Assembly: GCF_000022325.1 (NCBI RefSeq)
Contig: NC_012034.1
Span: forward strand, 2,834,001 to 2,898,000
Length of the DNA: 64,000 nt
From: Caldicellulosiruptor bescii DSM 6725
Lineage (GTDB): Bacteria > Bacillota > Thermoanaerobacteria > Caldicellulosiruptorales > Caldicellulosiruptoraceae
Direction: 5' to 3'
Below, piece by piece: positions 1 through 64,000 of the stretch (position 1 is its first letter; the number at the start of each line of letters is the position of its first letter). The notes under the pieces are model-generated. The model worked only from the letters and a program-made list of their open reading frames with translations, was not told where the DNA came from and did not search any database. The translations under genes and the position numbers were made by a program.

Positions 1-723
1 TTTAAGTTCAATTACACCTTCTTTTCCCATGTATACGTCAAATTTTTCTTTAAAAAAGTTTGCAATTGCTCTATCTGTTGTATTATCTCTTTCAAGCGTG
101 GTAAGCAGAAAAATCATTTGATTAATAAAATTTGTATTTTTTGAATATACAAGCATTTTTAAAAGTTCAAACTTTATATAGTTCAAATGTTTGATATCTG
201 AAAATCTGCTGTATGCCATTTGAATAAGTTCGCTGTCAGAAATTTTGCCAATTGCTAAAAGCGCAATCTTTATCTGTGGATACCAGCTCCATCTTGATAT
301 TATGTGCTCCAAAGTTTTTACCGCCACATTTCTATCATACTTGGCAACTTCACAGATGACATCTGAAATGTCTTCATGATCCTCTACGTCATTAGAAATT
401 ATTCTATTGACAGTTTTCGATGCATACAGCATCGGCTCAATAGGACAAATTCCTTCCCTGAGCAATTTGTTGCATTGAAATATAAGTTTTCTTTTAAATT
501 CTGAGCGAACATAACCATACTTTGGCTGGCGTAAAAGCCCAAAGATTAGTTCAAACTCCTCAACATCCTCTCTTGAAAACATCCACATAAAAAGTCTGTT
601 TGAAACATAATTAATCTTATTTGTCCCAATAATGGCACCTTCAAAAATTTTATCATCTGGACGATAAAAAGGTTCAAAAAGATTAATATCAAGTTCTCCA
701 AAGTCTTTTATCACCTTTTCCAT
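1..723 (-). CDS. HEAT/armadillo-like alpha-helical protein, 3' end outside the window
   Basis: An open frame of 241 codons starts at the ATG at 723 and runs off the left edge, so the C-terminus is not seen. A GAGGAGTG ribosome binding site lies 8 nt before the start. The protein is mostly helical. It contains degenerate repeated blocks such as VAVKTLEHIISRWSWYPQIK followed by KIALLAIGKISDSELIQMAY, like the paired helices of HEAT repeats. It has no signal peptide or membrane segment. It begins 18 nt after the Hsp70 gene stops and is probably the next gene of the same operon, possibly a scaffold or partner of that chaperone. The family is not recognised; the HEAT reading is an inference from pattern only. 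Confidence 0.6.
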   Translation of the reverse strand, partial: MEKVIKDFGELDINLFEPFYRPDDKIFEGAIIGTNKINYVSNRLFMWMFSREDVEEFELIFGLLRQPKYGYVRSEFKRKLIFQCNKLLREGICPIEPMLYASKTVNRIISNDVEDHEDISDVICEVAKYDRNVAVKTLEHIISRWSWYPQIKIALLAIGKISDSELIQMAYSRFSDIKHLNYIKFELLKMLVYSKNTNFINQMIFLLTTLERDNTTDRAIANFFKEKFDVYMGKEGVIELK

Positions 724-740
724 CTTAAAATCACTCCTCT

Positions 741-2429
741 TTATATCTTTTGTTTTGCAGTCTTCACGTCAGAGTCAACATCAAGGTCTATTGGAGGATT
801 CATACTGTCATTAACAATAACTCTGAGTTTTAAATATTTGTTTTCGTCTATTTCGTATTCTATGTCAATAGGAGTGCCTGGTGTAACAGGGGATCTGAAG
901 CTGCCTATAAACGACTTTTGAATTCTCATTTTACAGTCATAAGGATCTTCCCCTGCATATATATCAATTTTTATGCCACTTGGGCTTGAAACTCTGAAAG
1001 AATTTTTAATCACACCTTTGTAAGGAACAGGCTGGTTTTTGGTAATTATCTCCCTTGGCAGCCCTTCCTCAACGTCTATCATTATAGCCTCTGCCAAAAC
1101 AGTTCGGGTTACAATTTCCATTTCGGCAGAAGCTTCCTTTCTTACAGCTATGTCTAAAACAGAGGGTTTTTCTGTCTGTCTTTTTATTTCTACCTCATAG
1201 AATGAAAAAATTGACGCACCTCTTGCCACAGCTTCAATTGGATTTGGGGCTCTTATAACCTGACTTTTTGGAAAAAGTTCTTTTAATCTCTGAATTATCC
1301 TGTAATAAAAACTCATTCCTCCTGTTGCAAAAACATAATCTATTGAATTTTTATCAATTTCGTATCTTTCAAGTGTTTCAAAAATAGGATCAATTATGTT
1401 TTTGCACTTTTCAAACTCTTCAATTGTCTTTAATTTTGTTCCTGATGAATAATACAAATCTCTGGTTGCATCATTGTATTCTTTTAGTGTAATGCTAAAA
1501 AGCCAGGATTTGCCACGCCAGAACTCTGGAATGTTAATCTTGAACGATGGATTTGTCTTTTCAATTTCAGGATTTAGCATAACCTGGTTTGAAAAAAACT
1601 CTTTTGCCTTCTCGCAAAATACCATGAGTTTGTTTGCCATTTGTGTTTGCTCTTCAGATTCAATATCACCTTCTTTTATTCTGTTTTCATCAAAAAATTT
1701 GCTAAGCAAATACAGCGCAGCTGCTTTGTCAAAGTCAATTCCGCCAAGTTCGCTATACCTGCCAACAGCCTTTTCTTCAACTTTAAGACAGTTTTCACTC
1801 TGGACAACGTCCATCACAACAATATCGCACGTCCCACCCCCAAGGTCAAAAACAAGCACTCTTTTGGGAGTAGAAATATCAATTTTTCTATCCTCTTCAA
1901 CAAGTTCAAACTGGTCGTTTATAAAGTCAATGAAAGCTGCTGTTGGTTCTGGAATTATTCTTATCTTTTCAGGGTCAAAACCTGCTTTTATGGCTGCATT
2001 GCGTGTATCTCTTATCTGATCTGTGTTAAACGATGCTGGGACTGTAATTGTCACCTGCTGAACAGGTTTTTCGCCCGAATTTAACTCAATTGTCCTTTTG
2101 CACATCTTCAAAATATGAGCAGCAACATCAACAGGGGTAAATTTCATATCATCTATTTCAAACATTGCAGAGGTGCCCATATATCGCTTGCTATTTGATA
2201 TTGTCCTTTTTGGATGATACTGTTTCATCTGTTTTGCCTTTTTGCCCACAACAATATTTTTGTCAAAGTCCAAAAACAAAACTGAAGGCAATATTTCTTC
2301 CTGAACCGAACTGTTGTATTCATTAAGCTGTGTTATCTTCATAACATGCGGTTCAACTCCGCCTCTTGCCTTTCGCTTAGCATAGGATACAACTGTATTT
2401 GTTGTGCCAAGGTCAATGCCAATGTGCAT
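741..2429 (-). CDS. Hsp70/DnaK-like chaperone lacking the helical lid
   Basis: This is an Hsp70-family ATPase. The phosphate-1 motif IGIDLGTTNT begins at residue 3, phosphate-2 (VFDLGGGTCDI) lies near residue 195, and the adenosine motif (FATGGMSF) near 368. A beta-rich substrate-binding domain covers about 440-562. At 562 residues it is shorter than DnaK (about 610-640) and ends just after the beta domain, so the C-terminal lid seems absent. The ATG at 2429 is chosen because GAGGGGG lies 9 nt upstream; longer starts would lie inside the upstream gene. It follows a GrpE-like gene by about 14 nt. It is probably a specialised chaperone of this operon rather than housekeeping DnaK, since no dnaJ is adjacent. 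Confidence 0.9.
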   Translation of the reverse strand: MHIGIDLGTTNTVVSYAKRKARGGVEPHVMKITQLNEYNSSVQEEILPSVLFLDFDKNIVVGKKAKQMKQYHPKRTISNSKRYMGTSAMFEIDDMKFTPVDVAAHILKMCKRTIELNSGEKPVQQVTITVPASFNTDQIRDTRNAAIKAGFDPEKIRIIPEPTAAFIDFINDQFELVEEDRKIDISTPKRVLVFDLGGGTCDIVVMDVVQSENCLKVEEKAVGRYSELGGIDFDKAAALYLLSKFFDENRIKEGDIESEEQTQMANKLMVFCEKAKEFFSNQVMLNPEIEKTNPSFKINIPEFWRGKSWLFSITLKEYNDATRDLYYSSGTKLKTIEEFEKCKNIIDPIFETLERYEIDKNSIDYVFATGGMSFYYRIIQRLKELFPKSQVIRAPNPIEAVARGASIFSFYEVEIKRQTEKPSVLDIAVRKEASAEMEIVTRTVLAEAIMIDVEEGLPREIITKNQPVPYKGVIKNSFRVSSPSGIKIDIYAGEDPYDCKMRIQKSFIGSFRSPVTPGTPIDIEYEIDENKYLKLRVIVNDSMNPPIDLDVDSDVKTAKQKI

Positions 2430-2443
2430 TTTTATCATCCCCC

Positions 2444-3673
2444 TCAAGATATTATCTTTACAAACTTGTGTGCAATTGTTTTTTGATTCAAAGTCCATCT
2501 GGGATAGAGCACTTTCGCAACAAAAGTCTGTTTGGCAGATTGCACAGGTTTGTCGCTCCTGTATATTGAACCTATCTCTTCTTTTTTGACATTTATTTCA
2601 GAATTGTACTCTTCTTTATCCAAATGTCCTATGATATTGTACAGACTTAACACTGCAAGAAAGTTTGTAAATATTTCATGCGCCGTGCCGACGTCTGCCT
2701 GCTCAAACCCATTTGCATATATGTAAATTCTGTCCAATAAATTTCCAAACTGTGGTGAATTCAAATCGTTGAAAAGTTTTATGAGAATTTTTTCTGGCAG
2801 CTGCTGTCTATCCTGCAAAAGAGCCTCTTTTTCTCTTTGAAGTTCTGAGTTGATTGCTTTTAGTTCTTCTATCTGCTCTTGATACATATTAAGCATTAGC
2901 TCATAATTTTTAATCTTTTCTTTGAACTTTTCTAATTCACGGTTCTCTAAATTGTTTGTATTTTCTAAAGATTGTTTTATATTTTTTTCTTCTACAGATT
3001 CTAAATTTTTATTCTCTATCGCATTTCTTTTGTATACAAACAAACCTCTTTTTTCGGCTTCCTTTAATAGTTTGTTATAAATATATTCTATTTCATTTTT
3101 GTATGATGATGCCATCTCCATATATTGCTTAAAAGCTGTTTTTGATCTTGGGTCAATCATAATCAATCTTCTGTTTAATTCTCCGAAAAACTGAGGGTCT
3201 CTTTCGCCACAGATTTCATAAAGGCTTCTTTTAATATTACTAAAAACATCTTCTGTCTTTTCATTCATTTCATTTGCAAAATATCTTACTATAAAACTTC
3301 TTACAAAAGCTTCAATTATAAATCTATCCTTTTTTACATTTTCTAAGCCATCATTTACAATAAGTCTGAATGCAAAGTTCTCTGAATATATATAATCCTC
3401 TATCAGTTGAATTTTTTTAAAATCAAACTGGTACTTACCAAGCTTCTCTTTTATAAACTTTGATAAGCTGATAAATTTGCTATTTTCTTTCAAGCACTTG
3501 CTGGCACCTGCAATTGTAAGCACTTCAAGCTCAAATTGAAATTTTTCAAATTCCAGCACATTTTTAAGTTCATTTCTCAAAAACAACCTGTAATTTGGCT
3601 TTTCATAATTTCCATTTTTAGTCTCTCTTCCCTGCACAATCATATTTTTTTCTCTGCCAACATACTCGTTCAT
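2444..3673 (-). CDS. Coiled-coil protein with GrpE-like C-terminal domain
   Basis: A 409-residue protein with a helical N-terminal half, a long coiled coil around residues 245-300 (heptad-like, rich in Glu, Lys and Leu) and a C-terminal domain of about 60 residues. The last segment (VLYPRWTLNQKTIAHKFVKI) has the shape of the final GrpE beta strands, where typical members read VLRKGYKLNGRVLRPAMVKV. GrpE releases ADP from Hsp70, and the next gene is an Hsp70, which supports the reading. It is twice the length of normal GrpE because of its extra N-terminal domain. The start at 3673 follows AAAGGGG; a longer in-frame start at 3697 has no ribosome binding site. Function as a dedicated exchange factor is inference. 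Confidence 0.55.
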   Translation of the reverse strand: MNEYVGREKNMIVQGRETKNGNYEKPNYRLFLRNELKNVLEFEKFQFELEVLTIAGASKCLKENSKFISLSKFIKEKLGKYQFDFKKIQLIEDYIYSENFAFRLIVNDGLENVKKDRFIIEAFVRSFIVRYFANEMNEKTEDVFSNIKRSLYEICGERDPQFFGELNRRLIMIDPRSKTAFKQYMEMASSYKNEIEYIYNKLLKEAEKRGLFVYKRNAIENKNLESVEEKNIKQSLENTNNLENRELEKFKEKIKNYELMLNMYQEQIEELKAINSELQREKEALLQDRQQLPEKILIKLFNDLNSPQFGNLLDRIYIYANGFEQADVGTAHEIFTNFLAVLSLYNIIGHLDKEEYNSEINVKKEEIGSIYRSDKPVQSAKQTFVAKVLYPRWTLNQKTIAHKFVKIIS

Positions 3674-3873
3674 AGTTTTAAGTCCCCTTTCAAACAATTG
3701 ATTTTATTTTTTAACATTTTTATATTTATATACCCAGTTCATATTTATTAGTAACTTCCACTTTTTTAATTCAATAATTTTTTATTAATGTAATAAGTTG
3801 TCTAATAAATAATTATACCATTAATGTTACTATATAGAACTACAAATTATTCCACGTATATTTAAAAGAAAAT

Positions 3874-4796
3874 TTACAGTTTCCAATTTTTTGAGTATAG
3901 ACCTCTATCAAATAAGTAATCATTATTCCCCTCTACATGCCTCTTATATGTTCTAAAACCTCTTAACCTTACTTGTTCTAAATTGTATTCTCCTTCTAAT
4001 TTCCCAAATAATCTTTCAATTTTTGTCCTTTGCTTATACAACCTTTGCCCTTCTTCACTTCTTAAAAATTCCATATTTTTTATCCTCAAAATATTTTTTA
4101 CATTACCGAAACCCTTACTATTTCTCTTATTTACCGCCGCTACAAACTTTATCTCAAGTTTATCTGCCACCTCAAACCACTTTACACAATCATAACCTGC
4201 ATCCGCTAATATCACATCAAGCCAAATATCTTAGATCAATACAAAAGTTCTACTACTCTACTGTCATGGACATTTGCACGTGTCAACCACCATGCTATTG
4301 GTATAACCTCATCTTCAACTGTTGCTATTACATGTAATTTATACCCATTGAAAAAACCTAAACTAATACATACTCCTACTTCTGCCTCTTTGTCACCCCT
4401 CGAGCTTCTCAAAGGGGTAGAATCTATAGCACAAACTTTTGTCTGCGGTTCTATTCTTCTTGCTAAAATTCTTGCTATTTCTTCTATATATTCTTCTTCA
4501 ATTACCTTTGCCCATTTCGAAAAATATGAAATGTCAAAAGCTCTTCTCTATCTCCCTATAGCTTTTTTAAATTCTTCATCTTCGTTTATCTTGTATTCTA
4601 ATTCCCTGAAGCTGTTTATCTTGTTTTTGACTTTGTAAACAAAACAAGCTATTATATGGCTTAACTTAAACTTCTTTGGTCTTTTACTTCTGCTGCTTTT
4701 TATCTTTAATCCCATGGCTTTTATTACTTTCTCAACTGTCATAAGTATCTTTAATAATTTTTGTTTTTGTGTTTTAATAAAATTGGTCATTGCCAT
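3874..4796 (-). pseudogene. Decayed DDE transposase (IS4/IS5-type)
   Basis: Three pieces in different frames form one transposase. The N-terminal part is at 4796-4548. The middle carries the first catalytic Asp (AIDSTPLRS) and the motif TRANVHDSRVVELLY. The C-terminal part at 4215-3874 carries the second Asp (LADAGYD) and the Glu (RTKIERLFGKLEG). Frames change near 4550, and near 4220 a few bases seem lost with a stop gained, so the protein cannot be made. This is the DDE_Tnp_1 type of transposase. It sits between the PP2C and GrpE-like genes, apparently inside one former operon. Terminal inverted repeats were not found by eye. Confidence 0.8.
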
Positions 4797-4945
4797 CCTC
4801 CTTTGTTATGTGGTTTTTGTCTTCTCTTCCTATAATTTTACCTCAAGGAGGATGGCTTTTTATATATCTATTTATTATCTTTTATGTTAATCTCTTTTAT
4901 TCAACAACATAGTACATATTTTTTAAACGAAGTATTATTAGATTT

Positions 4946-5137
4946 TAAAAAAGACTTGATGAAATTGGGGTATTTAAAAATCTTACAAAAGACCAGCTTG
5001 AAAGAATTGACAAAAGTTATGTTTTGCCAGACTTCTCTGAACTGGAAAGTGACATCCTTTATAAAGTAAATTTAAAAGAGAAAGAGATTATCTTTTACAT
5101 TAATTGCGTAATTGATCTTGAGTATATATTGGATTGA
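4946..5137 (+). pseudogene. Fragment of an Rpn-family (PD-(D/E)XK) nuclease
   Basis: In the frame ending at the TGA at 5135-5137 the translation contains ERIDKSYVLPDFSELESDIL followed by YKVNLKEKEIIFYIN. This is the conserved stretch of Rpn recombination-promoting nucleases (transposase_31/PDDEXK_2), where it normally reads RIDKSFI..DF..KEADLVYK and continues to a QSTVD motif. Here the frame breaks before and after it, and the catalytic segment is degraded to CVIDLEYILD. It is a remnant only. Together with the adjacent dead transposase it marks an insertion-prone gap in the operon. Confidence 0.6.
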
Positions 5138-5248
5138 CTTAAACCAAGTAGAAAGCATTTTTCAAGTGAAAGACATACTGAGCTTAATATTGAAGCTCAA
5201 TATAGTCTCTTCTTTTTTCAACAAACTCATCTTAATCCTTCTCAAAAG

Positions 5249-5998
5249 TTATGATAGCAAAATAAAAGAAATATTGTCATTGAAATTTCCAAGGTGAAAT
5301 CTTTTCTGAAATTCCATACAAAATTCATCAGAAGAAAAAATTTCTGGTATTTCTTTCTCAAATTTATCCCAGAATCCATCGCTGCAGATGATGAATCTAT
5401 CTTCATCAATAATTTCTGTCTCATTTCTATAAATTTGGACCTCTGTACGATAATTATCTGCTATTATTGCAGAAGTTAGAGCATGCTTTTTAGAATGAGT
5501 CTTTGCCTCATCCACAGTTATGTAGCCACTTGAGATAAGATCTTCAACCACAGTATGGTCTTTTGTTAATCTAATTGCTCTTTGTCCAAGTAATCTATAC
5601 ACTCTGCAATCGCCTACATTGAAAACCTGAACTTTGCTGCCAACAATCAAGACTCCTGCTACTGTGCATCCCATTCCAAAACTGTTTGGATTTGTCCGCG
5701 CGTAATTTTCTAATTCATCTCTTGCAATTTTAATTGCATCTTCAACAGAAAGCTTTTTTTCAATGATATCATCTTTATAACTTTTCAAAATTTCTAAAAC
5801 CATCTTTGATGCCAACTCACCTTTGGTGTGTCCTCCTATACCATCTGCAACAGCAAGAAAAATATTTTTACCATCAATATCTATACTCTCACATTTTTCC
5901 ATATTTGTACTACTTATAATTTTTTCGAAAACTAACAAGGCGTCTTCGTTTGTATCTCTCGAATTTCCTTTATTTGTAAAATAAAAAACTTTAAACAT
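5249..5998 (-). CDS. PP2C-family Ser/Thr protein phosphatase
   Basis: A 249-residue PPM/PP2C phosphatase that hydrolyses phospho-Ser and phospho-Thr using two metal ions. Visible motifs are RDTNEDALLVF near the start, the metal-binding VADGIGGHTKGELASK near residue 50, the IICSDGFWDK motif and a C-terminal DNISFILL carrying the last Asp ligand. Length matches stand-alone bacterial PP2C (about 240-260). A GATAGGAG site precedes the ATG at 5998. It lies 24 nt after the FHA gene in the same operon as a Ser/Thr kinase, so it is probably the phosphatase that reverses that kinase's marks. No membrane segment is present. Confidence 0.92.
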   Translation of the reverse strand: MFKVFYFTNKGNSRDTNEDALLVFEKIISSTNMEKCESIDIDGKNIFLAVADGIGGHTKGELASKMVLEILKSYKDDIIEKKLSVEDAIKIARDELENYARTNPNSFGMGCTVAGVLIVGSKVQVFNVGDCRVYRLLGQRAIRLTKDHTVVEDLISSGYITVDEAKTHSKKHALTSAIIADNYRTEVQIYRNETEIIDEDRFIICSDGFWDKFEKEIPEIFSSDEFCMEFQKRFHLGNFNDNISFILLS

Positions 5999-6022
5999 AT
6001 TTTCAACTCCTATCTATGTTTA

Positions 6023-6508
6023 TTATTGTAATTCATCTACTGTAAGTTCTAAGGATAACGAAAGAGATATTCTGTCGCCCTTTTTGATTACATCTTTGCC
6101 CTTTATCTTCATTCCATTTATATAAACTCCATTTGTGCTATTTAAATCCTCAACATACCAGATACCTGCCTGTTTGAAAAATTTTGCATGTCTTCTTGAA
6201 ACAGTTTTATATTCCCCCAAATATTCTTTCCCTTTTTCATGTCTGCCTACCACATCGCCACTAAAAACTTCTAACACAAAATCTTTCCCTCTCAAAATAA
6301 TTTTGGAAACTTCAACCATTGTTCTATCATCGAAAGACTCTTTTTTAAAAGATTCTTTTCTTTCTATCCCTTCAGCCTTCTTAGCTTCTCTGACTGCATT
6401 GTTCTCAGTTACAGGCACATTTATTATATCTGCCATGCATTTGACGCAGATTATTTCGTCAGGAGGATTTTGCCAATTACAATTCGGACATATCTTATAT
6501 CTCTCCAT
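6023..6508 (-). CDS. Zinc-ribbon plus FHA-domain protein
   Basis: A 161-residue protein with an N-terminal zinc ribbon (CPNCNWQNPPDEIICVKC) and a C-terminal forkhead-associated domain that binds phosphothreonine peptides. FHA motifs visible are GRHEKGKEY, VSRRHAKF (conserved Ser, Arg and His) and DLNSTNGVYING. The linker between the two is rich in Glu, Lys and Ser and contains DDRTMVEV, a Thr that could be a kinase target, as in the TxxTV tails of other bacterial FHA proteins; that is inference. The start overlaps the end of the radical-SAM gene by 14 nt, implying translational coupling. It is probably the phospho-dependent adaptor of the kinase/phosphatase pair encoded nearby. Confidence 0.9.
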   Translation of the reverse strand: MERYKICPNCNWQNPPDEIICVKCMADIINVPVTENNAVREAKKAEGIERKESFKKESFDDRTMVEVSKIILRGKDFVLEVFSGDVVGRHEKGKEYLGEYKTVSRRHAKFFKQAGIWYVEDLNSTNGVYINGMKIKGKDVIKKGDRISLSLSLELTVDELQ

Positions 6509-7079
6509 TTATGAACACCTCAGCATCTTTTTGGTATGGTATGCCTATTATAACTATTTTATCTTTTTGATTAATAATCTGAAGAACTCTTTCTTTTTTC
6601 TTTTTTATCCAGAGTGAATAATCATTACTCAAAGACTTATTAAAAAGGAAAAATCGCTGATTTTCTGAGCCTTTCCAAATCAATTCACTTTCAAGCCCTT
6701 TTATAAAAGGGGAATCTACTATTGCATCTATTAGTTTCAAGATATTTTTATGTTTATTCAAAAGGTATTCATATGTGTATCCAGTATAAACAAGAATGTC
6801 ATCAAAAAAGTCTCTTATAGAACTTAAAAGAATCTGCAGTGGTACATGCTGGTCAAATGGCTCTCCACCACTTATTGTTAGTCTTTTGCAACCAAAACTC
6901 TTCAGGATATTAGTAACCTGTTCTATTTTAATTGCTCTGTTTTTATCAAATTCCCATGTATGCGAAGACATGCATCCTTTACATCTTATTGAACATCCCT
7001 GCAGCCAAATACCAACTCTTTTACCAGGTCCAAGTGTGTAAACAGGATAATGTATAATATTAACTAATAACTCTTCCAT
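6495..7079 (-). CDS. Small radical-SAM activase (NrdG/PflA-like)
   Basis: A 194-residue radical-SAM protein. The CX3CX2C cluster motif is CSIRCKGC near residue 34, preceded by GIWLQGC, and the SAM-binding SGGEPFDQ lies near residue 75. Size and motifs match the anaerobic activase group (NrdG, PflA), which make a glycyl radical or another modification on a partner. No glycyl-radical enzyme is encoded here, so its target is unknown. The ATG at 7079 is preferred because AGGTGG precedes it; the frame is open to 7115 inside the AAA+ gene, whose stop it overlaps by 20 nt. Its presence between a ClpB-like ATPase and an FHA protein is unexpected and suggests a modification step in this system. Confidence 0.85.
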   Translation of the reverse strand: MEELLVNIIHYPVYTLGPGKRVGIWLQGCSIRCKGCMSSHTWEFDKNRAIKIEQVTNILKSFGCKRLTISGGEPFDQHVPLQILLSSIRDFFDDILVYTGYTYEYLLNKHKNILKLIDAIVDSPFIKGLESELIWKGSENQRFFLFNKSLSNDYSLWIKKKKERVLQIINQKDKIVIIGIPYQKDAEVFINGEI

Positions 7080-8886
7080 TAAGTTCCCACCTGTCATCTT
7101 TTTTAAGTAATTCATTAATCACCACAGTACTTTCTGCTTGAGGAAACAACTTAAACAGAAGCTCTGAGAGAGGATTTATAAATAATAGTTCAAGTTTATT
7201 GCCTATTCCTCTTCCACCCATGGACAGGTCTTTTACAATTTCTTCATATATCTTTTGCTGCACATTATCTGATATTTCAAGCTTTACCCCCTTATCTTCT
7301 TCAAGTTTTATCTTAACATTATTCAACATTTTATCCAATATTCTTTTTACATTTTCATTGCGTATAAAATCAAATACAATAATGTTTTCTCCTATACGAT
7401 TCAAAATTTCAGGTCTTGCAATCTTGAATGTAAAATATTCTTTTATGGCTTCAGTCAAAATCTTCTCAATTTCATCATAACTCATTTCTGGTGAGATACG
7501 CTGTATTTTTTTGCCATCCGACGTCACTTCAAAAACACCAAGATTAGATGTAAATATTATTAGACTTTCAGAAAAGTATACAGTTTCTCCTCTGCCAGAG
7601 GTAAGTCTACCATCGTCAAGTATTTGTAAGAAAATATCAAGTATTTTGGGATGAGCTTTTTCTATCTCATCAAAGAGGATTACTGAAAAAGGATTTTGTT
7701 TTACAGCATTTGTCAATTCTCCACCAACATCATATCCCACATATCCGGGCGGCGCACCAATGAGTCTTTGGTCAGAATGTTCGTGTGAAAACTCTGACAT
7801 ATCAAATCGTATATAATGATGCTCACTTCCAAATATTAATTCTGTTATAGCTTTTGCAAGTTCAGTTTTCCCCACACCGGTTGGCCCTGCAAAAAACAAA
7901 ACGCCTTTAGGTCTGTTTGAATATCTCGAAAATTGTGAACCCGAAAGATTGAAAAAAGCTCTTCTCAATATAGTAGCTGCTTGTTTTATAGCTTTTTCTT
8001 GCCCCATAACTCTTCTTTTTAAAAATTCCTCTGCGTTATTCAACCTGTCTTTATCTACTTTTGCCCATGGATTTTCGCTGACACCAACTTTGTATCTCCT
8101 TGTTGCTTCACCAATTTCTCTTGCACTCAGATTTTCTCTCTTTGACAAAACTACTATAGAAAGCATTTCCCTTGCAAACATGCCAGATGTCAGATTTACA
8201 AAATCTTTTATCAATTCTTCTTTTTTGCTGTCAGGTAAACTTGTCCACTCATCCATTCGCGGTAAAAGAGCCTGTGCTATCCATCTTCTTATCTCAAAAT
8301 CAGGTTTTGGAATAGGAATTGTTCTTATTCTTGGATTTTCTACAGTATACCATGGCGGTAAATCATTTTCTTTTTCTACAAGGAAAATTATTGGATTAAA
8401 AGAAGGTGGATTACCTTTTTGGTTTATGTTAATAGAGAGCTTGAATGTGTGGTAAAGAAAATCTGGTAAATCTTTGCTGCAAGAAATCTCTGGCAATCTC
8501 GATGAAAAGTTAATAACAACAGCTGTCTTTTCATCTCCTGTAATAAATTTTTCTATAGTTTCATACACATCAAGCAAAGACACAACTTTATCACCAATTT
8601 TTCTTCGAGTAAGGTTTGCAAATATTCCTTCATCTCCCTTTAATAGTCTAAATCCTTCAAGAGGAACATACTCTATTACAATTTTGTAGTTGTCATATGT
8701 AGTAAGCAAATGAGCAATAAATTGAGTTATATTCATGGGTATATATTTTTCACCCTGTGGAAATGGAAATAGGTCATAAATATTCCCAAAAAGAATAAAC
8801 TGAGATGTTATAGAACAAAACCTTAGAAGCTCTTTTGCAAACTTTGGTATGCCTTTGATTTTTTCAGGTATTATTTCGTTTGCCAT
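7060..8886 (-). CDS. ClpB/ClpV-like AAA+ ATPase with a degenerate first ATPase domain
   Basis: A 608-residue protein whose C-terminal half (about 300-608) is a Clp/Hsp100 D2-type AAA+ module. It has Walker A GPTGVGKTELAKA near 332, the pore-loop region GAPPGYVGYDVGGELT, Walker B ILFDEIEKAH near 404, sensor-1 FTSN and a GGRGIGNKLE sensor-2-like segment. The N-terminal half resembles an AAA domain (FILFGNIYDLFPF, IIFLVEKENDLPPW) but has no Walker A, so it is probably structural. The ClpB middle domain and N-domain are missing; ClpB is about 860 residues. AAAGGAG precedes the start. The likely role is unfolding or disassembly of a target, regulated by the kinase, FHA protein and phosphatase in the same operon. 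Confidence 0.88.
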   Translation of the reverse strand: MANEIIPEKIKGIPKFAKELLRFCSITSQFILFGNIYDLFPFPQGEKYIPMNITQFIAHLLTTYDNYKIVIEYVPLEGFRLLKGDEGIFANLTRRKIGDKVVSLLDVYETIEKFITGDEKTAVVINFSSRLPEISCSKDLPDFLYHTFKLSININQKGNPPSFNPIIFLVEKENDLPPWYTVENPRIRTIPIPKPDFEIRRWIAQALLPRMDEWTSLPDSKKEELIKDFVNLTSGMFAREMLSIVVLSKRENLSAREIGEATRRYKVGVSENPWAKVDKDRLNNAEEFLKRRVMGQEKAIKQAATILRRAFFNLSGSQFSRYSNRPKGVLFFAGPTGVGKTELAKAITELIFGSEHHYIRFDMSEFSHEHSDQRLIGAPPGYVGYDVGGELTNAVKQNPFSVILFDEIEKAHPKILDIFLQILDDGRLTSGRGETVYFSESLIIFTSNLGVFEVTSDGKKIQRISPEMSYDEIEKILTEAIKEYFTFKIARPEILNRIGENIIVFDFIRNENVKRILDKMLNNVKIKLEEDKGVKLEISDNVQQKIYEEIVKDLSMGGRGIGNKLELLFINPLSELLFKLFPQAESTVVINELLKKDDRWELNGRVIS

Positions 8887-8889
8887 ACT

Positions 8890-10434
8890 TTACACACTCC
8901 TTTGTCTATGTTGTATATCATTGCTTTTAATATTTTGATGTCTTTTTGCGTATTCCATTTTTTCTTTTTTCAGGTAATAAAATCTCATTTCAGGCTCAAT
9001 CCTCTGTTTGTCTTCAATCACTATCCCTTCCTGACTTAAAAGTTGTTTAATTTTATCATAGTCAGAACACCACTTTTTTGCTATAGATATATCCTTATGT
9101 TTTTCATATTCACTTAAACTCCCTTCATCTTCAACATACCTTACAAACATAATTTTTATTCCGTCATTTTCATATTTTATCCTCAAAATATAATCCTCTC
9201 CAAAAGGTGTTCTAATTTCTACTATTTCACCCTTTGATAATCTTTCCATTAATCCTTCTTCTACAACAGAATAACCTAACTCTCTTATTTTTCTAATAAA
9301 CTTATCCACTGAAACCTTTCTGATTTCCTGTTCCATAATTTGCCTTTTCCTGTCAAGTAACATTTTTATAAAGTCATCAACTGCTTCTTTATGCAATATG
9401 TCCATTTGCATTAAATCATTAAATTCACTTTTCATTCCTACCTCTTCTGCAAATGTTTCGTACATTTTTAAATCATTTTTTAAAACTTCAGTTTGAATAT
9501 ATATTGTCCTCGCCTTTATGTAACTGAACTTGAGGTCTTCAAAAATAAGTTCTACTCTCAGTATATCATCTGTTTCTTTTGCCTCTTGTATTAACTGTTT
9601 CTTTTCTTCAGCCAACTTGAGATTTATATTTTTTAGCTTACCAAATATAGCTTCAATCTTTTCTAACATCTCTTCCTTTTTTGTAACCTTGAGGTTCTCT
9701 TCTTTAAAAATTTGTTCTACTTCAATTTGCTTTTTTACTTCAAAAGTTTTTTGCTCAAGCAATTTTTGTTTTATCTTTCTTATAATACCATGATACTCAC
9801 TTGGTACTTCTTTTAAATACTTCTTTAGTATTTCAATATCTGAAGGATTATCAAATGTACACTTTTCTATAGTGTTTAGAATTTCGGCATATTGTTGCAT
9901 CTTTTTGTAATATTTTATATTGCATAAATCTTTTGGGAAATTGTTCAGATACTGCTTTATAACCTTTACATTTGCATTGGGATTTTTAAATTCTTTCTCT
10001 AAATTTTCAAACAATTCTATAATTTTTTGTATCTTTTTTTTGGTCTCCAGAGCACCATCCGGTAATACATCTATAAAAGCTTTTAGTGTTTGAATATCTA
10101 AATTATCTGTCAGCTCTGTTTTAACTAAAATAATATACTCCTTCGTTTTTCGAACAATATCCTGCAGTTTTGCAATTTGCGCGTCAACCCACTGAGTATG
10201 GTTTTCACTTAATAAAATTTCCATTGTGTATTTTTCCAAAAAATCTTTCTTGCATTTCTCAAGATTTTCTATTAAATCCTCACCTAAAAAGTATGAATCA
10301 ATATTTTTTAGCATGTCTTTTACATGGCCAATAGAATTATCTATTTGGTTTTTAAAAAACTCTTTATTTTCTCTGAGAGTTTCAGTCAAATTCTTATTGC
10401 CGACAAAGGTCCAACAATAAGTAAAGCTACTCAT
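8890..10434 (-). CDS. Large coiled-coil protein of unknown family
   Basis: A 514-residue, highly charged, mostly helical protein with predicted coiled coils through about residues 20-380 (Glu, Lys, Ile and Leu rich; few Pro or Gly). A short C-terminal mixed region contains YILRIKYENDGIKIMFVRYV. It has no signal peptide, membrane span or recognised motif. It lies between the Ser/Thr kinase and the AAA+ gene; its stop is 3 nt before the ATPase start, and AAGAGG precedes its own ATG at 10434. It may be a scaffold, or a substrate that the AAA+ protein remodels; that is inference. I do not recognise the family. Confidence 0.75.
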   Translation of the reverse strand: MSSFTYCWTFVGNKNLTETLRENKEFFKNQIDNSIGHVKDMLKNIDSYFLGEDLIENLEKCKKDFLEKYTMEILLSENHTQWVDAQIAKLQDIVRKTKEYIILVKTELTDNLDIQTLKAFIDVLPDGALETKKKIQKIIELFENLEKEFKNPNANVKVIKQYLNNFPKDLCNIKYYKKMQQYAEILNTIEKCTFDNPSDIEILKKYLKEVPSEYHGIIRKIKQKLLEQKTFEVKKQIEVEQIFKEENLKVTKKEEMLEKIEAIFGKLKNINLKLAEEKKQLIQEAKETDDILRVELIFEDLKFSYIKARTIYIQTEVLKNDLKMYETFAEEVGMKSEFNDLMQMDILHKEAVDDFIKMLLDRKRQIMEQEIRKVSVDKFIRKIRELGYSVVEEGLMERLSKGEIVEIRTPFGEDYILRIKYENDGIKIMFVRYVEDEGSLSEYEKHKDISIAKKWCSDYDKIKQLLSQEGIVIEDKQRIEPEMRFYYLKKEKMEYAKRHQNIKSNDIQHRQRSV

Positions 10435-10465
10435 GCTATCATCCTCTTAATTTTTAAATTTATGT

Positions 10466-12541
10466 TTAATTATCATAACGTCTTAAAATTTTGGATAATA
10501 CTGAAATAACAGATAAGACAAAATAAAAATACACTGAGTTAATTAAAATCTTGTTTGCTGTGCCATTAATGAAATATTCATAGGATGAAATGTAAGAAAA
10601 ATAGAACATAATAACACAAACATACAAAATTGATAATCCTGCAATTTTAATCTTGGTAAAATGAAAATATTTTTTATATAAATAATATGATAATAATGAT
10701 ATAACAATCAATACAAACATATAATAATTTCTACTGTTATCAAAATATTTTTTAGCTATGACACCGTAAAAATACTTTTCTGTGGTAAAATATAATATCA
10801 ACCTTGTTGCTATCAAACCCATAAGGTAAAATACAGCCACTTTATATATACCTTTTAATGTTTTTTTAATATCTCTTAAAAGCTTTTTTCTACGAACTGC
10901 TTGATGTAATTTGTAACCTTTTATTATCCAATCGACTGCTTCAGACACTGAAAATTCTGCCTTACACCATTCAACTATTTCATCTGCTATTCTTTCTAAA
11001 ATCTTACTATCTTTTGCCCCTTTAAAAACCATTTCTTCAACTTCATCAATGCTGAATCCCAAATTTATAAATTTTAATGCTAATATTGGCTTTACTTTTA
11101 TCGTTTTCCACCTGACAGCCTCAATCACACTAACATTATTTTTTTTCCATTCTTCGGCTTCCTCAGCACTAAATCCTTTTTCAGCCCAGTTCTTTGCTTC
11201 ATTAATATCAAATCCGTATTTCTTCCATTTTTGAGCATCTATCTCTGAAAGACCATTCATAATATAATGAAAAATACCCTTTTCAACAAAATCAAATATT
11301 TTATTCTTATCTATTCCTTTTTCTAACAATTCAAGAATATCAAAAGCAGTAATGCACTTTCTTTGCCACTCGTAAGCATTTTTAGGACTGAGTCCAAGGT
11401 TGTCAAATATAGCAGATTCTTTTGGGCTAAAACCATAATTATACCATTCCAATGCAATATTGCCCTTTCTAAAACCAGCTAAGACCCATTCTTTCATGTC
11501 TTTTGCAGAAAATCCAGCTTCCCAAAAAGTTTTTGCTTCTTGCGGACTGAGATTTATTTCAATGCCTACTTTTACCCACTCAGAGTCAGAAGAAAATCCA
11601 AGTCTGTTCCATTCTTTAATATCGTATTTTTTAGTTCTTTCATCATATTCTTCATAGAATACAGGTATGTTTTTCACATTATTTAACCACTGCTTGACCT
11701 GTTCATATCCCCATCTTTTTCTGTTATTCCTCGTAAGAAGTCCTTTCAATAAAATTTTGTATCTTTCAGGAATATCTTCTGGAATTTGTACTCCCTGGGT
11801 GGCAAGAGTATTTATAATAACAGCTTCTGATAAATTAGAGAAGGGATTCTTACCTTTTAACACTTCGTATATTACTATTCCTAAATGCCACCAATCAATT
11901 TCTTTGCCAAAATAACCCGAAATTTCTTCTGGAGCCATATAAGAATATGTTCCCTTCAATGTAGTGATAACCTTAGACATCTCTTCAGACATAGCAGAAG
12001 ATATCCCAAAATCAATCAGCACAAGGTCCAATGATTTTAAATCTCTTATAAGAATATTAGAGGGTTTTAAATCTCTGTGAACAATTCCCTTTTTATGCAG
12101 TGCTTCAATAGCTTCTGCAATTTCTTTTACTACAATATCAACTCTGTCTTTTACCTTTTCTAAGTTATCTTTTAAACTACCATATTGAATATACTCCATT
12201 ATCTCAAAATACCTGCCGGTCTGCTCATCTTTACCCACTTCAAAAATTGTTACAACATGTTCTTTTAGTTCAAAAGAAATCTTTTTTAATCTTTCTAATA
12301 CTTCAATTTTGGGAGTAATACCCTTTCTGTATAGCTTTAAAAACATCTTCTTACCATTATTTTCTATAATGTAAGCATCGCATTCTCCACCTTTGGCTGG
12401 TAATTCCTCTACTATATTGTAATTTCTAAATGTTGTCATAGTTGATTTTTCTCTTTCATTTAGAATATCTGCCTCTCTTACAGTAGCATCTTGTATATTT
12501 TCTTTATCCCACCAGCTCTCTATTACTGTTTTTTCATCCAT
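10466..12541 (-). CDS. Transmembrane Ser/Thr protein kinase with GFS-EA-W repeats
   Basis: A 691-residue Hanks-type kinase. The kinase domain covers about 40-300: the ATP-binding Lys is in FLKLYRKG (K69), the catalytic loop is HRDLKPSN (D157), DFG is at about 177, and the activation loop is TTLKGTYSYMAPEE. Residues about 330-560 hold roughly ten copies of a 20-25-residue unit of the form GFSxxEAxxWxxxGF. The C-terminus (about 590-691) has three or four hydrophobic spans, so the kinase faces the cytoplasm and is anchored from behind. The ATG at 12541 follows GGAAGGG; a longer start at 12589 lacks such a site. It is the first gene of the minus-strand operon and probably controls the FHA, ClpB-like and chaperone proteins downstream. 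Confidence 0.92.
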   Translation of the reverse strand: MDEKTVIESWWDKENIQDATVREADILNEREKSTMTTFRNYNIVEELPAKGGECDAYIIENNGKKMFLKLYRKGITPKIEVLERLKKISFELKEHVVTIFEVGKDEQTGRYFEIMEYIQYGSLKDNLEKVKDRVDIVVKEIAEAIEALHKKGIVHRDLKPSNILIRDLKSLDLVLIDFGISSAMSEEMSKVITTLKGTYSYMAPEEISGYFGKEIDWWHLGIVIYEVLKGKNPFSNLSEAVIINTLATQGVQIPEDIPERYKILLKGLLTRNNRKRWGYEQVKQWLNNVKNIPVFYEEYDERTKKYDIKEWNRLGFSSDSEWVKVGIEINLSPQEAKTFWEAGFSAKDMKEWVLAGFRKGNIALEWYNYGFSPKESAIFDNLGLSPKNAYEWQRKCITAFDILELLEKGIDKNKIFDFVEKGIFHYIMNGLSEIDAQKWKKYGFDINEAKNWAEKGFSAEEAEEWKKNNVSVIEAVRWKTIKVKPILALKFINLGFSIDEVEEMVFKGAKDSKILERIADEIVEWCKAEFSVSEAVDWIIKGYKLHQAVRRKKLLRDIKKTLKGIYKVAVFYLMGLIATRLILYFTTEKYFYGVIAKKYFDNSRNYYMFVLIVISLLSYYLYKKYFHFTKIKIAGLSILYVCVIMFYFSYISSYEYFINGTANKILINSVYFYFVLSVISVLSKILRRYDN

Positions 12542-13033
12542 AATTAATCCCTTCCTTGTGTTTTGTGCTTGACTACTTACATTTGGCAAACTATAGCTTT
12601 AAATAACACCTTTTCCTGTCAACAAAATTTTGTCTTCATTTTATATTAAATTATACCAATTTTATTTTTAAAATACAATTGACCATGCTGATTTATCAGT
12701 TCCAATTATCTTTTAGCTGAAGAAACAACGCGAGTTTATTTTATGATTATGCATATGGTATGTTTATTCTATAAATATATATTAACTTTGACTATAAGTC
12801 ATATCTGTCATCCTCAGATGCAAAATTTTTGTTGACTGATTTATATAAGATTTAATGTATGCGGGACATGGGTTTTAATGAATTGCTGGCAGCAGCTGGA
12901 TAGACGGAAACCTTTGATTAGGCTTTAAAACTTAATATTGCTGGCTTTGAGTTTGTTTTTAAGGTATGTTCTAAAATAAAAACATTGACAGTGGTGCATA
13001 ATGTTGATATAATAAAATTAAACCTTTCAATCA
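12542..13033. other. Intergenic region between the kinase gene and the relic CRISPR array
   Basis: About 490 nt without a credible gene. The left part must hold the promoter of the minus-strand kinase operon. The right part is AT-rich and shows none of the leader sequence that precedes arrays 2 and 3. A TTGACT followed by TAATGT-like sequence occurs near 12833, but the spacing is poor. Confidence 0.5.
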
Positions 13034-13194
13034 ATTTGTAGCCTGCCCTTTGGGGATTGAAATAAATATTGATGGCAAAGAAAGGAAAAAAATTGTTGTG
13101 GTTGTAGCCTGCCCTTTGGGGATTGAAATTAGCTGATGTAGTCAAACGGTTTTTTAGAGGATTTGTTTGTACCCTACCCTTTGGGAATTGAGGG
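13034..13194 (+). CRISPR. Relic CRISPR array, three degenerate repeats
   Basis: Three 30-nt repeats at 13034-13063, 13100-13129 and 13165-13194, separated by spacers of 36 and 35 nt. They match the repeats of arrays 2-4 except for TGCCC instead of TCCCC in the first two. The third has several further changes (TACCC, GGGAATTGAGGG). The GAGGG ending matches the degenerate terminal repeats of the other arrays, so this is the distal end of an old array. There is no leader of the array 2/3 type to its left, so it is unlikely to acquire spacers. Confidence 0.85.
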
Positions 13195-13560
13195 AGAAGG
13201 GAGTTCGTATTATACCCTGTGGAGATTCGAAAGCAGTTTGGGCGGTGGTGGAAAATTTGCAAGGCAGGGTCTGTTGCCTTTCTACTGAGGACTGAGGTGG
13301 AGTGAAGATTTGTAGAGCCCTGCCAAAACAGTTTTATAACAAAACCCTGAACAACAATTTTAAAAACTTTTAACCCTTCGGCAAGCCTATTGAGCATTAT
13401 TGATTCGCCAAGAAGAGAACTTAGCGACATCGTTTCTCACATCGTTGAACTTTTCTAATACCTATAATTTACTTTCAATGAAAAGTTTACGAAAGTCAAT
13501 TTTCTGTGAAGAAAATTGTTTTGCTGCCTTTACAAACTAAATAGCAGAGTTTTGCATAAT
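13195..13560. other. Intergenic region between the relic array and the cas operon
   Basis: About 365 nt. A frame on the minus strand stays open across it and through the repeats, but it has no ribosome binding site and no protein-like pattern. A 7-bp inverted pair (GGCAGGG at about 13261 and CCCTGCC at about 13318) encloses about 50 nt. Nothing else is seen. Confidence 0.4.
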
Positions 13561-14184
13561 CTACCTTACACAGAACATCTGACAAAACATGTCAAGAAGC
13601 TCTGTTGAGGCAAATACTTCGTATCTACCAAAATACTCAATTCTTGAAGGAACCACATACTGTTTTTTCAAGCCATCTTTTATGACAAAGAAAAACCTCT
13701 GGTCTTCTGGATATGTTCCAAACCTTTGGTAGTATATGCTCAGAAGCTGTCTTCTTAGCATTTCTGAAAAAATCTCTGGCTGCCTGTCATATTCTAAGCA
13801 AACACCATCTTTTTGAACAAACACACCGCTGAGCAAAATTCCACTTGTCTTTGGCTGCTGGGTCCTGCATGAAATTCTCTTCAAGTAAATGCCATCAAAT
13901 AAGTAATTTAAATTTTCATAAACCTTTAATACGTTCTGTGTAACAAGCTCTAAAAAAGGTGTTGCAAGGTATATTCTAAAGTCTTCGAACACCCATATGC
14001 CATCTTCAACCTCTTTTTTGTTTTTTGTTCTTATAGGTGAGATGGTAAATAGCTCAGTAGAAAAAAGACTTTTCAAAGCTTCATATACCTTAGAGTAATA
14101 AGAGGATGGCAAAAATATACCATCCTCCCTTGCCCAAAAATGAAATGTAAAGTATTTTGCCACTTTTTCATCACAGCCCATCAT
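13561..14184 (-). CDS. Cas6-like CRISPR RNA endonuclease, C-terminus apparently shortened
   Basis: A 207-residue protein, last gene of the csm operon. Its pattern follows Cas6: an N-terminal ferredoxin-like fold with FTISPIRTKN, then FRIYLATPFLELV, then a second fold ending IEYFGRYEVFASTELLDMF, where Cas6 proteins normally have GxFxVxGSPELLxxLxxxGLG. The glycine-rich GLGxxxxxGFG loop that should follow is missing; the protein stops at CQMFCVR. Its ATG overlaps the csm5 stop (ATGATGG), so the two are translationally coupled. Cas6 cuts the repeat transcript to make crRNA with an ATTGAAAC tag. A Cas6 elsewhere in the genome may do the work, or this protein may be a divergent active form. The call rests on pattern and position. 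Confidence 0.55.
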   Translation of the reverse strand: MMGCDEKVAKYFTFHFWAREDGIFLPSSYYSKVYEALKSLFSTELFTISPIRTKNKKEVEDGIWVFEDFRIYLATPFLELVTQNVLKVYENLNYLFDGIYLKRISCRTQQPKTSGILLSGVFVQKDGVCLEYDRQPEIFSEMLRRQLLSIYYQRFGTYPEDQRFFFVIKDGLKKQYVVPSRIEYFGRYEVFASTELLDMFCQMFCVR

Positions 14185-15353
14185 CTAATGGTTACTTTTA
14201 TCCAGCCGGGTACTGTCCAAACCTGTCCATCCTTAAACAAAAGACGTCGTGACTTTGGAAAAATATCAGGATAGATTTTTGACTGAGTATCTACCCTTGA
14301 AAGTTTTTCAAAATGGCTCTTATTGAAAAATATTCCCACAGTTTTTGAAAGATATCCTGTTGAAAATCCTATCTGGAGCAAAAATTTATTTTTGTCAAGA
14401 GAATTTAAAATATTCAAAAGTCTTTGATACTCAGAAACAATCTGCTTTTGATTGTATTTAGAGTAAAAGGTCATTTCTTTCTGGATATAATCCTTTGCAA
14501 CAGAATTTAAAATTTGGGCAACAAATTCATATGGTGAAGATGATAATCCGCTTGCCAAAAGCTTCTCCTTTAACCCTTTAACTGCAGCATTTCCTTCGAT
14601 TAAATCTTTTTCAACCTTGATACTTCCATAAAGCTTTACACCAGGTTTCAATCCTTCAGCAACAATGGCAGTTGCCTGCTTTGGATCATCAATATTGCCA
14701 TTTCTCGAAAACCATTTTGGCTGATTTGAACATATGTTCAAAACTTTTATTTCAAAAATCCCTGCGCTCTCTTGACCTACAAAGCTGCTGTCGCTTACCC
14801 TTAGGTATTTGAACGGCGATTCATAAGGAGTTCCAAAAATCTTCTCATCTGCATCACGGCTTACAAACTTGGGGTCAACTCTGTTTCGATTCAGAACTTT
14901 CTGATAAGCATTTGAGAGCGCACTCTCATAAAACTGCAAAAGGTTTTTCGAAAGAGCTTTTGTCATAGAAGACCTCATTGCCCCTTTTAAGGATGAACCC
15001 GGAATGTAAAACCTGCCTGCACTTTTTACAAATGCAACTACTTCTCTGTAAGGGCTTGTAACACCTTCAAGTCTAAGAGTGTACTTTACCGCCTTTTTAA
15101 AATCTATGCTATATTTTTTCAGAATATCTTTTATATTAAAATCCCTTGCACCTGACGAAAGCTCTCGAGAAAGCTCTTCAATGAAGCTATCTTTAAAAAG
15201 GTTTTGCTCAAAGAGCTTATCAAAGTTCAAAAAGTACAAGTACTCTCCTTCTCTTACAAACTCAAAACTCTGAATTTTATCCTGTCCGCCTATGATTGTG
15301 GGAGTCAGAACTTCAATCTCGTATGTTTTGCTTTCAAAACTATCTGCTGCCAA
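14181..15353 (-). CDS. csm5: Csm5, type III-A RAMP protein
   Basis: A 390-residue RAMP-superfamily subunit that caps the 3' end of the crRNA in the Csm complex. RAMP features are the N-terminal YEIEVLTPTIIGGQD strand and the glycine-rich segment FYIPGSSLKGAMRSSM near residue 118. Length agrees with Csm5. It probably starts with TTG at 15353, inside the end of csm4, with GGGGTG 7 nt upstream, so the genes overlap by 14 nt. It is followed by the cas6-like gene with a 4-nt overlap. Csm5 often helps recruit host nucleases for crRNA trimming. Confidence 0.9.
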   Translation of the reverse strand: MAADSFESKTYEIEVLTPTIIGGQDKIQSFEFVREGEYLYFLNFDKLFEQNLFKDSFIEELSRELSSGARDFNIKDILKKYSIDFKKAVKYTLRLEGVTSPYREVVAFVKSAGRFYIPGSSLKGAMRSSMTKALSKNLLQFYESALSNAYQKVLNRNRVDPKFVSRDADEKIFGTPYESPFKYLRVSDSSFVGQESAGIFEIKVLNICSNQPKWFSRNGNIDDPKQATAIVAEGLKPGVKLYGSIKVEKDLIEGNAAVKGLKEKLLASGLSSSPYEFVAQILNSVAKDYIQKEMTFYSKYNQKQIVSEYQRLLNILNSLDKNKFLLQIGFSTGYLSKTVGIFFNKSHFEKLSRVDTQSKIYPDIFPKSRRLLFKDGQVWTVPGWIKVTIR

Positions 15354-16344
15354 ACAGCATCACCCCTTCCGGCAGAGGAAGCAAAAAGGCAAGTCCAAAA
15401 CAGTATACCCTATGCTCTGTAAACTTATCAGGTGTGACATCTACCACTCTGCCATATATTTTACTGGAAAACACCGCACCCTCGCCAAACACACTGACAG
15501 TTTTTTTCTTTATCCCAAGCCCTGCTTTGGAGTAGACATATCCGCTTCGCGTCAAAATCTCATAAAACACAACGCTTTTTATCTCATCTTCATCTTTCGG
15601 ATTAACTAAGGACAAACTCATGTAATATCTTGATTTATCGTTTTTAAACTGCGGTACATCATCTTTAAAATCAACTTCAAAACTTCCAAGCCCGCAGGTT
15701 CTATCGCCACCAAGCCCTTCATCGCCCAAAAGCCTTATTGCTGCTTTGATTTTATTTTCCAGCTTTTCGATGTTAATCTTAAGATAGAACCACAAACCTG
15801 ATTCTTTTTCAAACTCAAAATGAGAAAAGTAATATATGTTAGAAGATGATGTTTGCCTGTCGATAGAAACTCTTGCCCTTTCTTTTATTCTGCCAAGAGA
15901 GACCCTTTCTTTATCCTTTTCAAATTCATTTTGAGGTATTAGAAAGCTTCCTGCCGGCTTGTATTTGAATGGAAAGCCTTCAAACAAATCCCTTTCTTTT
16001 ACAAACTTTATTTTCTTGAGCTCCTTCTGATGTTCGGCATTTATTACTCCTTTATTCTTATACTCCTCCATGTCCATGCCAAGAGGAATGGGCACAAAAT
16101 ACTGAAAGTTAACATACGGCATTGTAGAGGAAACTTCAAACGGTGGTGTGCCGTTTACGAATTCACTAATCAACTTTTCAGTTTCATCTTTGCCGTAAAG
16201 TAGCGAATATGCATTTATTATGCCAGACATAAGCGTATCGGAATGCGCAAACGTTCTGGTGATGTTGTATATTTTTTCTTTTTCGCCAATGTGCACAGGT
16301 GCTTTAAATCTCATCACAACTCTGCAAATTTTGTTTTTGACCAT
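15340..16344 (-). CDS. csm4: Csm4, type III-A RAMP protein (Cas5 group)
   Basis: A 334-residue RAMP protein expected to bind the 5' tag of the crRNA and contact Cas10. It shows the Cas5-group N-terminus (VVMRFKAPVHIGEKEK) and a glycine-rich loop, LLGDEGLGGDRTCGLGSFEV, near residue 210. The ATG at 16344 has AAAGGTG 6 nt upstream; an upstream GTG at 16353 has no suitable site. It lies 28 nt after csm3 and overlaps csm5. Order and sizes match a standard csm operon. Confidence 0.92.
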   Translation of the reverse strand: MVKNKICRVVMRFKAPVHIGEKEKIYNITRTFAHSDTLMSGIINAYSLLYGKDETEKLISEFVNGTPPFEVSSTMPYVNFQYFVPIPLGMDMEEYKNKGVINAEHQKELKKIKFVKERDLFEGFPFKYKPAGSFLIPQNEFEKDKERVSLGRIKERARVSIDRQTSSSNIYYFSHFEFEKESGLWFYLKINIEKLENKIKAAIRLLGDEGLGGDRTCGLGSFEVDFKDDVPQFKNDKSRYYMSLSLVNPKDEDEIKSVVFYEILTRSGYVYSKAGLGIKKKTVSVFGEGAVFSSKIYGRVVDVTPDKFTEHRVYCFGLAFLLPLPEGVMLFGSR

Positions 16345-16372
16345 TTCAATCACCTTTTAAAAAACAGATTTG

Positions 16373-17173
16373 TTAAGAAAGCTTTAGCTCATCAAGGCTT
16401 TTTGCCGTCGCTATTGGCTGAAGTTCACTTGAGTCTTTTTCATAATCGCTTGAATCTTTGTAGAATATCTCTATATCAACAAACCTCACTTTGCCATTTC
16501 CTCTTGAACCCTGCCCGCCAAGGTAATCATCTTCTAATAGCTTCATTGCTTTGATAAACTTTTCAAGGTAGTATTTCTGGTCATCTTTGCTGTCAACTTC
16601 AAATCTGTTTATGACAAACTCTGCTGAAAACTGTGCGCCTGCAGGAACTCTTTCACTCTGTCTTGGATTTGCCTTTGATGTTATTCTATCTATATTATTC
16701 TCAAATTTCACTTCTGTCCACTCAAGGTCAAGGTTCTCCTTCATCTCTTCTGTGATAGAAGTTTCTATCAGCTTTGCATCGCGAACAATGAGCCTTGTGG
16801 GAATAACTGCATCTGTAAGATCTATTTTCCCACCACTTTTTAAATCATGAGAACCATGGTTTCTGCCAAAAAGTCCGCATACAGGACAATTCAAATCATC
16901 GCACATGTGAAGGCATATCTCCGGTCTGCCTTCCCTTTTGACCGACACAACAAGCAAATTATCTCTTACCTTCCCTTCAGCAAACTCCATTAAAGCCCTC
17001 ATCTTGCCTTTGAGAGATGAACCGGGAATGTAAGGCCTGCCTTTTGCATCTTTTACAACTGCATTGTCAATTCCACCTATCTCAAGGCTGTTGTTGCCCT
17101 CACCAATGTGAAGACCTGTTTGAGCTTCTATCTTGCACTTTATGATGTATTTTCCTTTCAAGATTACATCCAT
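16373..17173 (-). CDS. csm3: Csm3, backbone RNase of the type III-A complex
   Basis: A 266-residue RAMP protein that forms the backbone of the Csm complex and cleaves target RNA at 6-nt intervals. The catalytic Asp is probably D36 in GGIDNAVVKD. The conserved PYIPGSSLKGKMR follows, and a zinc-ligand cluster (CLHMCDDLNCPVCGLFG) is present. The C-terminal glycine loop is YLGGQGSRGNGKVRF. All these match active Csm3. It lies 27 nt after csm2. Confidence 0.95.
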   Translation of the reverse strand: MDVILKGKYIIKCKIEAQTGLHIGEGNNSLEIGGIDNAVVKDAKGRPYIPGSSLKGKMRALMEFAEGKVRDNLLVVSVKREGRPEICLHMCDDLNCPVCGLFGRNHGSHDLKSGGKIDLTDAVIPTRLIVRDAKLIETSITEEMKENLDLEWTEVKFENNIDRITSKANPRQSERVPAGAQFSAEFVINRFEVDSKDDQKYYLEKFIKAMKLLEDDYLGGQGSRGNGKVRFVDIEIFYKDSSDYEKDSSELQPIATAKSLDELKLS

Positions 17174-17200
17174 GGCAATAGTCTCCCCCTTTTGTGATTA

Positions 17201-17614
17201 TTATTCTCTTCCACCAAAATACTTGTGATATGCAACAGCGCCTTCAAAAAAGTCTTTAAACCTGCTCAAAGCATCAGGGCTTTGCAAAGCCACAGGAATT
17301 GCTTTGTTAACTATCTCCTGGAAATCTTTTATTTTTGGAAACCTTCCTGCTGTGTATGCAAGCTTTGCTTTCAAAAGATTCAATTTGTATTTGTAATTTT
17401 CATCATCAGGAGAAAGTCTTTTTACCTCTGTGAACACTTTTCTAAGCTGAGTAACAGTAACACCACAATCTTTCAAAAGCTGACCTGTCTTTTCTGAAAC
17501 TTCAGCCAAAACAGTACCATCTTTGTCCTTTGAAGGGTCAATCGCAGTCTGGATCTTGCTCAAAATATCATTTTTCAAGCTAACAATCGGATTTACATTC
17601 TGTTGCGCTGGCAT
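17201..17614 (-). CDS. csm2: Csm2, small subunit of the type III-A complex
   Basis: A 137-residue, all-helical small subunit that lines the inner filament of the Csm complex. The sequence has the Csm2 character (AKLAYTAGRFPKIKDFQEIV, where AYAAGR is typical). The ATG at 17614 is preferred: GGAGAGGTG is upstream, and an earlier in-frame start at 17635 falls before that site. It lies 28 nt after cas10. Confidence 0.9.
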   Translation of the reverse strand: MPAQQNVNPIVSLKNDILSKIQTAIDPSKDKDGTVLAEVSEKTGQLLKDCGVTVTQLRKVFTEVKRLSPDDENYKYKLNLLKAKLAYTAGRFPKIKDFQEIVNKAIPVALQSPDALSRFKDFFEGAVAYHKYFGGRE

Positions 17615-17642
17615 AACAAATTCACCTCTCCGCAATTTATTT

Positions 17643-20156
17643 TTACCTTCTCAGCTCAAGCTCAGCCCAGCGTGCTGCCAAGTAAGAGTGTTTGTACAAA
17701 GAATTTGATTTTTTATCAATAATTTTTGGCAAAATATCTTCAAGCTCTTTTGAATACTTCTTATACCTCTCTTTCAGCCTTGCCATGAAATACACAAACC
17801 GCCACGACTTAAAAAGTTCTTCTTGAGTCTGAGTCATCTTTTTAAGATTGCAAACGGCATAGATGCCGTTTATAAGCGCTTTTGAAACGTTTTTGCTACC
17901 AATTAAATCTGCAATCACCTCTTTTAGCTTTTCCACATCCTCATAATCTTCCCAGCCAACAAAATTGCCGCCAAACGCAAAACAGTCTTTTTTTCGCCCA
18001 TCTTCTCTTTGGTATTCTTTGGCTTTGTCTAAATGATCTCCACACACAATAGCAACCCTGTAAATTGGATACTTTTTATCTGGTGCTATTTCAAAGCCCA
18101 TTGAAAGTGTAATGTCTGGATTGTGGCATGAAAAGCTTCTAAACTCTGTATAAATTTTGTGTGCTGTATGAGGTAGCACATCCCACTGACCAAGTATGCA
18201 AAAGTCATCCCCACCTGCATAAATAACAACAATATTGCCATTCTGCTGGCTTACAAGCTTGTTAAAATAATATCCAAAAAACAGCGAAAACTCTTCAGAA
18301 AGAGTCATGACCCTCGAAATAGAATTATCATCTCCAAGCCCTTCTTTGAAAATCCTGCCCAGATTGTCAACATCGCCACGAACAATACCCCATGTTTTGA
18401 TTCCTTTTGATGAGTTTGATATCTCATCTATTGTCTTAAGATTGATTTCATCTTTAAATGGTGCATGGGTTGAAATATCCAGCGCTTCATAAAAATCAAT
18501 CTCAAATTTATCGTCTGATTTTTTTCTGTTTTCAAGATTATTATTTTTTTCTAACAATTTCTCCAATCGATTTCTGTCAATAACAATTGTATTTGTCACT
18601 GGGTTTATAACCTTTTCAGAGTAGTTTGAAAATTCAATCTTTCTTCCAAAGGCTTCAAAAATATCTTCTATGTTTTTAAAATCTGAATACTCGATTTGTT
18701 CTCCCCATGATTCTTTGATAAAATCACTTTTCATAAGTTTTTCACCAAATTCGACAAAACTCTCGCAAAACGGACAAAAATCAGGGTCATCTTCTCTGGG
18801 TCTCAGCGCTCTGTGGCAGTGAGGACATTTTTGTTCATAGTCCTCGTATGGTTCAAAGAATTTCAACTTTTGATTTTCAATAACGTTTCTAAATTTCGAA
18901 ATCTTTTTCCTGTAGATTTTTGACGAAACTCTATCAAAACAATTCCCAAAATTGCCTGAAAAATCATAAAGATCAACTATATCTGTCTCAAGAAGTATAC
19001 TGATTGAGCCTCTGTGTGCTTTAAACAAAAGCTTGTCAATTTCTTTCTGATAATCTTCCACTTTTTCTGCAAAATATGCAGGCATCAGAAGATAAAAATG
19101 TCCACCACCGTTAAATATTAGGTTGCAAATAGGCATATTTTCTTTTTTCAGAATGAACCTTGCAACTGTATCAAGCAAAAATGAGATGTAAAACGACTTT
19201 GCCTTAAGAGCTTTCAGCGCCCCATCCATCTTTGTGTCAAAAACAAAATCTTGAATTCCAGAAATATCACCCTTAACAAGACAAAAGTACGGAAACTCTC
19301 CTTTTTTAATTGAAGAACCTCTACCGGATAAGATTTTTGTATTGATTGACTCTAAAACTCTAACTCTTTCATTTTCCTGTGAAAACTCTTTTTTAAGCTG
19401 CCTGTCAAGACAAAATGCAATAGCAGCAGTTGATTTGCTGTGCGCCCACAGTGATATGTCCGGTTTGGAATAATAAAAAGCTGATGGAATATTGTATGTG
19501 TAAATTCTGATTAAGTTGTAAATTGCTGATGCATATTCTTCTAAATCAAAATGTATTTCATTCAAGGATTTTTCAAACTTATCTTTTAGTATTAAGGCTT
19601 TTTTAGAAAAGTCTTCCCAGAGATTTTGATAGTCATTTCTTGCGTTTGAATAAAAACTGTCAGTGGGATACTTAATTTCATACCTTTTTGTTAAATTTTT
19701 GTAATAAGTTTTTCGACTACTTTTTTCATTTTGGTCAAGACATATCTGAGAAAGAATTGAAATAAGATACTTTGATTTGTCAGCAGATGTATCATCTTCT
19801 TCGATGTCTTTTCTGTCAACACTTGCTGAAATCTTGTCCGCAACGCTTATTAGATATTGACCGTATGATGACGGTTTGTGATGATAAAGAATAAGATTTG
19901 TTACATCTTTCAAAATTTCTTTTTTAAATCTTTCTGGCAATATTTGCTGCACATAATATGCCCCCCAATCCTCATGCCGAGGAGCATGCTTTCCAGCTTC
20001 TTTAAAAAATACATCGTATTCTCTCGATATTGTTATTTTAGCCTCAGAATTTTCGGTTCTCATATAAAACTTGCCAATGTCATGTAAAATAGCGCCAAGA
20101 AAAATGTTGTAATCCAAAATTTTATCTTCTGTTTGATAAGCATTGTAAAAAATCAT
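17643..20156 (-). CDS. cas10: Cas10/Csm1 with intact HD and GGDD motifs
   Basis: The 837-residue large subunit of the type III-A complex. The N-terminal HD nuclease domain has HDIGK at residues 25-29 and further His in KHAPRHEDWG, so target-activated ssDNA cleavage is likely. A zinc ribbon (CPHC ... CPFC) lies at about 442-466. The second palm domain carries YAGGDDF near 647, the active site that makes cyclic oligoadenylate. It is the first gene of the csm operon, with AGGTGGG before the ATG. Second-messenger output fits the Csx1 and Csx20 genes at 28489-30369. An IS200/IS605 element lies directly upstream and may separate the gene from its original promoter. Confidence 0.96.
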   Translation of the reverse strand: MIFYNAYQTEDKILDYNIFLGAILHDIGKFYMRTENSEAKITISREYDVFFKEAGKHAPRHEDWGAYYVQQILPERFKKEILKDVTNLILYHHKPSSYGQYLISVADKISASVDRKDIEEDDTSADKSKYLISILSQICLDQNEKSSRKTYYKNLTKRYEIKYPTDSFYSNARNDYQNLWEDFSKKALILKDKFEKSLNEIHFDLEEYASAIYNLIRIYTYNIPSAFYYSKPDISLWAHSKSTAAIAFCLDRQLKKEFSQENERVRVLESINTKILSGRGSSIKKGEFPYFCLVKGDISGIQDFVFDTKMDGALKALKAKSFYISFLLDTVARFILKKENMPICNLIFNGGGHFYLLMPAYFAEKVEDYQKEIDKLLFKAHRGSISILLETDIVDLYDFSGNFGNCFDRVSSKIYRKKISKFRNVIENQKLKFFEPYEDYEQKCPHCHRALRPREDDPDFCPFCESFVEFGEKLMKSDFIKESWGEQIEYSDFKNIEDIFEAFGRKIEFSNYSEKVINPVTNTIVIDRNRLEKLLEKNNNLENRKKSDDKFEIDFYEALDISTHAPFKDEINLKTIDEISNSSKGIKTWGIVRGDVDNLGRIFKEGLGDDNSISRVMTLSEEFSLFFGYYFNKLVSQQNGNIVVIYAGGDDFCILGQWDVLPHTAHKIYTEFRSFSCHNPDITLSMGFEIAPDKKYPIYRVAIVCGDHLDKAKEYQREDGRKKDCFAFGGNFVGWEDYEDVEKLKEVIADLIGSKNVSKALINGIYAVCNLKKMTQTQEELFKSWRFVYFMARLKERYKKYSKELEDILPKIIDKKSNSLYKHSYLAARWAELELRR

Positions 20157-20231
20157 CTTTACTGCCCACCTTCTTCTTTTATTGTGTAGTTCGACAGATC
20201 TCCACAGGCGTAAATTCGGGTGGTTCCCACC

Positions 20232-20921
20232 CTACTTGTCGCTTATATATACAATCCCATAGTTTCTCAAGTTTTTCGCTGCATTTTCATCTCTATCATG
20301 GATTGTTCTACATTCAGCACATTTCCATACCCTATCCTTCAATTTTAACTCATTGTTGATATATCCACATCTACTACACATTTTCGAGGATGGAAATGTC
20401 CTATCTACCTATATAACTCTCCTGCCATACCAATCTGCCTTGTATCTAAGATATTATAAAAACTTTGACCATGAACTATCAAGAATGTGTTTCGATAATC
20501 TTGTTTTTGATAGTCCCTTTACGTTCAGACTTTCGACCATCATGACTTGGTTCTCGTCTATGATGGCCTTAGAAAGCTTGTGCAAAGGTTGCTGGTTGTT
20601 TGTTGTGTATGACTGCTTATATTTCTTTTTCTTAAACTTCGGCATTCTAAAATGTTTCGGGTTTTTGAAATGGTCTCTGAACGCCTTTTCCTGCTCAAGT
20701 TAAACATTTGCAAGAGCAAGACTGTCTACTTCTCTCACGAAAGGGTATTCTTTTTTATATCTTGCTGGGGTTATTCTTGGAGCCTTTCCACCCTGTCTCA
20801 GTGCTTCTAACTTTTCTTCTAACATCTTGTTCCACACAAATCTACAACAGCCAAAAGTCTTTTCAAAAACTTCTTCCTGTGCTTTATCAGGGTATATCCG
20901 ATACCTATATGCTTTTAGCAT
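20232..20921 (-). pseudogene. tnpB: tnpB remnant (RuvC-type RNA-guided nuclease of IS605)
   Basis: Three non-contiguous pieces of TnpB remain: the N-terminus (YRYRIYPDKAQEEVFEKTFG, 20921-20700), a piece with the RuvC-II-like VMMVESLNVKGLSKTRLSK (20645-20454), and the C-terminus with zinc ligands CSRCGY and CAECRTIHDRDENAAKN, ending at 20232. The total is about 690 nt against 1.1-1.2 kb for an intact gene. The first catalytic Asp region is missing and frames change, so it is inactive. Confidence 0.85.
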
Positions 20922-21322
20922 TTTCTTTTCTCACCTTGACTCTCGATATATCTTCTAATTAACTCAACTGGAGCACCACCACTTGTCAGCAAACAATAAC
21001 TTCTTGACCAAAAATATTCCTGCCATAGTTTTTGCTTAATTTCAGGAAATTCTTTTTTTATGAGTCTTGAAGAGGCACTTTTATAAGCATTTATAAACTT
21101 AGAAAGTGGTGTTGTAGGAGTTGCCTTGAACAAAACATGAATGTGGTCTTTATCATGATTCCACTCAACTATGGTTATGTTGTAATTGGGTTGAATGTAC
21201 TCAAAAATTTCTTTTAATCTTTTTGAAATTTTCTCATCTATCACATCTCTTCTGTATTTTGTCACTAAAATCAAATGGTAGTAGAGAAGAAATACTGAAT
21301 GTTTATTTGAGTCAAATTTCAT
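20915..21322 (-). CDS. tnpA: TnpA, Y1 HUH transposase of IS200/IS605
   Basis: A 135-residue single-strand DNA transposase. The HUH motif is H60-I-H62 in DKDHIHVLF and the catalytic Tyr is Y125 in LIRRYIESQG. Length and both motifs match active members of the family (about 130-150 residues). The ATG at 21322 follows GGTGATG; the frame is open to 21373 but without a site there. It appears intact, so the element could still move if its ends are intact. Confidence 0.93.
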   Translation of the reverse strand: MKFDSNKHSVFLLYYHLILVTKYRRDVIDEKISKRLKEIFEYIQPNYNITIVEWNHDKDHIHVLFKATPTTPLSKFINAYKSASSRLIKKEFPEIKQKLWQEYFWSRSYCLLTSGGAPVELIRRYIESQGEKRKC

Positions 21323-21485
21323 AATCATCACCAGTTTTATTATATACCGAAACTGAATATTTATCAACTGCAATTCATCTCCGTTTTATAGAAGATGAAG
21401 ACTTCTTGCGAAAAGTCCGTTAAAATACACTTTATTCCATTATAAAACAAAATCTCTTTAAAGGAAAGATTTACTTATAAAAAAT

Positions 21486-21836
21486 TTACTTTAGCTCAAA
21501 CAAGTTGTTTTCAATAATTATCTTTGCAAAATCAAGAGCTTTTTCCTTGAAATCATTGTAGCTGTATATTTCATCTACTAAACCAAAATTAATATGCCCG
21601 TTTTTAACATGAGCCCCTATAAAGTTAAAACCAGTGAAGGATTTTTCAAAGTTGACAGAAAACAATATCTCACCCGTTGTTTTATCTCTGCCTATAAGTC
21701 TGAAAGGATAGTTTATAAGCGGAAGGTTACATTCATTGGCTTGCAAAAATACTCCTTCAATTTGGTCAGTGATTTCAATCTCCTCAACCACTGAGGCTTG
21801 CGATAGATATTTTGCTAAATGTGGGTCTAAAATCAT
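21486..21836 (-). CDS. Hypothetical protein, 116 residues
   Basis: A small soluble protein starting with ATG at 21836 after an AAAGGAG-like site. It is mixed alpha/beta, with segments such as LINYPFRLIGRDKTTGEILF and a helical C-terminus (KEKALDFAKIIIENNLFELK). There is no signal peptide, membrane span or recognised motif. It lies just downstream of a disrupted small gene and between the insertion sequence and array 2. The family is not recognised. Confidence 0.55.
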   Translation of the reverse strand: MILDPHLAKYLSQASVVEEIEITDQIEGVFLQANECNLPLINYPFRLIGRDKTTGEILFSVNFEKSFTGFNFIGAHVKNGHINFGLVDEIYSYNDFKEKALDFAKIIIENNLFELK

Positions 21837-21866
21837 GTTTTTACTCCTTTCTGTTGAAATTTGACA

Positions 21867-22364
21867 TTACAAATCATCAAGGCTTCCCATTTTTTCTTTG
21901 CTATTAGTCCACACACTGAATTCTCTTTTATAAACTGTCTTTAAAATCTCAAAACTCATAGAATAACTTTGTAAACATCTCAATTTTTCCTTTGTAATTG
22001 ATGAATCTTCCAGAATACTTACAATGATCTTGTAATTTGCTTTTATCATTCTGCAAGTCTCATAAAGTTGTTTAAGGTTTTCTTCTTCTATGTCATCATA
22101 GGTTGGGAATCCAAACAATTGGGTTATCTGTGGCATTCTTTCTGCCATTTTCTATGTGGTTATCATATAAAATTTTTCTTAGCACCCATGCAGGCTTGTC
22201 ATTCCCCCAGAGATTTAACATATAGTCTGGAATAATCCCGCCATGGTTCATGTGTCAGACGCCAACAAGTACAGAACAGGTAACTGTTCCCATTTTATAC
22301 TCCCCTTCTTCTCTTCTATTTTTTGAGCTGGCAATTTTTTAGTTTCTGTTGTAAGTTTAATCAT
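21867..22364 (-). pseudogene. Disrupted small gene, probably two frameshifts
   Basis: Protein-like sequence runs through three frames in order. First, from an ATG at 22364, comes MIKLTTETKKLP ending KWEQLPVLYLLASD. It continues in another frame as HMNHGGIIPDYMLNLWGND and KPAWVLRKILYDNHIE. It then continues as the open frame 22148-21867, beginning near RMPQITQLFGFPTYDD. Joined, they would give about 160 residues with no duplicated or missing part. The last part alone has no ribosome binding site. I do not recognise the family. An alternative is that the 93-residue frame at 22148-21867 is a real gene by itself. Confidence 0.45.
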
Positions 22365-22627
22365 CTCAAAGTTTATTTTATAACTTTTTTTGGCAGTTGA
22401 AAAGTTCAAAAAATATGCGAACTTTTAATAATGATAGCAATTATTTAGTCAGTGTGCAACCTGTATAGTCATTATATTATCGTTCAAAATAAAAAGATAT
22501 GTGTCAAAAATTTAATAAAACAAAATAATACTTTTACATTCATTTTGTCCTTAGATTTACTTTTATGTTTGTTTATATTCTTCTATATGGCTCCATGTGT
22601 TTAGAAAAATAAGACTTAAATTAGCTT

Positions 22628-22807
22628 TTGTATTTACCAATTCCTGTCGACCTGCAATCCCCCCAAAAACCCCCGGGGGTCGACAGCAAAAGACAAATTT
22701 TGGCATGTATTGACTTGTGGGCTTTTGAGGTGTATAATAGAAACAACATACTGCAGCTTGAAAACTTAACCATTTGTTCCTTGTTGCATTCTGCAAGCTA
22801 TCCACGG
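22628..22807 (+). promoter_or_regulatory. Leader of CRISPR array 2
   Basis: About 155 nt here is nearly identical to the sequence before array 3 (32078-32233), so it is the conserved array leader. It carries a strong inverted repeat, CTGTCGACC at about 22645 and GGTCGACAG at about 22678, enclosing a C-rich then G-rich segment, and a sigma-A-type promoter. The 25-30 nt next to the first repeat differ between the two leaders. Confidence 0.88.
22710..22738 (+). promoter_or_regulatory. Sigma-A-type promoter of CRISPR array 2
   Basis: TTGACT at 22710-22715 and TATAAT at 22733-22738 are separated by exactly 17 nt, a near-perfect housekeeping promoter. Transcription would begin about 65 nt before the first repeat and run through the array on the plus strand. 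Confidence 0.85.
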
Positions 22808-23631
22808 GTTTGTAGCCTCCCCTTTGGGGATTGAAACCGATGAAGGATTGTAGGATTTTTGCAATATATAAACGTTTGTAGCCTCCCCTTTGGGGATTGA
22901 AACTATAATAGTTGCTCGCATAGGAAACTCTATACATTGTTTGTAGCCTCCCCTTTGGGGATTGAAACAAAGTTTATCTATTTCTTCTTGCGTTTTATTT
23001 GTTTGTTTGTAGCCTCCCCTTTGGGGATTGAAACAAATATTTAGCGCTTTGTCTTTAAATTGAGAATATAAGTTTGTAGCCTCCCCTTTGGGGATTGAAA
23101 CGTCCCTCACAACGATGAAACAATCAAAAGAATCTATTGTTTGTAGCCTCCCCTTTGGGGATTGAAACTAAACAAATTAATGTAGCTAAATTTGTCGCCT
23201 TGTAGTTTGTAGCCTCCCCTTTGGGGATTGAAACTCCAGTGGGATGGAAAGAGATGAAATAATGTCAAAAGTTTGTAGCCTCCCCTTTGGGGATTGAAAC
23301 AAAATAATCAAAGATTCTTTTACCCCACCTACACATCGTTTGTAGCCTCCCCTTTGGGGATTGAAATCAATATCGAGAATAATCTTTCTTCCTTCAGTAG
23401 TTTGTTTGTAGCCTCCCCTTTGGGGATTGAAACGATAATGAGGGATTGAAAGTTGGTGAGCTTGTGAAAGTTTGTAGCCTCCCCTTTGGGGATTGAAACT
23501 TCCTTGTATTCGCTACAGGCAAAGTGATTTTACCAGTTTGTAGCCTCCCCTTTGGGGATTGAAACTCATAATTTAATCTTCTGCGTGTTTGTCTGCGCAA
23601 AGTTTGTAGCCTCCCCTTTGGGGATTGAAAC
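22808..23631 (+). CRISPR. CRISPR array 2: 13 repeats, 12 spacers
   Basis: Thirteen 30-nt repeats start at 22808, 22874, 22939, 23005, 23072, 23139, 23205, 23271, 23338, 23404, 23470, 23536 and 23602. Each begins GTTTGTAGCC and ends GATTGAAAC (GAAAT in the ninth). Spacers are 35-37 nt and all differ. The AAGGGG/CCCCTT-type core lets the repeat form a small hairpin, and the ATTGAAAC end is the usual 5' tag of mature crRNA, so the leader is on the left. The array does not end at 23631: a degenerate terminal repeat follows at 24127 after 495 nt of phage-like coding sequence. Confidence 0.97.
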
Positions 23632-23720
23632 GTTATTATGAAGATTTTGACACTTTAGAGCAAGAACTTGATACAAATATACTTGACAATTTTGAACTTG
23701 ATGAGGCGGCACCATTTTGA
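23632..23720 (+). pseudogene. C-terminal fragment of a gene cut off by a CRISPR repeat
   Basis: Directly after the thirteenth repeat a frame reads YYEDFDTLEQELDTNILDNF and ELDEAAPF, then TGA at 23718-23720. It has an acidic, protein-like character, no start codon, and its stop overlaps the ATG of the next gene (TGATG), as in phage operons. The 5' part of the gene is absent; the repeat marks the junction. Confidence 0.55.
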
Positions 23721-23956
23721 TGGTATATGAAGTTACTTATAACAATTCAAGACTTGTGTTTGAAGGAAAAGAAATTAATTATTTCAAGATTTTAGAGGCT
23801 TTAGATAAGCTTAGAGATTTGCGTGACTATATTGAACTGTTTTACACTGAGTATTCTGGTCTTCCTCTTACCTCTCTTCCATATGATGTTTTACTTGATA
23901 TTTTTACAAACTATCTTGACTTTATAGGTGTACAAATAAAGGTTATAGGTAGGTAA
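23720..23956 (+). CDS. Small phage-like protein, 78 residues, inside the end of array 2
   Basis: The ATG at 23720 overlaps the preceding stop codon, and the stop lies 8 nt before the RecA-like fragment. The sequence is acidic and helical (YFKILEALDKLRDLRDYIEL) and contains LTSLPYDVLLDIFTNYLDF. The family is not recognised. Tight coupling with its neighbours suggests that all three came from a phage or plasmid operon as one piece. Confidence 0.55.
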   Translation: MVYEVTYNNSRLVFEGKEINYFKILEALDKLRDLRDYIELFYTEYSGLPLTSLPYDVLLDIFTNYLDFIGVQIKVIGR

Positions 23957-23964
23957 ACTTTTTT

Positions 23965-24126
23965 ATGGGTGACAAGGCAAAAATAATTGAGCTCATGAAA
24001 GCTATTAATAAAGCTAAAGGTGGAAATGTGATAGGTTTTTTGGTAAGATAGCACCAAAATCTATTCCGGTAATTCCAACTCAATCACTTATTCTGAACAA
24101 ACAGCTAGGTATTGGTGGATTTCCAG
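23965..24126 (+). pseudogene. N-terminal fragment of a RecA-like recombinase
   Basis: From the ATG at 23965 the translation reads MGDKAKIIELMKAINKAKGG and NVIGF; after a one-base frame change it continues GKIAPKSIPVIPTQSLILN and KQLGIGGFPG. This matches the RecA N-terminus, where members read VIPTGSLSLDxALGxGGxPRGRI just before the Walker A loop. The frame ends in the degenerate CRISPR repeat at 24127, so the ATPase core is missing. It is probably from a phage-type RecA. Confidence 0.6.
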
Positions 24127-24156
24127 GTTTGTAGCCTCCCCGTTGGGGATTGAGAG
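24127..24156 (+). repeat. Degenerate terminal repeat of CRISPR array 2
   Basis: It starts GTTTGTAGCC like the other repeats but has CCCCGTTGGGG in the core and ends GATTGAGAGG. The same type of 3' decay is seen in the terminal repeats of array 1 (GAGGG) and array 4 (GAGAAG), which identifies it as the original array end. Confidence 0.85.
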
Positions 24157-24285
24157 GAAGCCTTACCTTTGGTGTTTGAGGTGTGGGAAAGGTTTCCTTT
24201 GGGATTTGAGAGGTAGAAAATGAAGACTCTTCTTAAATAGTTGAAATGGATTGTATGTTAAAATTTTTTAACTTCTGGGAGAATA

Positions 24286-24327
24286 AAAAGATGCCAGGGA
24301 TAAAGAAACAACTCCCCGGCATCTTTT
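24286..24327 (-). terminator. Probable bidirectional terminator
   Basis: An inverted repeat AAAAGATGCC ... GGCATCTTTT with a further GGG/CCC pairing inside. It lies 22 nt past the stop of the minus-strand zinc-ribbon gene, with U-rich tracts on both strands. Confidence 0.8.
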
Positions 24328-24348
24328 ATATGCAGTTTTAAATTGACA

Positions 24349-25191
24349 TCATTCCTCTATTATATCCTCTCCTTCATCTTCTAATCCTTCTGGATACATA
24401 TCCTCAGGATCTGCATAGTGGCATATGTTAAATGTTGTAACATCAACTGATGATACTGGTGAGCTAATCGGAAAAAGTGCCATTGTAAGAGAAATGCAAC
24501 CTTTTTTCAAATCTTCTATTAGCATTTCGAGTCCTATTTTGTCTTTATCAAGAATAATTGTTTTAACTGGGGGAATTTCAAATTCTGATACTGAACAATC
24601 AGCGTCAAGACCAGCTTCATTATCAATTCCAGCTTGCTCAATAGCTTCTTCATAAGGATTATAATCTCTTATCTTTTCCTTTATTACTTCAATTGCTTTT
24701 TTATCTACTGTTGACATGTAGAAAATGCCACATTTTTTGCAAACCATATATGCAACATTTTCAAAATTCAGGGTGTATCCTGCCACTTTGACATTGACTC
24801 TTTTGCCCCATTCAATTTTCATCTCACTACTTCCGCATTCAGAACATATTGAAGGGGACAAAACTTTAATTAGAATGTTATCATACTTAAAGTGATCTTT
24901 CTTATCTATTTTGTCTTTTATAGTTTTTATTTTTGTATTCCAGCACTGGTCAGGATTGCAGCTTGAGTCTTTTTCTTCTTTGTTATTAGGGCAAAGTCCA
25001 ACCCACCCAGGACACTTTTTTGCCTGCAAATACTCTTTTGGCCTTTTGAAATTGCCAATTTCATCTTTTAATAGTTCTCTCAAACTTGCAAATGTTCTCA
25101 AACTTTCTCCAACATAATCAATCAAAGTTTGTTCATAATAAGATTCATGAAGTTTTACCACACCATCTTCATCGATATAAAAATAACTCAA
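24349..25191 (-). CDS. Zinc-ribbon protein, paralogue of the gene at 50207
   Basis: A 280-residue soluble protein with two zinc-binding regions: a Cys-rich segment (CPGWVGLCPNN ... SSCNPDQCW) near residues 62-90 and a ribbon SICSECGSS ... YMVCKKCG at about 120-170. The C-terminus is acidic (DEGEDIIEE). It aligns along its length with the protein at 50207-51049 (shared pattern CP.....GLCP.....DS.C....CW, PSICxECG, NFxxVAYxxCKKC, and a DKxxLExxIxxL segment). A TTG at 25191 preceded by AAGGTGG is the likeliest start and gives the same length as the paralogue; GTG at 25203 is possible. It lies close to array 2, and its paralogue lies beside a Csx20 relic. Function is unknown. Confidence 0.7.
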   Translation of the reverse strand: MSYFYIDEDGVVKLHESYYEQTLIDYVGESLRTFASLRELLKDEIGNFKRPKEYLQAKKCPGWVGLCPNNKEEKDSSCNPDQCWNTKIKTIKDKIDKKDHFKYDNILIKVLSPSICSECGSSEMKIEWGKRVNVKVAGYTLNFENVAYMVCKKCGIFYMSTVDKKAIEVIKEKIRDYNPYEEAIEQAGIDNEAGLDADCSVSEFEIPPVKTIILDKDKIGLEMLIEDLKKGCISLTMALFPISSPVSSVDVTTFNICHYADPEDMYPEGLEDEGEDIIEE

Positions 25192-25212
25192 CCCTATCAC
25201 CACCTTGATTCT

Positions 25213-25359
25213 TTATATTCTAAAAAAGCCTTTAATAATTCCTAAGATAAATTTAAACATTAAATATAAAATTCCAAGCGAAATGAGTATTAGCGGCAGG
25301 AGGATTGGAGCAAGGATAATCAAGATAATGACGGCAAACACTATCCCATATTTTGCCAC
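25213..25359 (-). CDS. Small hydrophobic protein, 42-48 residues
   Basis: An open frame from GTG at 25359 (or GTG at 25341) to TAA at 25213, with almost continuous hydrophobic sequence (VIILIILAPILLPLILISLG then ILYLMFKFILGIIKGFF). AAGAGGTGG overlaps the first start and lies 15 nt before the second. It ends about 20 nt before the zinc-ribbon gene, so the two may be co-transcribed. It would be a single- or double-pass membrane peptide; a chance frame is possible. Confidence 0.45.
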   Translation of the reverse strand: MAKYGIVFAVIILIILAPILLPLILISLGILYLMFKFILGIIKGFFRI

Positions 25360-25730
25360 CTCTTAAAGTAAAACATTTTTCATCTAAGCTTTAATAACTC
25401 TATTTTTCTTACACCCTCATCACACTTTATTCCTCTTATACAGTTTACAACCAGCCACATTTTTGATCAACTCCAAAATTTATGCGAAGTTTAATGATCA
25501 AATTTATCAGGTGAGATTAAAAATTTATTTCACCATAAATTTTTGCCATAAACAACATAATCTCAAATACTTTATTCTCAGAAAATAACTGCACAACTGA
25601 GAAAATCACAGTTTTAACTCTAATCAAAAACCAACTTCGCATAAAAATTTGTCTTTTCAAAGAGAATAAAACTCAGTTAAAATAACTTTGCTGCTGCTTG
25701 CAGCAAAAAATTTAAAGGGAGATGATAAGC
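25360..25730. other. Intergenic region with a hairpin before the gene at 25731
   Basis: About 370 nt of AT-rich sequence between divergent genes. A perfect 8-bp hairpin (TTTGCTGC at 25687-25694 and GCAGCAAA at 25700-25707, loop 5 nt) ends just before the ribosome binding site of the plus-strand gene. No further gene is visible. Confidence 0.5.
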
Positions 25731-26276
25731 ATGCAGCAAAAATCACTTCTTGAAAAGCTCTCATCAATAAGATTTCGCCAATACGTTTTGCAAGAAGAAG
25801 GTTTAAACTCCTGGTGGGATTTTAGAATGCCAATTGAAGATGATTACACTACACTATTTGAGCTGATCAAATCAATAAAAAGCGCAAGGCTTGTGTTCAA
25901 AGCTTTGATGGCATGCAAAAGATACTTTAGAATAATTCCTTCAAAAAAAGGTCTGTGCCTTGTCTACAGATTCTCAATTCTCTCAACAGCAAAAAATCCA
26001 GAACTTCCAGTTGACATAAATCAACCAACAGAAATAATTGAATACAACGGCATAAAATGGTTTGTTGAAGAATTTGGTTCTCTTATTGTCATCGGTGAGG
26101 TTAACATAAACAAGGTTAAAAGAATTGTCGAAAAACTTGAAGAAAACTGGAAGAAAAGATATCCAAAGATAAGAGAGAAGGAAATTAAAAAGTATATCGA
26201 CATCATAAAGAATGAAAACATAGAAGAAATGAGAAGAATATGGGATGCTTTTGTAGATGTTGTAAATGGAGACTAA
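25731..26276 (+). CDS. Hypothetical protein, 181 residues
   Basis: A soluble protein with a helical N-terminus (SLLEKLSSIRFRQYVLQEEG), a central beta-rich part (YFRIIPSKKGLCLVYRFSIL, IIEYNGIKWFVEEFGSLIVI) and a charged helical C-terminus. No known motif is recognised. The ATG at 25731 is chosen because GGGAG lies 9 nt upstream; an ATG at 25722 would be too close to that site. It stands alone, transcribed away from the zinc-ribbon gene and followed by a hairpin. Confidence 0.65.
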   Translation: MQQKSLLEKLSSIRFRQYVLQEEGLNSWWDFRMPIEDDYTTLFELIKSIKSARLVFKALMACKRYFRIIPSKKGLCLVYRFSILSTAKNPELPVDINQPTEIIEYNGIKWFVEEFGSLIVIGEVNINKVKRIVEKLEENWKKRYPKIREKEIKKYIDIIKNENIEEMRRIWDAFVDVVNGD

Positions 26277-26281
26277 CTATA

Positions 26282-26308
26282 GGCTGTCTGCAGTTTTTGC
26301 AGGCAGCC
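26282..26308. terminator. Stem-loop after the gene at 25731
   Basis: An 11-bp stem (GGCTGTCTGCA / TGCAGGCAGCC, one G-T pair) with a 5-nt loop, 5 nt past the stop codon. It has no good T-tract, so it may stabilise the mRNA end or act as a weak terminator between convergent genes. Confidence 0.55.
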
Positions 26309-26373
26309 CGGTAACCATAAGGGAATATTTTATGGCAGATTCATAGTTTTGCATCTAAAGCTTTCCATATTGA

Positions 26374-27183
26374 TTATTTCCTTGGTATCCATAAGTAGTC
26401 AACCGAAGATTTTTTTGCAACAGGCTGAGGATAAAGGCACATCAGCTGTTTTATTTCTTTGTCTATACAACAGTTTACCTTCAAGCCAAGTTCTCTTGCC
26501 TTTTCGTATGTTATTGGAAAATCATGTGTGTATTTACCCTCAACAAGCTCATTTGCTATTTTTTGAGCAACATCCTCAGAATAGTTGTCAGACAAAAGTT
26601 CCAAAACTATTTCTTTTGTTTGTCTGATAGCTTTTTTAGCAATGTCTGCTAAAATCAATGTTTTGTCGTCAATCTCATTGACAGCTTTTTGTTTTACAAC
26701 CTCTAAAATTGATACAGCAGGAAATTCGCCAATCTGTGGGTCAACAGGTCCCAAAATCGCATCCTCTGACATAACTATTTCATCTGCTGCAAGTGCAATG
26801 AGTGTACAGCCTGACATTGCATAGTGCGGAACATGAACAGTAACTTTGCCTTTGTGACGTTTTATAGCTCTTGCAATCTGTGTTGCAGCTAAAACAAGTC
26901 CGCCCGGTGTGTGAAGAATTATATCAAGCGGGATTGACGGGTCTGTCATGTTGATTGCCCTTATTACTTCTTCCGAATCGTTTATGTCAATATACTTGTA
27001 AATTGGAAAGCCCAAAAAACTCATGGTTTCTTGCCTGTGAACAAGAAGTATTACCCTTGAACCTCTCTTTTTCTCTATTTTTGCAATTAACTTTTGCCTT
27101 GCTGATTCAAGCATCCTCTGTTTTAAAGCAGGTTGAAGAGAACTTGCTATTATGAAAAATATGAGTAAATCCCAAAAACTCAT
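26374..27183 (-). CDS. Membrane-anchored Clp-fold serine protease (SDH/SppA-like)
   Basis: A 269-residue protein of the serine dehydrogenase proteinase family (Clp/crotonase fold). One N-terminal membrane span (FWDLLIFFIIASSL) is followed by the protease domain: IPLDIILHTPGGLVLAATQI near residue 95 and the nucleophile Ser in HYAMSGCTLIALAADEIVM near 135. The ATG at 27183 has GGGAAG 8 nt upstream. It lies 26 nt after the rhomboid gene on the same strand, so two intramembrane or membrane-linked proteases are probably made together, perhaps acting in sequence on membrane proteins. Confidence 0.88.
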   Translation of the reverse strand: MSFWDLLIFFIIASSLQPALKQRMLESARQKLIAKIEKKRGSRVILLVHRQETMSFLGFPIYKYIDINDSEEVIRAINMTDPSIPLDIILHTPGGLVLAATQIARAIKRHKGKVTVHVPHYAMSGCTLIALAADEIVMSEDAILGPVDPQIGEFPAVSILEVVKQKAVNEIDDKTLILADIAKKAIRQTKEIVLELLSDNYSEDVAQKIANELVEGKYTHDFPITYEKARELGLKVNCCIDKEIKQLMCLYPQPVAKKSSVDYLWIPRK

Positions 27184-27209
27184 AACAAACACTTCCCTTT
27201 GTTAGAATT

Positions 27210-27938
27210 TTAATAGTACCTGTAGTAAAAAATTTCATCATCGAAAAAATTGTTGTATCTACGGTACCTCTTTTTGAAGAAATTAACTGTAAGTGCGCCA
27301 AACACAAATCCACCAATGTGAGCCCACCATGCAATCCCGCTCCCAAATACAGGTCCAAACAGTTCTAAAATCCCAGATGATACCTGCGATAAAAACCATA
27401 AACCAAGATAAAATACAGCCGGGATGTTTACAAAAAGTGGAATAAATCCAATCGGTATAAGTGTAACAATGTTTGAAAGAGGAAACATTAGAAAGTATGC
27501 ACCCATCACACCTGCGATTGCACCAGATGCTCCAACAACCGCAACAAGAGAGTGTGCATTGAAAAACCAGTGAGTATAAGCTGCAGAAAACCCACTCAGA
27601 AGATAGAATATTAAAAACCTAAAATGTCCCACTCTGTCTTCAACATTGTCGCCAAAAAGCCAGAGCGACCACATGTTGGATATAAGGTGCATCCAACTTC
27701 CGTGCATAAACATTGAACATATTATTGGCCATATGGAATAGATAATTCCTGTTATAAGTCCATCAGACAAAGCCCTTGAGAATTTTTCTGGTATAAATCC
27801 ATATCTGTAAACAAATTCCTGTGCTGCCTCAGGTGGAATAGAGACCTGAAATAAAAAAATAAGCACATTTACAATGATTATAAACCATGTCATAAAAGGC
27901 TTTTCCCTGCTTGGAATTGTGTCTTTAAGTGGAATCAC
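27210..27938 (-). CDS. Rhomboid-family intramembrane serine protease
   Basis: A 242-residue polytopic membrane protein with six hydrophobic spans. The catalytic Ser is in GASGAIAGVMGAY near residue 138 and the catalytic His in WWAHIGGFVFGAL near 210; the L1 loop region has MFMHGSWMHLISNMWSLWLFG. It cleaves substrates within the membrane. It is the first gene of a pair with the SDH-type protease. The sequence ends in a Tyr- and Arg-rich cytoplasmic tail. Confidence 0.94.
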   Translation of the reverse strand: MIPLKDTIPSREKPFMTWFIIIVNVLIFLFQVSIPPEAAQEFVYRYGFIPEKFSRALSDGLITGIIYSIWPIICSMFMHGSWMHLISNMWSLWLFGDNVEDRVGHFRFLIFYLLSGFSAAYTHWFFNAHSLVAVVGASGAIAGVMGAYFLMFPLSNIVTLIPIGFIPLFVNIPAVFYLGLWFLSQVSSGILELFGPVFGSGIAWWAHIGGFVFGALTVNFFKKRYRRYNNFFDDEIFYYRYY

Positions 27939-28024
27939 TTTTTTCTTTCCCCTTTTTTCATAAAACTCATAATTTTTAAATACCCATTTTCATGGTCAAT
28001 CTTTCTCTTCTGCTTTATTAATTT

Positions 28025-28425
28025 TCAATATTTTCTTCGCAACATTTTTTCAAACAAATTCATGGCTGAATTTAATAATATTTTGAATTTTTCCACATTT
28101 TCAAGGTATTCTTAATTGCCATGTGGTGATGAACCGTGCACTGTAGCATTCCTTACATATTCAAGTTCTCTCACTGTATCTGCTTCATCCTGTTCCTTAT
28201 CAGTTTGTTAAATCTGACCTTTTGTTCTTAATATTTTCTATTTCTAATTTTAGTCTTTCCCTTGCTTTTTCACGTAAAACATAATTTCTTGTTTGTATCA
28301 GGATTGAAAACATATTCAGTCTGTTCATACCCTACTGTCTGATCTTTTTTTAACCGTCCTTTACCTATGACCCATATAAGAATATTTGCGATATTGTTTT
28401 TTATCACCTTAAAAACCCCTTGCAT
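28025..28425 (-). pseudogene. Frameshifted hypothetical gene
   Basis: Protein-like sequence starts at ATG 28425 (MQGVFKVIKNNIANILIWVI, then KKDQTVGYEQTEYVFNPDT) and continues in other frames as NYVLREKARERLKLEIEN, then DKEQDEADTVRELEYVRNAT followed by VHGSSPHGN, then EYLENVEKFKILLNS to a TGA at 28025. At least three frame breaks are needed. The RNATVH stretch has the R-x4-H form found in HEPN domains, but this is a short motif. It lies just downstream of csx1 on the same strand, so it may once have been part of that operon. Confidence 0.55.
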
Positions 28426-28488
28426 AAAAGTTAAAAAAATAATTTGTTATTTTCTATATAACTTTCAAAGTTTTTGTTGTTTTTCTCT

Positions 28489-29925
28489 TTACACTCTTTC
28501 TTTTAACCAGCAATCTATCGTGCTCTGTGGAAGTACTTGAATGTATCTGACATAAACTTTTTCACCGTTATATCTTACTTCTGTAATATTGCCTTCAAGC
28601 CCAGAATGTGCAAAAAAGTTTCTCTTATCAGGCTCATCATAAATAGGTTTCCCCGGGTCGACAATTTTTCTCAGCCTTGTCCATTGCTCTATTTCACCAT
28701 GTTCTTGTATTTTTTCAGTGTCGTTCGAAATCTCATTTCCAAGCATTGTCCAGTTCATTGGAATACCAAATATTGTGTAAATCTGTGCAAAAGTCTGTCC
28801 AAGTTTTTCTAAATCAAACCCTGTCTGCTGGCAAAACATTGTTATATTGTATTCTTCTAAAACCTCAACAATTCCCATGTAAAAACAAAGGCTTAAAATT
28901 GCATCCAGATATGCTTTTTTATTGAGTCTTGGTGAGCTTTTGAAATCTTTTGAAAGTTGGTCTTTTGCATGATTTATTAGATTTTTAAGTTCATTTTTAA
29001 TTTCATCTATTGAATGGTACGGATGGTAGTATAAATACAGCGGGACGTTGTTTTTGATTGCTGAAAATAAAATAGTAAACATCTCTATTTTTTCTTTTAA
29101 AGCTTTTCTCTTCTCGCGTATCTGCTTTTTTTGCAAAACTTTGTTGTTACCATTCTTATCATCCTGCGGTTCTTGGTAAATGTTTCGCAAAAACGAAAAG
29201 TTGTGGTCGCACGCTTCTTTTTTGCTTATCGGTGATGAGAAAAAGGCTGTATAACTTTGCGGCTGAATATGCAGCTCATAGTTTTCTGCAGTCCTTCCCG
29301 TGATTGGGTCTGAAAATGTAAGATAAATTCTGGGTTGTCTTTCTTCATGAATCCAGTGCATAAGCTTTGTTAAAACTGCAAAATGCCTTGATGCCTCAAT
29401 CATTGCCGATATGTATATGTTGTGCCCGCTTGAGATATCAAGATAAATCTCATCTATATTTTCTTCCTTTTTATCATCAATATACCTTTCTATCATGTCA
29501 AACAGTATTTCAAGGACTATATCGTCATAGCTGCCATCAAGTTCCACGTTGTTTAGATATGTCCCCAGAGAATGAATTACAAGCGTATCATCTCTCAAAC
29601 TTTCTAAAGGTAGTTTGTTTATTATATCAAAAGGAGATTTGAGATATTCCAAGGGGTTTTCGCAAATGCTTTTAAGCTTTTCTTTTAAATCATCATCTTC
29701 GATGTATTCTTTAATCTTCTCATTCAAAAGAATGCTGACAGGATAAATCACCACTGTTTTTACCTTATGCCCTTGCTGTTCCAAAAAATCTTTCAAAACA
29801 AAGCTGGAAAGCTCTGATTCTTTTGGAATCATTTCATCTCCGTTTTGGGATTTATTTGTAATAAAAAACTTTCTCTTTGCTGTCTTTGGATTGTCTAATC
29901 GCCCTATCTGATAGATAATCTTCAT
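28489..29925 (-). CDS. csx1: Csx1-family CARF-HEPN ribonuclease
   Basis: A 478-residue ancillary type III CRISPR effector. The N-terminal CARF domain binds cyclic oligoadenylate; the visible signature is EIYLDISSGHNIYISAMIEA near residue 160. The C-terminal HEPN domain carries the catalytic R-x4-H motif as RNFFAH (R435, H440), followed by SGLEGN, typical of Csx1. When Cas10 detects target RNA, this enzyme would cut RNA unspecifically. GGGGG precedes the ATG at 29925. It lies 45 nt after csx20, and the pair follows a small zinc-ribbon gene. All residues expected for activity are present. Confidence 0.9.
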   Translation of the reverse strand: MKIIYQIGRLDNPKTAKRKFFITNKSQNGDEMIPKESELSSFVLKDFLEQQGHKVKTVVIYPVSILLNEKIKEYIEDDDLKEKLKSICENPLEYLKSPFDIINKLPLESLRDDTLVIHSLGTYLNNVELDGSYDDIVLEILFDMIERYIDDKKEENIDEIYLDISSGHNIYISAMIEASRHFAVLTKLMHWIHEERQPRIYLTFSDPITGRTAENYELHIQPQSYTAFFSSPISKKEACDHNFSFLRNIYQEPQDDKNGNNKVLQKKQIREKRKALKEKIEMFTILFSAIKNNVPLYLYYHPYHSIDEIKNELKNLINHAKDQLSKDFKSSPRLNKKAYLDAILSLCFYMGIVEVLEEYNITMFCQQTGFDLEKLGQTFAQIYTIFGIPMNWTMLGNEISNDTEKIQEHGEIEQWTRLRKIVDPGKPIYDEPDKRNFFAHSGLEGNITEVRYNGEKVYVRYIQVLPQSTIDCWLKERV

Positions 29926-29970
29926 TTGAAACCCCCTTCTTTTTCAATAAAATTTTTTGCAAAAAGCTTT

Positions 29971-30369
29971 TTAGCTGCAAAGGATATATCTTCTGAATCT
30001 TTCATGCTTGAAGACCTTTATAAGTTCAACAGAACCGTCTGGCTTTACAATCTCTTGAGCAACTCTTTTTGTTGTTGCATAAATTGGTATAAAACCGTGC
30101 TTGAAACACCAGCTAACAAGATACACTGTTGCGCCAAAATCACCCTGAATGAGACAATAATTTTCTTCTTCCCCTCTGTTTACAAGCAAATAAGATGTGA
30201 TTGGAGAAAATAAATCGCTGCTCAATTCTTTATCAGGGGGAATATTGCTCCACAAATCTTGCAGGTGTTGAGGAAGAGAAATTATCTGAGTTATTTTTAA
30301 CACTTCTTTTGCTTCTTTTTCTTGTTCTTCTGTAAGAACATGATTAAAAATCAAAAACAGCTTCCTCAA
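29971..30369 (-). CDS. csx20: Csx20-like protein, predicted ring nuclease of type III CRISPR
   Basis: A 132-residue protein starting with TTG at 30369 (GGGAG 8 nt upstream). The sequence (KLFLIFNHVLTEEQEKEAKE, LPQHLQDLWSNIPPD, CLIQGDFGATVYLVSWCFK) has the Csx20 pattern. Csx15/Csx16/Csx20 proteins have a CARF-like fold and are predicted or shown to degrade cyclic oligoadenylate, switching off effectors. Being next to csx1 suits this role. A damaged copy of the same gene lies at 49663-50046. The family name comes from memory of the pattern. Confidence 0.75.
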   Translation of the reverse strand: MRKLFLIFNHVLTEEQEKEAKEVLKITQIISLPQHLQDLWSNIPPDKELSSDLFSPITSYLLVNRGEEENYCLIQGDFGATVYLVSWCFKHGFIPIYATTKRVAQEIVKPDGSVELIKVFKHERFRRYILCS

Positions 30370-30443
30370 TTATGTCACTCCCTAAACTTTTAGTTTAATT
30401 TAATATTATTTCAAACAAGAGAACTTGCCACAAATTCTATTTT

Positions 30444-30695
30444 CTATAAGGGGCGAAGAGGTCGATTTTTGCAAAATTCGCAGCTGTCATCCTCACATTT
30501 TGGCTCAAGCCAAATGTTGCATCTTTCGCAATAATAAGCATCATACTGATAGTTATACAAAGATTCAGACAAACAAAAAGGACATAATTTGGTAACAGAG
30601 CCCATCTCAATCTGACTGATATCCACATCGCTGCCTATCATTCTTTTCTGTTCTTCTAAAAATTTTTTAAACATCATTTCAACTTTTTTCTCCAT
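30444..30695 (-). CDS. Small zinc-ribbon protein, 83 residues
   Basis: The N-terminal third is helical (MEKKVEMMFKKFLEEQKRM); the rest has three Cys pairs: CPFC, CERC and CEDDSCEFC. It probably binds two zinc ions and could bind nucleic acid or a protein partner. It is the first gene of the group zinc-ribbon/csx20/csx1 and is followed by csx20 after 74 nt. A candidate operator lies immediately upstream at 30721-30756, so it might be the regulator or an accessory of this group; that is inference. Confidence 0.65.
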   Translation of the reverse strand: MEKKVEMMFKKFLEEQKRMIGSDVDISQIEMGSVTKLCPFCLSESLYNYQYDAYYCERCNIWLEPKCEDDSCEFCKNRPLRPL

Positions 30696-30720
30696 TTCGT
30701 TATCTTCCTCATCTATTTTA

Positions 30721-30756
30721 ATACTTAAAAGTATAAATATTATACTTTTTAGTATA
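30721..30756 (-). promoter_or_regulatory. Tandem palindromes upstream of the csx20/csx1 group
   Basis: Two palindromes lie 25-61 nt before the start of the zinc-ribbon gene: ATACTTAAAAGTAT at 30721-30734 and TATACTTTTTAGTATA at 30741-30756. They share the half-site TACT/AGTA and their centres are 21 nt apart, about two helical turns, as expected for cooperative binding by a dimeric regulator. The position overlaps the likely promoter. Confidence 0.6.
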
Positions 30757-30764
30757 CCAAAGTT

Positions 30765-31012
30765 TCATTTGTGGTAACAAGATGTTGTATAATTTTTAAT
30801 ATACTCCAAAACCTTTTTCTCAAGCCAGCCGTTAAATCTTTCAGGCAGACTTTCATTACTATCGTCAAACCAAAGCTGTCTATACCATTTAATGCTGTTC
30901 AATTTCACATCTTGAACAGCTTCTTTATTCAGTTTCAAAGAATCATCTTTTACCTTTATTCTTATCTCATCTTTTTCAATGTCAAGAAAACTGCATAAAA
31001 GAGGTGATTTTA
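30765..31012 (-). pseudogene. Orphan C-terminal coding fragment
   Basis: An 82-codon open frame without a start codon reads DVKSPLLCSFLDIEKDEIRI, then KVKDDSLKLNKEAVQDVKL, then SIKWYRQLWFDDSNESLPER, ending at TGA 30765. It meets the end of the DUF1848 pseudogene exactly at 31010-31012. It looks like the tail of a different protein joined by a deletion. The family is not recognised. Confidence 0.45.
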
Positions 31013-31859
31013 CATCATATTTTTGTATGTTTTAACAATAGAATTTCTGCCATGATTTGCATAACAGTAGATGCAAAAATGTCTGCATGTGTTGAACATT
31101 CCTACATCAACACTCTGAACACAGCCACATTCCTTCCTTTTATTTTTATCTTTTTTGTATTTTATATTATTTCTAAATCCTTTTTCTCTTTTTAGTTCAT
31201 TTATAAGATCTCCATCCACACATTGAGCCTTCTTCAATCCCAGTTCTTCAACTGGCAGCTCTTCTGCGCATATCTCAATGCTCAAGCTATATTCTTTCCC
31301 CATTTTGACTATTTCACTAAAGACATTGTAAAGCTCCTCTGCCGAAAGGTCTTTTGCATTTACTTTATTCAACTTATCCGCCAACTTGCATTAAAATTCA
31401 ACATAGCTAATTATACACTTATGGGTAAAAGATGAAAGTTTTTCATAAAGCTCTTCAAATTTTTCTTTATGGTAACTGAGAGCATTTTATCATTTATAAT
31501 AATTGGGTTATTTCTCCAGATAACTCTCTTTTTTCCCTATCATATTTGAAAGCTCTATAAAAATTTTGATACCTCATCTTTTGAAGGAATTCCCGGTTCT
31601 ATATCCTTTCCATAAGACGTAACTGTAAATAGAAAGTAATATGTATACTCATCCAAGTACCTTAGCTTGTTCAAAAAATTTTTGGATTTTTTGTCCAGAA
31701 TACTATTGCATCAACATCTTCAGGAAAAAGAGATACTGCAAAAACTTGAGTGGATCTCATTGGATTTTTATACATTGAAAATCCTTCTTTTATTCTGTTT
31801 ATAAACCAATCACCATAAAATGCTGGAATATCTGTTCTTCTGCTTGCACTAATAATCAT
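31010..31859 (-). pseudogene. DUF1848 (radical-SAM-like) gene with several frameshifts
   Basis: The start MIISASRRTDIPAFYGDWFI at 31859 and the end GCVQSVDVGMFNTCRHFCIY (CYANHG follows) near 31070 are the hallmark ends of DUF1848 proteins. The middle carries recognisable family sequence (VTSYGKDIEPGIPSKDEV, then VIWRNNPIIIND, then YHKEKFEELYEKLSSFTHKC) in different frames. At least three frame breaks occur, so no full protein of about 300 residues can be made. Confidence 0.85.
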
Positions 31860-32077
31860 CTTACTGTAAACTTCCTTCTTTGATATAGGATATTCAAAAA
31901 GATTTGAAAAACATTGCTTTTATATTTTTATTTTACCATATATTTGCTCAGGACAGTATAAAATTATTTCATCAAATATTGCTATTTATTTTGATTTTTC
32001 TATATTATGTTATTAATGTTTATACATTAATTGCCATATAATGTTTTGTGCTTTGCTAATAAAGAGAATTTTAGATT

Positions 32078-32257
32078 TTGTATTTACCAATTGCTGTCGA
32101 CCTGCAATCCCCCCAAAAACCCCCGGGGGTCGACAGCAAAAGACAAATTTTGGCATGTATTGACTTGTGGGCTTTTGAGGTGTATAATAGAAATAACATA
32201 CTGCAGCTTGAAAACTTAACCATTTGTTCCTTATGAGATTTCTCAAATTATCTACGT
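32078..32257 (+). promoter_or_regulatory. Leader of CRISPR array 3
   Basis: Nearly identical over about 155 nt to the leader of array 2, with only a few single-base differences (for example CAATTGCTG for CAATTCCTG, and GAAATAAC for GAAACAAC). It contains the same CTGTCGACC/GGTCGACAG inverted repeat around 32095-32136 and the same promoter. Similarity stops about 25 nt before the first repeat. Confidence 0.88.
32160..32188 (+). promoter_or_regulatory. Sigma-A-type promoter of CRISPR array 3
   Basis: TTGACT at 32160-32165 and TATAAT at 32183-32188 with 17-nt spacing, the same as in the array 2 leader. Confidence 0.85.
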
Positions 32258-34585
32258 ATTTGTAGCCTCCCCTTTGGGGATTGAAACACATAAAAAACGT
32301 GCGATTTCCTTTTTGCCTGTTTCATTTGTAGCCTCCCCTTTGGGGATTGAAACTATTTCTTAATATACATTTTACTGCAAAATAACTTATTTGTAGCCTC
32401 CCCTTTGGGGATTGAAACCTAATTTAAACCTCCCCACTTTATGGCGTATGTCGTATTTGTAGCCTCCCCTTTGGGGATTGAAACGTACTAAACCAAGAGA
32501 AACCTTTATTTTATAATCAAATTTGTAGCCTCCCCTTTGGGGATTGAAACTCTTAATGAGCAAATCATAGCTAACCTTATGATTTAATTTGTAGCCTCCC
32601 CTTTGGGGATTGAAACATTCTTCTTTCTTTTGTTTTTCATAGTTTTCCTGAATTTGTAGCCTCCCCTTTGGGGATTGAAACATTCTTCTTTCTTTTGTTT
32701 TTCATAGTTTTCCTGAATTTGTAGCCTCCCCTTTGGGGATTGAAACATTCTTCTTTCTTTTGTTTTTCATAGTTTTCCTGAATTTGTAGCCTCCCCTTTG
32801 GGGATTGAAACACAAAATTTACAGCTATGCTCAAGAAATGATGAGCATTTGTAGCCTCCCCTTTGGGGATTGAAACCCATTAACATGGAGATATGCTTCC
32901 TTCTGTGCAAGATTTGTAGCCTCCCCTTTGGGGATTGAAACTAGATAAACAGTTTTATTCACAAATGGGGTATGATTTGTAGCCTCCCCTTTGGGGATTG
33001 AAACTGGTTTGACACGTGTAAGGTTTTCATGGGTGCCGATTTGTAGCCTCCCCTTTGGGGATTGAAACAAGTATTTTTTTCTTATTACAAACGGAATAAG
33101 CGTTATTTGTAGCCTCCCCTTTGGGGATTGAAACAATCAGCTCCTTCTTGAGCATCATACATCACCAAAAATTTGTAGCCTCCCCTTTGGGGATTGAAAC
33201 CTCTTCCTGAAAGCCCAGTTAGCTTGCTCAAGATTTGATTTGTAGCCTCCCCTTTGGGGATTGAAACCTCTAAATTGTCCACGCAAAACATCTATTTCCT
33301 CGCATTTGTAGCCTCCCCTTTGGGGATTGAAACAAATTTATATAAAAATATTTTCTGCACATTTTTATTTGTAGCCTCCCCTTTGGGGATTGAAACTCGA
33401 CCACTACCCAGCGAGAGTTTTTTGGAACAGCCAATTTGTAGCCTCCCCTTTGGGGATTGAAACTAAAGCTCTACATAGGCAGTGATAACAAGCAATATTT
33501 ATTTGTAGCCTCCCCTTTGGGGATTGAAACACAGTATCGGGGCTGCGGCGCAAGGCTGCAGCGTTCATTTGTAGCCTCCCCTTTGGGGATTGAAACTTTT
33601 GTATGTCATGCTGTCTTCCCTTCTTCCTTAGAATTTGTAGCCTCCCCTTTGGGGATTGAAACCCGCATGATTGGCAGTGGATAGCAGAGCTTGACGAATT
33701 TGTAGCCTCCCCTTTGGGGATTGAAACACAGCTTTTGCCAAATCACGATAAGTAAGTTGTCTTGATTTGTAGCCTCCCCTTTGGGGATTGAAACAAACTC
33801 TCAGCCTCTTTACACAAGTTATATAGCCTTATTTGTAGCCTCCCCTTTGGGGATTGAAACTCATATAAATACCCCCCTATCTTATTTCTTATCTTGATTT
33901 GTAGCCTCCCCTTTGGGGATTGAAACAAGTATTTTTTTCTTATTACAAACGGAATAAGCGTTATTTGTAGCCTCCCCTTTGGGGATTGAAACAAGAGAGT
34001 TTAAGACTTGCAAATTCGAGGAGTGGTAATTTGTAGCCTCCCCTTTGGGGATTGAAACAAGAGAGTTTAAGACTTGCAAATTCGAGGAGTGGTAATTTGT
34101 AGCCTCCCCTTTGGGGATTGAAACTGGAGGGAAGAGTGATGGTTTATCAAATCAAAATTGAATTTGTAGCCTCCCCTTTGGGGATTGAAACATTAACGCA
34201 TCGTCGCTATTCAGTTTGTCCTCTCTTATTTGTAGCCTCCCCTTTGGGGATTGAAACTCAGCTTCTTTTTCAACTTTTATGTTGCTTTTACTTAATTTGT
34301 AGCCTCCCCTTTGGGGATTGAAACAGACTTTTTAAAACTGTTAATTATTTTTTACCTATTATTTGTAGCCTCCCCTTTGGGGATTGAAACATGTGATAGC
34401 AAGGAATATACGATTTAAAAGAGGTGATTTGTAGCCTCCCCTTTGGGGATTGAAACTTGTGTTCTGGGTCATATAATCCATATTTTGCAGCATTTGTAGC
34501 CTCCCCTTTGGGGATTGAAACTTGCTTTCGTTTTCTCGCTCACAGTATTCAATTGGTTTGTAGCCTCCCCTTTGGGGATTGAAAC
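32258..34585 (+). CRISPR. CRISPR array 3: 36 repeats, 35 spacers
   Basis: Thirty-six 30-nt repeats, the first at 32258-32287 and the last at 34556-34585. Repeats 1-35 begin ATTTGTAGCC; the last begins GTTTGTAGCC. All end GATTGAAAC. Spacers are 33-37 nt. Three spacers occur more than once: one three times in a row (after the repeats at 32587, 32652 and 32717), one twice 858 nt apart (33069 and 33927), and one twice in a row (33993 and 34059). The last repeat is intact rather than degenerate, so the array is not terminated here; array 4 at 38662 looks like its other part. Confidence 0.98.
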
Positions 34586-34846
34586 CCTCGATGTTTTTTC
34601 GTTTTATTTTGATCTAATTCTGTGCAAAATTCGGGTATAATTCGATTGGCTGTTGGTTTTGAGGTTTGGGTTTTGTAAGAAGTTTCCATTTGTAGATGTT
34701 TGACTTAAGTAGGAAGTTGTTTAGAGATTGGTTTAAAAATTGAGATACTTTAGAGTGTTTACTTAATTTTACCGGTATTTTGGAAATATAGTGGAAAGGT
34801 ATGTTTGAAAATTTATAAGAAATTAGTGACAATGGGGTGGAAAATT

Positions 34847-35146
34847 ATGATAAAACTTAATGAGTATGGGAATATTATTTGTTCAAGGGAAAATGGAGAA
34901 GTAGTAAGAGAAAAAATATTAAAGGAAATAAAAAATGGTAATATAGTTGTAATTAATTTTGAAGGTGTTGAAATGATTAATCATTCTTTTGCAGATGAAG
35001 CATTTGGGAAATTACTTTATGATTTATCAGAAGATGTCCTTAGAAATCAAATAAAATTTGTTAATGCTAATGATGACATAAAAGGGATGATAAAAATGGC
35101 TCTTATGGAAAGACATAAACTTATTTTACTGGAAATGCAGAATTAA
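34847..35146 (+). CDS. STAS-like protein (DUF4325)
   Basis: A 99-residue protein with the DUF4325 pattern: ENGEVVREKILKEIKNGNIV, then VINFEGVEMINHSFADEAFG, where family members have a conserved SFAxExFG motif. The fold resembles anti-anti-sigma STAS domains. Members usually sit at the end of, or beside, a GHKL-type ATPase; no such partner is visible here. GGGGTGG lies 6 nt before the ATG at 34847. It is the first gene in the insert between arrays 3 and 4. Confidence 0.8.
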   Translation: MIKLNEYGNIICSRENGEVVREKILKEIKNGNIVVINFEGVEMINHSFADEAFGKLLYDLSEDVLRNQIKFVNANDDIKGMIKMALMERHKLILLEMQN

Positions 35147-35335
35147 AGTTTGTAATATATAAGATTTATTTTTGTATACTGCATGAGGGATTTGTTTTGG
35201 TAGTATATACCAAAGAATGGAAGTTTGTATTTATAAAAAATTAAAAATGTATATATCAGATTAACTTGCAGTTGAAATTAATATAACTATGAAAATTTAA
35301 TTAAAATCTATTTTTATAGAAGGAGGCGTATTAAC

Positions 35336-37690
35336 ATGATAAAGGTTAAATTTAGTAGAAAAATGATTATAGCATTGATAATTGTAGTGGCATTTATTTT
35401 AGTAACAATATTTGGTGCTGTGTTTTATGATAGAATTCCAAAAAGGGATATTAAGCAAAATATAAATATGGGTACTACAGATAACAATTTAAAATCTGAG
35501 AAATCCACTATTACAACAGATAAATTGTTCAACTGGATGAACATATTTAAAGCATATGCAGATAATACAAACAGTGACAGCGATGGCAATATAGATAATG
35601 AGATAGTTAATGACGCACCATATTTAGTTCCAGTATGGCAGCCAGGGGAGATTAACCCAGTAATATACCAGAAGAATGGAAAATTGTATAGGTTAAATGA
35701 TGTTTCTCCAGAAACTTTAGCTAAGTATTGCAGGATATTGTATGAGTTAGAGGTAAAAGATGTAAAAGAAAAGTATGTTGTTGAGGGTAATGACAGAGTA
35801 GGATGGGGATTGCTTTATAAAAGAATAGGACAGCCATTTTATAAAGCAAGTTGGGATTCAGGCGAAGATTATTATCCTCAAGTGTCTTTTATGGAGAGAA
35901 TGGTAGCATCGTGGTATAATTATTATTATAATTGGTTTTCAGCAATTACACCTATTAAGCTTAATCGTAACACGTTAAATACAACTTATATGTATGACAA
36001 TCAATATATAAGCAAAAATAGAAGAGAATTTTATATGAATTGCGATTTGGTTTTGGAGTTAGAGCCAGATTTAAATGGAGCAAAAGATAGATTCCCTGAT
36101 TATTTACAGCTATCGGAAATAGGATCACATAGTGGAAGCAATGTTAAGGCTGAATTAATAAATTGGGAGTATTTTGACATGATAAGAGCATACACTTATC
36201 TTTCTGTAAGATTTCTTAAGGATTTTGATACAAAAGTTTATAATAAATTGGCTTCTATAATTAAAAAATATAAAATGTCGCTGGGTAAAGATGCATTTGT
36301 GTCTGTAAAAATGTCAAGTAAGCCTCTCAAGTATGGAAAATATTATTCTGGACAGCGATTCACAATAAGTTTAAAGTTTATGTATATTAAACCTACGCTT
36401 GATATAAAACCAGTTAAAACAAAAGTACCAAAAATAGGTAAAAATCAGTTAGCATATGTAATCCAGCTTGACCCATATACAATTTCATTTGAAAAAGTAT
36501 ACAATATAACAGAACTATATTCTGAGCAAGATTTGAGACCATTACTAACTGAGTTAGGTAAAATTTATAAAGCAATAGGAAGCGGCAAGATAAGCGCAAA
36601 AGGGTATTTTGAATTTTTAAAGAAAGCAAAGCTAACAAGTGGGAAGTCTAATGAATATTTTAAAAATGCATCCAAGTTAGGAGACACCTATTTAAATTTA
36701 GGCAAATCAAAGCAGCCATTATATGTAGTTACAACATCAACTTCGACATTCAGGGCAGCTTGTTTAAACTATAAGAGAAAGTATATTGTAGATATATTCT
36801 ACGATATTTTAAGCAAGATGGACTATTTAGATGATTTTAAGTCTGCATGGAATTTAGGAGCTAAATATGCTAGTGCAGTTTATAATACACCAGACCAAAA
36901 AACATTGGATCCAGTAAATTTATTTGATTTTGAAACATCACAGGATCTTTATCCAGTATTTGTAGCAGGAAAAGTGCCTATAGGGAAGGTAGGATTTACA
37001 GGATACAATCTTGAGGATCGAGTAGGTAAGCCTATAGGAAAAGATTGTTTCTATGCACCAGAATACTATACATTAATAGAAGCAATGAATAAAAAGATTG
37101 CTAACAAGTCAATATTAAGCAAATATTATAATATAGAATATTTTGCAATACCGATTTCTGTTGAAGCAAATTCCACAAAAGATTATAAGAATTTAGTACC
37201 AGCAGCAATGCCACATTTATACAATGTAATGGTTATTTCTAGCAGATATCCAGAGCTTGATAATAATGGTAAGCCGTTTAAGTATAGATCACAAAAAAAT
37301 GGTGTTATAGGTGAGACATTGCCAATAATTTTTAGATTTTTCCCAGAGTTTGTAAACAAAGACAAAACAACATACCCATATTTTGCAGTAGAGTCTATAA
37401 TATTCGAAGGAGTAAAATTTAATAATAAACCAACAATACCACTATCAGATGGTAAGATAGCAAAAGATTGGGCAGAGATACCATTGAGATGGTGGTGGTC
37501 TAATCTGGCAGTTAAGTCAGATATAGAGCAAGGTAAGGATTTAGAAACTATTGGTATACACTTTGGTCCATCTTATAATTATACAAAAAATGATATAGAA
37601 ATAGCAAAGAAGTATGCAATCACACAAGATGTAATTTTAAAGAAAGCCAAATATTTCGGTTCAATTTTAGGCAGTGCATTTGAGAAATAA
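35336..37690 (+). CDS. Large exported or membrane-anchored protein, 784 residues
   Basis: An AGGAGG site 9 nt before the ATG marks the start. A single N-terminal hydrophobic segment at about 9-29 (MIIALIIVVAFILVTIFGAV) follows basic residues, so the bulk (about 755 residues) is outside the cytoplasm, anchored or secreted. The rest is Tyr-, Lys- and Asn-rich, with proline-containing beta-like segments and only about three Cys. There is no recognised domain. It precedes a second exported protein (37788-38573), and the two probably work together. I do not recognise the family; surface, conjugation or phage-related roles are all possible. Confidence 0.75.
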   Translation: MIKVKFSRKMIIALIIVVAFILVTIFGAVFYDRIPKRDIKQNINMGTTDNNLKSEKSTITTDKLFNWMNIFKAYADNTNSDSDGNIDNEIVNDAPYLVPVWQPGEINPVIYQKNGKLYRLNDVSPETLAKYCRILYELEVKDVKEKYVVEGNDRVGWGLLYKRIGQPFYKASWDSGEDYYPQVSFMERMVASWYNYYYNWFSAITPIKLNRNTLNTTYMYDNQYISKNRREFYMNCDLVLELEPDLNGAKDRFPDYLQLSEIGSHSGSNVKAELINWEYFDMIRAYTYLSVRFLKDFDTKVYNKLASIIKKYKMSLGKDAFVSVKMSSKPLKYGKYYSGQRFTISLKFMYIKPTLDIKPVKTKVPKIGKNQLAYVIQLDPYTISFEKVYNITELYSEQDLRPLLTELGKIYKAIGSGKISAKGYFEFLKKAKLTSGKSNEYFKNASKLGDTYLNLGKSKQPLYVVTTSTSTFRAACLNYKRKYIVDIFYDILSKMDYLDDFKSAWNLGAKYASAVYNTPDQKTLDPVNLFDFETSQDLYPVFVAGKVPIGKVGFTGYNLEDRVGKPIGKDCFYAPEYYTLIEAMNKKIANKSILSKYYNIEYFAIPISVEANSTKDYKNLVPAAMPHLYNVMVISSRYPELDNNGKPFKYRSQKNGVIGETLPIIFRFFPEFVNKDKTTYPYFAVESIIFEGVKFNNKPTIPLSDGKIAKDWAEIPLRWWWSNLAVKSDIEQGKDLETIGIHFGPSYNYTKNDIEIAKKYAITQDVILKKAKYFGSILGSAFEK

Positions 37691-37694
37691 TATA

Positions 37695-37730
37695 ACACAC
37701 AGGGTTACTAATATTAGTAACCCTGTGTGT
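37695..37730. terminator. Perfect 15-bp stem-loop
   Basis: ACACACAGGGTTACT and AGTAACCCTGTGTGT flank a 6-nt AATATT loop, beginning 5 nt after the stop of the 784-residue protein. It has no T-tract, so it may be a transcript-end stabiliser or attenuator before the next gene of the insert. Confidence 0.65.
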
Positions 37731-37787
37731 CCATGTTTATATACTTAGCATAAGCAACTAATATTAAATTTGGAGGTGTATAGTTGG

Positions 37788-38573
37788 ATGAGTCAAATTT
37801 TAGGGATTAATTTTAGGGAAAAGATAAAAGTTATTGTGAGATTTGTTGTGTTAGTGATTATGATGATTACTATTTTTAGTTTATTTAAACCTTATGCAGT
37901 TAAAGCAGAGGAAAATAACAACAGAGTATCATTTATATACGAGCCATTGATCAATATAGAAGATAAGCTTTATAAGATAAAACATGGTTTGTATAGTTTA
38001 AATATAATGGGATTGGTTGATTTGTTAGAAAGAAAAGGTTATACAAGTGATTTGATACAACCAGTAATATCGAATGAGTCTAATAGTAATAATTTTATAT
38101 ATTTAATAGCAGAGAAATTTTTTACTAAAGGTATTCCTTTTTTAAATATTTTACAACCAAGTGGCAATTTTTTCATTCAATCTAAATTAAACGAAACAAA
38201 GGTATATAGTGGTTTAGATTTAACCAGAGAGCAAATAAACACAGGTTTAAAAGATGTTGCTGTTAAATTAAAAGATGCTACAGCGATAAAATTTCCATTT
38301 TTAGAATTGGCAAAAAACGATGTAAAACTTCCAGATGGAATAGTACCAGACGCAACAGTAAGTATAGAGAGAATTTTAAAAGAAATAATAGAAGGTAGAG
38401 GTAATATAGAGAATAATTTTGTATACAAATTAAACTTAAATTCTTATGTATTTGACTGGCCATGGTTTAAAGTAATAGACAGCGATGGCAGATTAGTAAA
38501 TGCAACAACAGCAAGAGATCATGAAAAGATGTTATATTATGCACAAGAAGCGTTTAATCCAAATTCTAGATAA
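37788..38573 (+). CDS. Exported hypothetical protein, 261 residues
   Basis: GGAGGTG lies 9 nt before the ATG at 37788. A signal-like segment follows (VIVRFVVLVIMMITIFSLF then KPYAVKAEEN), with an AxA-like cleavage site near residue 44. The mature part is helical and polar, with LNIMGLVDLLERKGYTSDLI and a C-terminal FDWPWFKVIDSDGRLVNATT motif. It has the same AT-rich codon style as the preceding gene and is followed after 3 nt by a truncated gene. The family is not recognised. Confidence 0.7.
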   Translation: MSQILGINFREKIKVIVRFVVLVIMMITIFSLFKPYAVKAEENNNRVSFIYEPLINIEDKLYKIKHGLYSLNIMGLVDLLERKGYTSDLIQPVISNESNSNNFIYLIAEKFFTKGIPFLNILQPSGNFFIQSKLNETKVYSGLDLTREQINTGLKDVAVKLKDATAIKFPFLELAKNDVKLPDGIVPDATVSIERILKEIIEGRGNIENNFVYKLNLNSYVFDWPWFKVIDSDGRLVNATTARDHEKMLYYAQEAFNPNSR

Positions 38574-38576
38574 AGA

Positions 38577-38669
38577 ATGTTCATGATTTATAGATTTGAT
38601 AAGAATGGAAATTTAAATTTACTTGATAGTTATGATAAGGTTGCTTCAAATGTTTTATTTAGTTTGTAG
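38577..38669 (+). pseudogene. N-terminal gene fragment ending in a CRISPR repeat
   Basis: An ATG at 38577, 3 nt after the previous stop, opens a frame of 30 codons (MFMIYRFDKNGNLNLLDSYD, then KVASNVLFSL). It runs into the first repeat of array 4 and stops at the TAG inside it (GTTTGTAG). The gene was evidently cut where the repeat begins. Confidence 0.55.
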
Positions 38670-39020
38670 CCTCCCCTTTGGGGATTGAAACATTTCTTTA
38701 CCGTCTTCAGAAGTGTAAACTACCTCAATTTGTAGCCTCCCCTTTGGGGATTGAAACATTTCTTTACCGTCTTCAGAAGTGTAAACTACCTCAATTTGTA
38801 GCCTCCCCTTTGGGGATTGAAACTTTGCAACCTCTCTTGTCAAAAATACCTGACCGAGATTTGTAGCCTCCCCTTTGGGGATTGAAACTCCCTCTGAACA
38901 AAAACATCAATATAAAAACCATCGATTTGTAGCCTCCCCTTTGGGGATTGAAACAGCAGTTGCTAAAAATAGCAAATAAGCGCAATGAAAATTTGTAGCC
39001 TCCCCTTTGGGGATTGAGAA
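38662..39020 (+). CRISPR. CRISPR array 4: 6 repeats, 5 spacers
   Basis: Repeats start at 38662, 38728, 38794, 38859, 38925 and 38991. The first begins GTTTG, the next five begin ATTTG, and the last ends GATTGAGAAG, a degenerate terminal repeat. The first two spacers are identical. There is no leader: the sequence to the left is protein-coding. Sharing the ATTTG repeat form with array 3 but not array 2 supports its being the distal end of array 3. Confidence 0.97.
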
Positions 39021-39291
39021 GGTTGGGGTCTGAGTGAAAATTTTTTGACCTTTGAAATTCCTTTAACGGAGCATTATGCTGCTTTTGAATTTTTACTCAA
39101 AGGCTAAAATAATTCTTTTAAAAGATTTTGCCAAGTGCAGTTTGGCAGACAAAAAAGACAACAAAAATATTTTTTTGGTTTTATTTTATTTCGTGAGATG
39201 ATATAATCTTTTTAGAAACTATGTTGTATATTTTTTTATTTTCATGAAATCGCTTTCCTATCTAAAATATTAAAAGTTAAGGTGATTGAGT

Positions 39292-41178
39292 ATGTCGTTA
39301 AGAATGCCTTATTTAATTAGCGACGGTATGGTGCTTCAAAGAAACAAACAAATAAATATCTGGGGCTGGGCTGAACCATGCAAGATGGTAACAGTAAATT
39401 TCCTGGGAAAGTCATACACGGCAGTAGCTGACCACTTGGGAAAATGGAAAGTTACTTTGCCACCCATGGATGCCGGCGGTCCATACTTTATGGAAATCAA
39501 ATGCCAACATCATGCTGTTACAATCAAAGACATTCTCATTGGAGATGTGTGGGTATGCTCTGGACAGTCTAATATGGTTTTGCCGATGGAGAGAGTCATC
39601 GATTTATATCCTGAAGAGCTTGATGACTGCAATATTCCGCTTATCAGACAGTTTACAGTCCCCGAAAAATACAATTTTAAAGGTCCTCAGGAAGAGTTAG
39701 AAGGTGGTACTTGGGATGTTCTCAGCAAAGAAACACTTCTTAAGTTTTCTGCCGTAGGATACTTTTTTGCAAAAGCGCTCTATAAAAAATACAATATACC
39801 AATTGGATTGATTAAATCATGTGTTGGTGGAACACCAATTGAGGCGTGGATGAGCAGTGATATAGTATACAAATTTCTTGAGAATCCCGATGAACTTGAA
39901 AAACTCAAAGATGACAGTTATATAGAAGCTGTATCCAAAGAAGAGGAAGCTAAAATAAAAGCTTGGTTTGATTATTTAAATGCAAACGATACTGGTCTTA
40001 ATAGCAATCCTCCATTTTTTGATGAAAATTGTTCTACATCGGACTGGAAAGCTATAACCATACCAGCTACATGGAAAGAGATGGGGCTTGATTCAACAAT
40101 AGGTGTTGTATGGTTCAAAAAAGAAATAAACATACCTTCTTGCATGGTTGGAAACCCAGCAAGGTTATATCTTGGGACAATTGTTGACAGCGACTTTACA
40201 TATGTCAACGGAAAACTTGTTGGTTCAACTTCATATCGATATCCGCCAAGAAAGTATAATATACCTGCTGGTCTTCTAAAAGAAGGAAAAAATACAATTG
40301 TTGTAAGAGTTATAAGCAATGATGGAAATGGTGAGTTTGTAAAAGGAAAGGAATACAAGTTGTTTACAGAAGATTGCAAGATAGACCTCAAAGGTCAGTG
40401 GCTGTGCAAGGTGGGTGTTAGAAGCCCAGAACCTTTGCCGCAACAAACTTTTTGGCAGTACAAACCTACAGGTCTTTTTAATGGAATGATTGCACCACTA
40501 TTAAATTACAGTATAAAAGGTATAATATGGTATCAAGGTGAATCCAATACAGACAGGCCTGAGGATTACTGTAATAAACTGTGTAATCTTGTTGATGATT
40601 GGAGAAAAAAATGGGGTGATAGCAGTCTACCTTTTCTATACGTACAGCTTGCGAACTTTATGGAACCAAAACCGCAGCCTTGTGAGAGCAACTGGGCAAG
40701 GTTGAGGGAAGAACAAAGAAGAGCACTTTTGCATCTTGACAATGTGGGAATGGCAGTTGCAATTGACCTTGGTGAGTGGAACGACCTTCATCCATCGAAC
40801 AAAAAAGATGTGGGTGAAAGACTTGCTTTACTTGCACAAAAAGTTGCATACGGTGAAAAGGACTTGGTTGCATCCGGGCCTTTATACAAGTCTATGAAAA
40901 TTGAAGGAAATAAAATTATTTTGGAATTTTCAGAAGTCGGAAGCGGACTTATTGCAAAAGGTGATAGTATACTTAAACATTTTGCAATTGCTGAAAAAGA
41001 TAAAAGATTTATTTGGGCAAATGCTATTATTGAAGGTAACAAAGTTATTGTTTGGAACGACAGTATTAAAAACCCTGTTTACGTGCGATACGCTTGGGCT
41101 GACAATCCAGAAGGCGCAAATCTTTATAACAAAGAAGGATTGCCTGCATCACCTTTTACAACCGAAGATGAGATTTAA
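39292..41178 (+). CDS. Sialate O-acetylesterase-like carbohydrate esterase
   Basis: A 628-residue SGNH-fold esterase. The nucleophile block is VWVCSGQSNMVLPMER near residue 85, the oxyanion or glycan loop is GGTPIEAWMS near 178, block III is IIWYQGESNTDRPEDY near 408, and the catalytic His is in WNDLHPSNKKDVGERL near 500. A beta-sandwich insertion lies between them. There is no signal peptide, so it acts in the cytoplasm. With a CE4-type deacetylase and a GH10 enzyme next to it, the likely substrates are acetylated xylo-oligosaccharides rather than sialic acid. AAGGTG lies 7 nt before the ATG at 39292. Confidence 0.88.
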   Translation: MSLRMPYLISDGMVLQRNKQINIWGWAEPCKMVTVNFLGKSYTAVADHLGKWKVTLPPMDAGGPYFMEIKCQHHAVTIKDILIGDVWVCSGQSNMVLPMERVIDLYPEELDDCNIPLIRQFTVPEKYNFKGPQEELEGGTWDVLSKETLLKFSAVGYFFAKALYKKYNIPIGLIKSCVGGTPIEAWMSSDIVYKFLENPDELEKLKDDSYIEAVSKEEEAKIKAWFDYLNANDTGLNSNPPFFDENCSTSDWKAITIPATWKEMGLDSTIGVVWFKKEINIPSCMVGNPARLYLGTIVDSDFTYVNGKLVGSTSYRYPPRKYNIPAGLLKEGKNTIVVRVISNDGNGEFVKGKEYKLFTEDCKIDLKGQWLCKVGVRSPEPLPQQTFWQYKPTGLFNGMIAPLLNYSIKGIIWYQGESNTDRPEDYCNKLCNLVDDWRKKWGDSSLPFLYVQLANFMEPKPQPCESNWARLREEQRRALLHLDNVGMAVAIDLGEWNDLHPSNKKDVGERLALLAQKVAYGEKDLVASGPLYKSMKIEGNKIILEFSEVGSGLIAKGDSILKHFAIAEKDKRFIWANAIIEGNKVIVWNDSIKNPVYVRYAWADNPEGANLYNKEGLPASPFTTEDEI

Positions 41179-41205
41179 AATTTTTTTTAAATGGGGTGAT
41201 TATAG

Positions 41206-42003
41206 ATGAAAGTAAGCTATCTGTTTCCTAATGGCAGGTCCAAGGCTCTTACAGTAAGCTATGATGACGGACAGGTATATGACAGAAAACTTGTCAGCAT
41301 ATTTAACGAATACGGGATTAAAGGAACCTTCTTTTTAAACTCTGAAACTCTTGGCAAAGACATCTTTATCCAACCTGATGAAGTTGTAACTCTTTATAAA
41401 GGGCATGAAGTTGGCATACATGCAAAAACCCATCCTTTTTTAGATTCTATACCCCTTGAAGGTATAATCGAAGAAATTATTGAGGACAGGAAATTTTTAG
41501 AAGGTATGGTTGGATATCCTGTCAAAGGAATGTCATATCCATATGGAGTTTATAATGAAGATGTGATAAAAATTTTACCATCACTTGGCATTGAGTATTC
41601 AAGGACAGTAAATTCAACTTATAACTTCAACATGCCAGAAAATTTTATTGTTTGGAATCCCACATGCCACCACAAACAAAATCTGCTGGAAATTACAAAA
41701 AGATTTTTGGAAATAGAAAACAAAAATCAGCTTCAGCTTTTGTATGTGTGGGGACACAGTTTTGAATTTGAACGAGAAAACAACTGGGATTTGATTGAAG
41801 AGTTCTGCAAGATGATTTCAAAAGCAAGTTCTGTCTGGTTTGCGACAAATATTGAAATTGTAAGATACGTCAAGGCATTGAAAATGCTTGAGTTTTCTGT
41901 AGAAAGAGATGTTGTTTATAATCCTTCGGCTATTTCAGTATGGCTTTTGGTAAATGGCAATGTTGTTGAGGTAAGCGGTGGTCAGATTGTAACTCTTAAA
42001 TAA
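41206..42003 (+). CDS. Polysaccharide deacetylase (NodB/CE4-type)
   Basis: A 265-residue NodB-homology deacetylase. Motif 1 is TVSYDDGQVYD (the metal-binding Asp and its partner), motif 2 is EVGIHAKTHPFL (H-x3-H metal ligands), motif 3 is MSYPYGVYNED. A C-terminal His in VWGHSFEFE probably completes the site. There is no signal peptide. It lies 27 nt after the esterase, with GGGGTG before the ATG, and is directly followed by the GH10 gene. It probably removes acetyl groups from imported plant oligosaccharides. Confidence 0.88.
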   Translation: MKVSYLFPNGRSKALTVSYDDGQVYDRKLVSIFNEYGIKGTFFLNSETLGKDIFIQPDEVVTLYKGHEVGIHAKTHPFLDSIPLEGIIEEIIEDRKFLEGMVGYPVKGMSYPYGVYNEDVIKILPSLGIEYSRTVNSTYNFNMPENFIVWNPTCHHKQNLLEITKRFLEIENKNQLQLLYVWGHSFEFERENNWDLIEEFCKMISKASSVWFATNIEIVRYVKALKMLEFSVERDVVYNPSAISVWLLVNGNVVEVSGGQIVTLK

Positions 42004-42036
42004 TTGAGAAAAAACATTTTTTGGGAGGTTTTTAAG

Positions 42037-43263
42037 GTGGATAGATACAATCATCGAAAAAGCCAGATGTTATTGAAAATTACCACAGCTGATGGTAAAC
42101 CCTTGAAAAATGCTGAAATTACAGTTCGTCAAATCAAACACAAGTTTTTATTTGGATGTGCAGAATTTTCAGTTGTTCCTTTTGTAAACGGTGAGTTTTC
42201 AGGTGACTTTAAAGAAAAAGCTGAAATGGCTTTTGAAAAATTTGTTGACCTTTTCAACTTTGCCACTCTTCCTTTTTACTGGGGCAGGTTCGAACCTGTC
42301 AGAGGAAAACCAGATACTCAGCGACTCAAAAACGCTGCCAAGTTCCTTAAAAATGCTGGATTTGTTCTCAAAGGTCATCCACTTTGCTGGCACACAGTTA
42401 CTGCTGACTGGCTTTTGGAACTTACTAACAACCAGATTTTAGAAGCACAGCTTATGCGTATAAAACGCGAAGTAAGCGATTTTGCCGGTCTTATCGATAT
42501 GTGGGATGTAATAAATGAGGTTGTCATAATGCCAAACTTTAATAAATACGATAATGGAATTACAAGAATTTGCAAACAATTTGGCAGGATGGGTCTTGTT
42601 AAAATGGTGTTTGACGCGGCAAGAGAAGCTAACCCAAAAGCTATTTTGCTAATCAACGACTATATTGTATCAGATGCATATGAAATACTGATTGAGGCGT
42701 TGCTTGACAAAGGTGTGAAGATTGATGCAATAGGAATACAGTCGCACATGCACCAGGGTTTCTGGGGAGTTGAGAAGACTCAAGAGGTGCTTGAAAGGTT
42801 TTCACGTTTTGGTTTGCCACTTCACTTTACAGAAGTCACATTAATTTCAGGAAAGCTTATGCCTCCATATATAAAAGACCTCAACGACTATAAACCTGAA
42901 AGTTGGCCATCAACCGTAGAGTGTGAAGAAAGGCAGGCAATGGAAGCAACGCTGTTTTATAAAATGCTCTTTGCGCATCCGCTTGTTGAAGCAATTACCT
43001 GGTGGAATTTCATTGATACTTTTGCTTGGCTTGGCGCACCAGCAGGATTTATTACAAAAGACGGAAGGGTAAAACCAATTTATAATGCTCTTTATAATCT
43101 TATTAAAAAAGAATGGTGGACAGGCACACAAAACCTTGTCACAGACCAGGATGGTTTTGTGAAGGTATCAGGTTTTATGGGCGAATATGAAGTATCTTTT
43201 AAAGATAAAAAATCAAAATTTACACTTGACAGGACACATGAAGTTGCTCAGATAATTTTATAA
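42037..43263 (+). CDS. GH10 endo-beta-1,4-xylanase, apparently intracellular
   Basis: A 408-residue glycoside hydrolase family 10 protein. The acid/base Glu is in DMWDVINEVV near residue 163, the nucleophile Glu in LHFTEVTLIS near 268, and conserved HPLCWH and WWNFIDTFAWLGAPAGF segments are present. It lacks a signal peptide and any carbohydrate-binding module, unlike secreted xylanases, so it probably cuts short xylo-oligosaccharides inside the cell. GGGAGG lies 8 nt before the GTG at 42037; a TTG at 42004 is possible but has no site. It is the last gene of the three-gene xylan operon. Confidence 0.93.
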   Translation: MDRYNHRKSQMLLKITTADGKPLKNAEITVRQIKHKFLFGCAEFSVVPFVNGEFSGDFKEKAEMAFEKFVDLFNFATLPFYWGRFEPVRGKPDTQRLKNAAKFLKNAGFVLKGHPLCWHTVTADWLLELTNNQILEAQLMRIKREVSDFAGLIDMWDVINEVVIMPNFNKYDNGITRICKQFGRMGLVKMVFDAAREANPKAILLINDYIVSDAYEILIEALLDKGVKIDAIGIQSHMHQGFWGVEKTQEVLERFSRFGLPLHFTEVTLISGKLMPPYIKDLNDYKPESWPSTVECEERQAMEATLFYKMLFAHPLVEAITWWNFIDTFAWLGAPAGFITKDGRVKPIYNALYNLIKKEWWTGTQNLVTDQDGFVKVSGFMGEYEVSFKDKKSKFTLDRTHEVAQIIL

Positions 43264-43284
43264 TCGAAAATTATTCTTGATATG

Positions 43285-43326
43285 AGGGGCTTAAGTAAAA
43301 TTCTTTTGCTATGGCCCCTTTTTTAT
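43285..43326 (+). terminator. Terminator of the xylan operon
   Basis: AGGGGC and GCCCCT arms around a 23-nt loop, followed by TTTTTTAT, 22 nt after the GH10 stop codon. Confidence 0.75.
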
Positions 43327-43340
43327 TTGAACAATTATTC

Positions 43341-43369
43341 TTGACAAGCTGATTTTTTGCTGTTATATT
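43341..43369 (+). promoter_or_regulatory. Sigma-A-type promoter of bioY
   Basis: TTGACA at 43341-43346 and TATATT at 43364-43369 with 17-nt spacing, directly ahead of a palindromic operator. Confidence 0.85.
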
Positions 43370-43372
43370 TTT

Positions 43373-43401
43373 AGTAAACCATTTTAAATTATTGGTTTAC
43401 A
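43373..43401 (+). promoter_or_regulatory. Probable BirA operator
   Basis: The inverted repeat GTAAACCA (43374-43381) / TGGTTTAC (43393-43400) with an 11-nt spacer begins 4 nt after the -10 element. It matches the form of Firmicute biotin operators (TTGTTAACC ... GGTTAACAA), so the biotin protein ligase/repressor BirA would block bioY transcription when biotin is plentiful. Confidence 0.75.
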
Positions 43402-43418
43402 TTAAGGAGGTAAAGAAC

Positions 43419-43973
43419 ATGGAAAATGCAAAGACCACATATACAACAAAAATGCTTGTTCTGTCTGCGCTTTTTACGGCAATAGTTGCTGTGTGTGCAC
43501 AAATTTCAATTCCGATTGGGCCTGTGCCATTTACACTGCAGGTTTTAGCAATTTTTTTAGCAAGCTTGATTCTGCCGCCAAAGTATGCGTTTTTGAGTCT
43601 TCTTGTGTATGACCTTTTAGGGGCTGTCGGCGTGCCTGTGTTTGCTGGTTTTTCCGGTGGACTTTCTAAATTTGTAGGACCCACTGGTGGGTATTTGATA
43701 GCATTCCCAATTGCAGCTTTTGTTACAAGCTACATAAATACCAAAAAGCCATTAAAAAATGAAATAGCGAACTCTATCTTGGCGCTCATCTTAGGGCTTG
43801 CAATTATCTATATCATTGGATTTTTGTATCTGTCGTGGGCTGCACACATGACACTTAAAAAAGCTTTTGCAGCAGGTGTTCTGCCATTTATAATCCCCGA
43901 CATCATAAAGCTTGCAATTGCATATTTGATTGCCCGCGCAATAAAAAGTCGCAAAGCGCTGAATATCGCATAG
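43419..43973 (+). CDS. bioY: BioY, biotin transporter substrate-binding component
   Basis: A 184-residue S component of an ECF-type biotin importer with about six membrane spans. BioY signatures visible are QISIPIGPVPFTLQ near residue 28, VYDLLGAVGVPVFAGFSGG, and FVGPTGGYLIAFPIAAF. The ATG at 43419 follows AAGGAGG. No EcfA/EcfT genes are adjacent, so it probably shares the cell's general energising module. The last 71 nt overlap the end of recD2 on the opposite strand. Confidence 0.95.
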   Translation: MENAKTTYTTKMLVLSALFTAIVAVCAQISIPIGPVPFTLQVLAIFLASLILPPKYAFLSLLVYDLLGAVGVPVFAGFSGGLSKFVGPTGGYLIAFPIAAFVTSYINTKKPLKNEIANSILALILGLAIIYIIGFLYLSWAAHMTLKKAFAAGVLPFIIPDIIKLAIAYLIARAIKSRKALNIA

Positions 43974-46128
43974 CCTCTTTCTGGTTTGCTATCATATACT
44001 CTAAGGCGCTTTTTTTACCCACCAGCACAACAAGTTCTTTTGCCCGTGTTACGGCAGTGTAAAGGAGGTTTCTTGTCATCAAAATGGGGTAGGTCTCAAC
44101 AACCGGCATCACTATGCACCTAAACTCAGACCCTTGAGATTTGTGAACAGTCATGGCATATGCAAGTTCTAAGTCGTCAAGCAGCGAAAAGTCGTAATAC
44201 ACAAGCTTTTCATCGTCAAACAAAATTTCCAAAGCACCTTGAGCCCTGTCGATATCCTTTACAACTCCAATGTCGCCGTTGAATATCCCTGTTGAGGCCC
44301 TGCCCTTCTCCTCTCCTTGTACAATCTCATATTCCAGCGAATAGTTGTTTTTCACCTGCATGACCTTGTCCCCAACCCTGAACAGGTTTTCCTTGTAGGC
44401 ATACTCCTTTTTAGATGGATGAGGCGGGTTGAGGTACTGCTGCAACACGCGGTTTAGATTGTACATCCCAACAATTCCCTTTTTGGAAGGGCACAAAACT
44501 TGAATGTCTGTCATCGGGTCGCACGAAAGATAGTTTGGAAGTTTTTTGGTCACAAGCTCAATTACAGTTTTTAAAATCTCTTCCTGAGAGTTTTTCTGGA
44601 TAAAATAAAAATCGCTCTCCTTTTGAAGATGTGGAAACTCTCCCCTGTTTATCCTGTGAGCGTTGAGAACTATAAAACTATTTTCGCTCTGGCGATACAC
44701 CTCGGTCAAAGTTGTACACGGCACAATCTGGCTTTTTATAAAGTCTTTTAAGACATTTCCTGCACCAACAGATGGAAGCTGGTCTTTGTCTCCAACAAGG
44801 ACAATTCTTGTCGTCGGCTTTGTTGCAGCAAGAAGATAGTTCATAAGGAAACTGTCTACCATGCTCATTTCATCAACCACAATAACATCGCATTTTAAGG
44901 GATTATTTGGTCCTTTCTGGAATATAACATGTGTGTCTAATACTGTTATTTCTAATAGTCTATGGATTGTCTTTGATTCTCTTTCACATGCTGCCTGCAT
45001 CCTCTTTGCAGCCCTTCCCGTCGGCGCGCAAAGAAAAACCTTTTTGCCTTCGCCCTCGAAAATCTGAATGATGCATTTTATGATTGTAGTTTTTCCTGTT
45101 CCAGGACCGCCTGTTATGATGCTAACACCTTGTGTCAGCGCCATCTTGATAGCTTTTTTCTGATTTGGCGAAAATGCAATACCGTTTTTTTCTTCAAACT
45201 GTGAGATTTTTTCATCTATATCAGCAATGTCATCATATTCTTTTAGCATTGACAGGATTTTATCTGCTATATACCTTTCACACTCATAGTAGCCGTACAA
45301 AAACACCATCTCTTGAGAGTCAACCTCATCTTTCACAATTCTTCTTTCTTGAGCTAAAGCTTCAATTGCCTCTTCTATTTTTTCCACTGGAAGGTCAAGG
45401 GTTCTGATACAGAGCTGTTTGAGCCTATTTTCTGGCAGGCATGTGTGCCCTTCGTTGTTTGCTGCCAATGTCAAAAGATTGAGTATCTTGGCAGATATTC
45501 TTCTTTTGTCGTCTGGCATAACTCCCATGTCAAGTGCAAGCCTGTCAACTTTTTTAAAGTCAAGCTCCGGAAATACATCCAAAAGAAAATATGGATTTTC
45601 CTGCAAAAGTGACAGAGCAGAAAATCCATAAAGCTTAAAAAGTCTCATTGCGTGGTTCTGTGAAAGCCCGTACTGTGAAAAGATTGACATGATATCTTTC
45701 AAAAATTTCTGGAATGCGAACATATTCCTTATCCGCTCAACCTTTTCAGGTGTCATGCCGCGAATGCTCAAAAGCTTTTCAGGCTCTTGTTGCAAAATCC
45801 TTGCTGTGTCATCCCCAAAGGTATCAACAATCTTTTTAGCAGTCTTTTGACCGATACCCTTTATCACCCCAGAGGAAAGATAAAGATAAATCTCATCCTT
45901 TGTCTGTGGCAATAGCTTCTCAAGGTAACTTACTTTAAGCTGCTGACCATATACTGGATGAACATAAAACTCACCGTACACGCTTACCTTTTCACCAATT
46001 GCAATGTCTGGAACTATCCCTACTGCTGTAAACACTTCATCGTCACATATTATCTCAAACACTGTATAATTATTTTCCATATTCTTGTAGATTATATCAC
46101 TTACCATGCCCTGAATGTTTTGCTGCAT
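43903..46128 (-). CDS. recD2: RecD2-type ATP-dependent 5'-3' DNA helicase
   Basis: A 741-residue SF1B helicase of the RecD2 (RecD-like) group. An N-terminal OB-like region and helix-hairpin-helix motifs (VIKGIGQKTAKKIV, LLSIRGMTPEKVERI) come first. Helicase motifs follow: Walker A IITGGPGTGKTTIIK near 338, Walker B DVIVVDEMSMVD near 415, LVGDKDQLPSVGAGNV, and C-terminal AYAMTVHKSQGSEFRCIVMP with VTRAKELVVLVGKKSAL. It acts in DNA repair or replication-fork processing; no RecB/RecC-like genes are nearby. It is convergent with and overlaps bioY. Confidence 0.94.
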   Translation of the reverse strand: MQQNIQGMVSDIIYKNMENNYTVFEIICDDEVFTAVGIVPDIAIGEKVSVYGEFYVHPVYGQQLKVSYLEKLLPQTKDEIYLYLSSGVIKGIGQKTAKKIVDTFGDDTARILQQEPEKLLSIRGMTPEKVERIRNMFAFQKFLKDIMSIFSQYGLSQNHAMRLFKLYGFSALSLLQENPYFLLDVFPELDFKKVDRLALDMGVMPDDKRRISAKILNLLTLAANNEGHTCLPENRLKQLCIRTLDLPVEKIEEAIEALAQERRIVKDEVDSQEMVFLYGYYECERYIADKILSMLKEYDDIADIDEKISQFEEKNGIAFSPNQKKAIKMALTQGVSIITGGPGTGKTTIIKCIIQIFEGEGKKVFLCAPTGRAAKRMQAACERESKTIHRLLEITVLDTHVIFQKGPNNPLKCDVIVVDEMSMVDSFLMNYLLAATKPTTRIVLVGDKDQLPSVGAGNVLKDFIKSQIVPCTTLTEVYRQSENSFIVLNAHRINRGEFPHLQKESDFYFIQKNSQEEILKTVIELVTKKLPNYLSCDPMTDIQVLCPSKKGIVGMYNLNRVLQQYLNPPHPSKKEYAYKENLFRVGDKVMQVKNNYSLEYEIVQGEEKGRASTGIFNGDIGVVKDIDRAQGALEILFDDEKLVYYDFSLLDDLELAYAMTVHKSQGSEFRCIVMPVVETYPILMTRNLLYTAVTRAKELVVLVGKKSALEYMIANQKEAMRYSALCDFLLRGQSNMQLQAL

Positions 46129-46177
46129 ATTTTCATTTCTTCCCCTTCAAAAATTGCGATTTGCCTGCTACATTATT

Positions 46178-46729
46178 TTACTCCAATCCGAACACATTCT
46201 CAAGCTCACACTCTTCTTTTATTTTAAGTGCACCCTGCGACCAGATACCCTGCAGATAGTCTGTTATGACAGAAGCAAGAGTTATCCTCTTTTTAAAGTA
46301 CTTTGCAGAACCAAGACAGCTCAATACAGCTCCGCAGCGCAAAAGCATCTCAAAGTGGTCGTCTTTATCGTCAATTCTGAATATCTGGCTCATGTTCACA
46401 TAACCAAATATGGGGTCTGTTTTCACAACTGCTTTTCTTGTCTTTACAGGAATGAAGGTAGCATCCGGAAGAACAATGGGAAGAAGATTTTTTTGACCAA
46501 TTCTCTGTGCGATAAGTTTTTTGATTGCCTGGCAGTCTATTGCATAAAGTGAATATAGTTTTTTGGAAAAACTTCGAATTGACATTGGTACAATCTTCTT
46601 TTCGCCGCTTAAAAAAAGAATCAGCACACTGTCACCATTTTCCGTGTAGTGTGGCACAAAATATATGATATCTTTTGGAATGCTGTTCATAAGTGATATC
46701 ACCATCCTGAAAAAGGCTTTATTTTCCAT
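46178..46729 (-). CDS. ComK-like competence regulator (tentative)
   Basis: A 183-residue protein with an overall pattern like ComK: an N-terminal strand-rich part (DSVLILFLSGEKKIVPMSIR), a central helix (SFSKKLYSLYAIDCQAIKK), then NLLPIVLPDATFIPVKTRKA and DPIFGYVNMSQIF. In ComK these positions read PIMVDPSNQIFLFPTxSxxxPQCGWIS. The C-terminal part is helical. It lies 49 nt upstream of recD2 on the same strand, so the two may be co-transcribed. Similarity is weak and judged by eye; a ComK-family member of unknown role is the safest reading. Confidence 0.45.
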   Translation of the reverse strand: MENKAFFRMVISLMNSIPKDIIYFVPHYTENGDSVLILFLSGEKKIVPMSIRSFSKKLYSLYAIDCQAIKKLIAQRIGQKNLLPIVLPDATFIPVKTRKAVVKTDPIFGYVNMSQIFRIDDKDDHFEMLLRCGAVLSCLGSAKYFKKRITLASVITDYLQGIWSQGALKIKEECELENVFGLE

Positions 46730-46774
46730 ATTTTTAAAAGTATATTTTTATTATATCGAACATTTTTTTGCATG

Positions 46775-46924
46775 TCAATTGTTTTTCATCTGCAAAATCT
46801 TTTCAGAAAGCTTGTCAATGCTATCAGAGAGCTTGTCTATCTTGCTTTCAAACCTTGTAAGAAGATAGATGCAAAGCACAATCGGAAAACCTATGTTGGC
46901 AATGTTGGCAATTATATCTTGCAT
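46775..46924 (-). CDS. YvrJ-family small membrane protein
   Basis: A 49-residue protein: one membrane span (IANIGFPIVLCIYLLTRF) followed by an amphipathic helix with repeated KLSDSIDKLSEKI. This is the YvrJ family pattern, which is commonly found with DUF2922 and DUF1659 genes, as here. AGGAGGTGAAAAAAAT precedes the ATG at 46924. The terminator at 46984 separates it from DUF2922. Function is unknown. Confidence 0.85.
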   Translation of the reverse strand: MQDIIANIANIGFPIVLCIYLLTRFESKIDKLSDSIDKLSEKILQMKNN

Positions 46925-46983
46925 ATTTTTTTCACCTCCTATCCCCTTAGTTTGTTATGGACACTAAAAGTTTTTAAAAACAA

Positions 46984-47017
46984 GCCGACCTGCCAAAACT
47001 CAAAATGTCAGGTCGGC
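46984..47017 (-). terminator. Terminator after the DUF2922 gene
   Basis: GCCGACCTG / CAGGTCGGC, a perfect 9-bp GC-rich stem with a 16-nt loop. On the minus strand it is followed by TTGTTTTTA; on the plus strand also by a T-run after a short gap. Confidence 0.8.
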
Positions 47018-47034
47018 ACATTCTATGTTTTTTT

Positions 47035-47247
47035 TTATTGTCCGATTAAAGTGTTTACCTCTCTGTCAACAATTCTTGCTGATACCTTTTCAACAATCGG
47101 ACTTGATGTTACAAATATGTTCTTTTGAACAATCAAGTTCATCACACTGTCAACCTCGGCTGCTGTTAAGCTTGGTTTTGGGTCGGGGATTGAAAGTCTG
47201 AAGTTTTTTCCGTTTTGAAGCTTGAATGTCAACACCAGAGTAAGCAT
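47035..47247 (-). CDS. DUF2922 small protein
   Basis: A 70-residue protein with the DUF2922 form: LTLVLTFKLQNGKNFRLSIP followed by DPKPSLTAAEVDSVMNLIV and a DREVNTLI end. It is soluble and probably of beta-alpha type. AAAGGAGGTGAAATAAGG precedes the start. It is the second gene of the DUF1659-DUF2922-YvrJ group widely found in spore-forming clostridia. Function is unknown. Confidence 0.88.
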   Translation of the reverse strand: MLTLVLTFKLQNGKNFRLSIPDPKPSLTAAEVDSVMNLIVQKNIFVTSSPIVEKVSARIVDREVNTLIGQ

Positions 47248-47303
47248 CCTTATTTCACCTCCTTTCTGCTATTTTTTGTGCTTTCAAAAGCTTGAAATGT
47301 CAA

Positions 47304-47516
47304 TTAGTATAAAAGCTCAAAGTTGTTGCTTCTTATAATTGTGTACAACGGCTTTGACTGAAGGCTTGCAATTGCTTGACCAACCTGATACACATCCATA
47401 TCCTGTGCTTCTGGCTTGATATCAAAAGAGAGTGTCTTGAGCCTTATTTTGCCAGTGGATGTCGTGCCGTTTTCAAGTTTGAGCTGCAATGAGCCTACAA
47501 GTGGTTTTGCTGCCAT
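47304..47516 (-). CDS. DUF1659 small protein
   Basis: A 70-residue protein with the DUF1659 pattern (LQLKLENGTTSTGKIRLKTL then QDMDVYQVGQAIASLQSKPL and an IIRSNNFELL end). AAAGGAGGTGAGG precedes the ATG. It is the first gene of the DUF1659-DUF2922-YvrJ group, divergent from spoVAC. Function is unknown. Confidence 0.88.
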   Translation of the reverse strand: MAAKPLVGSLQLKLENGTTSTGKIRLKTLSFDIKPEAQDMDVYQVGQAIASLQSKPLYTIIRSNNFELLY

Positions 47517-47724
47517 CTTCGCCTCACCTCCTTTCTGCCTCTATTTTAAACTCTTGATAGGGACATTTTCAAAAATTATTCGAACGTTTGTTTGTAAAAT
47601 CTGAGTGATATTTTAAGCTAAATATCAATCAGATTGTTCTAAATCTCGCTTGGTTGTGAATAAATCTCAAAAAAATTTAAAATAATATCATCTTGAGGTT
47701 TTGTTTACGGGGGTGCTTTGCAAA

Positions 47725-48183
47725 GTGAACATCAAAGATAAGAAAGCCTCTGAATACCAGGTACTTGTAAAGGTAAACGAGCCAAAGACAAACTCTTTTA
47801 AAAACTGCATCTTGGCATTCTTAGTTGGCGGGGCTATCTGTGATGTTGGTCAGGCGTTTTTGAATCTCTATAGTAACTTCTTTCCAAAAGACGAGGCCCA
47901 GGTTCTTACATCTATCACAATGATATTTCTTGGCTCTTTTCTGACAGGCCTTGGTGTATACGATAAAATTGGAGCTTTTGCTGGAGCCGGTTCTATTGTT
48001 CCCATCACAGGGTTTGCAAATTCTATTGTCTCGCCTGCAATTGAGTACAAAAAAGAGGGGTTTGTGTTTGGCGTTGGAAGCAAAATGTTTTTGATTGCAG
48101 GACCTGTTCTTGTATATGGAATTTCCACATCCATACTGGTAGGGCTTTTGTACTACCTTGTTAAAGTATTTCCTGGGATATGA
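47725..48183 (+). CDS. spoVAC: SpoVAC, spore dipicolinic-acid channel protein
   Basis: A 152-residue membrane protein with four hydrophobic spans. SpoVAC signatures are AFLVGGAICDVGQAFLNLY near residue 37, FLTGLGVYDKIGAFAGAGSI and VPITGFANSIVSPAIEYKKE. It moves dipicolinic acid into or out of the forespore. A GTG at 47725 with GGGGGTG 9 nt upstream is the likely start. The stop lies 20 nt before the spoVAD start. Co-transcribed with spoVAD and spoVAE. Confidence 0.94.
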   Translation: MNIKDKKASEYQVLVKVNEPKTNSFKNCILAFLVGGAICDVGQAFLNLYSNFFPKDEAQVLTSITMIFLGSFLTGLGVYDKIGAFAGAGSIVPITGFANSIVSPAIEYKKEGFVFGVGSKMFLIAGPVLVYGISTSILVGLLYYLVKVFPGI

Positions 48184-48202
48184 AAGTGAGGCTGCCATTG
48201 CA

Positions 48203-49213
48203 ATGAAGCTGGGAAGGTCAACATACAGATTTGAATCAAATGTGGCTATATCCGACTGCTTTACAGTTGTTGGAAAAAAAGAAGGTCAAGGACCTCTTTC
48301 AATATATTTTGACATGGTTATTGAAGATGAGTACGCAGGACAAAAGTCTTGGGAACTTGCAGAGGGAAAGCTATTAAATATTGCTATTACAAAGCTTGTG
48401 CAAAGGGTAGGGGAAAACCCAGATAACATAGACCTGATTTTAAGCGGTGACCTTTTAAACCAGCTGTCAAGCTCACACTTTGCTGTAAGAGACCTTGATA
48501 TTCCGTTTGTTGGCATATACGGCGCATGTTCTACCTTTGCCCTGAGCATTGGGCTTGCCTCAATATTTGTTGATGGTGGTTTTGCAAAAAATGTGATAGC
48601 TGCAACATCGTCTCACTTTTGCTCTGCCGAAAAGCAGTTTAGATACCCTTTGGAGCTTGGAACACAGAGACCTCCAACATCCCAGTGGACAGTGACGGGA
48701 GCTGCTGCCTTTTTGATAAGACAAGAAGATAGTTTGCATTCCCCCAAAATTACACACTTCACAGTTGGCAGGATACTTGATTTTGGAATAAAAGACCCAA
48801 ACAACATGGGAGCGGCAATGGCACCGGCTGCGTTTGACACTATTATGAGGCACTTTTCTGATACAAAAAGAAGTTTTGAATACTACGACATGATAATCAC
48901 AGGTGATTTGGGGTATGTTGGAAGAAAGCTTCTTGATGAGCTTTTCAAAAAGGAAGGGATAAGATTTTCTTCTGAGCTTTTTGACTGTGGAATTTTGATG
49001 TTTGACCCAAAAACTCAAAATACAGGCGCTGGAGCAAGCGGGTGTGCAGCTTCTGCCTGTGTGTTTGGCGGGTATCTTTATAAGCTTTTGCGTGAGCAAA
49101 CATTTGAAAGGATTTTGATTGTGCCAACTGGTGCTTTAATGTCTCAATCAACAGTTCAGCTTGGTGAAAGCATCCCTGTGATTGCCCATGCACTTGCCAT
49201 TGAGATGTTGTAG
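48203..49213 (+). CDS. spoVAD: SpoVAD, dipicolinic-acid binding protein
   Basis: A 336-residue thiolase-fold protein. Visible features are FVGIYGACSTFALSIGLAS (thiolase-like Cys position), TSSHFCSAEKQFRYPLELG, RPPTSQWTVTGAAAFLI and GAGASGCAASACVFGGY. It binds dipicolinic acid on the spore inner membrane together with SpoVAC and SpoVAE. The ATG at 48203 is preferred, with GTGAGG upstream, giving the normal family length. It lies 47 nt before spoVAE. Confidence 0.95.
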   Translation: MKLGRSTYRFESNVAISDCFTVVGKKEGQGPLSIYFDMVIEDEYAGQKSWELAEGKLLNIAITKLVQRVGENPDNIDLILSGDLLNQLSSSHFAVRDLDIPFVGIYGACSTFALSIGLASIFVDGGFAKNVIAATSSHFCSAEKQFRYPLELGTQRPPTSQWTVTGAAAFLIRQEDSLHSPKITHFTVGRILDFGIKDPNNMGAAMAPAAFDTIMRHFSDTKRSFEYYDMIITGDLGYVGRKLLDELFKKEGIRFSSELFDCGILMFDPKTQNTGAGASGCAASACVFGGYLYKLLREQTFERILIVPTGALMSQSTVQLGESIPVIAHALAIEML

Positions 49214-49260
49214 GAATTGCCTGCTTTTAAGATTTTTGCAAAAAGGAGTGATGGTAAAAA

Positions 49261-49614
49261 ATGGACTACCTGAAGGCATTTTTAGTTGGCGGGCTTATCT
49301 GTGTTGTGGGGCAAATTCTCATTGACAAGACAAAGCTCACATCTGCACGAGTTCTTGTTTTGTTTGTAACGCTTGGGGCAGTGCTGCAAGGCCTTGGGAT
49401 ATATCAAAAGCTTATTGAGTTTGCCGGGGCGGGGGCAACAGTACCCTTGCCCGGCTTTGGTTATTCTCTGGCAAAAGGTGCAATTGATGAGGTATCGAGA
49501 GTTGGTATTGTTGGAGCGTTTACAGGTGGCGTTTCAAGAACAGCTGGTGGCATCTCTGCTGCAGTGTTTTTCGGGTATGTAATCTCGCTGATTTTTAATC
49601 CAAGGAGTAAGTAG
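49261..49614 (+). CDS. spoVAE: SpoVAE, spore dipicolinic-acid channel protein
   Basis: A 117-residue membrane protein with three to four spans: AFLVGGLICVVGQILIDKTK, VTLGAVLQGLGIYQKLIEFA then GAGATVPLPGFGYSLAKGAI. Size and sequence match the SpoVAEb type. AAGGAGTGATGG precedes the ATG. It is the last gene of the spoVAC-AD-AE operon. Confidence 0.94.
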   Translation: MDYLKAFLVGGLICVVGQILIDKTKLTSARVLVLFVTLGAVLQGLGIYQKLIEFAGAGATVPLPGFGYSLAKGAIDEVSRVGIVGAFTGGVSRTAGGISAAVFFGYVISLIFNPRSK

Positions 49615-49662
49615 CAAAATTCAGGATGAGTTCAAACAAATGTTGAGTGTTATCCTTATTTA

Positions 49663-50046
49663 CTACCTGCACAGAATGTATCTTCTAAACCTCCCATGTC
49701 TAAAAACCTTGAGAAGCTCAACAGTTCCATCGGACCTCACAACTTCCTTTGCCACTCTTTTTGTTGTTAAATAAATGGGCACAAAACCATTTTTAAAACA
49801 CCAGCTCACAAGGTAAAATGTTGCTCCAAAGTCACCTTGAATGAGGCAAAAGTTTTCTTTTTCTCCTCTGTTTTGGAGCAAAAAAGCTTTGATATTTTCA
49901 AACATCTCATCTGTCAGCTCTACATCTGGCGGAATGTTGCTCCAAAAATCCTGAAGCTGAGGTGGAAGATTTACAATTTCCTCAACCTTTAAAGCTTCTC
50001 TTGTTTCTTTTTCTTGTTCTTGAGAAAGTTGGTGGTTAAAAATTAA
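49663..50046 (-). pseudogene. Csx20-like gene without a usable start
   Basis: From LIFNHQLSQEQEKETREALK (near 50040) to FRRYILCR at 49663 the protein closely matches the intact Csx20 at 29971-30369, including WSNIPPD and CLIQGDFGATFYLVSWCFK. In this frame a TGA stands five codons before LIFNH, and no ATG, GTG or TTG with a ribosome binding site is available before the internal ATG at 49905. The first strand seems damaged. Expression from 49905 would give 80 residues lacking the N-terminal part. Confidence 0.7.
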
Positions 50047-50206
50047 AGTTCAAAATATTTGCGACATAACTATTTTTTGCGGCTAAGAAGAGAATATATA
50101 TTGTTTACTTCCGAAAATAATACCAACAAAGCACCAAAATAAGGCAGATTGTTTCTTTTAAAATCAAAAAAGCTGCAACCAAAAGGGCTGCAGCTTTTAA
50201 AGTCTT

Positions 50207-51049
50207 TTACTTTTCATCAAAATCATCGAACAGGTCTGAGATGTCAAACTTTTCTGAATCAACATCATCAACTTCAAATTCTTCAAAAATTGTGTCTGTC
50301 TCATTTTTCTCCTCATAGTCTATGTTATAATACTCACACATAAAGTCTGCAACAGCAATGTTCAAGTCAAGTTCGCCTATCTGGTCTGATATTGAAAACG
50401 GGTCAAGTCTTTTCCATATGGTCTTAACATCTTTTTCCTTTTCAAGATGTTTAATGAAAATTTCCAGTCCGGCTTTGTCAAGAGCAAGAACAACTGTCTG
50501 CCCGGCTTTGACAGGTGATTTCTTGCTCGGCTTTGCAAGAAACACTTTTAACAAAAACTCAACAGCCATTTTGTCTTGTTCTGTGATAAGTCTCTTCTTA
50601 CACTTTTTACACTCTAAGTACGCAACATCTGCAAAGTTTATAAGTCCAAGCTTTGCAAGATACCCTTCGTCCTGCCACTTAAGTTCAAGGTTATCTTCCC
50701 CACATTCAGGGCAGATACTCGGTTGCACAGTCAATTTTACAAGGTTGTGGAAAAACTGATGGTCATAATCTTCCCCTGCCGAGTCTATATCTGATAGTTT
50801 TTCAAGCCAGCACAAATTGGTATCACAAAAACTATCTTTTTCATTTTTTTTGTATGGGCACAGACCAAAAAACAGCGGACAGAACTTAAAATATAAAAAG
50901 TCTCTTATACTACCAAAGCTTATATATTCATCTTTCATGAGCTCTCTTATTGCCGCGTTTTCTAAGAGCTTTTTTTCAACAAAGTCAAGAATTGTCTGAC
51001 TATTACCAGATTTTATTAAATTTTTGTTTTTATAATCTTTATTATTCAT
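50207..51049 (-). CDS. Zinc-ribbon protein, paralogue of the gene at 24349
   Basis: A 280-residue soluble protein with the same layout as the 24349-25191 product: a Cys-rich segment (CPLFFGLCPYKKNEKDSFCD then TNLCW), a ribbon (SICPECGEDN ... YLECKKCKK), a TVVLALDKAGLEIFIKHLEK segment and an acidic tail rich in Asp, Glu and Phe. ATG at 51049 gives the same length as the paralogue; the frame is open to a GTG at 51121 without a ribosome binding site. It lies next to the Csx20 relic and downstream of two genes of unknown function. A link to type III CRISPR is possible but unproven. Confidence 0.7.
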   Translation of the reverse strand: MNNKDYKNKNLIKSGNSQTILDFVEKKLLENAAIRELMKDEYISFGSIRDFLYFKFCPLFFGLCPYKKNEKDSFCDTNLCWLEKLSDIDSAGEDYDHQFFHNLVKLTVQPSICPECGEDNLELKWQDEGYLAKLGLINFADVAYLECKKCKKRLITEQDKMAVEFLLKVFLAKPSKKSPVKAGQTVVLALDKAGLEIFIKHLEKEKDVKTIWKRLDPFSISDQIGELDLNIAVADFMCEYYNIDYEEKNETDTIFEEFEVDDVDSEKFDISDLFDDFDEK

Positions 51050-51127
51050 AACAATACCAGCCTCTTTTTCAAAAAATAAGCTTTCATAATATTTATACCA
51101 CTTTTCAGAAGCTTTGAACACAATTTT

Positions 51128-51631
51128 TTACTTGAAAACGGTATTGATAGCCTTCTTTAAAAACTCAAAATCTTTTTCTGCCAAGCTTTTGAGCGGTTGA
51201 ATGTCAATAAGATAATCCCTTATAAGTTTTGAATTCTCATCTTTTTCGTCTTCAAGTTGTGAATACAAAACTTCTATGTTTCGAGCTGTCAAGGTAGTCC
51301 CAATTTTGCTTTTCAAAAACACATTACATTTTATTCTGCACTCTAAAAACTCTTTCTGTTTAAGCAAAATCAGTTCACTCAAAACTTCTGTTACATCTAT
51401 CGAAGAGTTCGCGTATCTTGCTTTAAAATCTTTAATTTCTATAATTATATCATCTATTATATCCTTTTGAACATTCAAATTCATAGACTTTAATTCTTGA
51501 ACTACCTTATCCACAAATATTTCAAATGAAGGCGACATTTGCGAAAAAATACCAACATCAATATCTTCAAATATATTTTTGAACCTATCCAGTACCTGCT
51601 GTGAATAAAAAGTAACTGTTACTTTTTTAAT
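51128..51631 (-). CDS. Helical hypothetical protein, probable AUU start
   Basis: A mostly helical 167-residue protein. The first canonical start, ATG at 51538, has no ribosome binding site. The frame upstream is open and protein-like (KKVTVTFYSQQVLDRFKNIF then EDIDVGIFSQ) up to an ATT at 51631 that stands 6 nt after GGAGAGG. No ATG, GTG or TTG occurs in that frame between the site and 51538. The upstream gene ends 28 nt before. The C-terminal part (IRDYLIDIQPLKSLAEKDFE) is well ordered. The family is not recognised. Confidence 0.55.
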   Translation of the reverse strand: MKKVTVTFYSQQVLDRFKNIFEDIDVGIFSQMSPSFEIFVDKVVQELKSMNLNVQKDIIDDIIIEIKDFKARYANSSIDVTEVLSELILLKQKEFLECRIKCNVFLKSKIGTTLTARNIEVLYSQLEDEKDENSKLIRDYLIDIQPLKSLAEKDFEFLKKAINTVFK

Positions 51632-51659
51632 CTTTACCCTCTCCTTTGTGGCTAAAATT

Positions 51660-52337
51660 TCATTTTTTGTTTATATCATCTTTGAAAGACAAAAGCTGTG
51701 TAAAATACATAATCTGATTTTGAAAAAAATCTTTCAAAATTTCTTTCAAAGGTGCAACAATAAACTTTTTGCTAATTGGACTTACATAAAGGTCATAATA
51801 ATCAGGTCCTTTGAATATTATCTCAAATTCCTTAAAATTCTTTTTAAATTCTCTCTTTATCTCATCAATTGTTCTTGCATAAATAATGTTCATCGCAACA
51901 TTTTCTTCGTTTTCCAATAGCTTTTTATATGCATCGCATATGTCAAACGGCACAAAATCTGACATTGGAAAGTTTATATAAAGGTCTTCAAAATGCTGAT
52001 AAAGAGCACATGGCATTATCATTTTCTCTTTGTACTTAGCAATAATACCATAATATCCTTCTCCAAGCCAGATTATCGGAATCATATCAGTTGTAAGCAA
52101 AGAAAATATTTCCAAATTGTTGTTTGCTGTCCAGATTTTAAATGAATTTAGCATGCAAAGAATATCTTTTGCATATACAATGTGTAAAAACTCTTTGTAA
52201 AACGAATTTGCAACATCAAAGCTCTTGAGCTGAGTTTGCGATGGCAAAGGCACCTTTATCTTTTCTAAAAACTCGTGTGTGTATATCCATTTGTTTTCTT
52301 GTATTATTGTGTTTAAAAATTCTGAAAATGTTAAAAT
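51660..52337 (-). CDS. Hypothetical protein, probable AUU start
   Basis: A 225-residue soluble protein of mixed alpha/beta type, with FSLLTTDMIPIIWLGEGYYG and a C-terminal FKGPDYYDLYVSPISKKFIV. The first standard start is GTG at 52253, with no ribosome binding site. The frame continues upstream with protein-like sequence (LTFSEFLNTIIQENKWIYTH then EFLEKIKVPLPSQ) to an ATT at 52337, 9 nt after AAGGAGG. It is the first gene of the minus-strand group that includes the zinc-ribbon paralogue. The family is not recognised. Confidence 0.55.
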   Translation of the reverse strand: MLTFSEFLNTIIQENKWIYTHEFLEKIKVPLPSQTQLKSFDVANSFYKEFLHIVYAKDILCMLNSFKIWTANNNLEIFSLLTTDMIPIIWLGEGYYGIIAKYKEKMIMPCALYQHFEDLYINFPMSDFVPFDICDAYKKLLENEENVAMNIIYARTIDEIKREFKKNFKEFEIIFKGPDYYDLYVSPISKKFIVAPLKEILKDFFQNQIMYFTQLLSFKDDINKK

Positions 52338-52552
52338 GCCTAAAACCCTCCTTGAACACTTTTCAATAAAATTCTTATTTGAATTTTATTTTAACCCAAC
52401 TTATATGAAATTACAAATCCACATTTTAAATTTTATTCAATTTTAACTCTTGCAAAATTATACTTTTTTCTACTAAAATTTATATTGTATCAATATACAT
52501 TCTTGAACTTTTTCTGTTACAAATCAAAAAAACAATTTGGAGGGGTGGTTGT

Positions 52553-52813
52553 ATGGAAGTTTTAAAAGTTGCTGCTACATCAATGCCTCAGAAGGTTGCA
52601 AATGCGCTTGCTGCAATTGTAAAAGAACAGGGTGAAGCAGAACTTCAGGCTGTTGGTGCATCTGCTGTAAACCAAGCTGTAAAAGCTATTGCTATTGCTC
52701 GTGGAAAGGTTGCTCCAAACGGAATTGACCTTTATGTAATTCCAGCATTTGCAGATATAGTAATTGACGGTGAGAAGAAGACAGCTATCAAGTTCATTGT
52801 AAAGTCAAGATAA
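52553..52813 (+). CDS. spoVS: SpoVS, stage V sporulation protein S
   Basis: An 86-residue Alba-fold protein closely matching SpoVS: MEVLKVAATSMPQKVANALA, then EAELQAVGASAVNQAVKAIA and a FADIVIDGEKKTAIKFIVKS end. It influences septation and coat assembly during sporulation and is also found in non-sporulating relatives. TTGGAGGGGTGG precedes the ATG. It stands alone and is followed by a strong terminator. Confidence 0.96.
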   Translation: MEVLKVAATSMPQKVANALAAIVKEQGEAELQAVGASAVNQAVKAIAIARGKVAPNGIDLYVIPAFADIVIDGEKKTAIKFIVKSR

Positions 52814-52830
52814 GATAAAATAAATAATAG

Positions 52831-52961
52831 CAAATGGGGCTGTCCAAAAAGATAATTGGATAGCCCCTTTTCTTACAATATATAGTTTTTGATTTATTTA
52901 ACTTTACCTATATATTGCGAAATAAGAATTTTAAAATTTTGTTTTTAGACAACCCCATTTG
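52831..52961. repeat. 131-nt element with 20-nt imperfect inverted ends
   Basis: CAAATGGGGCTGTCCAAAAA at 52831-52850 and TTTTTAGACAACCCCATTTG at 52942-52961 are inverted copies with 18 of 20 positions matching. The unit fills most of the gap between spoVS and the next gene. It may be a small non-autonomous element, or a complex terminator region. Confidence 0.5.
52836..52875 (+). terminator. Terminator of spoVS
   Basis: GGGGCTGTCCAA / TTGGATAGCCCC stem (one G-T pair) with an 8-nt loop and a TTTTCTT tract, 22 nt after the stop codon. Confidence 0.85.
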
Positions 52962-52971
52962 TTTTGCAATC

Positions 52972-53373
52972 TTATTTTTGATGACAGCAAAAATTTATCT
53001 CAATTTTACCATCACTACCAACATCTATTCTGTCTATCTTCACTCCCTTTAAATTACCAGTCAAAACCTTTTGAAGGTCTATTTCAAGCCTGTCTTTGAG
53101 AAGTTTTATACCTTCAATCTTTCCATCTTTAAATTTCCCAAGTAAAAAACCATATATAATGAGGCTTTTCGAAGGGTCAAACAATATTAAGAATTTGTTT
53201 TGGTCTGATTCTATGGTAAATCTCAAAGACATTTGAGGCAAAAAAGCAGCAGGTTTTACATTAACTTTCACCTCATTTTTGTCTACCTCAACATTTGTGA
53301 TAATCTCAGGTATGTCAACATTTTTAAGAAGAATATCAACAAACTCTTTTATTTCAAATGAAACAAACCCCAC
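52972..53373 (-). CDS. Hypothetical protein, 133 residues
   Basis: A soluble, beta-rich protein with alternating hydrophobic strands (VEVDKNEVKVNVKPAAFLPQ, MSLRFTIESDQNKFLILFDP, KIEGIKLLKDRLEIDLQKVL). It resembles a small lipid- or ligand-binding sandwich, but no family is recognised. GGGGATCG-type purines precede the ATG at 53373. It is transcribed alone, convergent with spoVS. Confidence 0.6.
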   Translation of the reverse strand: MGFVSFEIKEFVDILLKNVDIPEIITNVEVDKNEVKVNVKPAAFLPQMSLRFTIESDQNKFLILFDPSKSLIIYGFLLGKFKDGKIEGIKLLKDRLEIDLQKVLTGNLKGVKIDRIDVGSDGKIEINFCCHQK

Positions 53374-53537
53374 TTGACGATCCCCTCTTTTTATAAAAGC
53401 TTTCGTAATCTATTTTAGAAAGTTTTTTTACATAAATTTTATATACCCAAAAAGGATAATCATTAAAGTCAAATTTTTTGTGAAAATCAAGCTGATTAAA
53501 AAAATAAGCTGCCCTCTGGCAGCCTTTGCAAATCTTT

Positions 53538-56500
53538 TTAGACAGTTATTTTTCTTTCTATCAAAAGCTTTTCAATTTCAGTTTTTGGCACGGGCTTTGA
53601 AAATAAATACCCCTGTGCAAAATCGCATCCTATTTCTTTTAAAATCTCAAGCTCTCTTTTAGTCTCAACACCCTCTGCTATAACTTTTAAATCAAGCTTA
53701 TGAGCCATCAATATTATGCCCTCAACAATTGCTCTGCTCTCTTTTGATAATTCAATCTCTGAAATAAAGCTTCTGTCTATTTTAACTCCTCCAATTGGAA
53801 GCCTTCTCAAATAAATCAAAGATGAATACCCTGTCCCAAAGTCGTCTATCAAAAATTTTATTCCCAGCTGGCAGAGAAAACTTAAAATCTTGAGTGAAAC
53901 ATCAAAATTTTCAACAGCTCCTGTTTCGGTTATCTCAAATGAAATTTTTTGTGGATTAACACCATATCGCTCAATTTGTTTTTGTATCATCTTCTCAAAA
54001 AACTTTGTCTTAAGCTGTCGTGCTGAAATATTTATCGCCATGTGTAGATAGCTAATCCCCTTTTTCTCCCAATTTTTAAGGTCCGAAAAAGCCTTTTCTA
54101 TGACCATCTCACCAATTTTTACTATAAGCCCGCTGTCTTCTGCAACAGGAATAAATTCAAGCGGTGAGATGATACCTTTTTCGGGTGAGACCCATCTCAA
54201 AAGGGCTTCCACAGAATGAATCTCCATATCTTTTAAGTTTATAACAGGCTGGTAATAAAGCTCAAACTGGTCAGCTTCAATAGCCTTTTTGAGACTTTTT
54301 TCAATTTCAATTTTTTTAAAATTCTTCATCAGCATGAAAGGCATAAAAATTTGAAAATCGTTCTTGCCATTTTCTTTTGCAGAAGATAGTGCCATGTCAA
54401 CATTTCTGAAAATTTCTTTGACGCTTCTGCCATCGTCAGGATAAAATGATACACCTATTGAGGCGGAGGTAAAGATGCAACCTTCTATCTTTTGTATATA
54501 AATCTCACTTTCAAAGATGCCAAGAAGCTTAGTGCAAACCTCAATTACCTCCTCCTTTTTAGCAAGACCATCCAGAATTACGGCAAATTCGTCTCCCCCA
54601 ACTCTTGCAAAAAAGGTATTAAGTTTTATGCTATTGAGATATTCTAAAATCTTCTTGGTTACAGCAATTAAGTATTCATCTCCGGCTTCATGCCCATACA
54701 GGTCGTTAATGTCCTTAAAATTGTCAATGTCTATGAGCACAACAGCACCTTGAGTTTTCTCATCTTCGGCTTTTTTAATCAGACTCTCCAACCTATCTTC
54801 AAACAGTTTCCTGTTTGGCAGGTTTGTCAGTGCATCATAGTAGGCAATGTATTCTATCCTATGTTCATACTCTTTTTTGGCTGTCCAGTCAATGTTTACT
54901 GCAATAATCTTCTCAGGTTTATCTTCTTCGTTGTATAAAATCTGAACATGAGAGGAAATCCAGCGCCAGTTTCCGTGTTTGTCTCTTATACGTGATTCAA
55001 ATTCCACTTTCTCTTCATGAAGAAGTATAGCATCCTGCAATTTTTTGAATACAGTAGCTCTGTCATCCTCATGGAAAAATTCAAGCCATGCTGAAAAATC
55101 GTTTTTTGATTTTATCACATCAATGTCAAATTGATCTTTGAGCTTTCCATAAAATTCAATCTTCTTTTCATTAAAATCTATCTCCCAGATACAATCAGAG
55201 ACATTTTCTACCAGAAACTTGTATTTTTCTTTTTCTTCCATCAACATTTCCGACTGCTTGTTTAAAATATCCAAGGTATTCATAAGTTCCTGGTTGGTCT
55301 GTTCAATCTCTTCGTAGCTTTCTTCTAAAAGCTGTTGTGTTCTTTTTATCTGCGTTATGTCAAGCCCTGTTGAAATAATCAAAGGCTCGTTTAAGTACGG
55401 GTTTTCGATAAGAGTATTGTTCCACAAAATCCATCTTGTGTCGCCATTTTTTGTCACAATCTCATTTTCATGGTCATTTAAAATCTTTACTTCTGAAATT
55501 CTTTTAAAAAGATTTTCTATATACTCACGCCTGTGGGAAGGAATAAAAATATCAACCCATTTTTTGCCCACAACCTCTTCACTTTTGTACCCAGTAATCT
55601 GTTCTGCAAACTTGTTAAAATATATTATTTCGCCTTTTAAGTTGAGAGTCAAAACAATTGCATTTGCATTCTCTGCTAAAAGCTGGGCGTACTTTTCATA
55701 AGCTTGTTTGCCACGTTCAAGTCCTCTATTTATTCTTGTCATTACAAATATTATCACAGACGCAGCAAAAAGTATTATGATTAAAAGATACAAGGCAGAC
55801 AGTAATATTTGCCTGTTTTTCCTCTCAAAGTATTCAGGTGAATATGTGGAAAAATAGTTGTAATAAAGCTCATCAAATATACCTTTGTTTATAAGAAAAT
55901 TTAACCTCTGGTTTATGTACGCAACAAGTTCTGGTCTTTTCTTGCTCACAGCAAATGCACTTTTTACAGTAAAGATGTTTTTGATTTTGAGCTCTGCCCT
56001 GTCGCTCAGGTTATTTTTAACAAGAAAGTAATTGGCTATTTCCTGGGACATCAAGGCAGCATCAATCTTTCCATCCACCAAGGCGTAAATCAAATCTTCA
56101 ATTGTAGGGTACGTATAATATTTATTTACACCCAGCTTTTCTTTTAAAAGGGTTTCTGTGTAATCAGATTGCATAACTCCTACCATGAAATCCTCAAGGT
56201 TTTTAAGCGATATATTTTTCGAAAATTCTTTGGATGTATAAAGTCCTACATGTCGTGTAAATATTGGTTTTGAAAAATGCACCTCTTTTTTTCTCTCTTC
56301 AATTATGGCAACAGGAGCTGTGACATCAATTTTTCCTTCGACAAGCTTTTTGTAAACCTGACTCCATTCATCGCTTGAAAGTTCAAGTTTGAACTTGTCA
56401 GGTTCAAATACAAGATTTGCAAGGTCAATGGTAAATCCATAAATCCTGCCGCCTGATGTATAAGAAAATGGCGGATAGTTTTTATCAACTTCAAATTTCA

Positions 56501-56588
56501 CAGGTGTATGACTGGCATTTGCAAGTGATATATGAAATAACATCAGCAAGACTGTAAACACAAATAGAATAGCTTTATTATTTCTCAT
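53538..56588 (-). CDS. Sensor GGDEF-EAL protein with periplasmic-binding-type input domain
   Basis: A 1016-residue c-di-GMP signalling protein. A signal peptide is followed by an extracellular amino-acid-binding-type domain (SBP_bac_3, about 30-265), a membrane span (LLIIILFAASVIIFVM, about 268-290), two PAS domains (about 305-420 and 455-575), a GGDEF domain with the intact site ARVGGDEFAVIL near 666, and an EAL domain with VEALLRW near 794 and DDFGTGYSSLIYLRRLPI. Both the synthase and phosphodiesterase signatures look complete. It probably senses a small solute outside the cell and tunes c-di-GMP. It appears to be transcribed alone. Confidence 0.95.
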   Translation of the reverse strand: MRNNKAILFVFTVLLMLFHISLANASHTPVKFEVDKNYPPFSYTSGGRIYGFTIDLANLVFEPDKFKLELSSDEWSQVYKKLVEGKIDVTAPVAIIEERKKEVHFSKPIFTRHVGLYTSKEFSKNISLKNLEDFMVGVMQSDYTETLLKEKLGVNKYYTYPTIEDLIYALVDGKIDAALMSQEIANYFLVKNNLSDRAELKIKNIFTVKSAFAVSKKRPELVAYINQRLNFLINKGIFDELYYNYFSTYSPEYFERKNRQILLSALYLLIIILFAASVIIFVMTRINRGLERGKQAYEKYAQLLAENANAIVLTLNLKGEIIYFNKFAEQITGYKSEEVVGKKWVDIFIPSHRREYIENLFKRISEVKILNDHENEIVTKNGDTRWILWNNTLIENPYLNEPLIISTGLDITQIKRTQQLLEESYEEIEQTNQELMNTLDILNKQSEMLMEEKEKYKFLVENVSDCIWEIDFNEKKIEFYGKLKDQFDIDVIKSKNDFSAWLEFFHEDDRATVFKKLQDAILLHEEKVEFESRIRDKHGNWRWISSHVQILYNEEDKPEKIIAVNIDWTAKKEYEHRIEYIAYYDALTNLPNRKLFEDRLESLIKKAEDEKTQGAVVLIDIDNFKDINDLYGHEAGDEYLIAVTKKILEYLNSIKLNTFFARVGGDEFAVILDGLAKKEEVIEVCTKLLGIFESEIYIQKIEGCIFTSASIGVSFYPDDGRSVKEIFRNVDMALSSAKENGKNDFQIFMPFMLMKNFKKIEIEKSLKKAIEADQFELYYQPVINLKDMEIHSVEALLRWVSPEKGIISPLEFIPVAEDSGLIVKIGEMVIEKAFSDLKNWEKKGISYLHMAINISARQLKTKFFEKMIQKQIERYGVNPQKISFEITETGAVENFDVSLKILSFLCQLGIKFLIDDFGTGYSSLIYLRRLPIGGVKIDRSFISEIELSKESRAIVEGIILMAHKLDLKVIAEGVETKRELEILKEIGCDFAQGYLFSKPVPKTEIEKLLIERKITV

Positions 56589-56662
56589 CTAAATTCTTCC
56601 TTTTTGATATGCAAAAATATACTTTTAATTCTAACAAAATATATACCCATTTTAAAGTAAAT

Positions 56663-57670
56663 TTAAACTATATAATTGTTGCAGTATACTTTTAGCGCTT
56701 CTTTTACTCTTGAAATTATATTTTCTCTTATATGCTGAGGCTCAGTTACAACAACATTTTTACCTAAATATAATATTCTTGATATTATTTCTGCTTCTTC
56801 AAAATCATAATAGTAAATCCTTATCTCATGTCTGTTCTTTTCTTTCAAATAACGCGCACTTTTTTCAAATGAAGAAAACATGCAAAAAGCTTTCTCTAAG
56901 GCGTTTCTTGTATTCATCACTTCAATTATTATCGGCTGTTTTGATTTTGCATTTTTTAAATAAATTTCATATTCTTTTAAAACCTGTTCTCTATCAAAAT
57001 TCCCCTCTTCAGGCTTTATTTCATCAATATTCTGAATAATACATTTTGCAAATGTTTTATGTAAAGGGGAGTAAAATATGGCATAGAACATATCATCCTT
57101 TAGAGAATATTGAATCTTCACAGGAATGCCAATAGTATCTTTGAAAACCTGTCTATTTCGTGCTGTGTATGTATATCGTAAAATCCTTTTTTCAAGTATA
57201 CTTTTTGAAATTATTCTTAGTTTTGGCGCTAAGATTTTTATATCTTCTCTTAATAATATCTTTGAATAGTTCTTTGGAACAATTATGTTCATATCAATTG
57301 GCAAAACATTAGGAGTTTTTAGTTTTTTTATCTTCTCAATGGTGCTGCTATCCAAAAAAAGATTTGCGTACCTGCTCGACATAATAAGCTTTAGCCACAT
57401 TATTTCTAAGTTTGTAACATATGGTTCAATCTTTGTATTTATTCTGAGTCTGTAGGTCTTGCTTTCATGAGGTTTTAGAACATAAATATTTTTCTGGTAT
57501 GAATGGTTTCTGGCAAATATCCTGTCTTCAATTACTGGAAAATTACAATTGTATTTTGTTAGAATATCGTAAATCTCCTTCTGAGAAATTGTGCCGTTTT
57601 CGTGAGCTCTGTTTATAATCTCTTCTAAAGCCTTGTAAAATGTGCTTTTCGCCTCAATAAAAATCTCCAT
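56663..57670 (-). CDS. WYL-domain transcriptional regulator (second of a pair)
   Basis: A 335-residue regulator-like protein: an N-terminal helical part with an HTH-like segment (GTISQKEIYDILTKYNCNFP), a WYL-type domain in the middle (RILRYTYTARNRQVFKDTIG, DDMFYAIFYSPLHKTFAKCI) and a C-terminal WCX-like extension (RILYLGKNVVVTEPQHIREN). WYL domains bind nucleotides or other ligands. Its ATG overlaps the end of the other WYL gene by 17 nt, as in the usual two-gene WYL operons. The target is unknown. Confidence 0.8.
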   Translation of the reverse strand: MEIFIEAKSTFYKALEEIINRAHENGTISQKEIYDILTKYNCNFPVIEDRIFARNHSYQKNIYVLKPHESKTYRLRINTKIEPYVTNLEIMWLKLIMSSRYANLFLDSSTIEKIKKLKTPNVLPIDMNIIVPKNYSKILLREDIKILAPKLRIISKSILEKRILRYTYTARNRQVFKDTIGIPVKIQYSLKDDMFYAIFYSPLHKTFAKCIIQNIDEIKPEEGNFDREQVLKEYEIYLKNAKSKQPIIIEVMNTRNALEKAFCMFSSFEKSARYLKEKNRHEIRIYYYDFEEAEIISRILYLGKNVVVTEPQHIRENIISRVKEALKVYCNNYIV

Positions 57671-58967
57671 AGTTTCTCAGGATCTCCTTCCATTCGTTTA
57701 TCATTTCTGTTTTGAGTTCTCTTCCAGCTTCAGTATCGTCAAGCACAACAGCTCTTTCACCAAAACTTCTCAGCCATCCCTTAAACTCTTTTATATTGCT
57801 AATATCATGCTCCACTTCAAATGTTCTCTCATCAATTTTGGTTATTCTTGCGTTTTTTAGCTCTCTTTTCACCCTTGCAAGCACAAAGTTGTACGGCGAA
57901 TCCAGCGGGCATTTAAACATAATCTTAATCTTTTTAAATCCTTTTTTATTGTTCGGAACAGATACAAAAAAACATTTTTCAATCTTTTTTACAAAAGGTG
58001 AAATCTTTTGCGGGTCAAAATCTTCCTGCAAAATCTCTATCTTTTCTGTGCGCCACACTGGCAATGCCGATAAATCTTCTCCCCTTAATACCATAAAATA
58101 CCATCTTCCAAGCTTTACATCATAAATTATTCTCACTGGTATGCATGAAAAATCTGATAAATGTCTTTTTTGGCGTGGATAGTACCAAACCTTTATCTTT
58201 TTATTGTTTGATGCTGCCTCTAAAAATTTCCATACAAGTTCCTCTTCAAGGATATAGTGGTGTGGAACGTATGTAAACCAAAATAGTCTGTTTGTATCCT
58301 TTAAAAACTCTTCTTCGCCAAGTTCTAAAAGGTATTTTTCCAGACTTTCTTTTAAGTACCATCCCGGAACGTTGGGAACATTCGTGTTTATAAAAAATAA
58401 AATAGATATATAAATGTCTTTTATCTCATCTATTGAAAAATCTTTTAATACATCCTTTATTTGAGAACATAGCATATACACCTTTTCATTTTTTAAATAT
58501 TTCACAATACCCAAATTTTGAAGTTGTTTTAAGACTCTTTTCAGGCTGGACTCAAATCCAGCATCAGCAACATCTTCATCAAGTACCTGCGATATTTCGT
58601 TTGAAATCTGAGTAAAAGTTGCTTTTTTGTTTTCTGACAAGTTTAATATCTGCAATACCATAAAAAACAAGGTTGTTTGCAGTGCAGTAGAAGTTTTCGA
58701 AAAATATATGTTTATAAGTGGATTCTCAACATCTCTGAAAAAGTTTTCTACAATGCATGGCAGGGATTTTTTCCCTTCTTTTTCTGCTGAAAAATACTGG
58801 TCTTCCCCTAAGAAAATTCTAATTCTTCGAAGCTCATCATCAAATGTCCTTTTTGCAATGTTAAAATTCTCTGCATCTTCTCTTGAATAACATCCATACA
58901 GATATACAGTCCTTGTAAAATTTCTTAATTTATTAAAACCATTCACAAATGGATTGAATCCTGACAT
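57654..58967 (-). CDS. WYL-domain transcriptional regulator (first of a pair)
   Basis: A 437-residue protein with an N-terminal winged-helix-like region (RTFDDELRRIRIFLGEDQYF), a helical middle, a WYL domain (IKVWYYPRQKRHLSDFSCIP, LGRWYFMVLRGEDLSALPVW) and a C-terminal WCX segment (KEFKGWLRSFGERAVVLDD). Such proteins regulate transcription in response to ligands, often near defence or repair genes. It is translationally coupled to the shorter WYL gene. No target operon lies adjacent in the same direction. Confidence 0.85.
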   Translation of the reverse strand: MSGFNPFVNGFNKLRNFTRTVYLYGCYSREDAENFNIAKRTFDDELRRIRIFLGEDQYFSAEKEGKKSLPCIVENFFRDVENPLINIYFSKTSTALQTTLFFMVLQILNLSENKKATFTQISNEISQVLDEDVADAGFESSLKRVLKQLQNLGIVKYLKNEKVYMLCSQIKDVLKDFSIDEIKDIYISILFFINTNVPNVPGWYLKESLEKYLLELGEEEFLKDTNRLFWFTYVPHHYILEEELVWKFLEAASNNKKIKVWYYPRQKRHLSDFSCIPVRIIYDVKLGRWYFMVLRGEDLSALPVWRTEKIEILQEDFDPQKISPFVKKIEKCFFVSVPNNKKGFKKIKIMFKCPLDSPYNFVLARVKRELKNARITKIDERTFEVEHDISNIKEFKGWLRSFGERAVVLDDTEAGRELKTEMINEWKEILRNYGDFY

Positions 58968-59045
58968 TTGTTTACACCTTCTTATAACGTTATTGTTGTA
59001 ATCTTAAAAAAATTTGCAACATAATTATATTATAACAAAAAAGAA

Positions 59046-59065
59046 CAGGCAGCATAGACTGCCTG
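59046..59065 (-). terminator. Terminator after the small membrane protein gene
   Basis: CAGGCAG / CTGCCTG, a 7-bp stem with a 6-nt loop followed on the minus strand by TTCTTTTTTG, 29 nt after the stop codon. Confidence 0.8.
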
Positions 59066-59094
59066 CACTATATTTTCAATTTAAATTTTGCTTT

Positions 59095-59319
59095 TTACCT
59101 AATAAATGCTGTAAAAATTGCTAATATATACCCAACTAAATTTTGAAACAGCAGTATTACTTCTTTGCAAAGCTGAAAGATAGTATACCAAAGTCCAGAT
59201 TTAAATAGACAAAAGAGAATATCATTGCTTATACACAAGCTAAAATAGAATATACTATTAGTTGCAATGAATGCTAATGTTAGTATTGAAAGTTTTTTGA
59301 TATTATTGACAATATTCAC
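59095..59319 (-). CDS. Small hydrophobic membrane protein, 74 residues
   Basis: It starts with GTG at 59319, 8 nt after AGGAGG. There are two hydrophobic segments (LSILTLAFIATNSIFYFSLC and LFQNLVGYILAIFTAFI) joined by a short polar stretch with two or three Cys. The last residue is Arg. The gene follows the chemoreceptor-like gene by 38 nt on the same strand and ends in a terminator, so it may be co-transcribed. The family is not recognised. Confidence 0.65.
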   Translation of the reverse strand: MNIVNNIKKLSILTLAFIATNSIFYFSLCISNDILFCLFKSGLWYTIFQLCKEVILLFQNLVGYILAIFTAFIR

Positions 59320-59357
59320 TTTAAATTCCTCCTAATTTGTTATTGACTTAACTAATT

Positions 59358-61391
59358 TTACACTTTATCATCAGTCCCCATAGAAATTGACGCAAGTTTT
59401 ACAATACCTTCATGGACATCTGAAAACTGGTCAATAAGTTTGTCAACAGCCTTCTTTTGATTTTGAAAGATGTCTCTTATTGATATAAGCATTTTAAAAT
59501 ACTGTGAAATGGACTGTGTTTGGTTTTTGAGCACATTGTTTATATTAAAAATCTTTTCCTGTTGGCTGGCTACTTTATTTATAACATCTTCTATCTTCGT
59601 CTTTATATGCTGATTTGACATTTCTATTTTTGACAGCGATTCAGACGAACGTTTTGCCACCTCAGCACCCGACTCAACAACTGATAGTACATTTTCAAGT
59701 TTACGATTTGTTCTTTCAAATGCTGAAAGTCCTGTTTCGATACTCTCAACAGAACTCTTTGCAAGATGGTTTGCTGACTGGGATAGCCTTGAAATCTCAG
59801 ATGCTATCACTTCAAACGTTGGAATATTTCTCTTTGCAGCTTCAATTGACGCGTTGAGTGCTATTATTTTTATTCTCTCTGCAAGACTTGAAATATTCTG
59901 CGACATTCTCGCAATAGACCTGAAATCATCTATTGCCTTTTTCAAATCCATAGCTACCTCAATTATTGCAGAATTTACCGTGTACATGTGATTAATCAGT
60001 TTTTTTATAGACTCTTGTTCTTTTGATGTGGTTGCGTAGACCATTGAAGCCTCATTTTGTATCATTTTGAATATTTCAAACATCTTTTGAATCTGGTTTT
60101 CCAAATCACACACCATCTGTGTTGTTTGTTCAAAAACTATTTTTTGATTCTCAGCCAATGCTATAATCTCTTTTATCTGTTCACTTGTTATTTTACTTGT
60201 CTTTGAAGATTCTGATGCTATTTTGTTGAGTCTATCGATGTATTGCTGGGTTGTGCTAAGTGTTTGTTCAATATTTGTGGCATAGGTATAAATGTTTTTT
60301 ACCATTCGCGAAAATTCCTGTGTTAAAAGTGCAATCTCATCATTTGCATCATTATCTACTTTTATCTGAATGTCAAAACTTCCTGATGCGATTTTCTTTG
60401 CACTTTCTGCAAGTTTAATAATTGGTCTTGTTATTCTGTTTGATACAAATAAACTTACTGTTATGATAACTATGAGGGTTACAATGAGCAGAATAATAGA
60501 GAATCTTAAAGAAGACTTAATAAAAGAAGATGCAATTGCGTTTGTGCTAATTAAGGCTAATACTCCTGCTACATCCGTCTTTTCACTTTTTCTGATTGGA
60601 ATAAGGATATAACGATAATTACCTCTTTGAGCACTTGCTGCAATGTATTCATATTGACCAGAAAATGCCATTTTTAAATTGTTATTATCTATTACATTTC
60701 TGTTGGAGGATGACGAAATTGTTTTGCTTAAATCTTTTGGAAATACTGTAATGTCCATTTTAGTAAGCTGTGTAAGGTTTTCAACAAATTTCTTGTCAAG
60801 TTTATATCCAACAATTATAGTACCTATTACTCGCATGTTGTTTGCTGACATTTGACTAACTATATCTGACACTGATTTTATATATACTGTGCCATTTTCA
60901 CACTGAACAGATGTGTGTTTCAGTCGTGCAAGCCCACATTTGACTAAGTAATCATCTTTCATGTTATCCCCATATTTTGAAAGAATATCACTTCGGCCAA
61001 TCAATGTTCCTTTGCCATCTGTTATAACAATCTGGTGTATAGAAAGTTCACTGGCAAGAGGTGAAATTATCTGAACAACCTTGAGATGGTCTTTTTTGGC
61101 AACTGCTTCTCTAAGCTGTGGATTATTTGATATCAGGATGCTGTAGTCAAGCGAATGCTTGCAAAGTCTCTCTATCTCCTGCAAAACCACATTTTTGGCA
61201 CTCTCTAATCTTGTTTTTATCTCTTTTTCTGCATCGTTCTGGATAAGGGCAAGTGAGAATATTAGAAATATTGAAATGGGTATGAATGAAATTATGACAA
61301 ACCAAAACATTATTTTTGTCTTTAGCGAACCTGATATTTTTTTAACTACCTCTTTTATTGCATTCATCTTTTGTCTCAGCTCCTTTTTCAT
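59358..61391 (-). CDS. Methyl-accepting chemotaxis-like receptor with an altered signalling tip
   Basis: A 677-residue protein with a first membrane span at about 25-48 (IMFWFVIISFIPISIFLIFS), an extracellular dCache-like sensor (about 50-290), a second span at about 296-318, a HAMP domain (ITRPIIKLAESAKKIASGSF), and a long coiled coil. The tip reads IKIIALNASIEAAKRNIPTF then EVIASEISRLSQSANHLAKS, while normal receptors have LLALNAAIEAARAGExGRGFAVVAxEVRxLA. It lacks the AGExGRGF part, so coupling to CheA may be weak or absent. No che genes are nearby. The ATG at 61391 is the first start; one at 61367 is also possible. Confidence 0.85.
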   Translation of the reverse strand: MKKELRQKMNAIKEVVKKISGSLKTKIMFWFVIISFIPISIFLIFSLALIQNDAEKEIKTRLESAKNVVLQEIERLCKHSLDYSILISNNPQLREAVAKKDHLKVVQIISPLASELSIHQIVITDGKGTLIGRSDILSKYGDNMKDDYLVKCGLARLKHTSVQCENGTVYIKSVSDIVSQMSANNMRVIGTIIVGYKLDKKFVENLTQLTKMDITVFPKDLSKTISSSSNRNVIDNNNLKMAFSGQYEYIAASAQRGNYRYILIPIRKSEKTDVAGVLALISTNAIASSFIKSSLRFSIILLIVTLIVIITVSLFVSNRITRPIIKLAESAKKIASGSFDIQIKVDNDANDEIALLTQEFSRMVKNIYTYATNIEQTLSTTQQYIDRLNKIASESSKTSKITSEQIKEIIALAENQKIVFEQTTQMVCDLENQIQKMFEIFKMIQNEASMVYATTSKEQESIKKLINHMYTVNSAIIEVAMDLKKAIDDFRSIARMSQNISSLAERIKIIALNASIEAAKRNIPTFEVIASEISRLSQSANHLAKSSVESIETGLSAFERTNRKLENVLSVVESGAEVAKRSSESLSKIEMSNQHIKTKIEDVINKVASQQEKIFNINNVLKNQTQSISQYFKMLISIRDIFQNQKKAVDKLIDQFSDVHEGIVKLASISMGTDDKV

Positions 61392-61548
61392 TTTTTCCAG
61401 TATGAATTTTACTTCTTTTTTATTAAAGTTATGTTTTTAAGAAGTTAAATTATTGTTAAAACAATGGTCTTGTATCAAGATGATATTTTTCATTACATGT
61501 GATATTATTAAACTATATTAAATTTTTCTTTTGGGTGATTTTATAAAA

Positions 61549-62550
61549 ATGTTTGCAAATAGATATTATTCATTTAGGAGCTGCGCTTTATTATTAATAA
61601 TAACATTTGTTGTCAATATAGGTATGCATCTGGCAGACAATTGCGCTGCTATTGCCGCAAACAAGCAAAATCGAAAAATATATATGTTTTGTTCAAAGTC
61701 ACATTTTGATAAGGTTTATTCTGATGTTGATATACAGACATTTAAAAGTCCTTTTGACTTTCCGTTTGTTGTATCAAAAGAGCCTTCAGATTTTTTCATT
61801 GCTGGATTTAAAAATGATAGGCTTGTTTTATATTATACAAATTCAAAATTCTTTTCTGGATTTAACAATATAAAGATTGGCTTGAGCTCAGATATTGTTA
61901 AAAAATCAAAGCTTTATTTTATAGATAGATTCGTTATAATCAGAGGAAACTCAACTTATGTTTATAATGATAGCAATTTAAAAGTCGAATATGATGTTGC
62001 GCTTGTAAAAAATTTTTATGTTTTTTTGTTTTATGACAGGCTTGCTAAACCAAATAGTGTTTGTGGCATTTTTATGGTAGAAAAGAGTCTCTGGGACGAG
62101 TTCTTAATAAATGAACATCCTATTACTGCAAATAAGGACGCTATACAAAGTCTTCTTGTATCTTTTGAAAAAATAAATCTTATTCACTTAAATTCAATCA
62201 GATTTTATTTTAAAAAACAGTATTTTATTTTTTCTGATATTATTTCTAAGCTTGCAAGAATGCATTCACATAATATGGCAAAATATAATTTTTTTGCACA
62301 CACAGATATTTTTGAAAAAACTCCTTCAGATAGATTCAAGGATGCTGGAATTTTATACACAAAACTTGGTGAGAACATTGCAATGGGGACAAAACTTTTA
62401 CCTTTTTTTGCTAACCATCTTCTCTTGAACTCAAAAGGACACAGACAAAACATTGAAGGAAGTTTTGAGGTGGTTGGAACAGGATGCGCTGTTGACCCAA
62501 ACCATGAAAATGTGTACTATACACAGGATTTTGCAGTCCTGATAAGGTAA
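61549..62550 (+). CDS. Exported CAP/SCP-domain protein
   Basis: A 333-residue protein with an N-terminal membrane or signal segment (CALLLIITFVVNIGMHLADN), a beta-rich region (about 45-200) that may include WD- or copper-amine-like strands but is not recognised, and a C-terminal CAP domain. CAP motifs include LARMHSHNMAKYNFFAHTD, LGENIAMG, NSKGHRQNI and YYTQDFAVL, with the cavity His and Glu residues present. Bacterial members (as in YkwD-like proteins) act at the cell surface or in spores. GGGTG precedes the ATG at 61549. A bidirectional terminator follows. Confidence 0.85.
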   Translation: MFANRYYSFRSCALLLIITFVVNIGMHLADNCAAIAANKQNRKIYMFCSKSHFDKVYSDVDIQTFKSPFDFPFVVSKEPSDFFIAGFKNDRLVLYYTNSKFFSGFNNIKIGLSSDIVKKSKLYFIDRFVIIRGNSTYVYNDSNLKVEYDVALVKNFYVFLFYDRLAKPNSVCGIFMVEKSLWDEFLINEHPITANKDAIQSLLVSFEKINLIHLNSIRFYFKKQYFIFSDIISKLARMHSHNMAKYNFFAHTDIFEKTPSDRFKDAGILYTKLGENIAMGTKLLPFFANHLLLNSKGHRQNIEGSFEVVGTGCAVDPNHENVYYTQDFAVLIR

Positions 62551-62581
62551 GAAGTGCTACTCTGGTTTATATCGCAAAATT

Positions 62582-62623
62582 AAAAGGGGATGTCTAAACA
62601 CAGCAATTAGATATCCCCTTTTT
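62582..62623. terminator. Bidirectional terminator
   Basis: AAAAGGGGATGTCTAA / TTAGATATCCCCTTTT, a 16-bp stem with one G-T pair and a 9-nt loop, between the convergent CAP and fumarase genes. T-tracts are present on both strands. Confidence 0.88.
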
Positions 62624-62653
62624 AATAAAGCTATGATTTTGCTTTTTTTGTCA

Positions 62654-63490
62654 CTATATTTCTATCTTCACATGCCGTGCAACGTGACAACATATATTCA
62701 CTGCGACTGGCAACCCTGCAATGTGTGTCGGAAACTCCTCAATAAAAACATCAAGTGCTGTAGTTTTCCCACCAAACCCTTCAGGTCCTATCCCGAGAGA
62801 GTTTATTTTTTCAAGCAGTCTTTCTTCAAGTTCTGCAATATATTTTCTGGGATGCCTTTGTCCAACTTTTCTCAGAAGCGCCTTTTTAGATAAAATTGCT
62901 GCAAGATCAAATGTCCCACCAATTCCAACTCCGACCAAGATTGGTGGGCAAGGATCAGATCCAGCTTTTTTTACTGTCTCAACAACAAAATTTTCAATTC
63001 CTTCAACACCGTCTGCCGGCGCGAGCATACAAAGCGCACTTTTATTCTCACTTCCAAATCCTTTGGGCATAAAATGAATTGTGATTTTATCTCCTTTTAC
63101 CATATCAATATGAATTATAGCTGGTGTGTTGTCTTTAGTATTTTCTCTCTCAATCGGGCTTTTTACCATTGACTTTCGAAGGAAAAAGTCTGTGTATGCT
63201 CTTGAGACTGCTCTGTTTATGGCCTCTTTCAAAGAACCTTCAATAAACACATCTTCACCAATATCCACAAAAAACACCGCAGCACCAGTGTCTTGGCAAA
63301 CAGGTCGCATTTTTTGTTTTGCAAGTTGTACGTTTTTTATGAGATTTTCCAACGTATATTTTGCAATTCCATCTTCTAAAGCATAAGCCTTGTTAAGACT
63401 ATCTTTGATATCGTCCGGCAATACGCATACCGCTTCATTTACAGCCTCATATACCTTTTGTTCGATAATTTCAGCCTTTACAATTCTCAT
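62654..63490 (-). CDS. fumA: Class I fumarate hydratase, alpha subunit
   Basis: A 278-residue N-terminal-type subunit of the two-subunit iron-sulfur hydro-lyases (fumarase or tartrate dehydratase). Cluster-ligand Cys and substrate motifs are [19 protein letters not shown] near residue 60, [35 protein letters not shown] and [20 protein letters not shown]. It converts fumarate to malate together with a beta subunit. No beta-subunit gene follows within the window; the next gene downstream is on the other strand. Fumarase is the likeliest activity; tartrate dehydratase cannot be excluded. Confidence 0.9.
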
Positions 63491-63531
63491 TTTTCCATAT
63501 TACTCCTTTGTCTGATATTAAAAATTCAAAT

Positions 63532-64000
63532 TCATATCTTCAAATACTGTCTCATGAGCATCACAATTATATTGTTATCATACAAAAACTCTGCAAACAT
63601 TGAGGTCTTTATGACCTTCTGTGCTGTCTTGAAAATCTCTGCGTTCGGGAAAAAATAGAGAATTGAAAAGGCTATGTAGATGATTATGAGCGCAACAGCC
63701 ACACCTGCCAAAAGCCCTAAAAACCCGTCCACCTGCCCCACAACCGGCACCTTTCTCATAAACCCAATGGACCTTTTTAAGCCTGAGATTACAATCTTTG
63801 TTGCCACAAATATCAGAATCATGGCAATAAAATTGGCAAGGACAATTGCTGCAGCATCTTGCAGGGTTCTGTTTAGAGTCTCTTGCGCTTGTATTATAGC
63901 ACCTTTAAAAAACTGAGGTACTGTTGGTAGAATATCGTCCTTTATCACAACCTTTTGTCTTACAAAGCTGTAGATAGCCTCTTTAAGAGTCGGTGATTGA
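63532..64000 (-). CDS. CvpA-family membrane protein, 5' end outside the window
   Basis: The frame is open to the right-hand edge (SPTLKEAIYSFVRQKVVIKD before the first in-window start), so the start and first membrane spans are missing. The visible 155 codons contain two spans (AAAIVLANFIAMILIFVATK; GFLGLLAGVAVALIIIYIAF) and the conserved VPVVGQVDGFLGLL motif of CvpA-like proteins. CvpA is linked to envelope integrity and colicin V production. It lies 41 nt upstream of the fumarase gene. Confidence 0.8.
   Translation of the reverse strand, partial: QSPTLKEAIYSFVRQKVVIKDDILPTVPQFFKGAIIQAQETLNRTLQDAAAIVLANFIAMILIFVATKIVISGLKRSIGFMRKVPVVGQVDGFLGLLAGVAVALIIIYIAFSILYFFPNAEIFKTAQKVIKTSMFAEFLYDNNIIVMLMRQYLKI

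Follow-up and report, generated by a model that had tools for sequence, protein, structure and literature searches.

How did 495 nt of phage-like coding DNA come to lie between two repeats of a CRISPR array? We addressed this question in a window of 64,000 nucleotides of Caldicellulosiruptor bescii DSM 6725 (NC_012034.1, positions 2,834,001 to 2,898,000 of the forward strand); "the window" refers to this whole stretch, and window coordinates are counted from its first letter.

The last interval of array 2 has exact ends

Array 2 follows a leader that ends at 22807; it comprises 13 repeats and is closed by a degenerate terminal repeat (24127-24156; Table 1). Its 12 other intervals measure 35-37 nt and the last one measures 495 nt, with both outer junctions falling exactly at repeat ends. 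A survey of array regions in 12 genomes of the genus gave 1,053 spacer intervals of this repeat family with lengths of 32-44 nt, a range that does not include the block. Given these lengths and the recurrence of the same interval in a sister species (G006, see below), the 495-nt interval is not due to chance. Genus-wide, sequence similar to the leader of array 2 is present upstream of the type-A arrays.

The surroundings of the arrays show several other features. A type III-A operon (Cas10/Csm1, Csm2-Csm5) is found at window 14181-20156 and a Csx1 CARF protein at 28489-29925, near the arrays; no Cas1 or Cas2 was noticed in the part of the window examined. Array 3 has one spacer three times in tandem (window 32617-32811) and another twice (33070/33928). 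At the trailer ends L020:1326-1500, L021:1370-1440, L061:458-562, and L065:15385-15449, degenerate repeats are only 2-10 nt apart and the sequence between them is purine-rich, for example GGAGGAGGGGG.

Table 1. Positions of the array 2 features, of the long inserts in the genus, and of the sites used in the PAM analysis (window coordinates unless a genome and contig are given)
Feature	Position	Strand	Remarks
Type-A leader of array 2	22621..22807	+	224 nt (22621-22844) 92% identical to the array 3 leader
Array 2, 13 repeats and 12 ordinary spacers	22808..23631	+	Spacers 35-37 nt
Repeat 13, left boundary of the block	23602..23631	+	Perfect copy of GTTTGTAGCCTCCCCTTTGGGGATTGAAAC
Foreign block, 495 nt, between repeats	23632..24126	+	G006 copy with same ends; missing from G004 trailers
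Putative spacer A, first ~36 nt of the block	23632..23667	+	Proposed from the model; PAM would be outside the block
C-terminal gene fragment ending in FELDEAAPF and a stop	23634..23720	+	SSB-like acidic tail (weak)
78-aa ORF	23720..23956	+	Start overlaps preceding stop (TGATG)
RecA/UvsX-like N-terminus	23965..24126	+	Frameshifted near 24038, truncated at the repeat
TTA, a YTR PAM	24088..24090	+	Exactly 36 nt before the right-hand repeat
Putative spacer B, last 36 nt of the block	24091..24126	+	Proposed from PAM phasing
Degenerate terminal repeat	24127..24156	+	3 mismatches; its CCCGTTGGGG variant recurs in the G006 and G004 trailers
Insert of 4076 nt	34586..38661	+	Perfect repeats on both sides (arrays 3 and 4); TTG precedes right end by exactly 36 nt
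TTG, then the base equivalent to the first base of L029:9126-12651	35272..35275	+	Natural context of a left end, PAM visible
Neighbouring spacers of array 4, the first duplicated	38692..38858	+	Protospacers on one strand, in array order
Insert of 7408 nt	G006 L062:486-7893		
Insert of 651 nt	G006 L062:7991-8641		
Insert of 400 nt	G002 L058:6745-7144		
Insert of 3526 nt	G000 L029:9126-12651		
Insert of 264 nt	G005 L114 2763-3026	reverse	
Insert of 6690 nt	G005 L114 3057-9746	reverse	

Gene content of the block and search for its parent

The block is contiguous coding DNA. An open C-terminus, which reads YYEDFDTLEQELDTNILDNFELDEAAPF before its stop codon, has an acidic tail ending in PF; by this motif it may resemble SSB proteins. 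It is followed by the TGATG-coupled 78-aa gene and by an N-terminus that matches the Pfam RecA profile (E=7.6e-4, profile positions 5-50) and a UvsX-like PHROG (E=0.003), the frame of which ends exactly at the terminal repeat. A 1-nt frameshift near 24038 interrupts this frame in the window and in G006 alike. The preliminary description, made from the letters of this locus, had reported a phage-like block bounded by an intact thirteenth repeat and a degenerate terminal one, and both the block (23632-24126) and its boundaries are confirmed. Its account of the genes (a C-terminal fragment, a coupled small gene, and a RecA-like N-terminus) also stands, except that the RecA-like frame is not intact. 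The operon-like order, the TGATG coupling, and the RecA/UvsX profile match are as expected of contiguous DNA from an invader, the parent genome of which was not found.

The 78-aa gene has no convincing database relative: outside G006, none was found for its product in IMG/VR, GTDB contigs, phages, or 37 genomes of the class. Comparison of the block DNA with phages and plasmids gave chance matches only and did not reveal the parent operon. The RecA-like N-terminus retrieved nothing from IMG/VR and only weak matches from phages (<60% identity, E 0.2 or worse). Degenerate patterns matched two IMG/VR contigs, neither with a RecA-like ORF at the match, and the prophage-like regions that bear protospacers do not include the operon of the block.

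A function of the block itself is improbable. Because the trimming of type III guides takes place at the 3' end, the first ~36 nt, which follow an intact repeat, might in theory still give rise to a guide for the type III-A (Csm) system. The putative right-hand spacer has lost its upstream repeat.

The block is older than the split of two species

Among the 61 genomes searched, only the sister species G006 carries the block (495 nt, 97.8% identity). It sits there at the orthologous trailer, with the same two ends, between one leader-adjacent repeat and the same degenerate terminal repeat; the host trailer beyond this repeat is 96% identical between the window and G006. Since the block is shared with the same ends, it must be older than the split of the two species, and its ends have stayed fixed. 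The presence of the block in two separate genomes also rules out an assembly error.

The same trailer is present twice in G004, where the block is absent and the last spacer is an ordinary one of 35 nt. This related species therefore lacks the block at the same place, which is compatible both with a block that was never there and with one since lost. In G002, only a short stretch of the trailer matches and the block is absent there. The 78-aa protein is identical in the two genomes that encode it, with 2 silent changes in 237 nt compared to about 4% divergence of the trailer; as judged from this one comparison, the low divergence could reflect constraint or chance.

Long inserts recur in the arrays of the genus

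Most gaps longer than ordinary spacers extend from the end of one array to a new leader. Leaderless exceptions are few and represent about seven independent inserts in the genus (264, 400/651, 495, 3526, 4076, 6690, and 7408 nt). The 4076-, 7408-, and 3526-nt inserts are related elements that break off at three different positions in one gene, in each case precisely at a repeat. In the 6690-nt insert, a gene for a phage tail sheath (PHROG E=3e-156) is accompanied by a transposase-like ORF and by another structural gene, which is truncated at the repeat. The G002 and G006 inserts of 400 and 651 nt occupy one orthologous trailer; they share their last 100 nt (96%) and are wholly different leftward of it, as if one fixed spacer B had anchored separate exchanges with different phages. 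The earlier proposal of a repeated process that places long foreign DNA between CRISPR repeats, which had been based on the block and the array 3/4 insert, is thus supported by these inserts.

We also observed the related elements (window 34805-38573, L029:9181-12742, and L062:517-7901) next to or inside arrays in three species; they carry a 784-aa and a 267/375-aa ORF (no Pfam match), a 982-988-aa ORF, and a DUF4325 gene. At L017:6504 in G006 and at 4595 on the reverse strand of L060 in G005, a perfect repeat runs without a gap into the middle of a gene resembling the 184-aa ORF at window 25722-26276; these may be comparable junctions involving host DNA.

A PAM lies one spacer length inside the right end of most inserts in type-A-leader arrays

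PAMs were determined by matching spacers of the genus to non-array sequence in related genomes. In type-A-leader arrays the PAM is 5'-YTR (13/15 protospacers), and in type-B-leader arrays it is mostly TCN. Pooling of all PAMs as YTR was dropped when more arrays revealed the type-B motif. The two leader types (type A at window 22808 and 32258; type B at L102 and L118) thus go with the same repeat and different PAMs, and 38-nt spacers are commoner in type-B arrays.

A single over-long prespacer predicts a PAM outside the left end only, while recombination at two spacers predicts an additional PAM one spacer length inside the right end. We checked this phasing first on the block, which has a TTA at that distance in the window and a TAA in the G006 copy, and then on the other inserts. 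Among those in type-A-leader arrays, TTG is found at 36 nt (4076), TTA at 36 nt (7408), and TTA at 37 nt (3526), with ATG at 36 nt (400/651) as the exception. A YTR at 36-37 nt thus occurs in 4/5 independent type-A inserts (likelihood ratio 48; Monte Carlo p=0.003 with the observed spacer-length distribution), a test that comprises five events with one clear exception and for which several insert and motif choices were made after seeing the data. With NTR, a motif also chosen after seeing the data, offset 36 is occupied in 6/7 right ends, and none of the remaining offsets between 15 and 60 in more than 3. The 264- and 6690-nt inserts, which belong to the type-B-leader array of G005, have no TCN at 34-39 nt and show TTG and ATG at 36 nt instead. 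As type-B-leader arrays use mostly TCN, these two inserts count against the two-spacer model.

The left-end PAM of the block is unreadable because the parent phage was not found. The only left end that can be read in its natural context is that of the 3526-nt insert: L029:9126 corresponds to window 35275 and is preceded there by TTG. For the 7408-nt insert, the G004 context does not align at the left boundary. In array 4, the neighbouring spacers that start at 38692 and 38824 both have their match in one element, on the same strand, in array order and 351 nt apart. By analogy, this collinear pair may represent the predicted precursor state of such an insert. Taken together, the phasing of PAM motifs points to recombination of two existing spacers with an invader in preference to acquisition of a long spacer.

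Proposed origin of the block

We propose that the block is a scar left when the array and an infecting phage underwent homologous recombination at two spacers; we give this origin a probability of roughly two in three. The ancestral array would have held two ordinary spacers of ~36 nt, A and B, derived from one phage replication operon and collinear with it, with strand and order preserved. Crossing over within both A and B, or else repair of a gap in a broken array with the phage as template, would then have exchanged the repeat(s), and such spacers as separated the two, for the stretch of phage DNA by which A and B are naturally connected. The expected product, repeat-A-(phage DNA)-B-repeat, has exact outer junctions. 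The reaction may have used host RecA or the RecA-like/SSB pair of the phage; the captured operon encodes a RecA-like protein and perhaps an SSB, which makes the phage's own enzymes candidates. We infer the two-spacer precursor, the crossovers, and the acting recombinase, and recombination at two homologies of ~36 bp would be rare. The mechanism is well supported rather than proven, because the parent phage was not found and the PAM evidence consists of few events with exceptions. Insertion of a whole phage via one spacer was ruled out, as the block does not begin and end with the same 36 nt.

Other origins were weighed against the same observations. The block might be a giant spacer, a single abnormally long prespacer of 495 bp integrated by Cas1-Cas2(-Cas4) with duplication of the repeat. 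Such an event would give exact repeat boundaries, and in G006 both flanking repeats have the CCCGTTGGGG variant; this variant is, however, also found in the G004 trailer and is not diagnostic. We consider this origin unlikely, given that more than 1,000 spacers of the repeat family keep to 32-44 nt and that it does not predict the PAM seen one spacer length inside the right end of most inserts. Capture of 4-7 kb inserts by the integrase is also implausible. It is quite improbable that another rearrangement produced the block, such as a repeat-mediated deletion within a larger insert or a phage fragment caught at a break, in which case at least one of its ends would not be a spacer. Arrays commonly recombine between their repeats (PMC3025118) and the G005 inserts misfit the PAM model, but this origin gives no explanation for the PAM at -36, and the operon that the block contains is a contiguous one.

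Phages are also known to have solitary repeats and mini-arrays, and their integration has been proposed (PMC8616872). Recombination of such phage or plasmid repeats with those of the array could leave the DNA between them in the array; we regard this route as very unlikely, since several elements would have to possess repeats within recA and other genes beforehand, and a PAM at -36 is not among its predictions. An ordinary prophage remnant beside a decaying array, with a terminal repeat that is coincidental or part of the remnant, would account for the phage-like content. This reading, by far the most doubtful, is already contradicted: the block has the same exact ends in two species, host trailer follows the terminal repeat in G000, G006, and G004, and neither an integrase nor any further phage gene is present at the block. 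The preliminary description had pointed to an empty site in related strains and to additional phage genes beyond the repeat in relatives as informative. G004 has the orthologous trailer with no block in it, and additional phage genes beyond the repeat were looked for and not found, the ends in G006 being identical to those in the window.

Wider implications and comparison with known systems

Extension of two-spacer recombination to the genus is more tentative, and we hold it as a possibility somewhat short of even odds. Its arrays would act as recurrent traps for long foreign DNA: two nearby collinear spacers of one invader would recombine with it, the repeats between them would be replaced by up to kilobases, guides would be deleted and genes captured, and the reciprocal product would seed phages with mini-arrays. 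If this is right, spacers are not guides only; they are also short homologies that let invaders rewrite the array. It would offer a natural route for loss of immune memory, for phage gene capture, and for the leaderless mini-arrays of phages. It also yields a simple test for genome scans, in which over-long spacers would be examined for a PAM located one spacer length inward from their right end.

A full-text literature search, which covered few subscription journals, returned no earlier report of phage DNA kept between repeats and bounded by two spacers, and natural recombination scars kept inside arrays appear undescribed. Several known processes resemble parts of the proposed one. Acquisition by Cas1-Cas2 also leaves foreign DNA flanked by repeats, but gives spacers of 32-44 nt with no PAM inside the insert, unlike the 495-nt block. 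In Sulfolobus, recombination between CRISPR repeats keeps repeat-spacer junctions perfect, as seen here; its outcome there is spacer deletion, with separate IS insertions and without capture of invader DNA (PMC3025118). In staphylococci, recombination between a spacer and its phage target leads to transduction of the CRISPR locus (Varble et al., 2019, as cited in the review PMC8616872). This case shares with the event proposed here homologous recombination between a chromosomal spacer and the matching phage sequence. As described in the review, it differs in its product, the transduced locus, whereas here phage DNA appears to stay in the array, with a spacer at either end, to be passed on across species, and to recur in the genus. 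Finally, leaderless mini-CRISPR arrays of phages have been suggested to originate from recombination with host arrays (PMC6858448). In those, repeats and spacers end up in the phage, whereas here phage DNA ends up in the array, and the mini-arrays could be the reciprocal product of the event proposed here.
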